Assembly: GCA_021234155.1 (NCBI GenBank)
Contig: JAJEKV010000022.1
Location: 4,547,852 to 4,611,851 of the forward strand
Direction of reading: 5' to 3'
Source of the DNA: Isoetes taiwanensis
Taxonomy: Eukaryota > Streptophyta > Lycopodiopsida > Isoetales > Isoetaceae
DNA length: 64,000 nucleotides
Under the pieces are notes generated by a model. It did no database searches. It was not told where the DNA came from and saw only the letters and a list, made by a program, of their open reading frames with translations. Each line of letters opens with the position of its first letter. The stretch's first letter is position 1. Made by a program: the position numbers and the translations under genes. Of the stretch, positions 1 through 64,000 are shown in pieces.

Positions 1-1717
1 TTGGTGTACTTCGTTAGGTGCGTGTGCTCTGGTGCTTTTGTTGTAAGCTCTTTTGAGCCTTCGTTGTACACTTGTTTTGATCAATGGATTAGTGTTCCTC
101 CTGAAGTGTCTTGTGTGTTCATTTATTATTATTGCGAGAATTGCTGTTTTATCACGAGGAGTTTTTCTTGATTTCTTTTCCTCACATTGCTTAAAAATCC
201 AGCGTGACCACAAGAGTGTCTCCGAGGATTTACCCTCTGGGACTTCGGATCTCCGGTCACGTCCCCTCGAAGGCGATCCGTGCAGGACCCCAAGCGAGGT
301 GCCATTAGTCAAAGCGAGAAGAAAGAATGTTGAAATCAATTACAGCGGAGAACATTCGCATTCCATACAAAGCGCATCAATGGCGTGAAATGTCTGCGGT
401 GAAGACCCGCAAAATAAAGTAGTAACCGACTGTTAGAATATGGTTGCATCGATGCTACCGAGGCTTGCCTGTGCTGATGCGGAATGTGATGCTGCCGACT
501 CGGGAGTCGAGAAAACCAGCTTCGTATTAAACATTATCGCATATGGGTAATGGTACGCATCGGTCACGATAAAACCTGGCGGTTTCATCAGGATGGCATG
601 CGCTTTCTCATTTCGGTGATCGAGAAAGGCATCCAGCAATATACAAGTATATTCGTACAAAATGTTCCAATACATGTGTTCGGTTTGTTTACAATGACTA
701 CTGAATTTGACTATCTGCGGCAGAGGTCACTCTTCTTGTTACTAAAGCTCTTTGTGAATCCATAAGCAGGTGGCCACTCGCAGATCCGGGGTTTCGAGTG
801 AGGCTGGGATAGTTACTAATCTACGCCGTGAAGGCAAAGGAAGAATGGCAAGGGGATTAGCTGAGCGGACCACAGTCAAGAGGATAACCGTCTCCATATT
901 CTTCCGAGTCGATGTAAACCTTAATGATTGTATTTACCTAGGTGCATGATGCTTACTTGTGGCCGGAGTCGTCGCGAATGGCGTGTTTGTGTTTGCCGCC
1001 AGTGCTAGATTGCTCACTGGCTTGTCCGTAGCACTTTCACAAGCCATAGGCTTCCTTTGTGATGGCGGTTGGGTCCGGAGCCACATGCTTTCCGACTTTT
1101 TTGGTTTCCCCAAAGCGAACCCGAACCTTCAAAACTGGAAATCTGCAGGAACACCAAGAACATTGACAAGCTCTTTTTCTTTGCCATACCGGTTCATATG
1201 CCCGCCCGGATCAGTTCGGGCCACCATTCAACAATTTCTGCTTGGCTCTAAGGCCTCGAGGATACACTATTTTATGCTCTCAGTTTGGGATGCGAGGTGT
1301 TAATCTCGAGGCGTCTTTTATTAAGTGGTATCTTGCGGCTGTCTCCATTGGCGTCAAATATTACAAGCTTGGTGGGACGGTGGATCAGTTGGAGTTTGGC
1401 TTTCAATATATTCCAGGTTCATCGGGATCCAAATGCGGAATCATTATCTTCTCAGGTCCTTTCTGGCTGTTAGCAGTGTCTTGCTCTGGATTACAATGTT
1501 TTTGGGAAGTGCATTCTTCTCTCGCGGCGTGAACGCTCTTTATCAATGACAATGATCGGAGTCGTTGACATGGGAAATCCACACGAAATGATGACATCAA
1601 TCGAAAGGAAGCGAGTTTTCTCGACTTCGCTGATCGAGAATGAAAAAAGGTATTGAAAGAAAGCGAGTTTTCTCGACTTCCTTGAGTCGAAACAGGCTGA
1701 AGTAAAATAAAATCACC

Positions 1718-2135
1718 TCAATCTCGGGTTTTCAAGAATGTGTTCGGCGGCATTACGGTCCAAACCGACATTCTCGTCTCAAAATCGGCTTTGTCTCCCT
1801 CGTCCTCGTCGTCTTTCTTGCTTCCATTTGTCTTCCTCCCCTTGAAATGCTCATGGGCAGATCGGGTATATGAGAATGGTTTCATCCATGTCCTTATTTC
1901 CAACCACCGGATATAGGTTTCATTCCAAGCAGCCTTAGCCCCAGAGAGAAACAGGCCATTCATGTACCACTTTCGCGCCTACAATTTGATCTTCCCTCGA
2001 CCAAAGCTGGTTATGAAGTACTTGATAACTCTTGGCGGATAGGAATTCTATGTATAGGATCGCAATCGCACCATCTTTCTTTGACCTTGTCCATCGATGG
2101 AACATCCTCCATAAATCTGCCCCCTTCGGTTCCAT
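1718..2135 (-). pseudogene. Unrecognised coding-like remnant
   Basis: Two overlapping reverse-strand frames read on from each other with a frameshift near 1935-1963, where both contain the words GAK and a Trp/Asn-rich patch. The joined product is about 140 residues, rich in Trp and charged residues (WNETYIRWLEIRTW), with an acidic-basic patch (KKDDEDEGDK) near the end. I do not recognise the family. Further upstream on the same strand (about 2700-3300) more pieces read in broken frames, including an acidic Glu/Lys run, so this may be the end of a longer decayed gene. Captured host DNA or a transposon-encoded accessory protein are both possible. Confidence 0.3.
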
Positions 2136-3367
2136 CGCTCTTGAGAGATCATGAACTTGTCGAGATAATGATGCTGCGCTAGACCTACTTATCGAGTTGG
2201 CCAGATCTTGAAATCAAAACCAAAACTATGTTGGCAAAAGCTTGGTGCCTTCGGCAAGCCAAGTCACTCATGATCAAGTTCTATATGGAGTGCATGATCT
2301 TGTTGGTGAAGTTAATATCGGTTTGCCATTGGGGAACGGCCCGTTGTCGATTGCCGGCATGCAAAAGACAAAGAAGGCGAAAGTATCGAGGTCGGTCATG
2401 TCGGAACCGTCTTGTACCCGCTGCTCTATGTCGGCTTTGTCATAAAAAGGGTGGGGTCTTGATCATATTGATGGCAAATAGTGCCGCGGTCCAGTGCGGT
2501 TCGGACCACCAAATCCCTTGTGTTGAAAGTTACCCGAGAAATGGGGGAGCTATGTCGTGCGCCTTAAATGGGACCACCCGAATCAAGCCCTCTTGAAATT
2601 GCCGCCTTGCGTTCCGGGGAAGGAAGGGTTTTGGCGTTGCAACCCGACGGTGTTGATGTAGGGTTGACATAGGCGGTTCAATTCCTTCATGTCTTCCTCA
2701 TCAAGGCAGCCTTTCCTTGTAATAATCAAAATCATGGTATTCATTAGATGCAGCGTTCGCGAGCTTCAGTGATGCCTTCTTCCTAACGCCTACCCGTTTG
2801 TTAACTTTAGGATTGTGGCATAATCCTTTCGTCCTGCATTTTAGAACTCCTAGTCTTCCTTAGTAGGATTGTTCCATCCAAGATTTTTGCCTTGTAGGTC
2901 AAAGCGTTTCTTTGTCCGTCGGGGCCACAATATCCTCTTCATGAGCGCTTGTCAAACAACTTGGGGTCGGCCTGCTTGGAAATTCTCCATTGCTACCCTT
3001 CAGCTTGCCTCTTGTCCATTGAGCCCATATCTCGGTCCATTTCTCCCGGACCAGCCTCGGTGCTAGAATGAGGTCATATTGATGCGAGAGACTCTCCCAC
3101 CTTTCCTTGGTGTTCTCTTCTTCTTCTCCTCTTCTTCCTCTCCCTCATCATCTTCCTGTCCCTCAGAGAACATATCGCATAGTTTCTCAAAAGGTCTTCC
3201 CACTTATCAGGGAAATTGTTTCCTTTAGGGCCGAGGACAACCCAATGCTTTCCACTTGTTGCCTAGCGTGTATGATCAAATTAGGGATAAGGGCGCATTG
3301 ATCAATGTACCAATGTCCGCATGAAAGTATCTACAAACACCGGAATAAGCGATAAATAGTAGCCGGG

Positions 3368-3760
3368 TTTTCTCCATTTCGCTTGAGTCGAAAAGTCCCC
3401 TGAAGCGTCTAATTTTCTTTTTACTTATGCGGGTTTCCGACTCGCGTGGTGAGAAAATCTACATCCTTTGATTTTACGTGTTACCACGGCTTTCTCGACT
3501 CGCGAGTGAGAAACCCGATGATATCGGGGAAAATGTTAGGATGGTAGGGCTTTCTCGACTTCGCTTGGTCGAAAAATCCCTGAATCTCTAATTTTCTTTT
3601 ACTTCTCACGGTTTTTCGACTTCGCGACACAAAGCTCTGCATCCTTTGATTTTACATTGTTACCACGGCTTTCTCGACTTCGCGAGTGAAAACCCGATGA
3701 TGTCGGCAAATGTTAGGATGGTAGGGCTTTCGACTTCGCTTAGTCGAGAATGGAAAAGAT
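3368..3760. repeat. Tandem ~180-bp units built round TTCTCGACT palindromes
   Basis: Two consecutive units of about 180 bp can be aligned by eye. Each carries a dyad such as TTTCTCGACTCGCGAGTGAG, the words AATTTTCTTTT and CATCCTTTGATTTTAC, and the block GGATGGTAGGGCTTTC. The repeated palindromes mark the unit edges. Confidence 0.7.
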
Positions 3761-4260
3761 TGAGTTATTTACCTTCGTGCTTCGCACTCAATGCTATTGT
3801 GTTACGGCGTGGCTAATCTTTGCCGGTTCGGTTCTTTGGCGTCTCCGTAGAAAAGAACTCTGCACTCTCAAAGCATATCTATCCTTGATCGCTGCTGGCA
3901 CCTCCTTCTCCGTCTGCGCAATACTTGCGCCCGCCCTCGCGAATCTTGGCCGTCTACAACCCGAGCGGGGCGTCTTTTCCCTTGAGATCTTCCTCGGACT
4001 TCCGGTTTGAACAACTCACGGTCGATCTGCTAAAAGGTATGACATCCGCGGGCATTGGATCTGCAGGGGATGTCGCACCATCAGGTTGAGAATCTCGGCA
4101 TGTGTCTTTGGATTAAATTCCACAATGGTTGAACAAGGCGGCATCTCGAGTGCAAACCTTCCGGTAGTCTAATGTCCGCCCGCGGCTTGTGTGATATTCC
4201 CAACCAGCGTATAATTTAAGGAGTACATGCTTCCTAGTCATTTGAATTATCATGGCTATA

Positions 4261-7200
4261 ACTTAAAAAAATTCATAAGATGTATTTTACTTTTTTGGCT
4301 AAAGTTCTTTTAAATAGAAATTAAAAGCAAAATTTAAAAGGCGATTTTCCCTTCTCCTTGATCATCAAAGAATTGCACAGACTTACCTGCAGCTTTAAGA
4401 ATAGATTCATCAGAACTGCAGAATCAAGTTTGGGGTTCAGCTTTGACTTGTATTTTAAAACATGAAAGTGCTTGTTGCAGTTCTTTTTACTTGGCTTTAA
4501 ATCCTCCTTCTGAGCAGGGCTGTTTGAATCTTGATAATCATCAATAGAGATGACAACAGCAGTACCTATTTACTCAAGTCCTTCTACGTAAGAAAATTTT
4601 TCGTTACAAAATCCATAAATCATTCTTTTACCTCAAGGTCTGGTCCTTCTATCTAAAGTAGCGATCGGCATCACGGGGGGGGAGTCTTTCTTGTTGATAA
4701 CCCGCGGCTTAAATCACCCGACCATACAAGCATCTTGGTAGATTTCAATGATTGTTAGCTTCAAAACATGTAAGCTTGAAATGCTTCTAAAGTAGTTAAT
4801 ATTCGGACCTTCTGCATTTAGGCTCCATCCATTTTAGTTTTAGCATATCAGGCCACATAATGCGTAACCTAACCCCACTGATTTATAGAAAATTTTAAGC
4901 GTGCTAACATATATCCGGATACAATAGGGCAAAAAGGTACCTTGTAATGCTAATATTTTCGCGAGAATACATGATCTCGAGCTATAAGCATGGAAACTTG
5001 GCTGGTTTGAAACTCTAGATGCACTTTCGAAAATGCACGATCCAGTGTAAATCATCATGTTTTAGCCTTACAAACTTGACCGCCAATCACTATATATGGC
5101 TACATACCTACCCGCAGTATTAGGCCAAATCGGCTTGCTTCAATGCGGTAAAATCAGCGGGAGATCTGAAATGGGTAGCTTCAGTCTGAAATGGGTAGCC
5201 GGCACATCCGCCGATGAGGCACGAAATAGATAGATTCATACAAAGCAATTGAAATAGATTTGTTGAGCCTTCTCAATGTAATCTACGAAACAAGTTTGGG
5301 CCTTCTTAATGCGCTCTAGAAGTTGTTCGAGGATCCTTGCTAGCACTTGCATTGCGAAAGAAATTTTCTTTAGGAATGTAAATGAGGACTAAGAAATCAT
5401 GATCGGCGCATGGTAATCTACCCATGAGCGAATCTGAGTGATGAAGCATAGCCCGGATTAGGTTATGCCGGATGGCGATTCGAGGTTTTGGATTCAATGG
5501 CGGCAACAAATTTTGTGAAACCTACCCATCTTAAACACAAAACCATTTCAAATTAGAGGCGACTCTTCTGGCGGTGCGTGAAGCAATCCACGAACTTAGG
5601 AAGGCTAAAGGACCTCGGCGTTATGGCCGGGCGCGGGAATTTTTTTTGCCTACTTTTCAATTTTTTAGGGAAAATAACTCATGTATTTTATGAAAACCTA
5701 ACCATTGGGCCTTAAATTTAAGCCATTTGGCGATTAATAATGCATACACTAATTTTTTGAGAACTTTCCCAGCGGATATCTTGAGCCCGGCCGCTCCATT
5801 TTACGTGCCCCTCTACGAAATCTGATCGATCATCTTGGATCCATTATTGGGGGAGTCGACCATATCTTAGTCTCCTTAGTCATCGATTCCTCGGGTGTGG
5901 TGTCATCTTCCCCATCTTTGTTTTTGGTGGACTTTTTTGTGTATGAACCACAACTTCATTCCCCAACTTCTTGAGTGTTGTAGAGTCTTCGACCGCGGTA
6001 GAAGTGAAGCTCCCGTATTGAGCAGTTTTCCCTCACCACGGAAATCTCCATTCCAAGCTCCACGGATGTTAGGGTTCCGGCCTCCTTCATCCCTTCGAGA
6101 TCCTTCCACCCAAGGTTACGACAATTTAAAAAGCTGCCTTTTTTTGGTGCCAATAAGCCTTGCTCATGGAAGAGTGAGAATAATTTGAAGCTGCTAATTT
6201 TTTGGTGTGATAGAACTTACTCTTACGCGGGTCCTCGACATGTAGTGTTAAATGCTTGAATCTGGCTCGAGGCGGAGAGCACAATTTTCTTGTACTTGTC
6301 TCCGGAGCTCTTCTTGTCCCTTTGGTGGAGAAGCAGATCTTTCTCCTTCCCACTTGTTGATACCTCGACATACCACCAAGAATCTGCTGGTGTGTCAAAA
6401 GCTCTGTCTCCGGTCCCTCGATGGCGAAGAGCGGAGTTCGGCCCGGTGTCGATGGTGAGTCGAGGTGAATCTTTGCAAGAAGAAAGGATGGATCGATTAA
6501 GGTATTCCGACAAAGAAAAACCTCGAGCTCACACAGGGTGTTAGTCTTCTTCTTCTTCTTTGCCCGCTAGAACTAGCATCCCCTCCGGCCTTTCTTGGAT
6601 GGAGTTGTCGTAATGCGTATGCCCTCTCATCCTCTTCTGATCGGACCCCTCTGTAAATTAAGTTTCCTCAGCCCAGCGTTGTGAGTTTTAGGACTGCATG
6701 TAAAAAAGATCGGGCGTGTTCTTTGGTTTGAATTTAGGACATGCAATCATTTATGAAAAAAGCGGGCTAAAGCGTGCAGCCGCGGTCGGCTTTAGCCGCC
6801 CAAACACTATTCGAAATTTAATCACATCAAAGGGACTTAGTGGCCGGGTGTAGTTTATCTTCAACTGGGCATTGGCGACCTCGAGTTCGGAGGGAGCATC
6901 GGTATGCTTGACTTAGAATGGCGCCCAGCGGCGGTAAGGCTGCTAAGCGCCTTGCATATGTGTGTTTTTCGACCAGCGCGTCCTATTGCAAGCAGTTGAT
7001 TGATTTGATCGATGAGCGCGGACTAAGGTAGGAAGCGGAGAAGGCTGCCGGAACCGGGGAACTCTACCTTTGCTGCGCCATGGAGCGGGGATCTGGCGAG
7101 AATCGTGAGTGATACAAGTATTAGATCTTGAATACACTCTTGTTGAGGCCAACCGAGAAGAAGCAAAAAGACTCTAGGTGAGGCTGCGGGATCCGTGTCT

Positions 7201-7480
7201 GATGGCCCAAGGAATTCTGCGTGAAGAGGTGAGTTTGAGAGATGCCTATGTTATTTCACTTGTAGAACATGCGATGCGTGTTTAAATAATGGAGCTGCTG
7301 ATAAGCTCGGCCAGTTCTTGTTTCCTTGTCCGGCATTTTTTAAGCTTCGAGATGATTTACTCTGGGTTGAGAGATGCTCGGCAAGAAACAATGGATCGGG
7401 GTTAAAAACGACTCCGTTTTAGGTGTCTTTTTTATGGAGTGTTTTCTTGGAATGTTGTACATAGATCAGGCTAGGTCTAA
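4261..7480. other. No recognisable gene
   Basis: I see only short broken frames in all six frames and no family motif. A weak MITE-like structure may lie at about 6695-6815, where CGTGTTCTTTGG on the left is roughly mirrored by CCGCCCAAACACTATTCG on the right, with GCTAAAGC/GCTTTAGC inside. I could not define ends or a target-site duplication, so it is not listed on its own. Confidence 0.4.
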
Positions 7481-9030
7481 GGCCCGAGGAGATGCGGTTC
7501 AAATGCCTCCTCTTGTAGTTAGTGGGAGGGGCCTCCCACCGGTCCAGAACCACTCCTCTTAAGCAATATTAGAGGAAGATGGTTGAAGGAGAGTAGCTCC
7601 AGGCAGGGCTAGAGCACTTGGGACTAAAAGCAGGGAGAATACAAAGTCACGATGGTTGTAGAGAATGCAAGCCTTGGCTTCCTCTCACGTGGTTTCCACT
7701 GTGGTTAGTTGTAGAGGCCTCCACCCGGTCAGGAGCCCTCCCCTTACGTAATATTAAGCGAAGATGGTTGAAGGAGAGTGACTTCGGCGGAGTGAGAATT
7801 TTGCTACCATACTGCGGAGAAATTGGCTGGCTAAAGGGATTCTCGACTTGCGAAGTGAGAATGCGGCTGACCAGTACTTTGTCTACATTCTCGACTGCGC
7901 CAAGTCGAGAATGCCTTAACCATCGAGAACTCGGTTAGTACACCTGCGGTGCCGGTTGGTTAAGGCATTCCCCACTTCCTTGGCGAGAATCGCGAACATC
8001 AAGCTCAATGGTTTCCACGTGGTTGGTTGCGGAGGCCTCCACCCGGTCAGAGCCTCCCCTTGGCGATATTAGGTCAAGATGGTTGAAGGAGAGTGGCTCT
8101 GGCGGGTAGACAGAAAACTCCGACCACCCACGAGAATTAGGCGGCTAGAGGATTCTCGACTAGCGAGTTAGAATCTTGTTGTATTAACCGTGTCTACATT
8201 CTCGACTTCGCCAAATTAGAGAATGCCTTAAACATCGAGAACTCCGGGATGGTACACATGGAGTCTTGGGTTGGGTAAAAGGCATTCAGGCTTCATGGCC
8301 CAGAATGCATCTGACAAGCTACGTGGTTTCCACATGGGTTGCTAAGAGTTGGCTGCTGGAGCCGATCAAAACAACTTCCCTTATAATGTCAGGAAGATAG
8401 AAGGAGAGTTGTTAAGACTATCTGCTGAGCCAGCCTCTAAATTACACTAGGCGGCCGTTTTCTCGACTCCACGAGTCGGCGAGCCAACACCTCAATGGTT
8501 AGTCGTAGGGCCTCCACCCAATCGAGGCCATCCCATCGCCATGTATTAGAGCGAAGATGGTTACCGAGGCGGTCTTTGATTGGGTAGAGGCCACTGCGAC
8601 CACCGAAGAAATTGGGTTGCTAAGAGTTGGCACAGACGGTGAAAACCACTTCCCTTACGCCCATAATAGGAAGATAGAAGGGAGTGGTTAAGGAAATGCG
8701 GACAGCTCTAGAGTGCACTAGAGCCTGCGTTTTCTCGACTCACGCAGTCGGCGGCCAACACCTCTGTGGTTGGTCGCCGAGGCCTCCACCCGGTCAGACC
8801 AATCCTCTTCGCCATATTCGATGAGCATGGTTCGAAGGAGGTGGCTCAGTGGGTGGAGGCACTACTTGGCTTGCACAAGGAGCCATTGGCGGTATCACAT
8901 TCTCGACTCACGAGTGAAGGCTGCCGGCAGGCTTCTAAAGAATGTGAAGACATTGGGTAGGCGTGCAATCCCGGTCGCGGTCGAGAATCCCTCAACCCGA
9001 CCAGATCCGAGTGTACACTCCCTCTTCTGC
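7480..9030. repeat. Diverged tandem array, unit about 280-340 bp
   Basis: A block containing GAGGCCTCCACCCGGTCAG, then a word like CCCTCCCCTTA, then GAAGATGGTTGAAGGAGAGTG recurs at about 7510, 7700, 8030, 8500 and 8770. Each is followed by a TTCTCGACT..GTCGAGAA palindrome and by words like AGAATGCCTTAA and CATCGAGAACTC. Units differ by small indels. Frames through the array are not conserved between units, so I read it as non-coding. Confidence 0.7.
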
Positions 9031-10345
9031 GCCTGCGGTCGAGAAGTTCTCGACTTCCAGTGGTCGAAAGAAAACTTTACTTCTGTGAATTGTGGCTGAG
9101 TATTCTCAACTTCGCCACTCCCTACGCATGTCTCTGCGATTGGATTTCTTTGTGAGTTAGAAATGGAGATTACGTGAAGCAATTCCTATTCTTAGTTCTT
9201 CTTTGGGGAGAAAGACATTCCCTAGTTATGTTACATTAATGCTCTACGCAATATCTTACTTCCTAACACCGGTCTCACGATGATTTCTATCTCGGTTGCT
9301 TGCTACTACTCTAACCACTATTCTCACTTGTGCACGTACAATGTATTCAATTCAACCACAAGCAAGAAAAAAGATAACAAAAACAAAGAAAACAATACAA
9401 AGGGAAAGCGGATATGAGAGAGATTAGTGAGATTAATGAGAAAGCAGAGAGAAACGGTGGAGAAACGATCTGAGAGAAATGAGATTAAAAAAGGGTATGA
9501 TATTACAAAAACATACACGGAAGATTTCTTTGGATGAGGAGGAGGCTTCCATGTTAAGCTTCCATGTGGGTATAGTGGATTCATAAAAGCGTGAATAAGG
9601 ATTTGTCGGTACATAAATTGTATCGAGGGATTAATAAGAGCCTCTAACAACGAAATATAAGTAAAATGCACTAAAGGACTTACGAGAAAACTAAAAAGCG
9701 GCACTAAAAGGGCCTCACTTTCTTCTCGGTGATGCCTTAGCTCGAACAATCAATGCTTGCGAGAACCCGGCGGAAGCGTCTGATCCGTCGACCAAGCTCT
9801 TGTCATAAGATGGCCTTGGAATCGCTTCGGTTCGATCGATCGCTGATCGGAAGCGGAAAGGAAAACACTGAGCTCGAAGAGTGATCCGGAGAAAGCAGGG
9901 GAGGAAGAATGGTGGGGGGGAGGAAGAAGAGGGTCTGATTAATTAAAGCTGCACCCTCGAACCTAAATAAAAAGTGCAATAATAAACTTACATCGCGTGT
10001 GGGCCATGCCCTCCATGGCGTGGCGGTCGCGGTCTTGACATGGCCAGCTTTCGGCCTCTGAAGAGCGCCCGCGTAGCCATGACAAGATATGAAAAGGTTA
10101 GGTTATATGTTTATATATGTTATCTTATGTATTTAATATGGTTTCAATGGTTGAATAGTTTCAATGGTTATATATGGTTACAATGTTTACATATGGTTTA
10201 GAATGAGTATGGTTGTATGCTTTAATATGGTTATATGATTTTAGTTAATATGGTTGTATGATTTAATATGGTTATATTTAATATGTTTGTATGGTTTTAT
10301 ATGGTTCATATGGTCATATTTGTGGTGTTTGGGGCTATATGGTTT
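9031..10345. other. No gene; AT-rich TATGGTT repeats at 10,080-10,340
   Basis: The first part holds no conserved frame. A hydrophobic reverse-strand frame at 9324-9749 has no motif and the skewed composition of A-rich DNA, so I do not call it. From 10,080 to 10,340 the sequence is an irregular microsatellite-like run of ATATGGTT, TTGTATGG and related words. Confidence 0.6.
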
Positions 10346-10799
10346 TAATGTGAGCTTTTTTCATTCGGGGAGCATGTGAGATGAGTAAAATGGAGCAGGG
10401 AAGTCCAGCTGAGAGGCCATTGCCCTAGGCTCCAATGGAGGAAGGTGGGTTGCCTTTTGTTTGCACCCTTGCAACCCAGGGCCGGTATTCTTGAGAGGGC
10501 ATAATAAGCTGCAGTTGATCCATTTGATAGTGTGAATGATGAGAGAATGGGAGATGAACATCTTGGGTTGGCATTGTGAAGCTTCTTATCGAAGTTGATA
10601 CAATCATGTCCCAGAAGCTCTAGTGATTGCATTGTGTGCTCAAGAGCTGCTTTGGAGTCCCAAGCTCGGTTGAGATGGCCAATTAGATATATTACACACA
10701 AGAATGGTGATACTCTAGAATGCCCTCTTGAACTACACACCCCAAGGCCCACCCAAGGCCATGTGGAAGATTTGGTGGTCGATGAGCATCCTTTGATCA

Positions 10800-13330
10800 C
10801 AAGGAAGAGGCGCTATGTCTTTCATAAAAGGCGACCAAGGGTGCCCAAAGAGGCCTAGAAGTGACAAATATTTAGAAAGGATGGAAAGTATGGCACCAAC
10901 CAAAGAAAACACGGAGGCAATTAGGGGACAAGAGTGTTGTAACCTAGATTGCCGCAGTCTTGATACAATGTGGATGACCTCGTCTGCGAGATAATTTCCC
11001 AATACATTGGGCCGGACTTCAAAAAATAGGATTAATTTCATTTTACTCCTTGTGTAGGAATTCCGGCTATGATGAAAACCGCGGGGCCGTCTACTACTAT
11101 ATCAATTGAGGGGCATGAAGGTATGTATGAGAGCATTGAGATGGATTCTTGGGGTGAGCAAGTCTTCATTTTCACAGATCTTTGGGAGCAGGTTAGAAAA
11201 GGAGCCGGTTTGTTCCAACATGGTAATGCACTCACTTTGAAACCTAGAGCAAATACTCTAAAAGGCCATTGCGGTCTTGAGAGCTTTGTGAGATACATGT
11301 CTCAATCTATGCCCCACAAGTCGAAGGTGAGCGAGCACGGTGTGTGCGAGTGGTGCAAAATGTTGCCACAACACTATATCCAAAAGGAGTGCCTTAAGGA
11401 GGTCAACTCCATCCTAGAAACTCTTGGAGGTAGGCCTCTTTCTCAATCACATTTCACAAGTTATGGAGCACTCACTTCTCGGGCGTGAGTGTCCTACAAC
11501 ACATGCCATTCTCAAAGTGCAACACTTGCATTCAACTCAAGGATACACTTGCATCAAGCTGCAATAGAAAAGAAAAAGAATGGCAATTAGGGAGCAATTT
11601 GCGAGATCACCAAAGGGACCAAATATCATGTAGAGCAGTTGTATTGGCGGTGGAGAACATTTTTAGAGATCTTTTGGGACAAATTTTTGTGTATAATTCA
11701 TGATAAGATGGACCAACACAAGACTTTCTTGCCAAAGCTAGATCCTTTACCCAAAAGCGTTGTCAAAGCGCTTTTTTGGATAATAGTAAGTCGGGTGTAT
11801 TAACACATGGTCATGGAACTGGAACATATGGTCATTTTGTGCTTGATCTATGGAGAGATGATCAAACTTCCATGTGAGCTCTATTTTCAAGTGCACGAGA
11901 ACACTAGAAAAGGATCGATAGAAGGGAGGAGGTATTCCCCTTGACACCCATTTTGAGGCTTTGATGGATGATCAACGGCTTTGTTACCAAAAGGATAAAA
12001 AGCTCACATCAAGGTGTCTAGTGAATCAAGGAGGACTTGGGATGATTTCCCCTTACTTGAGAAATCAGCACTTTTGGGAGCTATGTGTTGATTGGACAAG
12101 CTGTTGGAAAAACAAGAATAGATGGATGTTTGGGGCAATGTCATACTTGGCAGTGGTGGGAGTATTCAAAGTTGTGAAAGTGGGATTCATGATGGTTGGG
12201 CATCGCATGATGATATAGATGGATTCTTTGGAACTTTCTCCACCAAGCTCAAGAGAAAGCGTGACCACTCTCCACTGAACTAATGGATGTGTTTGAGGCT
12301 GCATTGACCCCAACCCAATGGCTTTCTTGATGGATGAGGTTGCAGTTGGAAATCATTTGTAGAAGGATACTTGCTAGATGGTAAGGACGGTTAATGAGGG
12401 ACACACAAAGCCACTTGAGTTCAAGTTTTGGGTTAGGGATGGAATACCAATCATGCAATATAAGTGGAACCAGGTGACAAGTTGTGGATGCACGTACAAG
12501 GTATCGAGTTTGTGGCAAAGGGAGTGCTTCTTTGGTGAAGTTCTCATTCCTAAAGAGGCGACCAAAACCACTACCTCCCTTCAAGGCAGTCAAAGACTCT
12601 AGCCAAGCGGTGAAGGGCATCAAAGGATTACATAACACCTTTGGGATGATGTTGAAATGGAAAGCACACCTCCACTCTTAAGAAAAATCAAATGGACTCC
12701 CTAATCAAAGTCTTTGGAAAAGTTGTGACATGCTTGGGCCCCCGAGCGACCATGTGGGAGGGGAGGGAAGAGAGCGGGTTCTTGCCCGAGTCAAGATGGG
12801 AGGGTTCTCAAGGTGCAAGCACGTCTAAGAATGCTCACTTGGGTCCCAACAAGGGTTCCAAGTGGTTTGTGGGAAATGGAGCCTCAAAGCGAAGTGGTTT
12901 GATCTTCACGAGTGGGATCCCTTTGAGGACATCAAGGAAGGATACTTTGTGCTAGTAAGGCACGATGATGAGGACTATCCAATATGGTTAGGGGTGGCAC
13001 TCTCGATGTAACCACCACTATGCACGATGGAGGAGTTAGCGTCCTGGATTCCAAATTCAATATTGGGAGCCCATTGGGAGACACAAAAGGGCAACTTGAA
13101 GGAGCAATACAGCGGCGGGGGAGAAGAAGTGGAGGGCAAATCATGCTGACCCTCAAAGGAGGGAATTGGTGGAGTGTGTGGTATGGTCATATCCAAGTTC
13201 TCACATTGCAAAGGACAACACACACAAGATCCCAAGAAGGGAGATGGACAAGGCCATGAGCAACCTCCATGCTATATCATTGTATGAGGGTACATAATAT
13301 TGAGAAGTTTGAAAACTTTCTCAACTAGTG
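10800..13330 (+). CDS. Transposase-like gene of the DKMDQ / HDDIDGFF family, frame-broken
   Basis: Pieces in all three plus frames follow the order of a family of large transposon-associated proteins that I recall as DUF7869-type (name from memory). First comes a cysteine patch (QECCNLDC) near 10,905. Next is SKCNTCIQLKDTL near 11,510, which matches the family's zinc-binding linker. IHDKMDQHKTFLPKLD follows near 11,695, then THGHGTGTYGHFVLDLW near 11,800, and HDDIDGFFGTFSTKLKRKR near 12,205. The tail has VLVRHDDEDYPIWLGVAL near 12,950 and KIPRREMDKAMSNLH near 13,228. The Asp residues of DKMDQ and HDDIDG suggest an RNase H-like catalytic core, which is inference. The gene lies about 160 bp inside a terminal inverted repeat, as expected for a transposase. 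Frameshifts are frequent; see the CAG/CTG error finding before calling it dead. Start and exon structure are not resolved. Confidence 0.65.
13183..13225. repeat. 43-bp direct repeat, left copy
   Basis: This stretch, starting ATGGTCATATCCAAG and ending GGACAACACACAC, is identical to 24,335-24,377. The two copies bracket segment A. Here it lies in the 3' coding part of the transposase-like gene. Confidence 0.9.
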
Positions 13331-13426
13331 GTTTGTAAAATTTATGAGGAAAACAAGTAACCCAATTCTATGTGTGTCATGTGTAATTCTATTCAAGCAA
13401 TCAATTCAGAAATTTCTTTTATGGTG

Positions 13427-13493
13427 TGTGAGTCCCATTTTCAGTCCGAGTCCCAAAATTCAAGATTTGTCCCACTTTAATTAAATACGACTT
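13427..13493. repeat. Right terminal inverted repeat of the large transposon
   Basis: Read inward from 13,493 the end begins AAGTCGTATTTAATTAAAGT and continues through GGGACAAATCTTGAATTTTG. Nearly the same sequence forms the right end of the 4.1 kb element (22,865-22,931), and its first ~24 bases form that element's left end (18,843). The ORF1 protein encoded on the other strand (13,494-14,166) runs into this repeat and stops in it, so the transposon cut that gene. The matching left end is not in the window. Confidence 0.7.
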
Positions 13494-16400
13494 TTGTATT
13501 ATTTGCAGGAGTGTTAGAATCCTTTAATATTGACAAAGGTTTAGATGGAGGTTTAGCTACAAGATAGGTATCCCTTAACAGCTCATCATCTCCCCATCTG
13601 ATATTCCCTAAGTTTTCTTTATTTATAGTATCAACATCTTCCTCACTGTCAGAAATACCCCCTGGGATGAACTCAAACATATTGTTTATGGAGTTATCAA
13701 ACAAACATTTCTTAGAACTATTTTGAAAGGGGACTTGCCTGGAAAGTTGAGCATCTTCCTCCACGTCTTGAGAATTGGAGATGATCTCGGGACTCAGGCT
13801 TTGAGGAGCTTCCTTGTTGATTTGAGAAGTCTGTCTGTCAGGTGTATCCAAAACTATATCCTTCTCTGTCATAATTTCTGTAGCTTGATCTAGAGCAGCC
13901 TGATCTTGGTCTTGTACTATAAGACTTTGTTCTGAGCTTGTGCACAGTATACCTTCTTGTAGAGTAGCCATTTCCTTCTCAATATCAGTAGAAATGGTTT
14001 GGCAGCCATAATTCACAGAAGACAGATTTATTTCCAAGTCAATGAGGGGTTCAAGCTGGATTAAGGTGTTTGAGGGAGAGGGTTGAGACAAAAGGTCTGC
14101 AGGTGTATTGGATGAGGGATGAACATGAAGATCAATCAACTGCTCATAATTTTCAGAATTCAACAATTAATTAGAATCATGGTTAGTATTAAGATCTGCA
14201 AGTATCTGGAAATGGTTGTAGCAGAGGACCTTGTTTTCCATTTCAGTTTGCTTTGATTTATCTATCTCCAAAACGTTCTGGTTAATCCTTGTGTCCATGT
14301 CTCTATCTGAAGCTGAGGTTGGAATTATTGAATTCTCTGTCTTTGATGCAGAATTATCACTCTGGGAGGTTGAATTCTTCTTGTCTCTAATGACCAAGGT
14401 GGTCATATTTTTGAAGTTTGAGGTATAGCTTTGTCTAATTAATGAATCTCCCTTACTGCCTTGATTGAGATTCAAAGAATTTGACAGTCTAGAATTATTT
14501 AGGTTTTTGGCATCCTGAATAATTCTGTCTAGTGTGGAATGCAGATCCTCTGTTGATCTTGCATCCTGATCCATAGGAGCTTTGCCTTTATGATTGAAAT
14601 CTATTTCTGAATAACTTTAATTCCAAAGGCATTTTTATTTGCATTTACTCCTGTTAAAGAACTTCTGTTTGATGTCGAGTCAGAAATATGAAAGCCCTGA
14701 GCATTCTTTTGTTTATCCTTTTCAATTCTGTTCTTGTGGATTCTCCTTTGAGATCCATTCACTCTTTTCCAAGCGAAAGCATTGGTATTGCTTGGATCTT
14801 CCAGTGTAGTTGGCCCTTGAAGAACTTGTGAACTGATATTTTTATGTGCCATATTTTCTGCTGTATTTTTTATCTTATTTGCCTCATTTGATTCCTTTGA
14901 GGGAATTGTACTCACTGTGACATCTGCTTGCTTGATGGGAGTTGTCTTACAATTTTCATACCAAAAGTGCACAGCAATCACATGTGCGGCAATGAGGGAG
15001 CGGAACGACCATCTTAGTGATAGGATTGATTTACGTCCAAAAGCATCGAGAGAGGGAATGGAAGTGGGAGCGGGGTTTGGTAAGACCAATTTGAATATGA
15101 GCTTCGGGGAGGTCTCTCGGGGAATGATGCGTAGAAATATATGTGCCAATGGGTTGAATAAATTAAGAAACAATCTTCATTCCAATAAATTGGATTGAGC
15201 CCATGTAAAGTGGTTGATGCAATGCACAAGGACTCAAATGAAGATGTATCTAGCCTAGGATGCCATTTAAGAAAGCATATTTGAAAACTTTCAAAAGCGG
15301 ATGACCACGGTTTAGTAAGAAGTTTCTTTGTTACGGAGTTATCACATTCAATCATAATAAATTGGATAGTTTAGCGATGCGGGTTTTTATTTTTTAATAA
15401 TGGTGTACAAAAATCTGAGAAATTTCAACCGTCTTCGACACCTTACTTTTTGTGCAAGCTTGTTTGGCGGGCTCAGCGGGCATAATGAAGTCGGCGGCGA
15501 CCATTATGACACTCCGGCCGATTGGCATTTTGAGACTTAAAAAAACACGATCCCGAAGCACCAAGAATGTGGATCATTAAGATCGATTAATACTTCCAAA
15601 ATTCGTCGGTGATCAACTGGTGATGCGGTGAAATGAGCATTATGGCGTTCAAGCGATGAGCATTTTGAAATTGAAGCGGTTGAAGCACCAAAAATCCGCG
15701 GAATGATGGCATAAGCGCGCCATCGTTAGTGATAGCGCCAAATCAGGGCCATCATTTTTTGATGGGTGATGAAAATCTCTGACGTGCTGTTGAAGTTCAA
15801 CTTGAAGGGCTATCAGCACTTTATCAGCACCTTATGTCGCGACGTGCTAAATTGTACACCACTATTAAAAATAGACCCGTACATGGCTTTGATGAGAATG
15901 CCTTTCTGAAGGTTTTGGCAGAAGGTCCAAAGTTTTTCAAGATTGATTCCACATTTATTAACCTTGACTAGAACAGCTGTGTCTATCAGAGTTGACATCT
16001 TAGCATGAACAGAAGGGAGATTTAAAGAAATACCATGGTACAAAGCTTGTTTGTTCCCTTCATCAGCTCGGGCCTCCAGTAAAGCAGCATCCAAGGCATT
16101 GTCACTATAGACATCTCTGACAGGTTTCGAAACTCCATATGGCATGTGAATTTGAGTAGAAGGATGCAGAAATGGGAGTCAACCATAAAGATCAGAATCC
16201 TTTGACAGGTTATCCCAAACAGGAACCTTCTGAGTTCTAGGATGCATGATCTGATTATCAGAGAGAAGGTTAGAGAAATCTCCAAAAATCAGACAATTTT
16301 TTGGGTTTTCTTGAAAAAGTCTTAACTGGTGAAGCAAAATCGGTCGCTCAGAGTCTCCTAGTTGAGCAAAATCGTGGAGAAAAGCAAGGAATTTAGGGCT

Positions 16401-17200
16401 AAAATTGTCTTTAATATCCATGAAAAAGGCTCAGGAGTTTATAGCAGAGACACGTGAGAAGAATGGAAAAAGAGGAGGGAAAAATAATTCAAGAAGGTGG
16501 AAGAAAGAAACTAAAAGGGAAAGCTAAATGGATCTAAATCAATTCTATCACGAAGAGATCAAAGAAACCGTCCTCATTGTCCAAATTCTGCATCATTGTA
16601 TAATTTAACTGTCAATTTTGTGTCTGTCCAGTCACAATTTACTCGAAAAATAGCAGAGGCCTCTGTGTTTTTGTTCCCAATGAATTCTTCTAACCAAGAT
16701 TGGATGATTTCAACTTCGAATTCTTCACAGCTCGGCACAAATGAGTATTCTGAATGGAAATTTTCTTCTAGGAACAGTTTTTGTGTGACCAAAGATTGCC
16801 AAAGTTGAGAAGCAGATCCTCTTAAATGGCCACAAGTTAATCTACCTCTGTCTTGGAGGATTACAAAGAAATTTGTATCCATCTGATGGTGAATTGGCAG
16901 GAATTCATGTGGCAGCAACCTCGGATTGCTAGCCTCTACATGGCTAGCAAGGATTTTGGATTGAATTGGATGCTAGAGAAGCACATTTTTCAAAAAACAT
17001 GCAAGAAAGGGATGCAAACTGAAAAATTCACTAGAGGACAAAAAATCCAAGAAAATAGGCACTCGAGCATTTTCCAGCCCTTAGCCTTTCTCGTGCTCAA
17101 GCTTTGCCTTGAAGCCATGCTAAAAAAGGACTCGTGGGCCGAATTCCAAAAGGTATTTGTCCAAAATACCTGTATTTGTGGAACACTTAAAAGCATCTAT
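13494..17200 (-). pseudogene. LINE ORF1 remnant (DUF4283 plus CCHC knuckle), copy A
   Basis: Reverse-strand pieces line up as one protein of plant L1-type LINE ORF1. The N-terminal part starts near MASRQSL (about 17,120), followed by SQLWQSLVTQKLFLEENF at about 16,800. The core reads CFLKWHPRLDTSSFESL, then NPIYWNEDCF, and in the better copy B IQIDLTKPVPTSIPF and CQTCDYRHFWYENC, the CX2CX3HX5C knuckle. A long Ser/Asp/Glu-rich tail follows (13,494-14,574). The pattern WQP-FDP..YWNED..IDLTKP..C..C..H..C is that of DUF4283 with zf-CCHC_4. ORF1 binds RNA in LINE retrotransposition. A MITE interrupts it at 15,381-15,878 and the transposon end cuts it at 13,493. ORF2 (reverse transcriptase) is absent and would have lain beyond the transposon. 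Confidence 0.7.
15381..15878. mobile_element. MITE-like insertion in ORF1, copy A
   Basis: Ends are inverted: GGGTTTTTATTTTTTAATAA then TGGTGTACAA on the left, and TTGTACACCACTATTA then AAAATAGACCC on the right, about 27 bp of inverted repeat. The right flank is GTAC, and in copy B the left flank is also GTAC, giving a 4-bp duplication. Removing the element and one GTAC joins the flanking coding frame. It contains internal subrepeats (GCATTTTGA, GAAGCACCAA). It is present at the same place in segment B, so it predates the duplication. Confidence 0.75.
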
Positions 17201-17279
17201 TTTGAAATGAGCTTGTTCCGATCTTTTGGGGGTGTAGGCTTCTTATTGCCAATGTAAAGTTTTCCAAAAGATCCTTTTT

Positions 17280-17533
17280 GTTTCTTCAAAAGTTACAATT
17301 GAGGTTATTGTATTTTGATCCTGACTGAAGACCTTGACTTACTCTGATCCTGACTGAAGACCTTGACTATTCTTGAAGTTCTGGTTTTTTATATAAATTT
17401 TGAAAAAACTTTGCCAAGCTTGCCTATATACATAACTCTATTATATTCTGATTTGCCTATATCTCTAGGCAGTCGAATTATATTGTATGTTTTTCCTTAA
17501 TTAATGAAAAAATCATCTCGTACCTTCAAAAAA
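17280..17533 (+). mobile_element. LINE-like 3' tail ending in poly(A)
   Basis: The plus strand shows an AT-rich 3'-UTR-like stretch with CCTTAATTAATGAAAAAATC, then ACCTTCAAAAAAAAAA at about 17,524-17,533. This is the usual look of a plant LINE 3' end. It is head-to-head with the reverse-strand ORF1, so it belongs to another insertion or to a rearranged copy. Also in segment B at about 49,000-49,037. Confidence 0.45.
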
Positions 17534-17559
17534 AAAACCCCCTCGAAGATTCGCTTAAA

Positions 17560-17930
17560 TTTCACCTAAGAGTCTCTTATTCTAGCGATGCTAAACATCG
17601 ATGACTTTCAAGGAATAGAATCTTAGACCATAAGAATTAGATGGCGGACATCTTTAAGATCAAGACTCTTAAGTCTAAATCTAGGCCAGTAATTATGGCA
17701 CGGCCAAGTAATTAGCAACACCAAAGGAACAAGAGTCAAGTTCGACATCAACCTTAAGCGGAGCAAAGTAGAGCATCGGCACCAAATCAGGTACCTTGGC
17801 AAGTATGACCTCATAATAGGCATGGAATATTAAAGCCGGCTAAGGCAATAATTGATTATCATAAGCAAGAGATGTTTATCCCGGCACCAAAGGGCAAGTA
17901 CCTTATAATTAAAGTAAGGAAGTAATTTTG
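17560..17930 (+). pseudogene. Ty3/Gypsy protease fragment, copy A
   Basis: One plus frame reads GTRVKFDINLKRSKVEHR, then RYLGKYDLIIGMEY, then after a stop PAPKGKYLIIKVRK from the next frame. YDLIIGMEY matches the C-terminal half of Gypsy retropepsins (Y-D-L/F-I-L/I-G-M-D). No D-[ST]-G active site is seen upstream, so it is a fragment. Also in segment B at about 49,070-49,440. Confidence 0.45.
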
Positions 17931-18842
17931 TTAAGTCTGCCCTAGGATCTTAGACGATAAGAATTATACATTGTTAAGTTTGCCCTAGGTTACCTGTGTA
18001 AGCTCAAACCTTCTCAAATGATGTCATTTCAAATGGGCCATGCTGCCATTTGAGGTGGCCTTGTGACGAGGTTGAGTGGGCTCGTGATTGTGTAAATGGA
18101 TTGTAGATGGTATTATTATAAAAAGCTAGATAAATGAACAATTTGCAGATGATCATTGCCAAACCATGACTGCGTAAGGTTTTATTTCAGTGGTGGGGAT
18201 ATTGCAAATCTCTTATTATGAAGGCCATCCAGATGTCCTTACATAATGGAAATTGCATAGCCTCCATTTAATTTAACATGGCCATTTTTCATTTGGCCTT
18301 TGTAGACCATTTTCTATACATCAGTGCATGAAAATAATGCATACACGATATTTATATTTTTAACGCATTGGTAAATGGAATTTGTGCTACTTGACCCCTA
18401 TTCTAGGTATAGTATTATTTCTAGACCAACGCCAATTGCCTGTGCCAACTGAATAGCTTGCTTTGAGAATAATTGAGAAAATCAATAACATCATCATCAT
18501 GATGGAAAGTCCGTATCCAACTTATTGTACCTCTTAAGCTGCTTATCAAAGGTTAAAGGCATATTCAGCAACACAAAGTTCCAAAAATGACCATTGATCA
18601 CGATATTATGCCAGAACTGTGCTTAGTCTTGAACTCTACATATACCTTTTAGCATTGAAATTATCGGGTGAGTAATCAGTAAGGATATGAACATCTGTTG
18701 TTGTACTATATCATCTAAGATTGCGTGCTTCGTATACAATCCCAATCAATAGATCTTTCACTAGCAGCATGTCAAATTTCATCCACCAATTTGACTCTTT
18801 CTTTTAAACTTGTCAGTACCTATTAAGAACATAGTAGAAAAC
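17931..18842. other. Duplicated DNA without a recognisable gene
   Basis: Shared with 49,441-50,332 at high identity but with no conserved frame or motif. The last bases GTAGAAAAC are the insertion site of the 4.1 kb element. Confidence 0.6.
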
Positions 18843-19619
18843 AAGTCGTATTTAATTAAAGTGGGACTCATTCCATTCCCACTTTTTTCGAACCTGTTAT
18901 TTTACACAAAAAGGAGCACCAGGCTTCAAAACGTCATAATTGAATTTTTGTCCATTGGTGTGCATCTAAGCTTTCTTCGGTTTTGTCTTGATAGCGAGTC
19001 GAGAACAAGAACAATGCCACAAACATAGGAATTTCATTCTGATTGAAACTAAAGTTCTAGTTGAAAAAAGATTCTTAGTTGAACATTTTGGCTCTATTTT
19101 CTTAGGTGGGTAGACAAGAGGTCACAAATTCCAACAAAAATTTTGTAAATTGTTTACTTAATCACCAAAAATACTAGTTTTGAGATACCTTATATTTATA
19201 AATGGGCTCATTACAATATATATTACGTTAGGTGAAGAGACCATAGTGGTCGTATGGGCACAAAGATTACACCCTCTTCACACATGAACCACCTAGTGCA
19301 AGCGGTCGTGTGGAGCTCTCTCCAAGTCACGGAGCAACTTACAAGCGATAGAAATTTGTATGAGGAGTTCCTTCATGGGCCCCACATGCTTGTATGTCCA
19401 ACTCGATGTGCCCACCCTCTTGTGGCATCTTTCTTCCAATGAATTGGCCTTTTTCATTGCTCCCAAGCAATGAACTGGTCTTTTCATTGCTCCCAAGCAT
19501 GTACTATCCGGGTCGAGATAAGAACCGCAAAAGACAAAATCAAGTTAGTCAAGTGATGCTACAGGCAAAAAATAAAATAAAACATAGTTCTTAGGGCCAT
19601 TTTTTTGGAAAATCACAGG

Positions 19620-20045
19620 GCCTAAGAGCCTTTTCTCGACTTCGCCCGAGTTAGAGGAAAGCGAATCAAAATTAAAAAGGCTTAGAGGGAAAAACACGGG
19701 TGAGAAGGCCAAAGATGCTCAAAGCGAAAAACGCAGTTTTAGGGGTGAAGGCCTTTCTCATTCATGAGTCGAAAGGCAGCTCAAAGCCAAAACGGGGTTT
19801 TAGGGGGGTGAAAGGCCTTTCGACTCGAGTCGAGAAAGGCAAAAGCGAAAAACGCTGGTTTTAGGGGTCAGAAGGCCTTTCTCAACTCGCGAGTCGAGAA
19901 AGGCGTCCAAAAAAAACGCGGTTTTAGGGTCGTCAAGGCCTTTCTCAACTCGCCCAGTGAGAAAGCGAGCTCAAAGCGAAAAACGGGATGAGGGCCTTTC
20001 TCGACTTCGCGAGTCGAAAAGGCACTCCAAGTAAAAAAAGGCATT
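19620..20045. repeat. Palindromic minisatellite, ~62-bp unit
   Basis: About six units. Each contains AAGGCCTTTCTCGACT, then CGCGAGTCGAGAAAGGC, then CTCAAAGCGAAAAACGCGG and TTTTAGGGGT. The core is an inverted repeat able to form a hairpin in each unit. Unit starts fall at about 19,749, 19,812, 19,874, 19,937 and 19,995. The core is the same palindrome seen in 0.5-9.1 kb. Confidence 0.8.
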
Positions 20046-20094
20046 TCAAGGGCTAGAGATTATTTTTATGAGCATCATTTTACCTATCTATCCA

Positions 20095-20430
20095 TCTAAT
20101 TTTCCACCATAGTTTATTATTCTATCACACCATAATTTATTGTTTTCTCCAAAGACATTAGTATTTAGCACACATTAGTATTTAACAATTGTTTTATACT
20201 AGCACTCATTAGTATTAGCACACATTAGCATTTTTTTTATTAGCACACTTTATTAGCACACATTAGTACTTTATACTACCACAATTTCATAATACAAGCA
20301 TTAGCATACTAGCACACAGTCCATGCAAAGCACACATTAGTATTTTTATACATTAGTACACATTAGTATTAGCACACATTAGCATATTAGCACACATTAG
20401 CATTCGCCTTAATTAGCACACATTAGTACT
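20095..20430. repeat. Irregular AGCACACATTAGTATTT repeat
   Basis: The word CACATTAGTATT or CACATTAGCAT recurs more than ten times with variable AT-rich spacing. Low-complexity filler inside the 4.1 kb element. Confidence 0.75.
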
Positions 20431-21348
20431 TAAAGTATATTATGATCTTTTAAAAGTTAAATTTTTACCTTAGAATAAGAAATATATGCCTAGAAACGTA
20501 TTTTTTTAATGTATTTTTTTTAATCCCGTTTTTTCTGTACCCCGCCTTTTAAGATGACATACACATTCTAAAAAGCTAAGTACCTATTTTTAATTTTTTT
20601 CATATTGATTTTTCATACGTACCATTAACCTAGCCTACATAATATCATGCTAGAATGTATATTAACCTAGCCTACATAATAGCATGCTAGAATGTCCCAA
20701 ATACAACTGCATTACTTATTGTACCCTACTTTTTACCCCGCCTTTTTTTTTTTTCCTTGGGTGCTTGAATTTTGAACTTTGGTACATATTTTTGGGCCTG
20801 TCCATTCTTAAAAAGAAATTTGGTACATACCTTTGGGACTCCAAAACTCGAGCTTCGACTATGGAGATTAGCGTTGTTTGAAATATTGCATCGGCTTAGT
20901 GACGTTTTGCTTTCATAGGCTTCAAGCTCCATAGAAAAGATCACGGAATATAAGATCGGAAATAACATGAGATAGTATTCAAAATAAACAAGGCCATATC
21001 CCTTTCCCAAGAGCTTCTAACAAAGAAAGGATATGCCGATCTGGCAACAAAATTAGGATGGAGAAGCTTACCCAAGATTGGAGATGCCGTCTAGTCAAGA
21101 TCCCAAGATGAAGATGCTTTGGATGGGCGCCTTTCTTTACAAGCAATATGCAAGGGTGTTTTCTTGAATCGCGGCTCTGTTTTCTTGAATAAGCCCATAA
21201 AAGATCGAGATAGTCTTGAATCAATCCGCGGTATTTGAAGCGATTCTTGGAAAAATAAAGTATTTGGATTTCTTGCCGAATCAAAGGGGCTTGGAGCTCT
21301 CTCAGAGGGGTAAATCCACGAGCTCTCTAAGATCGAGGAAAATCGAGA

Positions 21349-21930
21349 ATGGAGCTTCCTTGTGCATTCTTTGATACAAATGGAACCATGACTCTCCATT
21401 GGGCTGCTAGAAATGGCCCTTCAGATGTATTGTTTGCCCTTCTGGAAAGAGATGCTGACGTCTTTTCTGCGAATAAAAAGCGCTATCTTGCACTTGAGCT
21501 CGCCCTGGTCCTGCATAACCAAAAAGATGCTGCGATTGAGGGGATTTACAGGGCCATGAAAAAAGCCGATTCTAATAAGCAGCGCCACTCTATGTTTATG
21601 GCATCCTATAGTGATGGTGCCACTCTTCTTCATTACGCTGCCGCTTATGGCTCCGCAGAAGCTGTTGGTTGGTTCTTTTACCAGGTCCGGATCTGTTCGC
21701 ACAAAATACGGTAAGGATCCAAATTTTGTCTCCAATGTCAACAGTAAAGATATCAACGGCAACAATCCCTTCTACTGGGCTGCAATGAAAGGCAATACTC
21801 GTGTTATAGAAGGAACAAAGTAGATTCCTTAGCCAAGAATAATGAGGACAGAACTCCACTGTTGCTTTCTCTCATTTGTAATCATCTTGAATTCGCAGAG
21901 AATCTGCGAAATTGTTTGAGAGAGGGCATT
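21349..21930 (+). pseudogene. Captured ankyrin-repeat gene fragment
   Basis: The first ~120 codons contain MTLHWAARNGPSDVLFALL and GATLLHYAAAYGSAEAVGWF, both matching the ankyrin pattern G-x-T-x-L-H-x-A-A-x-x-G. After a frame change the next repeat reads DINGNNPFYWAAMKGNTRV (about 21,750-21,810), and a further one NNEDRTPLLLSLICNHLEF (about 21,838-21,895). The frame change near 21,710 may be an unspliced intron remnant or an error. Ankyrin repeats are protein-binding modules; the parent gene cannot be named. The piece lies inside a transposon, has no start region or stop that look native, and abuts an AP2/ERF piece on the opposite strand. Confidence 0.7.
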
Positions 21931-21935
21931 TGGTA

Positions 21936-22115
21936 GACAAAATTAGTGCGGGCCTTGTTGCCGCGCATGGATCGAGCAGCGAGGTCTTAAGCGAAGGCAG
22001 CGTCTTCGGCAGTATCAAAGGTGCCGAGCCAGCGGCTCCTTGGTGTTGGGGTCTCTGATTTCCGCGGCATAGCGGCCCTGTATTTTCCTTCACGGCATCG
22101 CTTCTTCTTTGGGTT
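21936..22115 (-). pseudogene. Captured AP2/ERF domain fragment
   Basis: Reverse-strand frames together give the core of an AP2/ERF DNA-binding domain. They read EGKYRG, then RYAAEIRDPNTKEP, then RWLGTFDTAEDAAFA, then DLAARSMRGNKARTNF. WLGTFDTAE-AA-A and RG-KARTNF are diagnostic. Two frameshifts separate these pieces and the usual VRQRPWG strand is missing, so this is a partial, non-functional copy. Upstream codons include a basic PKKKR run. The 3' end meets the ankyrin fragment within a few bases, so two unrelated host genes were captured side by side in convergent orientation. Confidence 0.75.
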
Positions 22116-22489
22116 TGGCATTCCCCGCTGCTGCGATACTTTGTTTGGAAGGCATTTCAATTGGCAATTGGGGGTAGAGATTAGGCTTGAGGTATTTATA
22201 CTGGCAACCACCTTAACGGTGTGAAATGAGTAAGGCAGTGTGGTTAAAAAGGAGCGGGATGGAGACCCCAAGATCCGATCTAGTGCATTGGGGAATGGGA
22301 GGTGTGGGGGGGGTGGGGGCGTGGGAGTAAATGTGGGCCTTGCACATTCTTGGCTTGGCTTCAGTCCACTCCATGCACATTCTCGCCTTGCGAGGCGAGA
22401 AATGGTCTAAGGCTAAATTAATGTCTAGGCAAAATTAATTAATTGTATATATTGTAATTGTCCTCTAATTAATTAATTTGTAATTTATT

Positions 22490-22850
22490 TATTTATTTAT
22501 ATTATGAATATTGTATTATTATTTTTATTTTTTGGGGGGTGGGGGAGACTCTTGCCCCCTTTGGCCCTCCCTCTCCTTTGCCCTTTGCTCTTCTCTTTTT
22601 TACTTATCCCTTCCCCTTCCCTTGCCACTTCCCTCCCCTTGCCACTTCCCTCCCCCTTGCCCCCTCTTCTCACCCCCCCCGAACTCACCCCCCTTGCACC
22701 CTCCTCTCACCTCCCCTTGCCCCCTCTTCTCACCTCCTTTTTAGCTTCCTCCCTCCCCCCTTCTTCCTAACAACCCTTCCTTACTTCTCTCAACTTCTCC
22801 CCAACTTCTCCCCTTCCCTTCCCCTCCCCCGATCTAACAACGATTCAATG
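22490..22850 (+). repeat. Pyrimidine-rich low-complexity run
   Basis: After a TTTATTTA/TTATTATT stretch the plus strand is almost pure C and T (CCCTTGCCACTTCCCTCC and similar). Pro/Leu/Ser-rich frames through it come from composition and are not called as genes. Confidence 0.8.
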
Positions 22851-22931
22851 TAAAAATTTTGTCGAGTATAAGTCCCATTTTCGGTCGAGTCCCAAAATTC
22901 GAGATTTGTCCCACTTTAATTAAATCGACTT

Positions 22932-24336
22932 AAACGAGCTTTTCAATTTATCTAGTTAATCAAGAACAAAGATAATATTCATACTCGTACTGTCCAATAG
23001 ATCAAGTGGACTAATGTGCATCATGAACAAAGGGAAAGGGATCCTTTCCATTCAAGACTTTTCCTTTAAGAGAAGTGTCTCAAAGGACAGTTGATGTTTG
23101 ATTTGGTATGCCGTATGCATATAGCATAGTCTTCTACTCTGTGGTTTGGTCATGATTCTCTACTCTGTGTGCCATGATTCATGAGAGAATAAACAATTAT
23201 TCTGGGTTTTTATTAGGGCACACAAAGTTAAAGAAAAACGAATATTCCCAGGGGCCAACCAATGATGGGGAATATTAGGGGTGGCCACATGCAATCTTTA
23301 GGGCCCTCCCCTCCATATATGAATCTGATATGAGGGGATACGAGAGAGGGGAAGATCTGCAGGAACAGCTGCGGAAGAGAAGAAAACAGATGATCAGACT
23401 AAAAGTTTGGGTGCCTCCCCTATCCGATTGGAACATTGAAAGTTGGCCTCCAACATGAACCGGAGGTCTCCACCTCCATTTTTGGACGAAACTCCTTCCA
23501 TTGAAACCGGAAAACTGACATGTGGCCACCCTTATTTTCCCCTAAAGAATCGGATGTTTCAAGTTTCCAACTGAAAAGTTGTATCCTCCATATTGAAAAA
23601 TATATGAGAATCTTAGAACAAATTTCCATGCACTAACTGAATGGAAAAACCTCCCATCCCAAAGTTCTTCCAACAGTGGAGCCAACTGAGATTTATAGTG
23701 GAACCCAAAGATAAAAAACAAATGTTATTTTGTATTATGTATATCATTTTGTGGGACCTTAGTGGATTAGAGAAATATCTGCCATGCACGTGTCGAAACA
23801 TAAAGCTCCATCCAGCAAGTGGATTATGCAGTATAAAGGCCAGCAGATCTCAACGTAGAATGCACATCTCAAAATGGAAACGGAACTCGACGTCTTCTTA
23901 TTAAAGGAGGTTTGGCTATGGTGCCCGGGTTGCCGGAGTATGAAATCCGCACTGGGGCCTCAAATTTCCTTCCTAATCTTACTAATCCACATGGAAATAA
24001 TTCTTTCTAGTTGCTACTGCACTTTGGCGCAGAATTTTGCTCCTTTTTTTTGCATAGAATAGTGTATTCTGGGGCCTGGGGAATCTGGACCATGGCCTCG
24101 TCAACCATCGAATTGGTAGCCACAAAATTGGATCGCTTCTTATTTCCGAGGCAAACGAATAGTGCCATGCATATTTTCTAAGATAAGTTCTGGCGGTTCT
24201 TCTGTAGGCGTGATCGTGACCCTTTTAGGTTTAGCGACCATAGCTATAACCGCATTTTATCCCGTCTAGACTAGACCAGGCTATAAATGAGGCTAGCAAA
24301 TAGCCGCCTTCATTCACGATTGAATAGATCCTTGAT
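22932..24336. repeat. Duplicated block with TATA box, copy A
   Basis: Matches 50,333-51,717. It contains CTATAAATGAGGCTAGC at 24,281, preceded by a GC-richer stretch, which looks like a core promoter. Another TATAAA-like word (GTATAAAGG) is at about 23,834. No conserved coding frame is evident; a reverse-strand frame (MATCQFSGFNGRSF...) is kept in both copies but has no family features. In copy B the block leads into the HUH-nuclease gene, whereas here it ends at the 43-bp repeat. Confidence 0.6.
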
Positions 24337-24377
24337 GGTCATATCCAAGTTCTCACATTGCAAAGGACAACACACAC
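24335..24377. repeat. 43-bp direct repeat, right copy
   Basis: Identical to 13,183-13,225. It lies exactly where homology between segments A and B stops, so it behaves like a very long target-site duplication or a recombination scar rather than part of the duplicated segment. Confidence 0.9.
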
Positions 24378-24399
24378 TCACCCCGGTTTTTGGTCCACT

Positions 24400-25085
24400 G
24401 TTGAAAACATCAGTTTTGGTAGGTCTACATGTCCTGTTTTCAAAGAATCCTACATGTGGATTTGTGAAGGTATGGTTTTTGTTAGATAATGGTGTTCTTT
24501 TTTTTCGGTGGACTAAAACATCCAATTTGTTGTTTTGTAGTTTCTTCTATTGTGACATGTCATTTTATAATACAATCCACTGTAGGAAAGAGTACTTGAA
24601 TTTCTACATGTCTAATAATTCTATTGTCACATGTCTTTATAGATGTAGGAAAGAATATTTGATTCTCTACATGTCCTATACTTCCATTCACATGTCTTTA
24701 TAGTAGTAGGGCCAGTACTTTATTTGCTAAGGCATTGTAGGAAAGAATACATGAATTACGACATGTGTAATATTTCTATTGTCACATGTCTTTATAGAAG
24801 TCGGAAAAAGAATACTTGATTCTCTACATGTCATATGCTTCCATGTCACATGTCTTTTATAGTAGTAGGACCAGTACTTTATTTGCTAAGGCATTGTAGG
24901 AAAAAGAATACATGAATTACGACATGTGTAATACTTCTATTCTCACATGTCTTTATAGAAGTAGGAAAAAGTACTTGATTCTCTACATGTCCTATCCTTC
25001 CATATCACGGGTCTTTATAGTGGTAGGACCGGTACTTGATTTGCTACATGTGATGCGTGCGCACGATCACATGTTCTTATACTAG
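24400..25085. repeat. Tandem repeat, ~80-bp subunit in ~161-bp units
   Basis: Repeating words are GTAGGAAAGAATAC, TGAATTACGACATGTG, TTCTATTGTCACATGTC and TTTATAGAAGTAGG. GCATTGTAGG recurs at 24,731 and 24,892. The half-unit is built round ACATGTC. Frames through it repeat but are not conserved. Confidence 0.75.
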
Positions 25086-25156
25086 TATTCCATGTAACAC
25101 AAGTTACTTCAACTACTTCAATTACTTAACACCTATTTTTGCATAACGTGGGCACC

Positions 25157-26712
25157 AACATGCCAAGGTGGCTCTAACATGCCACCTAGGCTCAAACATG
25201 CCAAGGTGGCTCCAACATGCCACCTAGGCTCCAACATGACAAAATGGCTCAAACATGCCACCTAGGCTCCAACGTGCTCAAACATGCCGCGCAGGCTCCA
25301 ACATGCCACCTATGCTCCAACTTGCCAAGGTGGCTCAAATATGCCATGTGGGCTCCAACATGCCACCTAGGCTCCAACATTCCTAGGTGGCTCAAACATG
25401 CCACATAGGCTCAAACATGCCATCCGGGGGCTCACTTAGGCTCAACATGCCAAGGTGGCTCCAACATGCCACCTAGGCTCAAACATGCCAAGGTGGCTCA
25501 AACATGCCACCTAGGCTCCCAACATGCCACCTAGGCTCAAACATGCCGGTGGCTCAAACATCTCAAGGTGGGCTCAAACATGCCACCTAGGCTCCAACAT
25601 GCCACCTAGGCTCAAACATGCCAAGGTGGCTCAAACATGCTGCGTGGGCTCCACTATGCCACCTAGCCTCCAACATGCCAAGGTGGCTCACAACATGCCA
25701 CCTAGGCCCAAATATGCCAAGTTGGCTCAAACATGCCACCTAGGCTCCAACATGCCGCAGGTGGCTCCTAACACATACACCTGGGCTCAAACATGCCACG
25801 TGGGCTCCAACATGCCCGTGCCAGGGTGGCTCCAACATGCCACCTAGGCTCCAACATGCTCCAAACATGCCCACTTGTGGGCTCTAACATGCCACCTATG
25901 CTCCAACTTGCCAAGGTGGCTCAAATATCCACGTGGGCTCCAACATGCCAAGGTGGCTCAAGCATGCCACCTGGGGCTCCAACATGCCACCCTAGGCTCC
26001 TAACATGGCAAGGTGGCTCCAAACATGCCACGTGGTCTCCCACATGCCACCCCTAGGCTCCAACATGCCAAGGTGGCTCCAACATCTCAAGGTGGCTCAA
26101 ACATGCCACCTAGGCTCCAACGTGCTCAAACATGCCAAGGTGGCTCAAACATGCCACGTGGGCTCCAACATGCCAAGGTGGCTCAAACATGCCACCTAGG
26201 CTCAAACATGCCAAGGTGGTTCCCACATGCCAAGGTGGCTCCAACATGCCACCTAGGCTCAAACATGCCAAGGTGGCTCAAACATGCCACCTAGGCAACA
26301 TGACAAAATGGCTCAAACATGCCACCTAGGCTCCAACGTGCTCAAACATGCCACGGGGGCTCCAACATACCACCTATGCTCCAACTTGCCAAGGTGGCTC
26401 AAATATGCCACGTGGGCTCCAACATGCCACCTAGGCTCCAACATTCCTAGGTGGCTCAAACATACCATCTAGGCTCCAACATGCCACCAGGGCTCAAACA
26501 TGCCGGGTGTGGCTCAAACATGCCAAGGTGGGCTCAAACATGCCACCTAGGCTCCAACATGCGAGGTGGCTCAAACATGCCGCGTGGACTCCATAATGCC
26601 ACGTGGGCTCCAACATGCCAAGGTGGCTCCAACATGCCATGCAGGGGCTCCAACATGCCAAGGTGGCTCCCGGGCATGCCACCACCTAGTCTCAAGCATG
26701 CCACCTAGGCAC
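25157..26712. repeat. 19-bp minisatellite, locus 1
   Basis: About 80 copies of a 19-bp unit in two main forms, GGCTCAAACATGCCAAGGT and GGCTCCAACATGCCACCTA, arranged irregularly. Three units make 57 bp, so all frames stay open for long stretches and give apparent proteins with MPPRLKHAKVAQTCHLGS-like repeats. These are artefacts of the repeat and are not called. Confidence 0.95.
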
Positions 26713-26945
26713 CCCAAGTGTGGTGACATGGCATGCCAAGTAAAAGCTAAGGTCAAGTTTTTGACTAGGCCAAAAACCAAAGATGTCCATCTTTGGTCTT
26801 TTCGATGGGTGATGTTGGCAAATTTTTGGTGACATGGCTAGATGATGGTGACATGGACCTTGGATGTCTTTGCAAACCTTAGGGCGAGCACCTCGGCGAC
26901 CCCTTTCTTGTGAAGGGGGGTCTCAGAAAGGTAGATATCTTGGTG
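26713..26945. other. Spacer between repeat arrays, no gene
   Basis: Contains short duplicated phrases (GATGGTGACATGG, GGTGACATGGC) and nothing recognisable otherwise. Confidence 0.5.
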
Positions 26946-28960
26946 CATTTTCTCTTAAGCATTATCAGATCATCTTTGCACATCCCGCCAATTTCACCTT
27001 TTTTGAGACCAGGATTTTTATCATTGCTTTTCTTTGTGTTTATGCTCAGGAAATTCATAACTAATGCATGGGGCGGGGAAAAATCCTGGTTTTCAGCCAG
27101 CTGGCTTGCCAAAGTGGCCCCGAGTATAGGAAAATCCCGGTATTTCCGGATGAGTTTTAGACCCTCGATTTTTTATTGGGATGGCGTAGTTGGCCCGACA
27201 AGGTTTAGACCACGTTTTCAATTTTGGGGCATGGAGGAGGCCGGTTGGCGATCCGACCTGTAGCGTCGTCCTAAGCGGCGAAATTACCCTAGGGGACAAG
27301 TTCCACCTGGCCGAGTTTTCCCAAGGATCAATCACTTACCCCTCACTAGGAGGTATTCAAATCCACCTCCATGCCAATTGACTACAAGTGTGTAGTAAGC
27401 GACCTACTTTGGCGTTTCTTGGAGGGTGGTCTTCTGCCACCTAAACTTGGTCCCCTAGGTAATGGGGATGTTCCGGGGTCCATTAGGCGGGCAGTTCTCG
27501 GATTCCCAAGTGGGGTCCAGCCCGTCCTCGGCCCCGGCTTGGACTAGCCTGCGAGAACAAGATACTTGGGGTTCACCCGAGGCCTCGGTAGAAGATTGAA
27601 GTGAGAATAGCAGCACTAGGACTGCTAGGTGGTATACATGTGACCACGGAGAAGAAAAAGCTAGCTCCACTACCTAGTAGGGCGTTAAGGCAGGTGGTTT
27701 CCCCCTGGGGTTGGCTCGGAAGCTCGTCTCATGCCTACGCTTGTGCTTCTATTGCCGGTGCATTTTCTCTTGCGTGTGCGGCGTCATGCTGCACATCCTA
27801 AGATTTCACCTTTTTCGAGACCAATTTTTATACATGCTTTTCTCGTGTTTATGCTCCAAAATTCATAATTAATGCATGGGGCGGGGGAAAAATCCTGGTT
27901 TTCAGCCAGTGGCTTGCCAAGTGGCCCCGAGTATAGGAAAATCCCGGTATTTCCGGATGAGTTTTAGACCCTCGATTTTTATTGGGATGGCCACTTGGTT
28001 GGCCTTGACGGGGTTTAGACCACGTTTTTTTTTTGGGGCATGGAGGAGGCCCCGGATTGGCGATCCCACCTGCACCCGTCATGCCCCGAACGACCAAATT
28101 ACCCTAGGGGACAAGTTCCACGGCGAGTTTCCCCCAGGATCAATCACTTACCCCCTCACTAGGAGGTATTGACCATCCACCTCCATGCCAATTGACTACA
28201 AGTGTGTAGTAAGCGACCTACTTTGGCGTTTCTTGGAGAGGGGTGGTCTTACGCCCGCGAAACTTGGTCCCCCTAGGTAATGGGGATGTTCAGGGTCCAT
28301 TGGCGGAGCCAGATTCGGTTCGGAGTGGGGGTCCAAAGCAGTCCTCGGCCCCGACTTGGATTTTTGCAAAGAACAAGATACTTGGGGTTCACCACGAGGC
28401 CACGGTAGAAGATTGAAGTGACAATAGGACACTAGGACTTTGCTAGGTGGTATACATGTGACCCGGAGAAGAAAAAGCTAGCTCCACTTTCGATGGGGAC
28501 GTTCTGGGCCGGTGGCCTCAAGAAAGGGGTTGGCGGCCGGTGTCTCATGCCTACCTTGTGCTTCTATTGTCGGTGCATTTTCTCTTGCGTGTGCGGCGTC
28601 ATGTTGCATATCCCGCCAAGATTTCACCTTTTGAGACCCGGATTTTTATACGTGTTGTTTTTGTGTTTATGCTCCGATTTCATAATTAATGCATGGGGCG
28701 GGAAAAATCCTGATTTTCAGCCACCGGCTTGCCAAGTGGCAGCGAGTGTCTGGAAAAATCCCCTGTTATTTTGGGCGACTTTAGACCCTCGATTTTTGAT
28801 TGGGATGGCCACCGTTGGCCGGCGAGGGGTTTTTGACCACGTTTTTTGATTTTGGGGCATGGAGGAGGCCCGGATTGGCGATCCGACCTCTCCATGTCAT
28901 CCGGGCGCCAAAACCCCCTAGGGGACAAGTTCCACGGCCCTCTTGATCGAGAGGAGCATC
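26946..28960. repeat. Tandem array of ~810-bp units
   Basis: The series GCATTTTCTCTTGCGTGTG, GATTTCACCTTTTT, TTAATGCATGGGGCGGG, CCGGTATTTCCGGATGAG, ACCCTCGATTTTT, GGGGCATGGAGGAGGCC, ACCCTAGGGGACAAGTTCC recurs from about 26,948, 27,758 and 28,574. The third unit is shorter and changes after the GGGGACAAGTTCC word. A frame reading APSIGKSRYFRMSFRPSIF is shared by the first two units but broken in the third. Confidence 0.8.
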
Positions 28961-29470
28961 CCGAATGTAAATCCTACCAAACCCTAGGGTTTGGTAGGGT
29001 TTATCTCGAGCGTCAAGGCGGAGACTAACACATCCAAACTTTGCATGGAGTTCTCGTGTATGCTCCGGGGACCATGCCCCGGAGATGGGGTCAAATCCCT
29101 AGCGACATGCTTTTCCCAGACTCCCCTTCACCGGAAAGGGGCTTGTGAAGGAGTCTCGAAAGGTATCTTTGCCAACCGGGAAATTTGGCTCCTCGTCTCC
29201 CAATGCCATGAGGGTAATCCAACCCGGGTATTCCACGTCGGATCCCGGGCCCTGGGTCATCGGACATCCCGAATGTAAACCCTATCAAACCCTAGGGTTT
29301 TGCTAGGGTTTACATCTCGGCGTCAAAGGCGGAGACTCACACATCCGAAACTTTGCATGGAGTTCTCTCGTGGTATGCTGGGACCATGCCCTGAGATGGG
29401 GTCGAATCCCCCTCAAGAAAGATGCTTTCGAGACTCCCCTTCACGAAAAGGGTGCGTTTTCTTGGATAGC
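28961..29470. repeat. ~306-bp tandem pair with telomere-like palindromes
   Basis: Two units begin CATCCCGAATGTAAA at 28,958 and 29,267. Each starts with a near-perfect palindrome centred on AAACCCTAGGGTTT (28,966-29,003 and 29,274-29,313), followed by GGCGGAGACT, CACATCC, CTTTGCATGGAGTTCTC and GGGACCATGCCC. The second unit diverges after about 29,460. Confidence 0.8.
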
Positions 29471-30283
29471 TAGGTGAGCCTTTTGCTAACCACATATGCG
29501 AGCCATGGCAAGCTGAAATAACGAGTTTGGATCTATTGGCCATCCTTAATGATCCCAAAGCGGTTTTGCTACTTGCAAAGGCTCTTGACTTCTAATTGCC
29601 ACCTTTGGGAGGAGGATAACTCCAAACCCCATTCTATCGGTTCCTATTGCTTCATGTTTTTCAATTGCGGCTTCTCAACCATGTCCCAAGTGCAACCGGC
29701 TAAGACTGGACCCCCATAGCGTAAACCCTTCAACCTAGCAACACCGCGGGTTTACGTTTGGAGGCTATATCCTAGTCGGTTCGACCAAAATCTTGCACAA
29801 TGTCATCACGTAGAGGGAGGGTGTTGATGCCATAAGATGTGCCTTTAAAACCTTCCGGGAGGCGGTTAAGCCCCAAAGGTCCTCTCCCAAAGAACCTTGG
29901 CCACGGATGGGCAACTTTCCCACTCCGGAGTAGGCGTGAACCCGACTACGCCAATGGACTCAAAACGTTGATATTACCCCCGGAGACCAAGTTTCGGTGG
30001 GTAGAAGACTACCCCTTTTTCAAGAAGGCGCCAAAGTAGCTCATGTCCAACATGTTCGTAGTCAAGCGGGTCTAAGAGGTGGTCAGAATCTTGCCATGTA
30101 GAGGGGTTAAGTATTTTTTCGTTGCAAAAAATGACCGTTTAACTTGGTCCCTAGGGTAATTTCAGCGTTTGGATCGCATGCGAAATTAAGTCGAATCTCT
30201 ATTTGAACCTTTGTCTTGCCGACGACAAAATGCCTCTACCAAAAAGTTCAAAGGTTATCATATTTCTTGCATGAAGTCCTATC
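29471..30283. other. No recognisable gene
   Basis: Short open frames only, without family features. The plus-strand frame at 29,839-30,039 is Pro/Arg/Lys-rich and I do not recognise it. Confidence 0.5.
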
Positions 30284-30466
30284 ATCATGCCCACATGGCA
30301 TGTTTAAGCCACCTTGGCATTTTTGAGCCACCTTGGCATGTTGGAGCATAGGTGGCATGTTGGAGCCACCTTGGCATGTTTGAGCCACCTTGGCATGTTC
30401 GAGCCTAGGTGGCATGTTAGCGCCTAGGTGGCATCACTCCTTAACATGTTGGAGCCTAGGTGGCAT
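30284..30466. repeat. 19-bp minisatellite, inverted, left of Gypsy
   Basis: Same unit as locus 1 but on the other strand (TTGGAGCCACCTTGGCATG, GGAGCCTAGGTGGCATGTT). It ends at the Gypsy LTR. GCAT at 30,463-30,466 matches GCAT at 40,871-40,874, the probable target-site duplication. Confidence 0.9.
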
Positions 30467-32069
30467 TGTTGGCGGGCCAACCTACCCCAAGCCCGACAGA
30501 GTTCTTAGGCAATGGATGACAAAATAATAATAATGAATGACAAAAAAAAATATAATTCCGTTAATTACTTACGCCAACACCACCACAACTAGGCTCATAG
30601 CTTCCGTTATACCCCTTAAGCCTAGCCTACCGGCTTCCTTTTACTCCTTGCATTAATTATTATGTGAGTGCAAACTTGTAATATTTATTATCCTTGATTT
30701 GTTTTAGCATCACATGGTCTTAGAGTAATGTTCTCCTTGTATTTTAATTTTATCTTTTTTTTTATGTATAGGAAATTACAAGGTTTAACTTATTACTTAT
30801 GGAATTGTTGGACTTATAAAATTGTTAGGTTTAGTTAAACACTTAGGTTTTCACGCTTGAACATTTATTTAGGGCAAAACACAGAACCCTGTCGAGAAGG
30901 CAGTGACCATGCACAAATCCGCTTCCTCCTCTTCAATCGATTCGACTCTCACTTTCTACGCTATGGCCCACGATCAAATCGGCCATTTCCCCTCCTTCCT
31001 CCGGTTTCTTCTTTCTTCTCAAGTTGAGCCTTCACTGTGCTTGGTTTTTACGCAAAATTAACAGCTAATTCTTGGGCTCCAAGGTAAGCAATCGGATCTG
31101 GCTTAGGGTATGGCAATACAGATGGAGAAGGCGGCTATTGGGTTATGGCAGAAGATCTGGGTTGTTTGCAGGCTGTATCTTCCAAGCATGGGCAGTGTTA
31201 TGGCAAAGAACCAAACCGTCCGGACTTGGGCAAAAAGAGCTAAGAAGTTCTTTCCTTATTTATGATTTACTATAAGAATTGTAGATTCAGCAACCAACAT
31301 GACTGATTTGACTCAATAAAATTTCGATTTCTTCATGACATTAGAAACAGAGCAGCACTGTTAAGATGATTTTCTTTCTCTTTTATCTCTGATTTTTTAT
31401 TCATTCCATTTAGATTCTTATTATAACTTAATACTCTTACAGATTCAAGACAGATACAAGATAAGATGCACTGTGATTCACAAAGGATTTCCTTGAGGTA
31501 AATCTTTGTGAAAAACTGATGGCAATACATTCTGCATTAGTTTATTTAATTTAGATTTCATCACCACACTCACACACAAAAGAAATTATTCATTCACACA
31601 AAATAGCATCATCATAAACTAGAAAGGAAGACATCATGCACACGCAATGATGGACCAGAATCATACCAGGACGCTCAGGCAATCAGCAGAGAGCAGACTC
31701 GAATAGGCACAAAAAGGGTAGTTTTTTCATTCACGTTGAATTTCTCTTATACAATTCCAATAAAATCGGACCTTTAAAAAATACAATCTTTGCCCTCCAT
31801 GTGGAAAACTTCCTTTTAGCTCCAAGATTTTGACACCTCATCAATCCAAAAATATGGTCTCCTCCAATCAAACTGCTTTGTGCTTTCTCCTTACCACTAA
31901 AATTCGAATTTCTAATGGTCTTCAATAATATAAGCATCAAAATCTTCAAAATAACCTTGTAACTATGCACTTTGGTGGAGTTACACACAGCCCATACGTC
32001 TTCATTGCAGCTTCTTTTCACCTTTGTTTCACTCAAAATCAAAATTTCTGTTGTGTTGACCGCTCCACA
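30467..32069 (-). repeat. 3' LTR of the Gypsy element
   Basis: Downstream LTR for the reverse-strand element. Immediately upstream on that strand (32,070-32,085) is a purine-rich tract AAGTAAGGGGGATAA, the probable polypurine tract. A similar tract lies at about 32,906-32,920. Open frames inside the LTR recur in both copies but are too short and unconserved in type to call. Confidence 0.85.
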
Positions 32070-32085
32070 TTATCCCCCTTACTTG

Positions 32086-33070
32086 TATTCGACGTCTCGG
32101 CGAACTTGCTTTCAAAAATCTGCTTTCGGATGATAAAAGATTGGACTAGAACTTCTCATTTCTCTTAGCAAGGTAGCAACACCATTATTAACCGGGATTA
32201 AAAAACCTGCGCCCTTCGGGTGTTGAGGAAAAACCACGGTAATAATGATGTCACTATATCAACCTCATCCTATTTAGTTGCCTATTGTGAACTTGCCGGA
32301 ATGGAGACAATGGCCAACAATACGGGAAATGGAAAAACAATGGTAAAGAAAACAATGGTCATGGTTGGTAAGCCAACTAAAAACAGATGAACATGAAATG
32401 ATGGAAAAATGATGCTCCCCAGCTTAAAAATAACGTTAGTAGAACATATGGCTGCTAATATGGTGAAGTTTATTGGCAAGCACTTTATGATTTGAATGAT
32501 ATGGATGAATGAAAGGCGTATGGTTTGACTAATTACGAAGAACAACCGGTGAACACGCCATGGAAACAAAAATTAGTAAAAAACATTGTTTGCGATGGTA
32601 AAGCTTACATGGCGGACTTTAATGGATTGACATGGAGTGGATGAGTGTAATGTGAAATGAATTGACTAAAAATGGAGACAAGCGGTGAACCTATCATGGA
32701 AACATAAAAGTTAGTAACAAATTGTCACTGGATCATGGGTTGATTTGGCGCCTTTATGGATTGAATGAGGTGTAAGAATGAAAAATGAGATGAATTTGAG
32801 TAATACGGGAGAGCAAGCAGATGAATAATAAGAAAAAAATCAAATTCTTTAATTTTATTTTTATTTATTTTTTTTTTTCACTTTTTTAATAATTTTTCCC
32901 TTATTATGCTATTATCCCCTTACTTGTATTCATCGCTCTCGATGAATTACATTGCATCTGAAGTTTCTTGAAAGTCCTTGGTGCATAATATGGCTTAAAG
33001 CGGGCACCATTAATTCGCGTTGGGAGCTCGTTCCTGTAAAATCTTGCAATGACACAGAACCGTTAGGAAA
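32086..33070. other. Non-coding 3' internal region of the Gypsy element
   Basis: Lies between the integrase end and the 3' LTR. Contains internal similarity (GGTGAACACGCCATGGAAAC versus GGTGAACCTATCATGGAAAC) and a T-rich stretch at 32,840-32,900. No gene. Confidence 0.6.
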
Positions 33071-33074
33071 AATT

Positions 33075-34181
33075 TTAAGGACTACATATGGTCCCTATCT
33101 CATTCTCAACTTTCCGGTTTCTTCCAATGTTTTGAATCATATAACAATACCAAATCATTTTCCACAAATTCTTTATTTTTTTATTATGAGCATCATACCA
33201 TGTTTTACGTTGCCTTTGGAGTGCTTCTCTAGCCATGTATGCATGAAGACGTGCTTCATCTAGCTTCTCTAATTCTTGCAAGCGTGCCTTAAGACTACCA
33301 TCTTCATCAAGCTTTTCCCTTACAGCCACTTTCGTAATGATGGAATTTCTATTTCAATAGGTAAGATGGCCTCTTGGCCATACACTAACATGAAGGGAGT
33401 AGATTTAGGGTAACTTTGTAAGCTATTCTATAGGCCCATAATGCATCTAACAATCTCTTATCCCAATCAGTCCTATTAGCGTTACAAATCTTCGTCATTA
33501 TATTACATAGAGTTTTATTGGTTCTTTCAACTTGGCCATTGGCTTGGGGATGATAGGGTGTACTCTTTCTATGGGCTATGGCGTGGCGTTCGGTCAAGGT
33601 AGCGACCACATCATTGATAAAGTGTGAACCTCTATCACTAACCAACTCTAAAGGGACACCCAAACCTAGTAATGATGTTTTCATATAAGAAAGTTGCTAC
33701 ACTAGGGCCATTTGCATTAGCATTTCTCAATGCTTTTGCCTCAACCCATTTGGTAACATAATCCGTGCACACCAATATATACTCTAACGGGTTTGAGTGA
33801 AGGAGGATTAATGGGACCTACAAAATCTATCCCCATTTTTCAAAAGGTAATATGGGAACTATCTGGGTTGAGGCATAGAATCTCGTCTAGTAGGCCGACC
33901 CAATCTTTGGCAAAGGTCACAATGTTTTACCCGGATTGTTACATCATGGTACAAACTAGGCCACCAATAACCAACATTTAACACTTTCTTTAGCAAAGGA
34001 CATCTGCAAAAAATGACCTCCAAATAGGGGAATCATGGCAAGCTCTAATGACCTTTTGCACTTCATGAGGGAATATGCATCTACGCAGGATATCATCTTT
34101 ACCTACCCTATACAAGGTTCCGGCCAGCAAAGTGAAAGGTTTACATTTTTGAATTAATCTTTTCCTTTCTATGGCTCTCAT
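33075..34181 (-). pseudogene. Gypsy integrase
   Basis: The N-terminal part (33,990-34,181) has LYRVGKDDILRRCIFPHEV and VIRACHD, the zinc-binding side. The catalytic core (33,385-33,684) has ELVSDRGSHFINDV, STPYHPQANGQVERTNKTL and WDKRLLDALWAYR, covering the second Asp and the Glu of D-D-35-E. The first Asp region lies in broken frames between 33,690 and 33,990. The C-terminal part (33,075-33,329) has EARLHAYMAREALQRQRK and WYDAHNKKIK. No chromodomain follows. It inserts element DNA into the genome. Confidence 0.8.
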
Positions 34182-34303
34182 ATCATCCGGAAATTCACCG
34201 ATTGAAAGGAATTGACCACATCAACATACCATTCGAACTGCGGTCACCATAAACAAGTTAGCATCGGGCAAGTCATCTTTTACCCTTTTATCGTTAGAAT
34301 CAC

Positions 34304-34620
34304 TCAATAATCGCGATAAATGGTTCGGCAGGGTGCATGAGATTTTCCTGGTTTTACAATTATACGAAATTGAAACTCTTGCAACATGAGTAACCATCTA
34401 GTTATTCTTCCCGTTCTGCAAGGTTTTAAAATTAAATATCTCAATGCTTGGTGGTCAACAAAAAATACAAATTCTTTTCCCAATAAATAGTGGCGAAACT
34501 TTATAATTGAATAAATCATGCCCAATCCTTCCCTTTCGGTTGTTGAATAATTCTTTTCTGCATTAGACAATTGATTTACTAGCATAATAAATTGGATGAT
34601 CCCACCCATCTTGTTGTGGT
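34304..34620 (-). CDS. Gypsy RNase H domain
   Basis: Reads LSNAEKNYSTTEREGLGMIY, FRHYLLGKEFVFFVDHQALR and LQEFQFRIIVKPGKSH, which match the RNase H signature (N-Y-x-x-T-E-x-E-x-L; F-x-x-x-x-D-H-x-A-L; F-x-I-x-x-x-x-G-x-x-N). It degrades RNA in the RNA-DNA hybrid. The final GKSHAPC departs from the usual GK-N-AD. A frameshift separates it from RT. Confidence 0.8.
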
Positions 34621-34829
34621 TGTGACAAAATACTTCCTATTGCATATCCTCAAGAGTCTACATGGACATGAAATTCCCTTTCCCAATTAGGAAAAAACTA
34701 AGTATGGGTGCGATTATTAGTGCTTCTTTTAAACTTGTAAATGCTTTTTGACATTCTTGTGTCCACCGATATTCTTTTCCCCTTTAAGGAGTGCGGTTAA
34801 TGGTAAAGCCTTATTAGCATAATATCTTA

Positions 34830-36137
34830 TAAATCTTAATGATACCCTATATGCCCAAGAAATGCTTGTAATTGCTTAATGTTAGTAGGTGGCTCCAATT
34901 CCGAAATAACTTTAGTCTTATCAGGGTCAATTGCAATACCCTTGCCCGAAATGATCCTACCCAACAACGTCCCATGGGTAACTCCAAACAAACATTTCAT
35001 AGGGTTTAGAGATATACCATATTCTCGACATTTCATAAAGCATAACTGAGTTTCTCCCAGGTTCTTGCCTCAGGTACTAAAAACACGTAAATCATCAAGA
35101 AACACTTCCATAAAGTCTCTTAGATAATCTTTAAATGCACCCGTAACTACCCTTTGGAAAGTGGCAGGGCATTACACAACCCGAATGGCATAACCTTATA
35201 CATGTAGCACCCCCATTCCGTGACAAATGTGGTTTTTCCTATCTTCCTTGGCAAATACTCACCTGGTTGTACCAATTCAACCCGGCTAAGAAAAGAATAG
35301 TACTCATGGCCAGAACCGAATCAATAACGTTATCAAAGGAAAGGAACAGAAAACCCATCCTTAATGGTGGCGACATTTAATTTTCTATATAGTCCACACA
35401 CACCCTTAATTTTTAGACTTCTTTGGAACTATAACTATTGGGGACAACCACTCACTAGTTTCCACCGGTTCAATAAACTTAGCTTTAATTAAATTATCCA
35501 GCTCTTCCCTTACCACCTTTTGAGTAATGAGGGTTCATCCCCCAAGGGGTCGTTGCCTTATAGCTTTTGTGTTAGCTTCAAGTACAATTCTATGCACACT
35601 TAACTCGGGTGATATACCCTTCAGATCCTCATACGTCCATGCAAAGACATCCTTAAACTCCATGAGGAGATCCTTATATTCTTTATGTTCTTCACCAGGA
35701 TTAAGTTTTCCCAATCGTACCATCTTGGGTTCTCCCGAAGTACCTAAATTCAACTCATCATAAGTGGGACGGGTTAGCATTTGTTGGACTTCCTTGGATG
35801 CACAATGGGAGGGGGTTTCTTTTAGCTTGGGTTCTCCCTCCTCAAATTTTGAGAAGTACTCAGGATATCTCTCCTCTTCTTCTTCCTTTATAGTTTCATT
35901 TACTTCTTCCACATTTACAGCAAAAACATTTACACAATTCATCCATTCCTCTATAGCCACAGATGAAGTATCATCCCTCATTGTTAGTTTTTCATAACCC
36001 TCTTGCTCTACATAAACTTGGTCTACTTCTATTTCATTATTATTTTCGTTACTATCTACATCATCATCATTATTATCAACATGCATATCTTCAATTGAGG
36101 AACTAGTATCACTATCATTGTCATCCTTATTACCCAT
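34830..36137 (-). pseudogene. Gypsy linker and reverse transcriptase
   Basis: 35,535-36,137 is an open stretch with an acidic N-part (SNENNNEIEVD) and the linker VFAWTYEDLKGISPEL. RT follows in broken frames: PIVIVPKKSKN and CVWTI near 35,400-35,450 (the VPKK..R.CVDYR motif), the catalytic VFLDDLRVF at 35,085-35,105 (YxDD-type with Phe-Leu-Asp-Asp), then NPMKCLFGVTHGTLLGRIIS and QLQAFLGHIGY at 34,836-35,036. Order and spacing are those of Gypsy RT, which copies element RNA into DNA. Frameshifts between 35,050 and 35,530 interrupt it. Confidence 0.8.
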
Positions 36138-36159
36138 TGAACATGGACCCTTATCTTGA

Positions 36160-36480
36160 TTAAATTATTCCCATCTCCAATTTGCAAATAGCACCAGACC
36201 AATCATGTTTAGCTGATGCTTGCATTAACCATGGCCTTCCTAACAACAATGGATAAGTGCATGCACTATTTGGCATCTTTAAAATGACATAATCCACAAA
36301 GAAAGTCACACCAGCAATTAAGGTTTTAATCCCAGTAACTAATCCCAAAGGTGTTACCTTTCGTTGATCAGCCATCCTCACTATAAAACTTACAGGCATA
36401 GGCTCTGGCAAATCTAGTTTCCTCCACATACTCTCAGGCATAATGTTCACGCCTCAGCCCCCATCAATAGTGCAATTTAG
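36160..36480 (-). CDS. Gypsy aspartic protease domain
   Basis: The reverse strand reads IDGG, then a stop in place of one codon, then VNIMPESMWRKLDLPEP, and later YPLLLGRPWLMQASAKHDW. The IDGG replaces the usual D-[ST]-G active-site triplet; IDGG-x-x-VN(I/V)MP is common in plant non-chromoviral Gypsy proteases. LLGRPWL is the conserved C-terminal flap partner. It matures the gag-pol polyprotein. Confidence 0.7.
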
Positions 36481-36851
36481 GTATCACTTTCCCCACTTAT
36501 TTCCACATCCAGACAAGGTGAACTCATATCTGCAATTATAGGCCATGCAGAATTGACAACTACTTCTTTATGACTTTTTAATGCGGCCAAGACCACCTTA
36601 CGACAACTAGGAGCGATTTGCAATAATTGTTTGAATGTTAAGGAAGGACTTTTATTTTCCAAATCCTTCAAAATATCATAGGGTTGTTCTTCCTTTAAAT
36701 TCAAAACTCTAGTGTACTTCTTACGTTTACCCTTATCCGTATTTTCTTTATTAGACTCGAAATCATTTAAAATTTCTTTAACTTCCATGGGATGGGGGAG
36801 TTGGTCAATATCTTCAAACAACGCTTCGGTTCCTCAACCTCACCGACTTCA

Positions 36852-39060
36852 TTATCCCCCTTCATTTATCACATGTGCTTCATTTTCTTCTTCTCTGAGT
36901 CTTCTTGCCCCACGAGTCTCCACAACATAACTTGGGATATTAACTTCGTCCACATACACAACTCGACTATCTACCACCACTTCCTTTCCCTTATTATTAG
37001 AAGATGGTTCCCCTCTTGCCTTTAATTTGTGAGGACAATTTTCTTGGCTATGTAGGCCTTGGGTTTGGCAGATCCCGCATATGGGTTGATATCCAACTTG
37101 TCTCATAGGATTAGGACAATGAGGTGCTATATGACCTATCTCTCCACATCTATAACATTGGGGTGGAGGCCTCTTCATAACTCTAGGACGATTTTGCCTT
37201 TCCTCCACGTTGGTAGCATAAGCTGTAGGATAAAAGGGTTGTGCTTGATAAGTAGGGGTAGGGGTATTAGGGTTAGCTTCCATTCTCCAAAAATAGCATC
37301 TTTCTGTAGGGTGATTAGTTTTACCACACTTTTTGCAAGGAATTGGTATGTTTGCAGGAGTAGGACACTCAGATGGTAAATGGCCATAACCCTTGCATTT
37401 CACACACCACATGTTAGTCCTCTCATTGTTTACTTGTGGGTTTATTACTCACACCTCTTACCCAATTCAATTGCATCTCGTTCATTTTATTAGTAAGAGT
37501 CTCTACCACCTTTTCTAACTTTTATCAACCCCTTCCTCTATGGTTGGCTTTGTTATTGGGGCACCACTCCCAATGTGGCTAGCCTACTATAATCTATGGT
37601 ACCCAAGTCACTAGGCGTGACACCCAACATTCCCAAGTGAGGGCTTGCTAAAGGGGGTTCTAGAGGGTTCTTTGAGGGCTACCCCACCCAACACGTAAGG
37701 CATAATCAACCCGATTATAATGGTTTGGCCATAGTTAGCTTGGCTTGTTCCCAAAAATAGCCGCAATCTTGATGGCACTTTCTAAATCACCGGGTTTGAC
37801 CCTTAGTGAAAAAGCCCAAATCCGTGGTAACCCATTTGTAAAGTATCTTACTTGATCCTCAACTCAGGGGGTGGGCTCTTTTTTGCTACCAACCGCCTAA
37901 ACCTCAAAGACATAGCTCAAGCACATAGACTTTCATTAGGGCGCTAGTTTAAATATGTTAGCTCATCATTTATTCTTTCTTGAAGGCCAATAGGCCTAAA
38001 GGCCTTTAAAAAATGCTTTTCTAAGGTCATCCCAAGTCAAAAAAAGGGGTAATAAGAGGTTCTATACCATTCCATTGCCCCATCCTCTAAGGGTAAAAGC
38101 ATGTTAGGGTGTCCCTTTAAAAAGCGTTTTATTATTTAGTGACTAAAAAGGTACCTAAAAAGGTAGCTTTGGATCTGGTAAAATGGTACCATGTGATAAT
38201 ATCTCAATATAAGGTATGTTTTAGAACTTTTTATATATATATTGGTCCCAAAAGAGATTATCTTTATCTTAACTTTGAATATTACCAATGCCCTTGACTT
38301 TTTATTTTGGATTTTTGTATTAGTTTTAATGAAAAGAAAAATGAGAAAGTACCTTTCTTGAGTACCTAGTGTATGTACTTTTAAGCCATCCCAAAAGTGG
38401 TACACCCTAACATGCTTTTACCCCTAAGGTTGCTCCAAATGAAGTCTTTTCAAAGATTACCATCTTCTTGATTGGCCTCACTAAAGGTGATTGAATGTGA
38501 GAATCAGCCTCCCCCTTTTAAAGGTGAAAAGGTTGGGTATTTCATTTTAGAAGTTTTAGTTGCCATGGGATTAAGAATCGGTATTAGAAGGAGTTAAATA
38601 ACTGGTTTCCTCTTCACTACTTTCCCCTGTGGCTAGAGGGTATGGTGCTACCGCTACTAAACCCTTTGCTCTACTAAATGCCTTTTCTTCTTCCAAGACT
38701 TGCTCTTTTAATTCCCTTCTTTTTTTGTTCCCTAAACTCTAGTCTAGCACTACGCTCAGCCTCTTTGGTTCTCGATGCTCTTCTTTCTCCTTTCAAAGAT
38801 CCAGCCCCAATTCATGCAAAAACTTTAATTATTGAACAAATAACTTTTTTTTTTTTTTTTTTTTTTTTTTACGTGAGGTGGATGCCCCCCCTTGGCTTAC
38901 AAATTCTTCAAATGAAGATTGCCTAAGTCTTCTTACAAATTCTTCTGTTCCCAACCATCCAGAATTGGTCGTGGTTCCTCCCATGGTCCACCGTCTCCCC
39001 AACCACTATTAGGTTGAATTCTCTTAACGAGGATTATTTAAAATAAGTATTTTGTGCTTA
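36852..39060 (-). pseudogene. gag: Gypsy gag, interrupted by a MITE
   Basis: The downstream part (36,852-37,412) has four zinc-knuckle-like motifs in a row: CVKCKGYGHLPSEC, CKKCGKTNHPTERC, CYRCGEIGHIAPHC and CGICQTQGLHSQENC, followed by a Lys/Glu-rich tail. These bind genomic RNA during packaging. The upstream part (about 37,440-38,460) reads in pieces like a retrotransposon gag capsid domain, with a DGAMEWY-type motif beside the MITE insertion at 38,091-38,424. Several frameshifts occur between 37,420 and 38,090. The start codon is not resolved. Four knuckles is more than the one or two usual in Gypsy gags. Confidence 0.7.
38091..38424. mobile_element. 334-bp Tourist-like MITE inside gag
   Basis: Left end GGGTAAAAGCATGTTAGGGT and GT, right end ACACCCTAACATGCTTTTAC and CCC, a 21-22-bp inverted repeat with one homopolymer difference. 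TAA lies on both sides (38,088-38,090 and 38,425-38,427). A TAA duplication and G-rich ends fit PIF/Harbinger Tourist-type MITEs. The reverse-strand coding frame of gag reads on across the site when only one TAA is counted, so the insertion is precise. Confidence 0.9.
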
Positions 39061-39266
39061 GTGATGGGTAAATGTGGCCAATTTTCCATTCCTGCAAAGC
39101 CATTATACATCCAACAAAAATTTAATCAATTTTATTTTATTTTATTTATTTTTATTCTCTTTTTTTTTTTTTTTTTCCCGAAATATAACAAAAATTCAAA
39201 AGTTGTACTATTATTCACAAACACGATTACCCTTTTAGTTAATTTCTCGCAATGCCCCCCACTAAA
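38428..39266. other. Gypsy 5' leader and gag start region
   Basis: Contains long T runs (38,847-38,870 and about 39,160-39,178), which are A runs on the element's sense strand, and fragments of gag. No separate gene is seen. Confidence 0.5.
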
Positions 39267-40870
39267 TGTTGGCCGGGTCAACCTACCCCAAGCCCGACAG
39301 AGTTCTTAGGCAATGGATGACAAAATAATAATACGAATGACAGCAAAAAATATAATTCCGTTAATTACTTACGCCAACACCACCACAACTAGGCTCATAG
39401 CTTCCGTTATACCCCTTAAGCCTAGCCGCACCGCTTCCTTTTACTCCTTGCATTAATTATTATGTGAGTGCAAACTTGTAATATTTATTATCCTTGATTT
39501 GTTTTAGCATCACATGGTCTTAGAGTAATGTTCTCCTTGTATTTTAATTTTATCTTTTTCTTTTATGTATAGGGAAATTAAAAGGTTTAACTTATTACTT
39601 ATGAAATTGTTGGAACTTATAAAATTGTTAGGTTTAGTTAAACACTTAGGTTTTCACGTTGAACATTTATTTAGGGCAAAAACCTGTAACCTGTTCGAGA
39701 AGGGGCAGCGGCCATGCACAAATCCGGCTTCCTCCTCTTCAATCGATTCGACTCCTCACTTTCTCTGCTATGGCCTGATCAAATCGGCCATTTCCCTCCT
39801 TCCTCTGCTCGGTTTTTTTCTTCTCAGGTTGAGCCTTCACCAGGTAACGGTTTCTGCAAAATTAACAGCTAATTCTTGGGCTCCAAGGTAAGCAATCGGA
39901 TCTGGCTTAGGGTATGGCAATACAGATGGAGAAGGCGGCTATTGGGTTATGGCAGAAGATCTGGGTTGTTTGCAGGCTGTATCTTCCAAGCATGGGCAGT
40001 GTTATGGCAAAGAACCAAAGAATCCGGACCGGGCAAAAGAGCTAAGAAGTTCTTTCCTTATTTATGATTTACTATAAGAATTGTAGATTCAAAGAACCAA
40101 CATGACTGATTTGACTCAATAAAATTTCGGGATTTCTTCATGACATTAGAAACGGAGCAAAGATCTTGTTAAGATGATTTTCTTTCTTTTTTCTCTCGAT
40201 TTTTTATTCATTCCATTTAGATTCTTATTATAACTTAATACTCTTACTGATTCAAGACGATATAAAGATAAGATGCACTGATTCACAAAGGATTTCCTTC
40301 TGTGGTAAATCTTTGTGAAAACCGGATGGCAATACATTCTTACAGAGTTTATTTAATTTAGATTTCATCACCACACTCACACACAAAAAGAAATTATTCA
40401 TTCACACAAAATAGCATCATCATAAACTAGAAAGGAAGACATCATGCACACGCAATGATGGACCAGAATCATACCAGGACGCTCAGGCAATCAGCAGAGA
40501 GCAGACTCGAATAGGCACAAAAAGGGTAGTTTTTCATTCACGCTTGAATTTCTCTTATACAATTCCAATAAAATCTGACCTTTAAAAATACAATCTTTGC
40601 CCTCCATGTGGAAAACTTCCTTTAGCTCCAAGATTTTGACACCTCATCAATCCAAAAATATGGTCTCCTCCAATCAAACTGCTTTGTGCTTTCTCCTTAC
40701 CACTAAAATTCGAATTTCTAATGGTCTTCAATAATATAAGCATCAAAATCTTCAAAATAACCTTGTAACTATGCACTTTGGTCGATTTTGAGCCCATACG
40801 CCTTCATTGCGGCTTCTTTTCACACCTGCTTCACCTCAAAAATCAAAATTTCGCTGGTTGACCGCCCCAC
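39267..40870 (-). repeat. 5' LTR of the Gypsy element
   Basis: This is the upstream LTR for the reverse-strand element. It matches 30,467-32,069 throughout. The adjoining inside sequence on the reverse strand, TTTAGTGGGGGGCATTGCG, sits where the primer-binding site should be. It is loosely like the tRNA-Asp type (TGGCGCCGTTGCCGG) but not a good match, so the primer is uncertain. Confidence 0.85.
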
Positions 40871-41465
40871 GCATCACATGCCAAGGTGGCTCAAACATGC
40901 CACATGGTTACAACATGCCACCTAGGCTCCAATAACATGCCAATGTGGCTCCAACATGCCACCTAGGCTCAAACATGTCAAGGTGGCTCAAACATGCCAT
41001 CGAGGCCCCAACATGCCAAGGTGGCTCAAACATGCCACGGGCTCCAACATGCCACCTAGGGCTCCAACATGCCACCTAGGCCCCAACATGCCAAGGTGGC
41101 TCAAACATGCCAAGGTGGCTCCAACATGCCAATGGGGCTCCAACATGCCAAGGTGGCTCAAACATGCCACGTAGGGCTCCAACATGCCAAGGTGGCTCAA
41201 ACATGCCACGGGGCTCCAACATGCCAAGGTGGCTCCAACATGCCACCTAGGCTCGAACACGCCAAGGTGGCTCAAACATGCCACACAAAGCTCACCTAGG
41301 CTCCAACATGTCAAGTCGGGTTCACCCACCTGGCCCAACGCGCCATCTAGGCTCCAACATGTTAAGCAGTGGCTCAAACATGCCACCTAGGGTCAAAATG
41401 CCAAGGTGGTTCCAACATGCCATCTAGTGGTTACATGCCACCTAGGGTTAGCACGCCACCCAGGC
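40871..41465. repeat. 19-bp minisatellite, forward orientation, right of Gypsy
   Basis: About 30 units in the same orientation as locus 1 (CCAAGGTGGCTCAAACATG), opposite to the stretch on the left side of the Gypsy element. Confidence 0.9.
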
Positions 41466-41612
41466 ACCCACGCATGGCATGTTTGAGCACCGTGGCATGT
41501 TGGAGCCTAGGTGGCATGTTTCAACCACCTTAGCATGTTGGAGCCCACGCAGTTTGAGCCACCTTGGCATGTTGGAGCCTAGGTGGCATGTTTGAGCCCG
41601 CGACATGGGCTA
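41466..41612. repeat. 19-bp minisatellite, inverted tail
   Basis: From CGCATGGCATGTTTGAGCAC the unit runs on the other strand (TTGGAGCCTAGGTGGCATG). Together with the preceding stretch it makes a large imperfect fold-back centred near 41,468. Confidence 0.9.
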
Positions 41613-43190
41613 GTTTGAATAATCCGCCCCTCTATCGTAGTATCCTACTGCGGCAAATTGGAAGTAGATGTCCCCACACCCCTCCCCCGGTTATCCGGGC
41701 TTTGTCACCGATTTAGTACAAAAAAAAAATACCAAAAATCTAGTACGCTTTGTCTTATCCGGGCATGAAGTTGGGGGGGTCGATAGGTTCAAGGGGGGGG
41801 ATTAGTTCAATGGAGGGGGGATGGATAATACAAAGTAGTCGCCGCCTGGATATTACAAGAGGGGGCATGTTGGAGCCAAATCGTGTAGCATGGTGAATCC
41901 TAGGGCACAACATTTGAATTATAAAAATAAGATATGAATTAAACCATTAAAAAATATTTCATTAATCAAGATGCATGGTGGAGATCTTGATCCCGGCCCT
42001 ATTATGTTATTGGCCCTTAAAACGACGCTGATTGATGACGCTGATCAACGGCCAAGATGCTGATCCGGTCCTCTACCCTCATTGGCCCGCCTGAGGTTCC
42101 TTTGTGTTTTTCGCTTCCCCCTTGGCCATGGCGATGGCAGGTCCTAGGCTATGGCAATGCTCCCGCCCAGATTGGCTATGGCGATGCTCCATGCATTGGC
42201 TATGGCGATGGCTCTGAGTTCTATGCTATGGCGGCGCGAGCTCCTTGGCTATGGCAATGCCCCGATCTTTCCTTTCTCCCATTGGTCAAGCTTCCGCATC
42301 TTTGGGTTATGGCTTTGTAGCGACAGGCGTAGCCGCCCGCTTCTTGGGGTTATGGCTTGCGCCGACAGTGAAGGGAGCCACGTATAGGTGGTAAAACAAC
42401 GGTTTTTGTGTCCGATAAATCCCACCCACGCCTAAAGCACGCCTTTTTGGTCCGCCTCCGCCGTTATTGAATACGAGAGAGATCGATTCTACACCGCCCG
42501 ATGTCGCACGAATTTTTGCTTCTCACCGCCATTTTTCGTGATCCAAAAAGACCGGCTGATCTATTTCTCGTTTACTCCTGGTTTTTCTTCATTTCGATCA
42601 ATAACAATGGAAATTGTTTTATTATCATGTCGGATTTAAGGTTTTGAAGTGGCTAAGGCACCGTGAGATTCACAATAGTGATCGTGTCAAAGAACTCTTT
42701 GCGTCCCGACTCATGCAAGTTCCCATCGCAATGGTATATTTACTCATTTTCATTCCTCGATTCTTCCTCCTTCGTTTTCCCTTTGTTTTTTCTTTTTCGA
42801 TCAAACACAAGCAGGACTCATTTTCCCTTTTATTTTTCTTTTTTCAGATCAACCACAAGCTTCTCCTCAACGCAGCTTACAGATACATCTAAAGCTTGTC
42901 CTGCCTAAAGGCAAAGAAGCTTTTTCTATTTAAAGGCAATGTAAGCTTGCCCGTCTAAATCCAAAGAAGCTTGTCTCCGCCCTTACTGGCCGGTTTCGGC
43001 CGAGCACTATTAACCCTAGAGCTAGCTAATTCAACCCGAGAGCAAATCCTAGAACCGAGTATGCATATGCATGAAGCGAGTCGCTTGCTTCTCTTCCACT
43101 ACCGGAGAATTTAAAGAGCTTGCAAACCATACCTGAAAAATCTGAAAAAAGTCAGTGGTGAATGGTAATGGTGTTGCCTCTCCCCGCCCG
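41613..43190. other. No firm gene; GCTATGGCGATG repeats at 42,120-42,330
   Basis: 42,120-42,330 holds about eight copies of a degenerate GGCTATGGCRATGC word with variable spacing; the Ala/Met/Trp-rich frames there come from it. 42,880-42,980 repeats AAAGAAGCTTGTC-like words. Otherwise nothing is recognisable. Confidence 0.5.
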
Positions 43191-43194
43191 GGGA

Positions 43195-43266
43195 CATAGC
43201 ATTGCAAGCTTGAACCAAGAGGTTTGATCAAAGCCCGACAGCATGTACCAATTGTGCTACATTGTT
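43195..43266 (-). ncRNA. tRNA-like RNA polymerase III promoter (SINE head or tRNA relic)
   Basis: On the reverse strand TAGCACAATTGG (43,248-43,259) fits an A box and GGTTCAAGCTT (43,206-43,216) fits a B box, 43 nt apart as in tRNA genes. The cloverleaf stems pair poorly, so this is not a working tRNA. A tRNA-derived SINE extending towards 43,050 is the likelier reading, but I could not define its 3' end. Confidence 0.4.
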
Positions 43267-44267
43267 TTTAATCTTAACCATTAATTCAATTGTTTTGGAC
43301 CTTTACCATTGAATGTTTTAATCTAACGTTGAAATTTAGATTGCAATCTATTATTATGCGTGAATGAGAATCTAGATAACATTGTATATTATGCCTTATG
43401 GACTTTTTTGGGTTCGATTCCCAAAAAGGTTTTCCTTTTTTAAAATAAAAAGAGCAATATAAAGTTCATAATATATTAGCTTTTAAATTGTGGTCTATAG
43501 GAATTTTTTATTTAATGTCCGGGCATGACGCGTCAACATTTGATTTGTTAGAAGACATATTAAAAACAATACTTTGTTTTTCCTACGTGTGATAATAATG
43601 CTTTTTTTATTTCAAAAGTATGCCACGTGTCCATATTTGATTAGCAAGAATAATGTTTTTATTTTTTTTTAAATATGCCACGTGTTAATATCTCATTAGT
43701 TAAACAACCACATTAGAAACACATATTTTTCTAATGTAATAATTTTATTTTTTCAGAGATGTCCTTATTTTAGGAAAACTATAGCTAGATTTCAATAACA
43801 CATGTAGGGTTTTGTAAATTAAAAAAGGCCATAATGCGATTTTTTTTTTAATTTTGCAAAAACAACACTTGAAACAACATGTCCACATCGCGAAAAAGAA
43901 CACTTGAAAACATCAATTTTCTATTTCCTATGTGTTTTTTTTCTTTGTAGTGTTTTATTTCTACTGTTGTAATTTAGTTTTTCAGGTGTAGTAAAATTAA
44001 AACCTACACGCATATTTTAAAGATAAACAACGATGGTTCCTACCAAAAACAAAAGTTGAAGGAAAAAAGTACACGCTGACAAAAATTCACAAAAACCATG
44101 TCAATTTTTTTCTACGCTGATTTTTCCGCCAAGAGACCACCGCCTCTTTTGTGCAAATCCGATAAACAGCCACGTGGACTTTTGGGGCCATTTTGGTGTT
44201 GTTTTTGGCATAAAACAACACTTCCGCATAACTAAAAACAACTCAGGACCAAAAAATTGGGGGCAGG
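43267..44267. other. AT-rich DNA with degenerate ~75-bp repeats, no gene
   Basis: 43,525-43,700 carries three degenerate copies of a unit with the words CACGTGT, ATTTGATTAG and AATAATG followed by a T run. No coding features occur up to the border of segment B. Confidence 0.5.
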
Positions 44268-44269
44268 AC

Positions 44270-44544
44270 ACACACACAAGATCCCAAGAAGGAGATGGAC
44301 AAGGCCATGAGCAACCTCCATGCTATATCATTGTATGAGGGTACATAATATTGAGAAGTTTGAAAAACTTTCAACTAGTGGTTTGTAAAATTTATGAGGA
44401 AAACAAGTAACCCAATTCTATGTGTGTCATGTGTAATTCTATTCAAGCAATCAATTCAGAAATTTCTTTTTTGGTGGTGTGAGTCCCATTTTCAAATCGA
44501 GTCCCAAAATTCAAGATTTGTCCCACTTTAATTAAATACGACTT
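44270..44544 (+). mobile_element. 3' remnant of the large transposon, copy B
   Basis: About 275 bp matching 13,226-13,493, ending with the same inverted repeat (AATTAAATACGACTT at 44,544). The rest of the element is absent, so this copy is cut at an ACACAC run. Confidence 0.75.
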
Positions 44545-45265
44545 TTGTATTATTTGGCAGGAGTGTTAGAATCCTTTAATATTGACAAAGGTTTAGATGG
44601 AGGTTTAGCTACAAGATAGGTATCCCTTAATGTACATCATCTCCCATCTGATATTCCCTAAGTTTTCTTTATTTATAGTATCAACATCTTCCTCACCGTT
44701 AAATACCCCCGATGAACTCAAAACATATTGTTTATGGAGTTATCAAACAAACATTTCTTAGAACTATTTTGAAAGGGGACTTGCCCCGAAAGTTGAGCAT
44801 CTTCCTCCACGCCTTGAGAATTGAGATGATCTCGACTCGTGCTTTGAGGAGCTTCCTTGTTGATTTGAGAAGTCTGTCTGTCAGGTGTATCCAAAACTAT
44901 ATCCTTCTCTGTCATAATTTCTGTAGCTTGATCTAGAGCAGCCTGATCTTGGTCTTGTACTATAAGACTTTGTTCTGAGCTTGTGCACAGTATACCTTCT
45001 TGTAGAGTAGCCATTTCCTTCTCAATATCAGTAGAAATGGTTTGGCAGCCATAATTCACAGAAGACAGATTTATTTCCAAATCAATGAGGGGTTCAAGCT
45101 GGATTAAAGTGTTTGAGGGAGAGGGTTGAGACAAAAGGTCTGCAGGTGTATTGGATGAGGGATGAACATGAAGATCAATCAACTGCTCATAATTTTCAGA
45201 ATTCAACAATTAATTAGAATCATGGTTAGTATTAAGATCTGCAAGTATCTGGAAATGGTTGTAGC

Positions 45266-45736
45266 CGTGAAAAATTAGTGGCTAAACTTAGCCAAATGGC
45301 TTAAATTTTGGTCTTGTTTGGAAAAAAAAATCTATTAAACTATGTCCCTTTTGGACCAAAAAAGAAAATATTAGCCAAGTCTATTTCCGTCCCACTTCCA
45401 TTTCATCCGAATTTTAGCTAATCGTTTAAGTGCCAAAAATTGGAAAGTTTATTAGAAGCTTTTATCCAAAGTTTGTGTACTTTTAGCTAAATTAGTCTAT
45501 AACCTTTGTTTCTACTATGCTCGGCTAATATTTGGATATTGAATTAGTGCAAAATAGTCAAACGATAGAAGATTTTTTATTTTCAATAAAAGTTTAGCCA
45601 AACGTGAAGAAAGTACAAGTCACAAAATTTGAAAAGTTTAGCTTAACGATAGAAGCTTTTGCCTCAACTTTTGGCATACTTTTAGCCAAGTCTATTTCAC
45701 CACTTTTAGATATAAAAGTTCCTTAATTTTTTCCCC
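45266..45736. mobile_element. 471-bp MITE with 9-bp target duplication, copy B only
   Basis: GGTTGTAGC occurs directly before (45,257-45,265) and after (45,737-45,745). Segment A has it once, at about 14,213, so the empty site is visible. Ends are loosely inverted (CGTGAAAAATTAGTGGC versus the complement CGGGGAAAAAATTAAGG). The inside is AT-rich with repeated TTTAGCCAA words. A 9-bp duplication suggests a Mutator-like MITE; 8 bp (hAT) cannot be excluded. Confidence 0.85.
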
Positions 45737-46877
45737 GGTTGTAGCAGAGGACCTTTGTTTTCCATTTCGCATTTATCTATCTCCAAAACGCTCCTCGTTA
45801 ATCCTTGTGTCCATGTCTCTATCCGGTTTGAGGTTGGAATTATTGAATTCTTCTGTTTTGATGCAATTATCAATGAGGTTGAATTTTCCTTGTCTCCTTT
45901 ATATTTTTGAAGTTTGAGGTATGGCTTTGTTCAATTAATGAATCTCCCCACGCCTTTGATTGAGATTCAAAGAATTTGACAATCCTAGAATTATTTAGGT
46001 TTTTGGCATCCTAATAATTGCCTAGTGTGGAATGCGCATCCTCCTCGCTGATCTTGCATCCCCGATCCATAGGAGCTTTGCCTTTATGATTGAAATCTAT
46101 TTCTGAATAACTTTAATTCCAAAGGCATTTTTATTTGCATTTACTCCTGTTAAAGAACTTCTGTTTGATGTCGAGTCAGAAATATGAAAGCCCTGAGCAT
46201 TCTTTTGTTTATCCTTTTCAATTCTGTTCTTGTGGATTCTCCTTTGAGATCCATTCACTCTTTTCCAAGCGAAAGCATTGGTATTGCTTGGATCTTCCAG
46301 TGTAGTTGGCCCTTGAAGAACTTGTGAACTGATATTTTTATGTGCCATATTTTCTGCTGTATTTTTTATCTTATTTGCCTCATTTGATTCCTTTGAGGGA
46401 ATTGTACTCACTGTGACATCTGCTTGCTTGATGGGAGTTGTCTTACAATTTTCATACCAAAAGTGCCTGTAATCACATGTCTGGCAATGAGGAGGCAGAC
46501 CTGACCATCTTAGTGATAGGATTGATTTCTGTCCAAAAGCATCAGAGAAGGGAATGGAAGTGGGAACAGGTTTGGTAAGATCAATTTGAATGAAAGCTCG
46601 GGGAGGTCTCTCAGGGGAATATTCTGTAGAAATATATGTGCCAATGGAGTTGAATAGAATTCTGAAACAATCTTCATTCCAATAAATTGGATTGAGCCCA
46701 TGTAAAGTGGTTGATGCAATGCACAAGGACTCAAATGAAGATGTATCTAGCCTAGGATGCCATTTAAGAAAGCATATTTGAAAACTTTCAAAAGCCAGAT
46801 GACCACGGTTTAGTAAGAAGTTTGCTGTTCTGGAGTTATCACATTCAATCATAATAAATGGATAGTTTAGCCAGTAC

Positions 46878-47376
46878 GGGTTTATTTTTAATAGTGGTGT
46901 ACAAAAATGCGAAATTTCAGCACGTCTTCGACACCTTACTTTTTTTGTGCAAGCTTGTTTGACGGGCTCAACGGGCATAATGAAGTCTGGCGACGACCAT
47001 TATGACACTCCAGCGATTGGCATTTTGAGACTTAAAGCACGATCGAAGCACCAAGAATCGCAGATCATTAAGATCGGTGTACTTCCAAAATTCGTCAGTG
47101 ATCAACCTGGTCTGGTGAAATGAGCATTATGACGTTCAAACGATGAGCATTTTGAAATTCGAAGCAGGATTGAAGCACCAAAAAATCACAGAATGACGGC
47201 ATAGCCGCACTTCCGAAAATCGTTAGTGATAAACGCAAATCCGAGGGCCATCATTTTTTGATGGGTGATGAAAATCTCTGACGTGCTGTTGAAGTTCAAC
47301 TTGAAGGGCTATCAGCACTTTATCAGCACCTTATGTCGCGACGTGCTAAATTGTACACCACTATTAAAATAGACCC
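46878..47376. mobile_element. MITE-like insertion in ORF1, copy B
   Basis: The counterpart of 15,381-15,878: left end GGGTTTATTTTTAATAGTGG, right end CCACTATTAAAATAGACCC, left flank GTAC. Confidence 0.75.
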
Positions 47377-48999
47377 GCATATGGCTTTGATGAGAATGCC
47401 TTTCAAGGTTTTGGGCGTAAGGTCCAAAGTTTTTCAAGATTGATTCCACATTTATTAACCTTGACTAGAAATGTAAATGGTTCATCGAGTTGACATCTTA
47501 GCATGAAACGTATGGAGATTTAAAGAAATACCATGGTACAAAGCTTGTTTGTTCCCTTCATCATCTCTGCCTCCAAAGAAAGCAAAGATCCAAGGCATTG
47601 TCACTATAGACATCTCTCGATGTGTTTCAAACCCATATGGCATGTGAATTTGAGTAGAAGGATGCGTAAATGGGAGTCAAACCATAAAGATCGAATCCTT
47701 TGACAAAGTTATCCCAAACAGAACCTTCCGAAGTTCTAGGATGCATGATCCGATTATCGAGAGAAGGTTAGAGAAATCTCCAAAAATCGACAATTTTTGG
47801 GTTTTCTTGAAAAGTCTTAACCGGTGAAGCAAAATCGGCCGCCAGAGTCTCCTAGTTGAGCAAAATCGCGGAGAGAAAAGCAAGGAATTTAGGGCTAAAA
47901 TTGTCTTTAATATCCATGAAAAAGGCTCAGAGTTTATAGCAGAGACACGGAGAAGAATGGAAAAAGAGGAGGGAAAAAATAATTCAAGAAGGTGGAAGAA
48001 AGAAACTAAAAAGGGAAAGCTAAATGGATCTAAATCAATTCTATCAATGGAGAGATCAAAGAAAACCGGCCTCATTGTCCAAATTCTCACATCATTGTAT
48101 AATTTAACCGGCAATTTTGTGTCTCATTCAAATACAATTTACTTCGAAAAATAGCAGAGGCCTCCAAGTTTTTGTTCCCAATGAATTCTTCTAACCAAGA
48201 TTGATGATTTCAACTTCAATTCTTCATGTACCGCAAGAAAATGAGTATTCAATGGAAATTTTCTTCTAGGAACAGCTTTTGTGTGACCAAAGATTGCCAA
48301 AGTTGAGAAGCAGATCCTCTTAAATGGCCACAAGTTAATTCTACTTGCCTTGGAGGATTACAAAGAAATTTGTATCCATCCTGATGGTGAATTGGCAGAA
48401 ATTCATGTGGCGAAGAATCCTGATTGCTAGCCTCTACATGGCTAGCAAGGATTTTGGATTGAATTGATGCTAGAGAAGCACATTTTTTCAAAAAACATGC
48501 AAGAAAGGGATGCAAACCTAAAAATTCACTAGAGGACAAAAAAAAATCCAAGAAAATAGGCACTGAAAGCATTTTCCAGCCCTTAGCCTTCTCGCGGCTC
48601 AAGCTTTGCCTTGAAGCCATGCTAAAAAAGGACTCAGGGGGTCAATTCCAAAAAGGTATTTGTCCAAAATAATTCAGATTTGTGGAACACTTAAAAGGAT
48701 CTATTTTGAAATGAGCTTGTTCCGATCTTTTGGGGTGTAGGCTTTATTGCCAATGTAAAGTTTTCCAAAAGATCCTTTTGTTTCTTCAAAAAGTTACAAT
48801 TGAGGTTATTGTATTTTGATCCCGACCAAGACCTTGACTTACTCTCATCCCCGGATCAAGACCTTGACTATTCTTGAAGTTCGTTTTTATATAAATTTTG
48901 AAAAACTTTTGCTAAGTTTGCCTATATACATAACTCTATTATATTCTGATTTGCCTATATCTCTAGGCAAATAATTATATTGTATGTTTTTCCTAATTA

Positions 49000-50332
49000 A
49001 TGAAAAAAATCATCTCTGCATCTTCAAAAAAAAAAAACCCCTCAAGATTCGCTTTAAATTTCACCTAAGAGTCTTATTCCTCGAGATGCTAAACATCGAT
49101 GACTTTCAAGGAATAGAATCTTAGACCATAAGAATTAGATGGACATCTTTAAGATCAAGACTTTAAGTCTAAATCTAGGCTGCAATTATGGCACGCTTTT
49201 TTAATTAGCAACACCAAAGGAACAAGAGTCAAGTTCGACATCAACCTTAAGCTTGAGTTAAAGTAGAGCATCGCACCAAATCGTGTACCTCTGGCAAGTA
49301 TGACCTCATAATAGGCATGGAATATTAAAGCCGGCTAAGGCAATAATTGATTATCATAAGCAAGATGTTTATCCCCGACCAAAGGGCAAGTACCTTATAA
49401 TTAAAGTAAGGAAGTAATTTTGTTAAGTCTGCCCTAGGATCTTAGACGATAAGAATTATACATTGTTAAGTTTGCCCTAGGTTACCTGTGTAAGCTCAAA
49501 CCTTCTCAAATGATGTCATTTCAAATGGGCCATGCTGCCATTTGAGGTGGCCTTGTGACGAGGTTGAGTGGGCTCGTGATTGTGTAAATGGATTGTAGAT
49601 GGTATTATTATAAAAAGCTAGATAAATGAACAATTTGGAGATGATCATTGCCAAACCATGACTGCGTAAGGTTTTATTTCAGTGGTGGGGATATTGCAAA
49701 TCTCTTATTATGAAGGCCATCCAGATGTCCTTACATAATGGAAATTGCATAGCCTCCATTTAATTTAACATGGCCATTTTTCATTTGGCCTTTGTAGACC
49801 ATTTTCTATACATCAGTGCATGAAAATAATGCATCACGATATTTATATTTTTAACGCATTGGTAAATGGAATTTGTGCTACTTGACCCCTATTCTAGGTA
49901 TAGTATTATTTCTAGACCAACGCCAATTGCCTGTGCCAACTGAATAGCTTGCTTTGAGAATAATTGAGAAAATCAATAACATCATCATCATGATGGAAAG
50001 TCCGTATCCAACTTATTGTACCTCTTAAGCTGCTTATCAAAGGTTAAAGGCATATTCAGCAACACAAAGTTCCAAAATGACCATTGATCACTTATATTAT
50101 GCCGAAACCTGCTTAGTCTTGAACTCTACATATACCTTTTAGCATTGAAATTATCGGGTGAGTAATCAGTAAGGATATGAACATCTGTTGTTGTACTATA
50201 TCATCTAAGATTGCGTGCTTCGTATACAATCCCAATCAATAGATCTTTCACTAGCAGCATGTCAAATTTCATCCACCAATTTGACTCTTTCTTTTAAACT
50301 TGTCAGTACCTATTAAGAACATAGTAGAAAAC
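49000..50332 (+). other. LINE tail, Gypsy protease scrap and unannotated DNA, copy B
   Basis: Counterpart of 17,500-18,842: poly(A) at 49,026-49,037, protease-like words around 49,230-49,400, then the uninterrupted site GTAGAAAACGAGC at about 50,326 that shows where the 4.1 kb element inserted in copy A. Confidence 0.5.
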
Positions 50333-51717
50333 GAGCTTTTCAATTTATCTAGTTAATCAAGAACAAAGATAATATTCATACTCGTACTGTCCAATAGTAA
50401 GTGAACTAATGTGCATCACGAACAAAGGGAAAGGGATCCTTTTCATTCGAGACTTTTCCTTTAAAAGAAGTGTCTCAAAAGACAGCTGATGTTTGATTTG
50501 GTATGCATATAGCATAGTCTTCTACTCTGTGGTTTGGTCATAATTCTCTACTCTGTGTGCCATGGTTCTTGAGAGAATAAACAATTATTCTGGGTTTTTA
50601 TTAGGGCATATAAAATTAAAGAAAAATGAATATTCCCAGGGGCCAACCAATGATGGGGAATATTAGAGGTGGCCACATGCAATCTTTAGGGCCCTTCCCT
50701 CCATATATGAATCGATGAGGGGATACGAGAGAGGGGAAGATCCGGCAGAACAAATCATGAAGAGAAGAAAACTGATGATCAGACTAAAAGTTTGGGTGCC
50801 TCCCCTATCCGATTGGAACATTGAAAGTTGGCCTCCAACATGAACCGGAGGTCTCCACCTCCATTTTTGGACGAAACTCCTTCCATTGAAACCGGAAAAC
50901 TGACATGTGGCCACCCTTATTTTCCCCTAAAGAATCGGATGTTTCAAGTTTCCAACTGAAAAGTTGTATCCTCCATATTGAAAAATATATGAGAATCTTA
51001 GAACAAATTTCCATGCACTAACTGAATGGAAAAACCTCCCATCCCAAAGTTCTTCCAACAGTGGAGCCAACTGAGATTTATAGTGGAACCCAAAGATAAA
51101 AAACAAATGTTATTTTGTATTCTGTATATCATTTTGTGGGACCTTAGTGGATTAGAGAAATATCTGGCACGCACGTGTCGAAACATAAAGCTCCATCCAG
51201 CAAGTGGATTATGTAGTATAAAGGGCAGCAGATCTCAACGTAGAATGCACATCTCAAAATGGAAATGGAACCCAGCGTCTTCTTATTAAAGGAGGTTTGG
51301 CTATAGTGCCCGGGTCGCCGGAGTATGAAATCCGCACTGGGGCCTCAAATTTCCTTCCTAATCTTACTAATCCACATGGAAATAATTCTTTCTAGTTGCT
51401 ACTGCACTTTGGCGCAGAATTTTGCTCCTTTTTTTTGCATAGAATAGTGTATTTCAAATGGGAATTGACCATGGCCTCACAAACCATCGGCGGTAGCCAC
51501 AAAATTGATCGCTTATTTCTCGAGGCAAACTTAATAGTGCCATGCATATTTTCTAAGATAAGTTCTCGGGCGTTCTTCAGACCGGTGGACTGCGACTTTT
51601 TCGTGGCACGTGCCATAGCTATAGCTTCGCGATTTTATCCCCGCTCTGACTAGACCAAAGTATAAATGAGGCTAGCAAATAGCCGCCTTCATTCACGATT
51701 GAATAGATCCTTGATGG
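50333..51717 (+). promoter_or_regulatory. Duplicated block with TATA box upstream of the HUH gene
   Basis: Counterpart of 22,932-24,336. TATAAATGAGG at 51,661 is a good core TATA box, about 440 bp before the first plausible ATG (52,105) of the HUH gene on the same strand. A second TATAAAG-like word lies at about 51,219. Whether it drives that gene is inference from position. Confidence 0.4.
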
Positions 51718-52104
51718 GATCCTTTTTCCTATTATAGCTTAGCTCAAATCCTAGCTATAGAGATGTAGAACTTCAAGCAGAAGCGTCTTCTTGACTGAGG
51801 CGTACATTCATCTAAGATCAAGAACTTTTTTACCAGGAGAAGGAAAGATTTGAAAATCGAGGGGGAAGTAGGTTTCCCAATGAATGAAACCGAGAGTTTT
51901 TTTGGTTTTTTGGGGTTGAAACTTTAAGGGCCGTTGGATTTGGTTTTTGTGGACAATGGTCTGTTGTTGACGGCATGATTTGGGAGCAACGAAATTGCAA
52001 GTGACACTTTCCTCGCGACAGGGACGCTTATGCTGAGTAGGTGTTGATCTCGTGCCCCGCCGTATTCGGGCCGGTAGGCTCTTGCCTAGCAGGAATTCGG
52101 CCCG

Positions 52105-53748
52105 ATGGGCTACGCTTGGCATGGATTGAGCGATTTTGTTGGAACCAGGTTCTACTTGAAGATGCATGGATGCAAGGCCATAGTTCTTGTCTGTTTTCTG
52201 CGGAATGGCATGCCGAGCAACCAAGGGTCTAGCGAAGGTGACAGAGGTATATTTCAGTCTGTGTCAATGCTGAAAAAACTTGCTAGAGGTGTTAGGTCTG
52301 GGCAGGGCATGCATGAGTGTGTGGATGAGGAGGGTCGACCTCCTGAGAGCAAAGAAATACCGAGCCGCAAGGCCTGTGGGCGATGAATCTGGCCCCCCAA
52401 TGATTTCGAGCCTTGAGTCACATCGGGTTTTCCATCGTAGTGCCTTTGTAGAGGTCCCTTCGAGATGTCGCAAATGCCACTAGAGAGAGCTCAAGGCAAC
52501 CTCGAGCATTCTCAATGTCCGTGGAGGGTTTTGTGCCAACAAGGAAGAGAGGCAGTGCCATTTAAAGAATGTTGGAGTCGTAATTCATAAACAGAATGAA
52601 AGAGATGATCTTAAGAAGAGCAGACAGTTGCAAAAGGAGGAGAGCAAGAAGGTGAAACAGATGGAGAAAGAGAGGAGACAGAGGGAGAAGATGGAGGAAC
52701 AAAAGAAGGTGAAGAGGTAGAAAGAGGAGAGGAAATGCATACAAAAGAAAGAGAAGGAGATGAAGAAGAATTCAGAGAAGGATGGGAAAAGCAATGTGCT
52801 CGATGTCAAAGATGACCGCGGGATGAAGTAGGAACCGACATACTTGAAGAACACTATTTGAGAGCTTGCAAATTTTTAGATTCGGATTGTTTGGCTGGCA
52901 TGGTGGCAGTGGAGCGTGGCTCCGAGGTTGATCATCTCCACTTGCAATGTGTGTTTCGAGTTCCTTCAACCACGCCTGCAGTTGTGAATGTCCGATTGAG
53001 GCAAGCTCTTGATTGGACGAACCACCATCCACCTGGTGATGTCATTCTGTGCAAGGCCTTGAAGGATACTCGTTTGCATTGCTTCAAGGGGATGCCTTGA
53101 TACATGAAAAGATGCGTAAACTTCATTATAGAAATCATATGAAATAGGTCTCCCCCGAGCAACTTCCCCGTGGGCAAGATTCTCAGACGCTTTAAAACGG
53201 AGTCGAGATCAAGCACGCGGTGGTGGTGCCGATAACAGAACTTGCTTGGTCGGGCCGCCATTTTGTCATATATCATGGAGATGGTAAAGGACTCCCACCT
53301 ATACTACACAATCGCCAATGTCGCGAACTAGAAAATTCACCCTTTCTAGTGCCTCGGTTCTCCTTGGAATTCCGCCGACCGCTTATCACAAAGTAGAGGC
53401 AAATTTGAGGCTAACCTTGGATCCACATCATGCCTCCATCAAGGATATGCGCCGCTGCGGATTTATATGGGCTGCGCCAGGAAGGAGCCAGAGAGAAAGT
53501 GGGAAAAAGGCCATAGGTACCGAGACGATGCCTTGGCTTGTGCGTAATTAGATAGACTTGATGCCATGTCGAGGAGGAAGCAAGCGTGATGTATGAAGAC
53601 AAGGATGCAGTAGACATTGTTGATTATCCAGGGGATGAAGAGTACCACGAGGAAACGCCTGCTTTCATGCCTCCTATACATGGCAGCCATCTGCCCTTTG
53701 AAGACTATATCCCTTTAAATATTATAGACCACGGTTTTGACATTGGAT
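52105..53748 (+). CDS. HUH-endonuclease (replitron/Rep-like) transposase, frame-broken
   Basis: Three frames give one protein of about 470-540 residues. First comes a cysteine cluster (RCRKCH, then GGFCANKEERQCHLKN, 52,460-52,570) like a zinc ribbon. A Lys/Glu-rich coiled coil follows (52,575-52,830; QLQKEESKKVKQMEKERRQ). The core begins LEEHYLRACKFLDSDCLAG, then VAVERGSEVDHLHLQCVFRV. HLHLQ (52,933-52,947) is the HUH metal-binding motif. Next are GDVILCKALKDTRLHCFKGM, then a stop, then YMKR (53,101), fitting the tyrosine motif Y-x-x-K/R. In the next frame follow HYRNHMK, VSPEQLPRGQD and an acidic tail (VDIVDYPGDEEYHEE, ending 53,748). From memory this order (ERG..HLHLQ..LK...LH.F.GM.GY..K) is that of replitron-type or oomycete Rep-like proteins, which nick and join single-stranded DNA. 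The stop before YMKR and the frameshift after it may be sequencing errors. Helitrons are excluded by the missing helicase. Confidence 0.55.
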
Positions 53749-53797
53749 AATACGAGTTCTTCAGCTGCCCTTATGTTGTTATGTTTCATGTAATTGA

Positions 53798-54247
53798 TTG
53801 CTTGAATTTTGTGTTGCAGGCTCCCATGTTGAAGGCCCAGCCAGTGAAGGTAACATAGATGCCTCTCCTCCGCCTCCATTCTCTACGTTTATTCCCTTAG
53901 ATGCAGAATCCGAGGAGAGGGACTGTGTTGAAGACTGTGCTGCTGCAATCGATGGTGCTTACTTCGATGTTGAATGGATGAAGACACAAACTTGGAGGAT
54001 GGTGCATAGCCTATCTGTTAACTTGAGTAATGCGATGGATATCCTGGAGGAAGCCTTGACTGCTATTGATGATCCCCATGGAGTTGTTCCAATGCGAGAT
54101 AAAAGAGTCTTTAGGGCTGAAGTAAACCATGTACGAGCCATGCATGCGGCAGCTCCAGCAGCTAACTGCCGCTCATCCAAACACCATGCAAGCATAATGG
54201 CTTGTTCCAGTGGCTGGGTGTGCAGATCCTTTATTGTATGTATATAA
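53798..54247 (+). CDS. Unrecognised 140-residue product, possible downstream exon
   Basis: An open frame with a clear 3' splice-site look before it (GAATTTTGTGTTGCAG ends at 53,819), so the coding part may start at 53,820 rather than at an ATG. It contains a Pro run (SPPPPFSTF), an acidic patch (DAESEERDCVEDC) and helix-like stretches (LSNAMDILEEALTAIDD). I do not recognise a family. It follows the HUH gene on the same strand by 70 bp and could be its 3' exon, a captured host exon or chance. Confidence 0.35.
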   Translation: MLEFCVAGSHVEGPASEGNIDASPPPPFSTFIPLDAESEERDCVEDCAAAIDGAYFDVEWMKTQTWRMVHSLSVNLSNAMDILEEALTAIDDPHGVVPMRDKRVFRAEVNHVRAMHAAAPAANCRSSKHHASIMACSSGWVCRSFIVCI

Positions 54248-54419
54248 ACTTGTAGTTTTCATGTTTGTCTTCCATTTGGACGTTGCTGTTTTGGCTCTAA
54301 ATGCGAATTGTCATTGGCATCTGTAATACTTTATGCTCACGTTTCTGTTTCTGTGTTGTGCACAAACTTGTGGTATATATTCAATGTTCATATTGCTGTT
54401 TTGATCACAAGTTTCTGTT

Positions 54420-54602
54420 CTTTTGGTTGTAATCTGGCACTAATGCCAGTTGTAATATGGCGCTAATGCCACTTGTGCCTGGCTAATGCCACATGTACAA
54501 ACCACATTGTTTATGAATTGGCAATGATCATTTATGAATTGGCAATGATCCACATTGTTTATGAATTAGCAATGATCATTTATGAATTGGCAATGATCAT
54601 TA
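54420..54602. repeat. Short tandem repeats (TGGCACTAATGCCA and TTTATGAATTGGCAATGATCA)
   Basis: First about four copies of a GGCNCTAATGCCA palindromic word, then about five copies of a 20-21-bp unit TTTATGAATTGGCAATGATC. Confidence 0.8.
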
Positions 54603-55245
54603 GCATAGAAGGCTGGGATTTTTTTTTTTAATTTGCAAAGGAACCGATTAACATGGAGGGACCGATAAAATGGACTAGAGTGATAGAATTGAAGAAGGGT
54701 TTTAAAGATTTTCTGGATTTGGGCGCTAAAACAGTGCCAAAAAGGATTTTTTAGTTTGAAAATGGCCGTAATGGAACAAAGCATGGAGGTTATGGCAATT
54801 ATGGCACTTCACAAAGCTTTGAGAAATGTGCGCATCAATTCCGAATGGACATATTCGATTTTTGGACAATCAAGCCGAGGTCAGGAGTATATAGATCTCT
54901 CTTCTTTTTTTTATTTTTTTTTAAAGAATATAGATCTTTCTTCATTTTTTGTTTCTTTCCAAATCTGACCAATCCATGGCGCCAAATTTTGCAAAAGATT
55001 TAAAAGGTAGAATAGGATAATAGGATGCAAGGCTAGAGACTGAGACGACGAACATCACCATAAATGCATCTCGCTTTAAAATTTTTTAGCACGTGTCAAC
55101 CCTTATCTACTCGGCACAAAAAAAAAATAGCATCACAGAATTAATAGAATCAAACAAAATTTTATGTGCATTAATACGTTGTGACAAGATAAAGACAGGG
55201 GGCGTGCAATAAGGTTCAAAAATACAAATACTTAGAACTCCCAAC
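54603..55245. other. No recognisable gene
   Basis: AT-rich, with a short direct duplication ATATAGATCTYTCTTC near 54,890 and 54,928. Nothing else is seen. Confidence 0.5.
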
Positions 55246-55430
55246 TAGGAACATATAGAATTAGAACTTAGAACATATAGAATTAGAACTTTTGTTAAAT
55301 TCCAATTCAATCCACTCAAGAGCTCCTTCTAATCCACTAGGAACATATAGAATTAGAACTTAGAACATATAGAATTAGAACTTTTGTTAAATTCCAATTC
55401 AATCCACTCAAGAGCTCCTTCTAATCCACT
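55246..55430. repeat. 91-bp perfect tandem duplication
   Basis: CTAGGAACATATAGAATTAG to CTCCTTCTAATCCACT occurs twice head-to-tail. Each unit has an internal short duplication GAACATATAGAATTAGAACT. It lies just past the 3' end of the ferritin gene. Confidence 0.9.
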
Positions 55431-55469
55431 ATAGCCTCCTAGAGTTAAATTCTAATCTACTCTGGACTC

Positions 55470-58092
55470 CTATACTACAGATAACACCTTCAGAAGCTCC
55501 TTGTCCCAATTCCAAACTCCTACACAAAAGTAGCACAAATTATCGAAATAACCACCACAATAATAATTGTGTAACAGAAGGAAATGAACCCACCATGTCC
55601 AATACCAACAAGACGAAGTTGAGCTACATACTCCATGTTGTTTGAGTAATCTCACCTAAGAAAAAAACAAAACGGAAAACCACAAGAGTAAATGCCCCAA
55701 ATACGCAATTCAAATCCAACTTACACAAATCTAAATTGAGCCTCCCAAGAAACATTTGCACCCTCCAAAATCATGGCATCCAAGTTCCTACTCAACTCTA
55801 ATTCTAGTGACCCACAAAGAAACAGATAAAACACTTCTAACATTCTAAAGCTCCTAAATTGACAAATTTTAAAGCTCTTGGCACGCTAATTACATGTGGT
55901 TGTAAAAATGTTGAGATAAATAGAGAGTCATATCATTGTCCCCAGCTTCCTCGGCAACCTACACATGATCAATTAACTACTTCATTACTTACTATCTTTA
56001 CGAACCCAACTCAAGTTGCAATATAAACTTTTGAGATCGCATACGCTAACCTTTGTTAAAGCCAAGTATCTCTCCAATTGCAGTTTCTCCATAGCCAGAG
56101 TCAATTCCATGGCTAGAAAATATAACATGTAATATTAAAAAAACCAAAATTAAATAAATAGCTTTGACGCAACACATACCATACAGGGCATCCCCTTTCT
56201 GCTCATGATTATATTCACTCATAGGCTCATGAATCCTCTTCAAATCAATGCTTCCACCTCTTTTTGCCTATGAGGATCACAAAAAATAACTTAAATTCTA
56301 AAAAACATCATTACATAAAAACAAATAAAGCTGTTGAGGATGATCTTGCACCTCTTGGTGTGGATCGATGATGTGGCATGCCCTTTGGGCTGAATGGTCA
56401 TCTCTCCAAGAGACACATCTCCATGATCAGACACACCTCTTCATAATCCATCCTATAAATGTATAAGCCAAGGTCAGGGGCTATTCCATCCTCGATCAAT
56501 ATATGCTTCCGCCATTCATTTTGTGAGATGAGATCCAGAGCCCGTGTCGTGATTCGGCAAATTCTGTGCTTAGAAGGATGGAGGACGCCAAGATCGAGGT
56601 CGGGCAATGAGGAGGACGAGTCTCCTCGATCAGTGAAGGAAAGTGGCCTATTCTATTTACATTCACATTCCAATCCATCTAAAGAAGACCCAGATGCCCG
56701 CATGCATTCGGATATACCTGCTTCTTTGGTGAGATGCATCTTGTGCTTGTGGTAGTATTTAGATGCCGCGGAAGAATTTAAAAACAGGAAGAGACAACCC
56801 CAAGCGCACATTCAAGATGCATGCTAGAGACTTTCGATTTGTTGCTCAAGACTCCATCCCTCAGAGATACGGTCCAAACCAATTGGTCCGGGGAAGAACC
56901 CACATAGTGGTTTTGTTGCGGTATTAGCGTAAGACTGCACCGCAATTTGAGGGGAGTTGTTCAAGATCTTGTTCTACGCCCTGATGCCGATCAAAGGGGA
57001 GTGTTGAGAATGATTCACATCCTCTCAAGTGGAGGGCGCCGATCAAGAGTCACCAGCGAGCATGGCGATTGTTTGGATGATTCACCCAAAACATCCACAC
57101 CTTTCATATATTCCTTATATATTTGTGCTGGGTTGGGGCCCGGCCCACTCAGTTTTTCTCTCATCATCAATATGTATTGATGATGAGAGATGATGAGAAA
57201 AAAACCGGGTTGACAGGCCCCAACCCGTGAACAAAACATATAAGGAATATATGAAGAGGTGTGACTGCTTTGGGTGGATCGATCCAGCCCAAACGCCATC
57301 AGAATCGCTTGGTGACTTTTGGATCGCCTCCACTTGTATGGTGAGGATGAGATCATTTTCAACAAAAGCTACCATGGAATAGACCTTACAAAGGTAATTA
57401 GAAAGAGATAAACGATCAGCCCCTCTCCTCCGCATTCACGAAGTTTTATAAAATCTTAACAAAAAACAGTTAAAACATATGTCAATTCCCTAAGTAAAAA
57501 TACAGACCTCAAATGACTGATTCAAAATTCAAAGTATTAACATACTTCACCAATCCTGGCAACGCCACACAGTCTCGATCAAAGTAATGAACAAGGGACT
57601 GAAAGGTATAAGCCATATTATAGGCCACACTGTGCAGAAAACAGGGCAAATGAGCAAGTAGAACAGAGTATCAGACAAAAACCAAGAAAAAGAACAAAAA
57701 AATGGCAGATTATGCGAAAGAAAATCAAGATTTAGGTTAGGCCGATCTTACTTGATAGCATTGGTAAGCTCCTTTTCACATTTCTGAGTGAAGAAATGGC
57801 GACTAAGGCACTTATCAACACGGTGCTCTGCAGGGCAGAGTTCGTCGAGGCCGGCCTTGAGTGCCAAAGCGGCTGCATCGTAGATTGTTTCCTCCCCTTC
57901 GAGGACCGAGGGGGCAATTTTCCTCTGAGCCCGACCTCTGCTGATCCGGCGTCGCCATAGCTTTCTTTGCAAATCGCCATAGCTTCTCCGGGGCTTAAAA
58001 GAAGCGCCATAGCCCACGTCTTCCGTCCACGCGCCGTTCTCTCTTCCCATGCACACTGGCGGATAACGGGTGGCAATCGGAACTAAAAACAA
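55470..58092 (-). CDS. Ferritin, eight exons, divergent ferroxidase centre
   Basis: Exons on the reverse strand, each with GT/AG borders except as noted: 58,092-57,752; 57,629-57,546; 57,455-57,385; 56,267-56,180; 56,112-56,051; 55,958-55,894; 55,655-55,594; 55,519-55,470. The product reads through ferritin landmarks: CEKELTNAINVAYN, HYFDRDCVALPGLVK, KRGGSIDLKRIHEPMSEYNH, KGDALYAMELTLAMEKL, EYVAQLRLVGIGHG, VWNWDKELL and a stop at 55,470. Eight exons is the plant ferritin layout, and exon 1 would carry the plastid transit peptide; its frame there is uncertain, since another frame offers MALLLSPGEAMAICKESY. Ferritin stores iron in a 24-subunit shell. Odd points: the ferroxidase Glu of INVEYN is Ala, the nearby Tyr is Phe, and the EERxH helix-B patch is broken. 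In-frame TGA codons occur in exons 3 and 7. The start and the exon 3 end are the weakest calls. Confidence 0.8.
56268..57001. other. Ferritin intron 3, left part, with probable retroelement remnant
   Basis: No ferritin exon is seen here. The stretch up to the purine tract at 56,992 may be internal sequence of the element that owns the left LTR arm, but no RT or integrase motif is visible. Confidence 0.4.
57002..57364. mobile_element. Inverted LTR pair (fold-back) in ferritin intron 3
   Basis: The left arm starts TGTTGAGAATGATTCACATC at 57,002, directly after a purine tract CAAAGGGGAG like the polypurine tract before a 3' LTR. The right arm ends GATCATTTTCAACA at 57,364. The arms (~175 bp each) are inverted copies, e.g. 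CATATATTCCTTATATAT against ACATATAAGGAATATATG, with the centre near 57,175. So two partial LTRs meet head-to-head or tail-to-tail inside intron 3. No target-site duplication was found. Confidence 0.75.
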
Positions 58093-59420
58093 ATTGCTTT
58101 AAGAATATATAAAAGGTGCCCTCGCTCTAGCTCTGGCTTAACTGGCTCAACGTACTCGAAGATCAAACGTCTATTTGACCCTCCGGGCTGTATCAGTAAG
58201 TATGATTGGTGAAGATTGATGCCGTATCAGTAAGTAAGTATGATTGCTGAAGCTTGGTGTCATCAGAATTCGGAGTTAGATCGGCATATTCAAGAGTTGT
58301 TCCTCAGTTTGATGACTGACGATCCTCGTTTTGTGGAGTATGCCTCCCAAGATAGGGTACATCATATGACGAGGTAATTATAAGATACTAAGGTTTGAAT
58401 GAAATATATTTCAAGGTGTTAATTTCATACATGTATTATGCCAATTTAAGAGAAATGGCTTATGTATAGGCTTAGAGAAATTCAAGGATTATAGAAGCTC
58501 TTGCTCTTGTGAACAAGCTCTTGCTCTTGCTCAGGATACCTTATAGAAGCTCTTTCTCTTGCTCTTGCTCTGCTCAGAATAGCTTATAGAAGAGCAAGAG
58601 AAAGGGCTTATTAGGAGAAATCCAAGGACTCATAAGGGATCAAAGTTTATTTTTGTCGATTACTCCACAACCAGGTCTTTATTCTAAGCTTTAACAGATA
58701 GATGATCAGTAGATGACTAAAGATGGGTTCAGAGTTCCATGAACTGAATCGCGAATCTGTATTAGAAGCCAATTTCCAAACGTGGATGTTCAAAAGTTAC
58801 TATAGCAAGAGTTTTCGTCGGAGGTTGGTCCCGATTTTACTATAGAACCAGCCTTTGTCGAAGGTCTGATGGCAAGGCATATCCGATGTTCTTTCCCTTA
58901 ACACAATCGCGTATTTATAGAGGCCAAAGCCTTTTGAAGAAAAAAGTTGTTAAATAGAATTAGTCGAAGCCTTTTGTCCCTTTTCCATATATGATTTTGC
59001 CTTAAAATATCTTCAAAGGTCTTGGCTTCATTTAATCATCCTTTTTGGGTTGCCCCTAGGAGGCAAACCCTTGCGTATGTGGCTTTGTGGCATATCCTAG
59101 GTATATGCTGGAATATACTTAGGATATGTCAATGACTGCTCCAAACCCTTTGTTGCCTATAAACTGGCGGTCTCGCGCGTTCTGGATCGCGGATGTTCCA
59201 AACGGGTAACTGGCGGTGGTTTGAAACTGGCGGTGGTTTGAAAAATGGTCGAGGTGGTTTCGCTACGTACTGCAAAATACTAAAACACTCGTTTAGAACA
59301 TACTCTCTGTTCAAGAGGTTAGTCGAATCAAACCTAAGTTTATGATCTTGTGTGCATCAAGTTTGTAGGTAGCTTGCGTGCAATGCCTAAGAAAATGGAA
59401 TTATTAGTCTGTTTACGCGA
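58093..59420. other. Intergenic, between divergent ferritin and PPR genes
   Basis: Contains a short tandem duplication (GTATCAGTAAGTATGATTG at 58,192 and 58,228), GCTCTTGCTCTTGCTC repeats with an inverted counterpart AGAGCAAGAGAAAGGG (58,495-58,610), and ACTGGCGGTGGTTTGAA repeated near 59,210-59,240. The ferritin promoter should lie just above 58,092; no certain TATA box is assigned. Confidence 0.5.
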
Positions 59421-59429
59421 ATGAATTCG

Positions 59430-62000
59430 AAAAGCATATGTCCGAGCCAAGTCACAAGAAAAAGCGTTCTTAATGTTTACATAAAACTTGCTACCTTAGC
59501 AAATGTTAACTCATCAATGGCTACGTTCTTAATAAGGGGCTGCAATCAGATGTCATACTTGGGAATAGGCTCCTTAATATGTATGGCAAGGACAAAGATC
59601 CAGAGGCTGCACATAAAGTATTCAATATGTTGTACTTGATTGCTTGGTCAGCAATAATCTCTATTTATGCTCAAGATGGGCACGACAAACATGCTTTACA
59701 ACTTATTCAACAAATGAAGTTTGAAGGCATTGAGCCAAATAGCATTACTTTCAGCAGTATTCTTGATGCATGTAGAACTTCGAAAGTCCTTGTTGAAGGT
59801 AAATTCGTCCATGCTTGTGCCTTAACAGGTCCACATGTATTTGATGTTGTCTTGGAAAATGCTCTTGTCAATATGTATAGTAAGTGTGGAAGTTTAGAAG
59901 ACGCTGAAAGAATATTTGTTAGCATGCATCAATTACATATTATATCTTGGGCCTCTATAATTGGATCTTATGCCGATCATGAATATAGAGAGGAATCCAT
60001 TCAAGTCTATCAGCAGATGCATCTTGGAGGCTTTAACCCTAATAAAATCACAATTATCAATGTCGTAAGTGCTTATGATTGTGTATTTTTGACAAAAGGA
60101 AGGAAGGAAGGAAGGAAGTTTATTTTAACGTCCACGGAGGCCAGAGGCCTATGAGACGATACATGCAGAGAATAGGCAAAAAAGCCAAAAACCCCAACAC
60201 CAAAAACAAACAATGTAACTGTACAGTAGAACCCTACTACCGGGATGAAAAAACCCCCACTTGGGAGGAAAAATCCTAACAGTAGGCTCTCAAATACCAT
60301 GCCCCAGAAGAGCAAGTCTGACGGCCGAAATCTGCAGGATGTAAGCTCCCAGTCGCGCTACCAGAGGTGATGCGAGTAACTGATGTAGCGGCGTGTCAGA
60401 GCATCTAAGATCAATGGGCACTGCTCGGACATGGGCATATGCTGGGCACCGCTGGAGGGCATGGTGCTCATCCTCTATCACGTGCATCTCACAACACTGA
60501 CATATCCTCTCCTCCCTGGGGATCCCGTGCCCGCCATTCACCCCCCAGCGAAACAATGGTTCATGCTGAGTGCATCAAAATTAAGTTGGAGATGGACGTT
60601 GTTTTGGGAACTGCATTTGTTAGCATGTATGGTAAATGTGAGGACCTTGGGCTGGCATGCAAGGTACTTAGTGCGATGGAAAGCAGGAACATAGATAATG
60701 GTTGCGCATGCCAGATGTCGTTATAATAAAGAGTGCATCAAGCTCCTCCGAAAAATGCAAGAGGAAGGAATTAAGCCAAATAAGGATACATATTTTAGCA
60801 CTATTACTGCATTCGGGGAGCTTTCTTAGTTGGGACAGGGAATGAATACATACGGGAAATCTGGTGATGTAGATTCTGCATGGGAAGTATTTAATGAAAT
60901 TGAAGAAATGCACATAGTTTCTTGCAATTCTTTGATTTCTGTATGTTCTCAGGGAGGTTATAAGGAACAAATAATATGTTTATTCCAACAAATGATGAGG
61001 AAAGGACCAAAACCAAATAATATTATGTATATTACAATCCTCGCTACATATGCTAATGATACACATCTAGCAACAGGAAAGAAAAAATCCATGCCCATTT
61101 GTTGGAAGGTGGATTGCCTTATGATATTGTATTAGAAAATGCACTTTTACACATGTACAGCGAATGTGGAAGCTTTGAAGATGTGCACAAAGTGTTCAAC
61201 CAAATGCAGGAAAGGAATATTATATCATGGTCAACTATGATTGCAGCACATATAGAGCATGGTTATGGAAAAGAGGCATTTGGCATTTATCAACAAATGC
61301 AGTTAGTAAAGGAGAGTTCAAACACCATTATCTACATAGTTCTTCTCAACGATTGTGCCAGATTCAGTTTTTTAATAGAAAGCAAATTAATTCATGCACA
61401 TGCTATATAGTATGGGTTTGAATCGGCAACTATCGTTGGGAATGTCCTCATCAATATGTCTGGGAAGACTGATAATCTGGATGATGCATCTGAGATTTTC
61501 AACCGGATGGATGAGTAAGATGTCATATCCTGGAATACAATTATTGCAACGTATTCCCAGTATGGTTTTTTCAAAGAGGCCTACTATCTTTTTCAACAGA
61601 TGCAGTTGCATGGCTTCAAACCAGATGATGCCATGTTCATCAACATTCTAAATGCATACACTAGCAGAGCCGTAGCGAGGCTTTTGCATATCCAGATTGA
61701 TATGAATGGTTTCAATGGTAATTTAACATTAGAAACTGCCCTTGTCAACACTTACGGTAAGTGTAGAAGCTATGATGATGCAAGGATTATTTTTTGATAG
61801 GCTCCAATATAAAAGTCTGGTAACATGGAATGCAATGATTGCAGTGTCTGCACATCATGGTTATGGAGGTGAAGCACTTCAACTCTCTTGCCAGATGTAA
61901 CTTCAAGGTCTCAACCGAAATGATATCACTTTAGTAAGCATTTTAACTGCCTGCAGTCATGCAGGGTCTGTCCATGTAGATTAATGCTGGAGGCTCCATA
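59430..62000 (+). pseudogene. PPR protein gene (PLS type), broken by a LINE and frameshifts
   Basis: At least eight PPR-like units can be read. Examples are AWSAIISIYAQDGHDKHALQ, PNSITFSSILDACRTSKVL, ENALVNMYSKCGSLEDAERI, SWASIIGSYADHEYREESI, DVVLGTAFVSMYGKCEDLG, ENALLHMYSECGSFEDVHKV, SWSTMIAAHIEHGYGKEAF, SWNTIIATYSQYGFFKEAYY, LETALVNTYGKCRSYDDARI and WNAMIAVSAHHGYGGEALQ. Such proteins bind organellar RNA, often for C-to-U editing. The last readable word is DITLVSILTACSHAGSVHV near 61,970; no E or DYW domain follows in the window. A LINE fragment (60,104-60,553) splits it and several stops occur in frame, some possibly errors. No convincing start or targeting peptide was located. Confidence 0.75.
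60104..60553 (-). mobile_element. 5'-truncated LINE 3' end inside the PPR gene
   Basis: A reverse-strand frame (60,290-60,556) has REERICQCCEMHVIEDEHHA, then LQRCPAYAHVR, the zinc-binding C-terminal motif (zf-RVT type, CX2C..H..C) found after reverse transcriptase in plant LINEs. A short 3' UTR follows, ending in a (CTTC)n tail at 60,095-60,118. PPR coding sequence resumes directly on the right (MVHAECIKIKLEMDVVLG). A clear target-site duplication was not found. Confidence 0.8.
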
Positions 62001-63524
62001 CTTGTGGTAATATCCTTTTCTTCAGTGTTTGAAGGTTGCCTCATATATAGTATATTTCACACGAGGTCGTTTCTGATGCAAACAGTTGGTTATGCTATTT
62101 TTGCTGCCATTTTTCAACATTGGATGGGCTGCAACTCAGGTTTCGCATTCGTTTGGCTTTTTGAAGGAGTTTATATTATGTTGATTTGCATGTAAATTCT
62201 TCTGTATAGGTCAGTAATTAATTGGATCACATCAAATTCAACCAGCAGGGTTGCACTAGCAAGCTGCAGAAATGCCTTCACCATGGCAAGTACCCTATCT
62301 GAAATCCTATAATGTCCCTAGCCACTTGCTTTAGCAATGTGTGACAAAGCAAATTGAGGTATAGGAAGGGCAATTTGTCATTTTTACCGAGAGTCTGTAA
62401 GGAACATCCAGCATTGTCCACATGATTGTTTTCTACCTTATAATGCCCTACTTGCTACTGAGATTTCAACATGGGATGCTCTCTTGTTAATTGTAGATTA
62501 GTTATGTCGACAAGCTTTAGTTGTAAATCAGTTATATGAACGTGGATTATCAATTTATTTATGAGCTTGATTCTCAAGTGGCCACATTCCTTATCTATGT
62601 CAAGTAGTTTGTTACCAATTGACCGGCTTCACATTCCTTCTCTATTCATTGCAATACCGTATCGATGGATTGCTGGAACATCAATAATTACTGGACTCAT
62701 TTTTGTTATAGTCTTTTTTTTTGGTGTGAAGGAACCCAGGTAGCTAAGTTGATTATCATATCCTAATTTATTGTCGTTTTTGCCGTTTTATATTTCTAAT
62801 CACTTTAGTACTTTTCCACCAGTCTTCAACATCTTTCCTGCATGAAGGATTTTCCAAGAACATCTTTCTGCTCATGGTTTAAAAAGCTTATATATACTAT
62901 CAAGTTGCTTTTGTTTATATGCTTACACAACTTGCTACAAATGTCTCACAGGTTATTAACTCTTCCATCCCAGATTTTGCTTTTATAAATGGATACTTTT
63001 AGGCACTGGACAATGATGAAACTTATTGTTTATTTATGCAAGACTCTGAAATTTAGTAAATGTTGTCTAATGAAAAGTTAAATAGAGGAGGAGCAAGCGT
63101 TGTTAATACTTAACACGTTGCATCCAAATTTCTATATCTTCATAATTTTCTTTTATGATCTTCACAAAGTTTTTTATGTTTTTAGTCGTTAATGGCTTTT
63201 TACCTAGTTGATGATCTTTATATGGAAGAATTGATCAGCCTGAGTGTCTAAGCACAATTTCATTATAATGGGAAAATTTTTAGTAAACTGGAATTTTTTT
63301 ATTATGGGGGTTGTATAGACCTTATCACGGGGGTTGTATACACGCGTGTACAATGACTGTATCATAGACCTTATGCAGGGGTTCTATACACGTGCAGTAC
63401 CCGTGTATCATACATACATGAATATTTAGAGAACATAATAACACGGTATCATATACCAACTTCCAAACACAATAGAGACCAAAGTATGAACTATGTATGT
63501 CCCTAGTAACCTTCCCCCAAGTTC
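62001..63524. other. No firm gene
   Basis: AT-rich with short frames. 62,561-62,743 encodes a hydrophobic stretch but shows no family. 63,300-63,420 has diverged direct repeats (GGGGTTGTATAGACCTTATC, GGGGTTCTATACACGTG). It may be the PPR gene's 3' region or intron DNA. Confidence 0.5.
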
Positions 63525-63805
63525 CTAACCCCTTCCCCTTCCCCTTTCCCTTCGCCTGCGAGGTCTAACCCACGCATCTGGGTTAGGAGTCAAGAGCTCA
63601 CGCTCATCCCATGCTGATTCTTCCCACCATATGGGGTACCTAGTCATTAGAAAAAGTAATTCCACAGGATAATACTCACGGAAGAAGAGCGGACCCAACT
63701 CCACAAAACCGTTGTACTCATTGTAGTACACCCTAATAAGGCCATACATCTGTCCCTTAGAAATTTCATGAATGAACTCTGATATGTATGCATCCAGAGA
63801 GTGTG
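63525..63805 (-). CDS. Possible last exon of an unrecognised gene
   Basis: From a 3' splice-site-like TTTAG at 63,806 the reverse strand stays open for about 93 codons to a stop at 63,525. It reads HSLDAYISEFIHEISKGQMY, GLIRVYYNEYNGFVELGPLF and FREYYPVELLFLMTRYPIWW, and ends in an Arg/Gly-rich tail (RRRRERGRGRG). The aromatic-rich, non-repetitive content looks like protein, but I do not recognise it. The upstream exon(s) would lie at or past the right edge of the window. Confidence 0.35.
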
Positions 63806-64000
63806 CTAAATATCCAAAGATTTAAGAAGAGGCCCCCCAATTGCTGTAGCATCTCGGCCCGTGATAAGGAGGGGTTCAAGCATTCCCTCATTGCAAGTCT
63901 CCTATAACATTCGATGGATTAATTTCCATCGGTGGCTCATGACCACAATCAAATCGCTCGGAATGAAGTTGATCAACTCCATTGTAAGCTCCTTGGTGGG
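63806..64000. other. Window edge, no call
   Basis: The reverse strand has a coding-looking stretch (MELINFIPSDLIVVMSHRWK) near 63,925-63,985 that could be an upstream exon of the gene above. It is too short to decide. Confidence 0.3.

Follow-up and report, generated by a model that had tools for sequence, protein, structure and literature searches.

The window, that is, the whole 64,000-nucleotide stretch of Isoetes taiwanensis DNA that we analysed, carries the remains of an HUH nuclease gene enclosed by transposon ends. The locus is almost certainly a decayed Replitron, one of the HUH DNA transposons that lack a helicase, and the following features were recognised in it.

~51,868 to 54,671, plus strand: whole element, decayed, almost certainly a Replitron; 5' limit set by the shared start of independent copies
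51,868 to 51,882, plus strand: 5' terminal word GTAGGTTTCCCAATG, with an A directly before it; shared start of copies
52,210 to 53,748, plus strand: remains of exon 1, in 13 collinear blocks relative to the protein of relative L004, with 11 frame changes and 4 in-frame stops
~52,560 to 52,815, plus strand: charged, coiled-coil-like stretch, downstream of an AT-hook-like word in relatives
52,816 to 53,100, plus strand: HUH nuclease core, still in one frame (Pfam PF21859, E 1.6e-5, 25.7 bits against a cut-off of 28.5)
52,933 to 52,941, plus strand: His-Leu-His of the HUH motif, from an alignment of 11 sequences
53,101 to 53,103, plus strand: codon of the conserved tyrosine, with a stop codon directly before it in the window's reading
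53,820 to 54,197, plus strand: remains of a putative exon 2, by protein likeness to exon 2 of L012; one frame change near 54,143, exon limits provisional
54,630 to 54,671, plus strand: 3' terminal region, a T-rich stretch followed by two GACCGAT-like units

Replitrons were reportedly described recently, by Craig in PNAS in 2023, and they are thought to move as single-stranded DNA. A sequence-only reading of the region had placed an HUH nuclease gene at 52,105-53,748, and a gene of this kind does lie there, its frame 52,816-53,100 matching Pfam PF21859 (Replitron_HUH); the extent given was too short, however, as the element spans ~51,868-54,671 (~2.8 kb) and its second exon runs to 54,197. The 3' limit was set by likeness to the relatives' GACCGATTAGG, which is altered in the window, and may be off by several bases. 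The profile search that had been proposed as a check of that reading returned Replitron_HUH, albeit under the curated threshold. The claim of a plant gene for an HUH-nuclease transposon, with no helicase found, is supported, as one of the Replitron kind, by the Pfam matches in the window and in its relatives, while the suggestion of an undescribed system is not, the element being a Replitron and hence of a known kind.

The frame at 52,816-53,100 reads ERGSEVDHLHLQCVF and includes HLHLQ in the context that the sequence-only reading had quoted. This HUH motif is in frame in the window, and its His-Leu-His is conserved among relatives: when the window was aligned with 10 relatives, the first His was found in 11/11 sequences and the second in 10/11, with L019 carrying Gln there. 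The proposed tyrosine word YMKR, in contrast, came from an out-of-frame reading. The conserved tyrosine is instead encoded at 53,101-53,103, as the counterpart of the Tyr in the relatives' GMLGYCLKD, and the Tyr of GYCxKD is kept in all 10 aligned relatives that reach this position. Replitron_HUH scored above the cut-off in 4/4 exon-1 proteins of relatives (E 8.1e-18 to 7.6e-20), with the match covering 127/128 model positions. Structure prediction from the single sequence gave a model of low quality (mean pLDDT 54.5), and a search of solved structures gave one match at E 0.8. The protein had a single match in PHROGs (E 0.39), and when viral contigs were scanned with the protein alignment, 71 stretches fitted a pattern and 0 were confirmed as relatives.

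In relatives, an N-terminal region precedes the HUH domain, which is followed by a C-terminal region and then the second exon, ending in HPxTMxA in L012 and L026. Four exon-1 and two exon-2 frames of relatives were scanned against Pfam. Replitron_C (PF21860) was found below the cut-off in two of the four exon-1 proteins (E 0.0067 and 0.064), with no match in the other two. No helicase model was detected by Pfam in seven plus-strand window frames, three minus-strand frames over the element or these six exon proteins, so the absence of a helicase that had been read from the window holds for the frames and proteins scanned.

The charged coiled coil noted upstream of the core is real, although it is confined to one of the two N-terminal types that we saw. 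An AT-hook-like RGRPR[K/R] followed by a Lys/Glu-rich stretch is present in the four relatives of the window's family that cover the place (L004, L011, L012 and L021); Pfam AT_hook reached E 0.059 in L012, below the cut-off. Five relatives with AAGGTT-type ends (L014, L017, L019, L020 and L026) have a different N-terminus with neither the AT-hook-like word nor the Lys/Glu-rich stretch, and the words EGRP and FHxSxFVE occur in L017, L019 and L026 as well as in the window-family group. The zinc ribbon or cysteine cluster claimed for the N-terminus did not withstand comparison: its ...SRCRKCH derives from the frame 52,274-52,483, which is out of frame relative to the relatives' protein, and no CxxC or CxxxC pair was found in the two exon-1 proteins (L004, L011) or the exon-2 protein (L012) tested. 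Where the window gave the cysteine cluster and YMKR, a sister contig reads VEVPSEMLQLPLERAQCNL and GYCLKDAGKLHYRNHMK.

This sister contig, C256, has the same insertion and both flanks in common with the window. A single frame can be followed through 465 codons of it, interrupted by four in-frame stops, and two of the window's in-frame stops lie at the same places in it. Identity between the two is patchy over 17 blocks of 500 bases (window 48,500-57,000): three blocks reach 85.7-90.4% and have 15-24 gap openings, and four reach 99.8-100% without a gap. Because C256 keeps one frame and the identity is patchy, assembly error may account for much of the additional frame damage in the window. The patchiness probably reflects real decay to which uncorrected long-read error has been added, with real patchy divergence or gene conversion as a possible alternative reading. 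A third contig, C479, has the window's 5' flank (90.5% identity) and therefore the same insertion. Since C256 and C479 carry the insertion together with flanking DNA, the element was duplicated along with its surroundings.

The window also contains large internal duplications that are 92-97% identical: 14,214-18,842 with 45,737-50,332, 13,212-14,222 with 44,265-45,265, 22,932-24,338 with 50,329-51,717, and 30,467-32,068 with 39,267-40,870. The stretch immediately left of the Replitron is part of one of them. Blocks of many related direct repeats (~75-90% identical) occupy 24,578-28,938 and 40,873-41,447, and further frames encode a zinc knuckle (zf-CCHC; 36,852-37,448, minus strand), DUF4283 (46,097-46,999, minus strand) and PPR repeats (59,510-60,154, plus strand).

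We searched the genome (1,658,258,908 bases in 1110 contigs) for other copies, as the sequence-only reading had advised together with an alignment of their ends; at least 150 copies were found and common ends were defined. With the window's 94-residue stretch, at least 151 matches were obtained at E <= 0.001 (150 of 2371 first-look candidates scored), and the Pfam family search gave at least 150 matches over the cut-off (150 of 2165 candidates scored); these copy counts are lower bounds. The 151 matches, combined with the Pfam E-value of the window's core, place the HUH match beyond chance. Some relatives have long open frames, for example of 523 and 495 aa. I. taiwanensis is a vascular plant with very many Replitrons, of which the window copy is itself an ordinary decayed member. 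Among the 151 listed matches, we counted by eye at least four same-strand and at least three opposite-strand neighbours within 5 kb, compared with ~0.07 neighbour pairs expected for random positions. At one locus (L021, C1078:19252500-19260000), two copies in opposite orientation are 97% identical over ~1.67 kb. In another copy (L025), a MITE-like insertion of ~320 bases, with GGGTAAAAGCATGTTAGGGTG at one end and the reverse complement of this at the other, lies at 3,471-3,792 in the second-exon frame.

In independent copies of the window's subfamily, likeness begins at GTAGGTT[T/C][C/T]CC (window 51,868) and stops near GACCGATTAGG, after which a few variable bases follow. The ends thus carry direct repeats, GTAGG at the 5' side and TTAGG at the 3' side; sister subfamilies have TAAGGTTCCC or AAGGTTTGC as terminal repeats, and a unit on contig C930 has AAGGTTCCCAAAA at both ends. 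No inverted repeat of the ends was seen by inspection. When end regions were taken from 20 copies, the 5' terminus was located by exact pattern in 14 and in none of the other six. Together with the window, 10 further loci of its subfamily and three loci from the TAAGGTTCCC subfamily, these 14 gave 28 rows with 25 distinct contexts, the five insertions of the AAGGTTTGC group being left out of this count. The base before the 5' terminus was A in 25/25 distinct contexts, although no more than 24 insertions stand behind them, since the window and its C479 counterpart are one insertion with different contexts.

Empty sites were sought with the joined flanks of nine insertions (40 of 1882 candidates scored), which yielded spanning empty sites for three of the nine (L027, L028 and L032). 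At L027 the target is TTGA^GTAG, with GTAG at both junctions, giving a duplication of 0 or 4 bp, while the target at L032 is GTGA^ATAAG, with a 2-bp duplication. Seven empty sites of L028 read ACGCA^TTAG; taken together with the related insertion on C460, they give a 5-bp duplication, ACGCA, L028 being without 11 bp on its 3' side. A second search covered seven insertions, with L015 common to both searches; the 40 candidates scored, out of 1860, were taken up by matches to the L025 flanks, and L025 was resolved as GGGCAC^ATGAAGG, with a duplication of 0-1 bp. In all four resolved sites the A belongs to the target; the insertion point is followed by T in two of them and by G or A in the other two. 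A 24-bp target duplication considered at L032 was rejected, as the empty site on C578 already has the two tandem units.

To look for longer duplications, we took 24 copies whose 5' flank is defined and sought the end of each flank in the copy's own 3' region. Exact long duplications were present in 3/24, measuring 15 bp (L015), 20 bp (dC1053) and 25 bp (the second L014 copy). The longest match among 552 mismatched control pairs was 9 bp, barring one of 44 bp that arises by construction, the second L014 copy having its 5' flank within the 3' region of the first. The remaining 21 copies had at most 8 bp, inside the control range, and the 3' end is uncertain in several of them; no convincing 3' end was found in dC919, dC1096, dC976 or dC1019. 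A fixed GTAG-like target word, first suggested because GTAG (L027), TTAG (L028) and ATAAG (L032) stand after the insertion point, was also rejected: CAAAATG, ATGCATG and TTATTCT follow it in the copies with long flank duplications.

At the 3' side, seven copies (L027, L032, L025, c13, c15, c23 and dC1053) have two or three short units in tandem that end in GAT[T/A]AGG or something close to it, and c14 and L028 have one such unit each. On C930, C1035 and C919, copies are arranged head to tail in arrays whose unit is about as long as the element. The C930 region holds five HUH matches in 17.5 kb, and three of its junctions read ...ATAAGGTATGTGAT-AAGGTTCCCAAAAG; one unit further on, a 13-base copy of the 5' end is followed by other sequence. 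In c20 the 3' word passes straight into another 5' end, and at the C919 junction both sides are truncated. The L014 pair is separated by ~50 bp of flank-like sequence rather than by a shared repeat.

Several points count against a Replitron identity, namely the window match under the Pfam cut-off, the weak or absent Replitron_C and duplications unlike a fixed 2-8 bp. The weak or absent Replitron_C match, the AT-hook and coiled-coil N-terminus and flank duplications reaching 25 bp could instead mark a separate HUH transposon family close to the described Replitrons. We consider this improbable: Replitron_HUH lies above the cut-off over 127/128 positions in relatives, and the size, direct terminal repeats and occurrence in lycophytes fit the review of the group (PMC10741241). 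A domesticated host gene derived from a Replitron is barely credible given the in-frame stops (two of which the sister contig shares), the transposon ends on both sides and the high-copy family.

A Helitron, or a fragment of one, is likewise very improbable. Helitrons encode an HUH Rep protein with a helicase, have an A before the 5' end and insert between A and T. They are numerous in this genome (at least 150 matches over the cut-off for Helitron_like_N, with 150 of 1813 candidates scored), and the A before the 5' end is as expected of them. Against this, the core matches Replitron_HUH, no Helitron or helicase Pfam model was found in the window frames scanned or the six exon proteins, the base after the insertion is T in only two of the four resolved sites, and some copies have flank duplications. 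In its main text, the genome paper of I. taiwanensis (PMC8566536) never uses the word "Helitron".

For the element as a Replitron, the HUH domain, single conserved tyrosine, terminal repeats, arrays and A-adjacent insertion points lead us to propose a transposition mechanism that, taken as a whole, we regard as fairly probable. Relatives encode one two-exon protein, with a single conserved tyrosine in its HUH domain, and this protein would recognise the short direct terminal repeats (GTAGG/TTAGG, or TAAGGTTCCC or AAGGTTTGC in sister subfamilies). We infer a nick in one strand, between the 5' terminal word and the A that flanks it, with the protein remaining attached via the tyrosine; replication would then displace the strand as far as the second repeat. 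The single strand would be joined to the target next to an A, where repair of unevenly spaced nicks by the host could leave a flank duplication of zero or variable length. Head-to-tail arrays may result from read-through or reuse of the 3' repeat.

A broader reading is that these lycophyte Replitrons insert by a single A without a fixed stagger (duplications of none to 25 bp), multiply the 3' terminal word and form head-to-tail arrays, all of which would be traces of a eukaryotic rolling-circle cycle that runs without a helicase and leaves the second target nick for the host to make; we put this forward tentatively and with considerable doubt. If it is true and algal Replitrons differ, it would represent a distinct insertion mode. 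Replitrons look little studied in the literature that we searched, and the large set described here, in which many copies have long open frames, ends can be read and both arrays and empty sites are present, is good material for studying how a eukaryotic helicase-less HUH transposon moves.

Among known systems, the bacterial IS200/IS605 and IS91 elements, compared here by their general description, have helicase-less HUH transposases that act on one strand; the likeness lies in this helicase-less HUH type and the difference in their bacterial hosts. Helitrons are alike as eukaryotic HUH transposons with an A before the 5' end, whereas the present elements have a different HUH model, no helicase that we could find, and flank duplications in some copies. 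The comparison with Replitrons rests on a review (PMC10741241) and on Pfam PF21859 and PF21860. Relative to the 2-8 bp target duplications given in the review, we found 2 bp (L032), 5 bp (L028 with C460), 0 or 4 bp (L027), 0-1 bp (L025) and 15, 20 or 25 bp in 3/24 copies; Replitron_C is below the cut-off or absent here. What may be new in these elements is the variable length of the flank duplications, along with the small repeats at the 3' end. In other respects the elements resemble Replitrons, in the HUH domain, in the lack of a detected helicase, in a length of ~2.8 kb that fits the 0.9-4 kb of the review, in short direct terminal repeats (GTAGG/TTAGG fits its 5-11 bp) with no terminal inverted repeat seen, as in its account, and in their host, since the review lists Replitrons in lycophytes.
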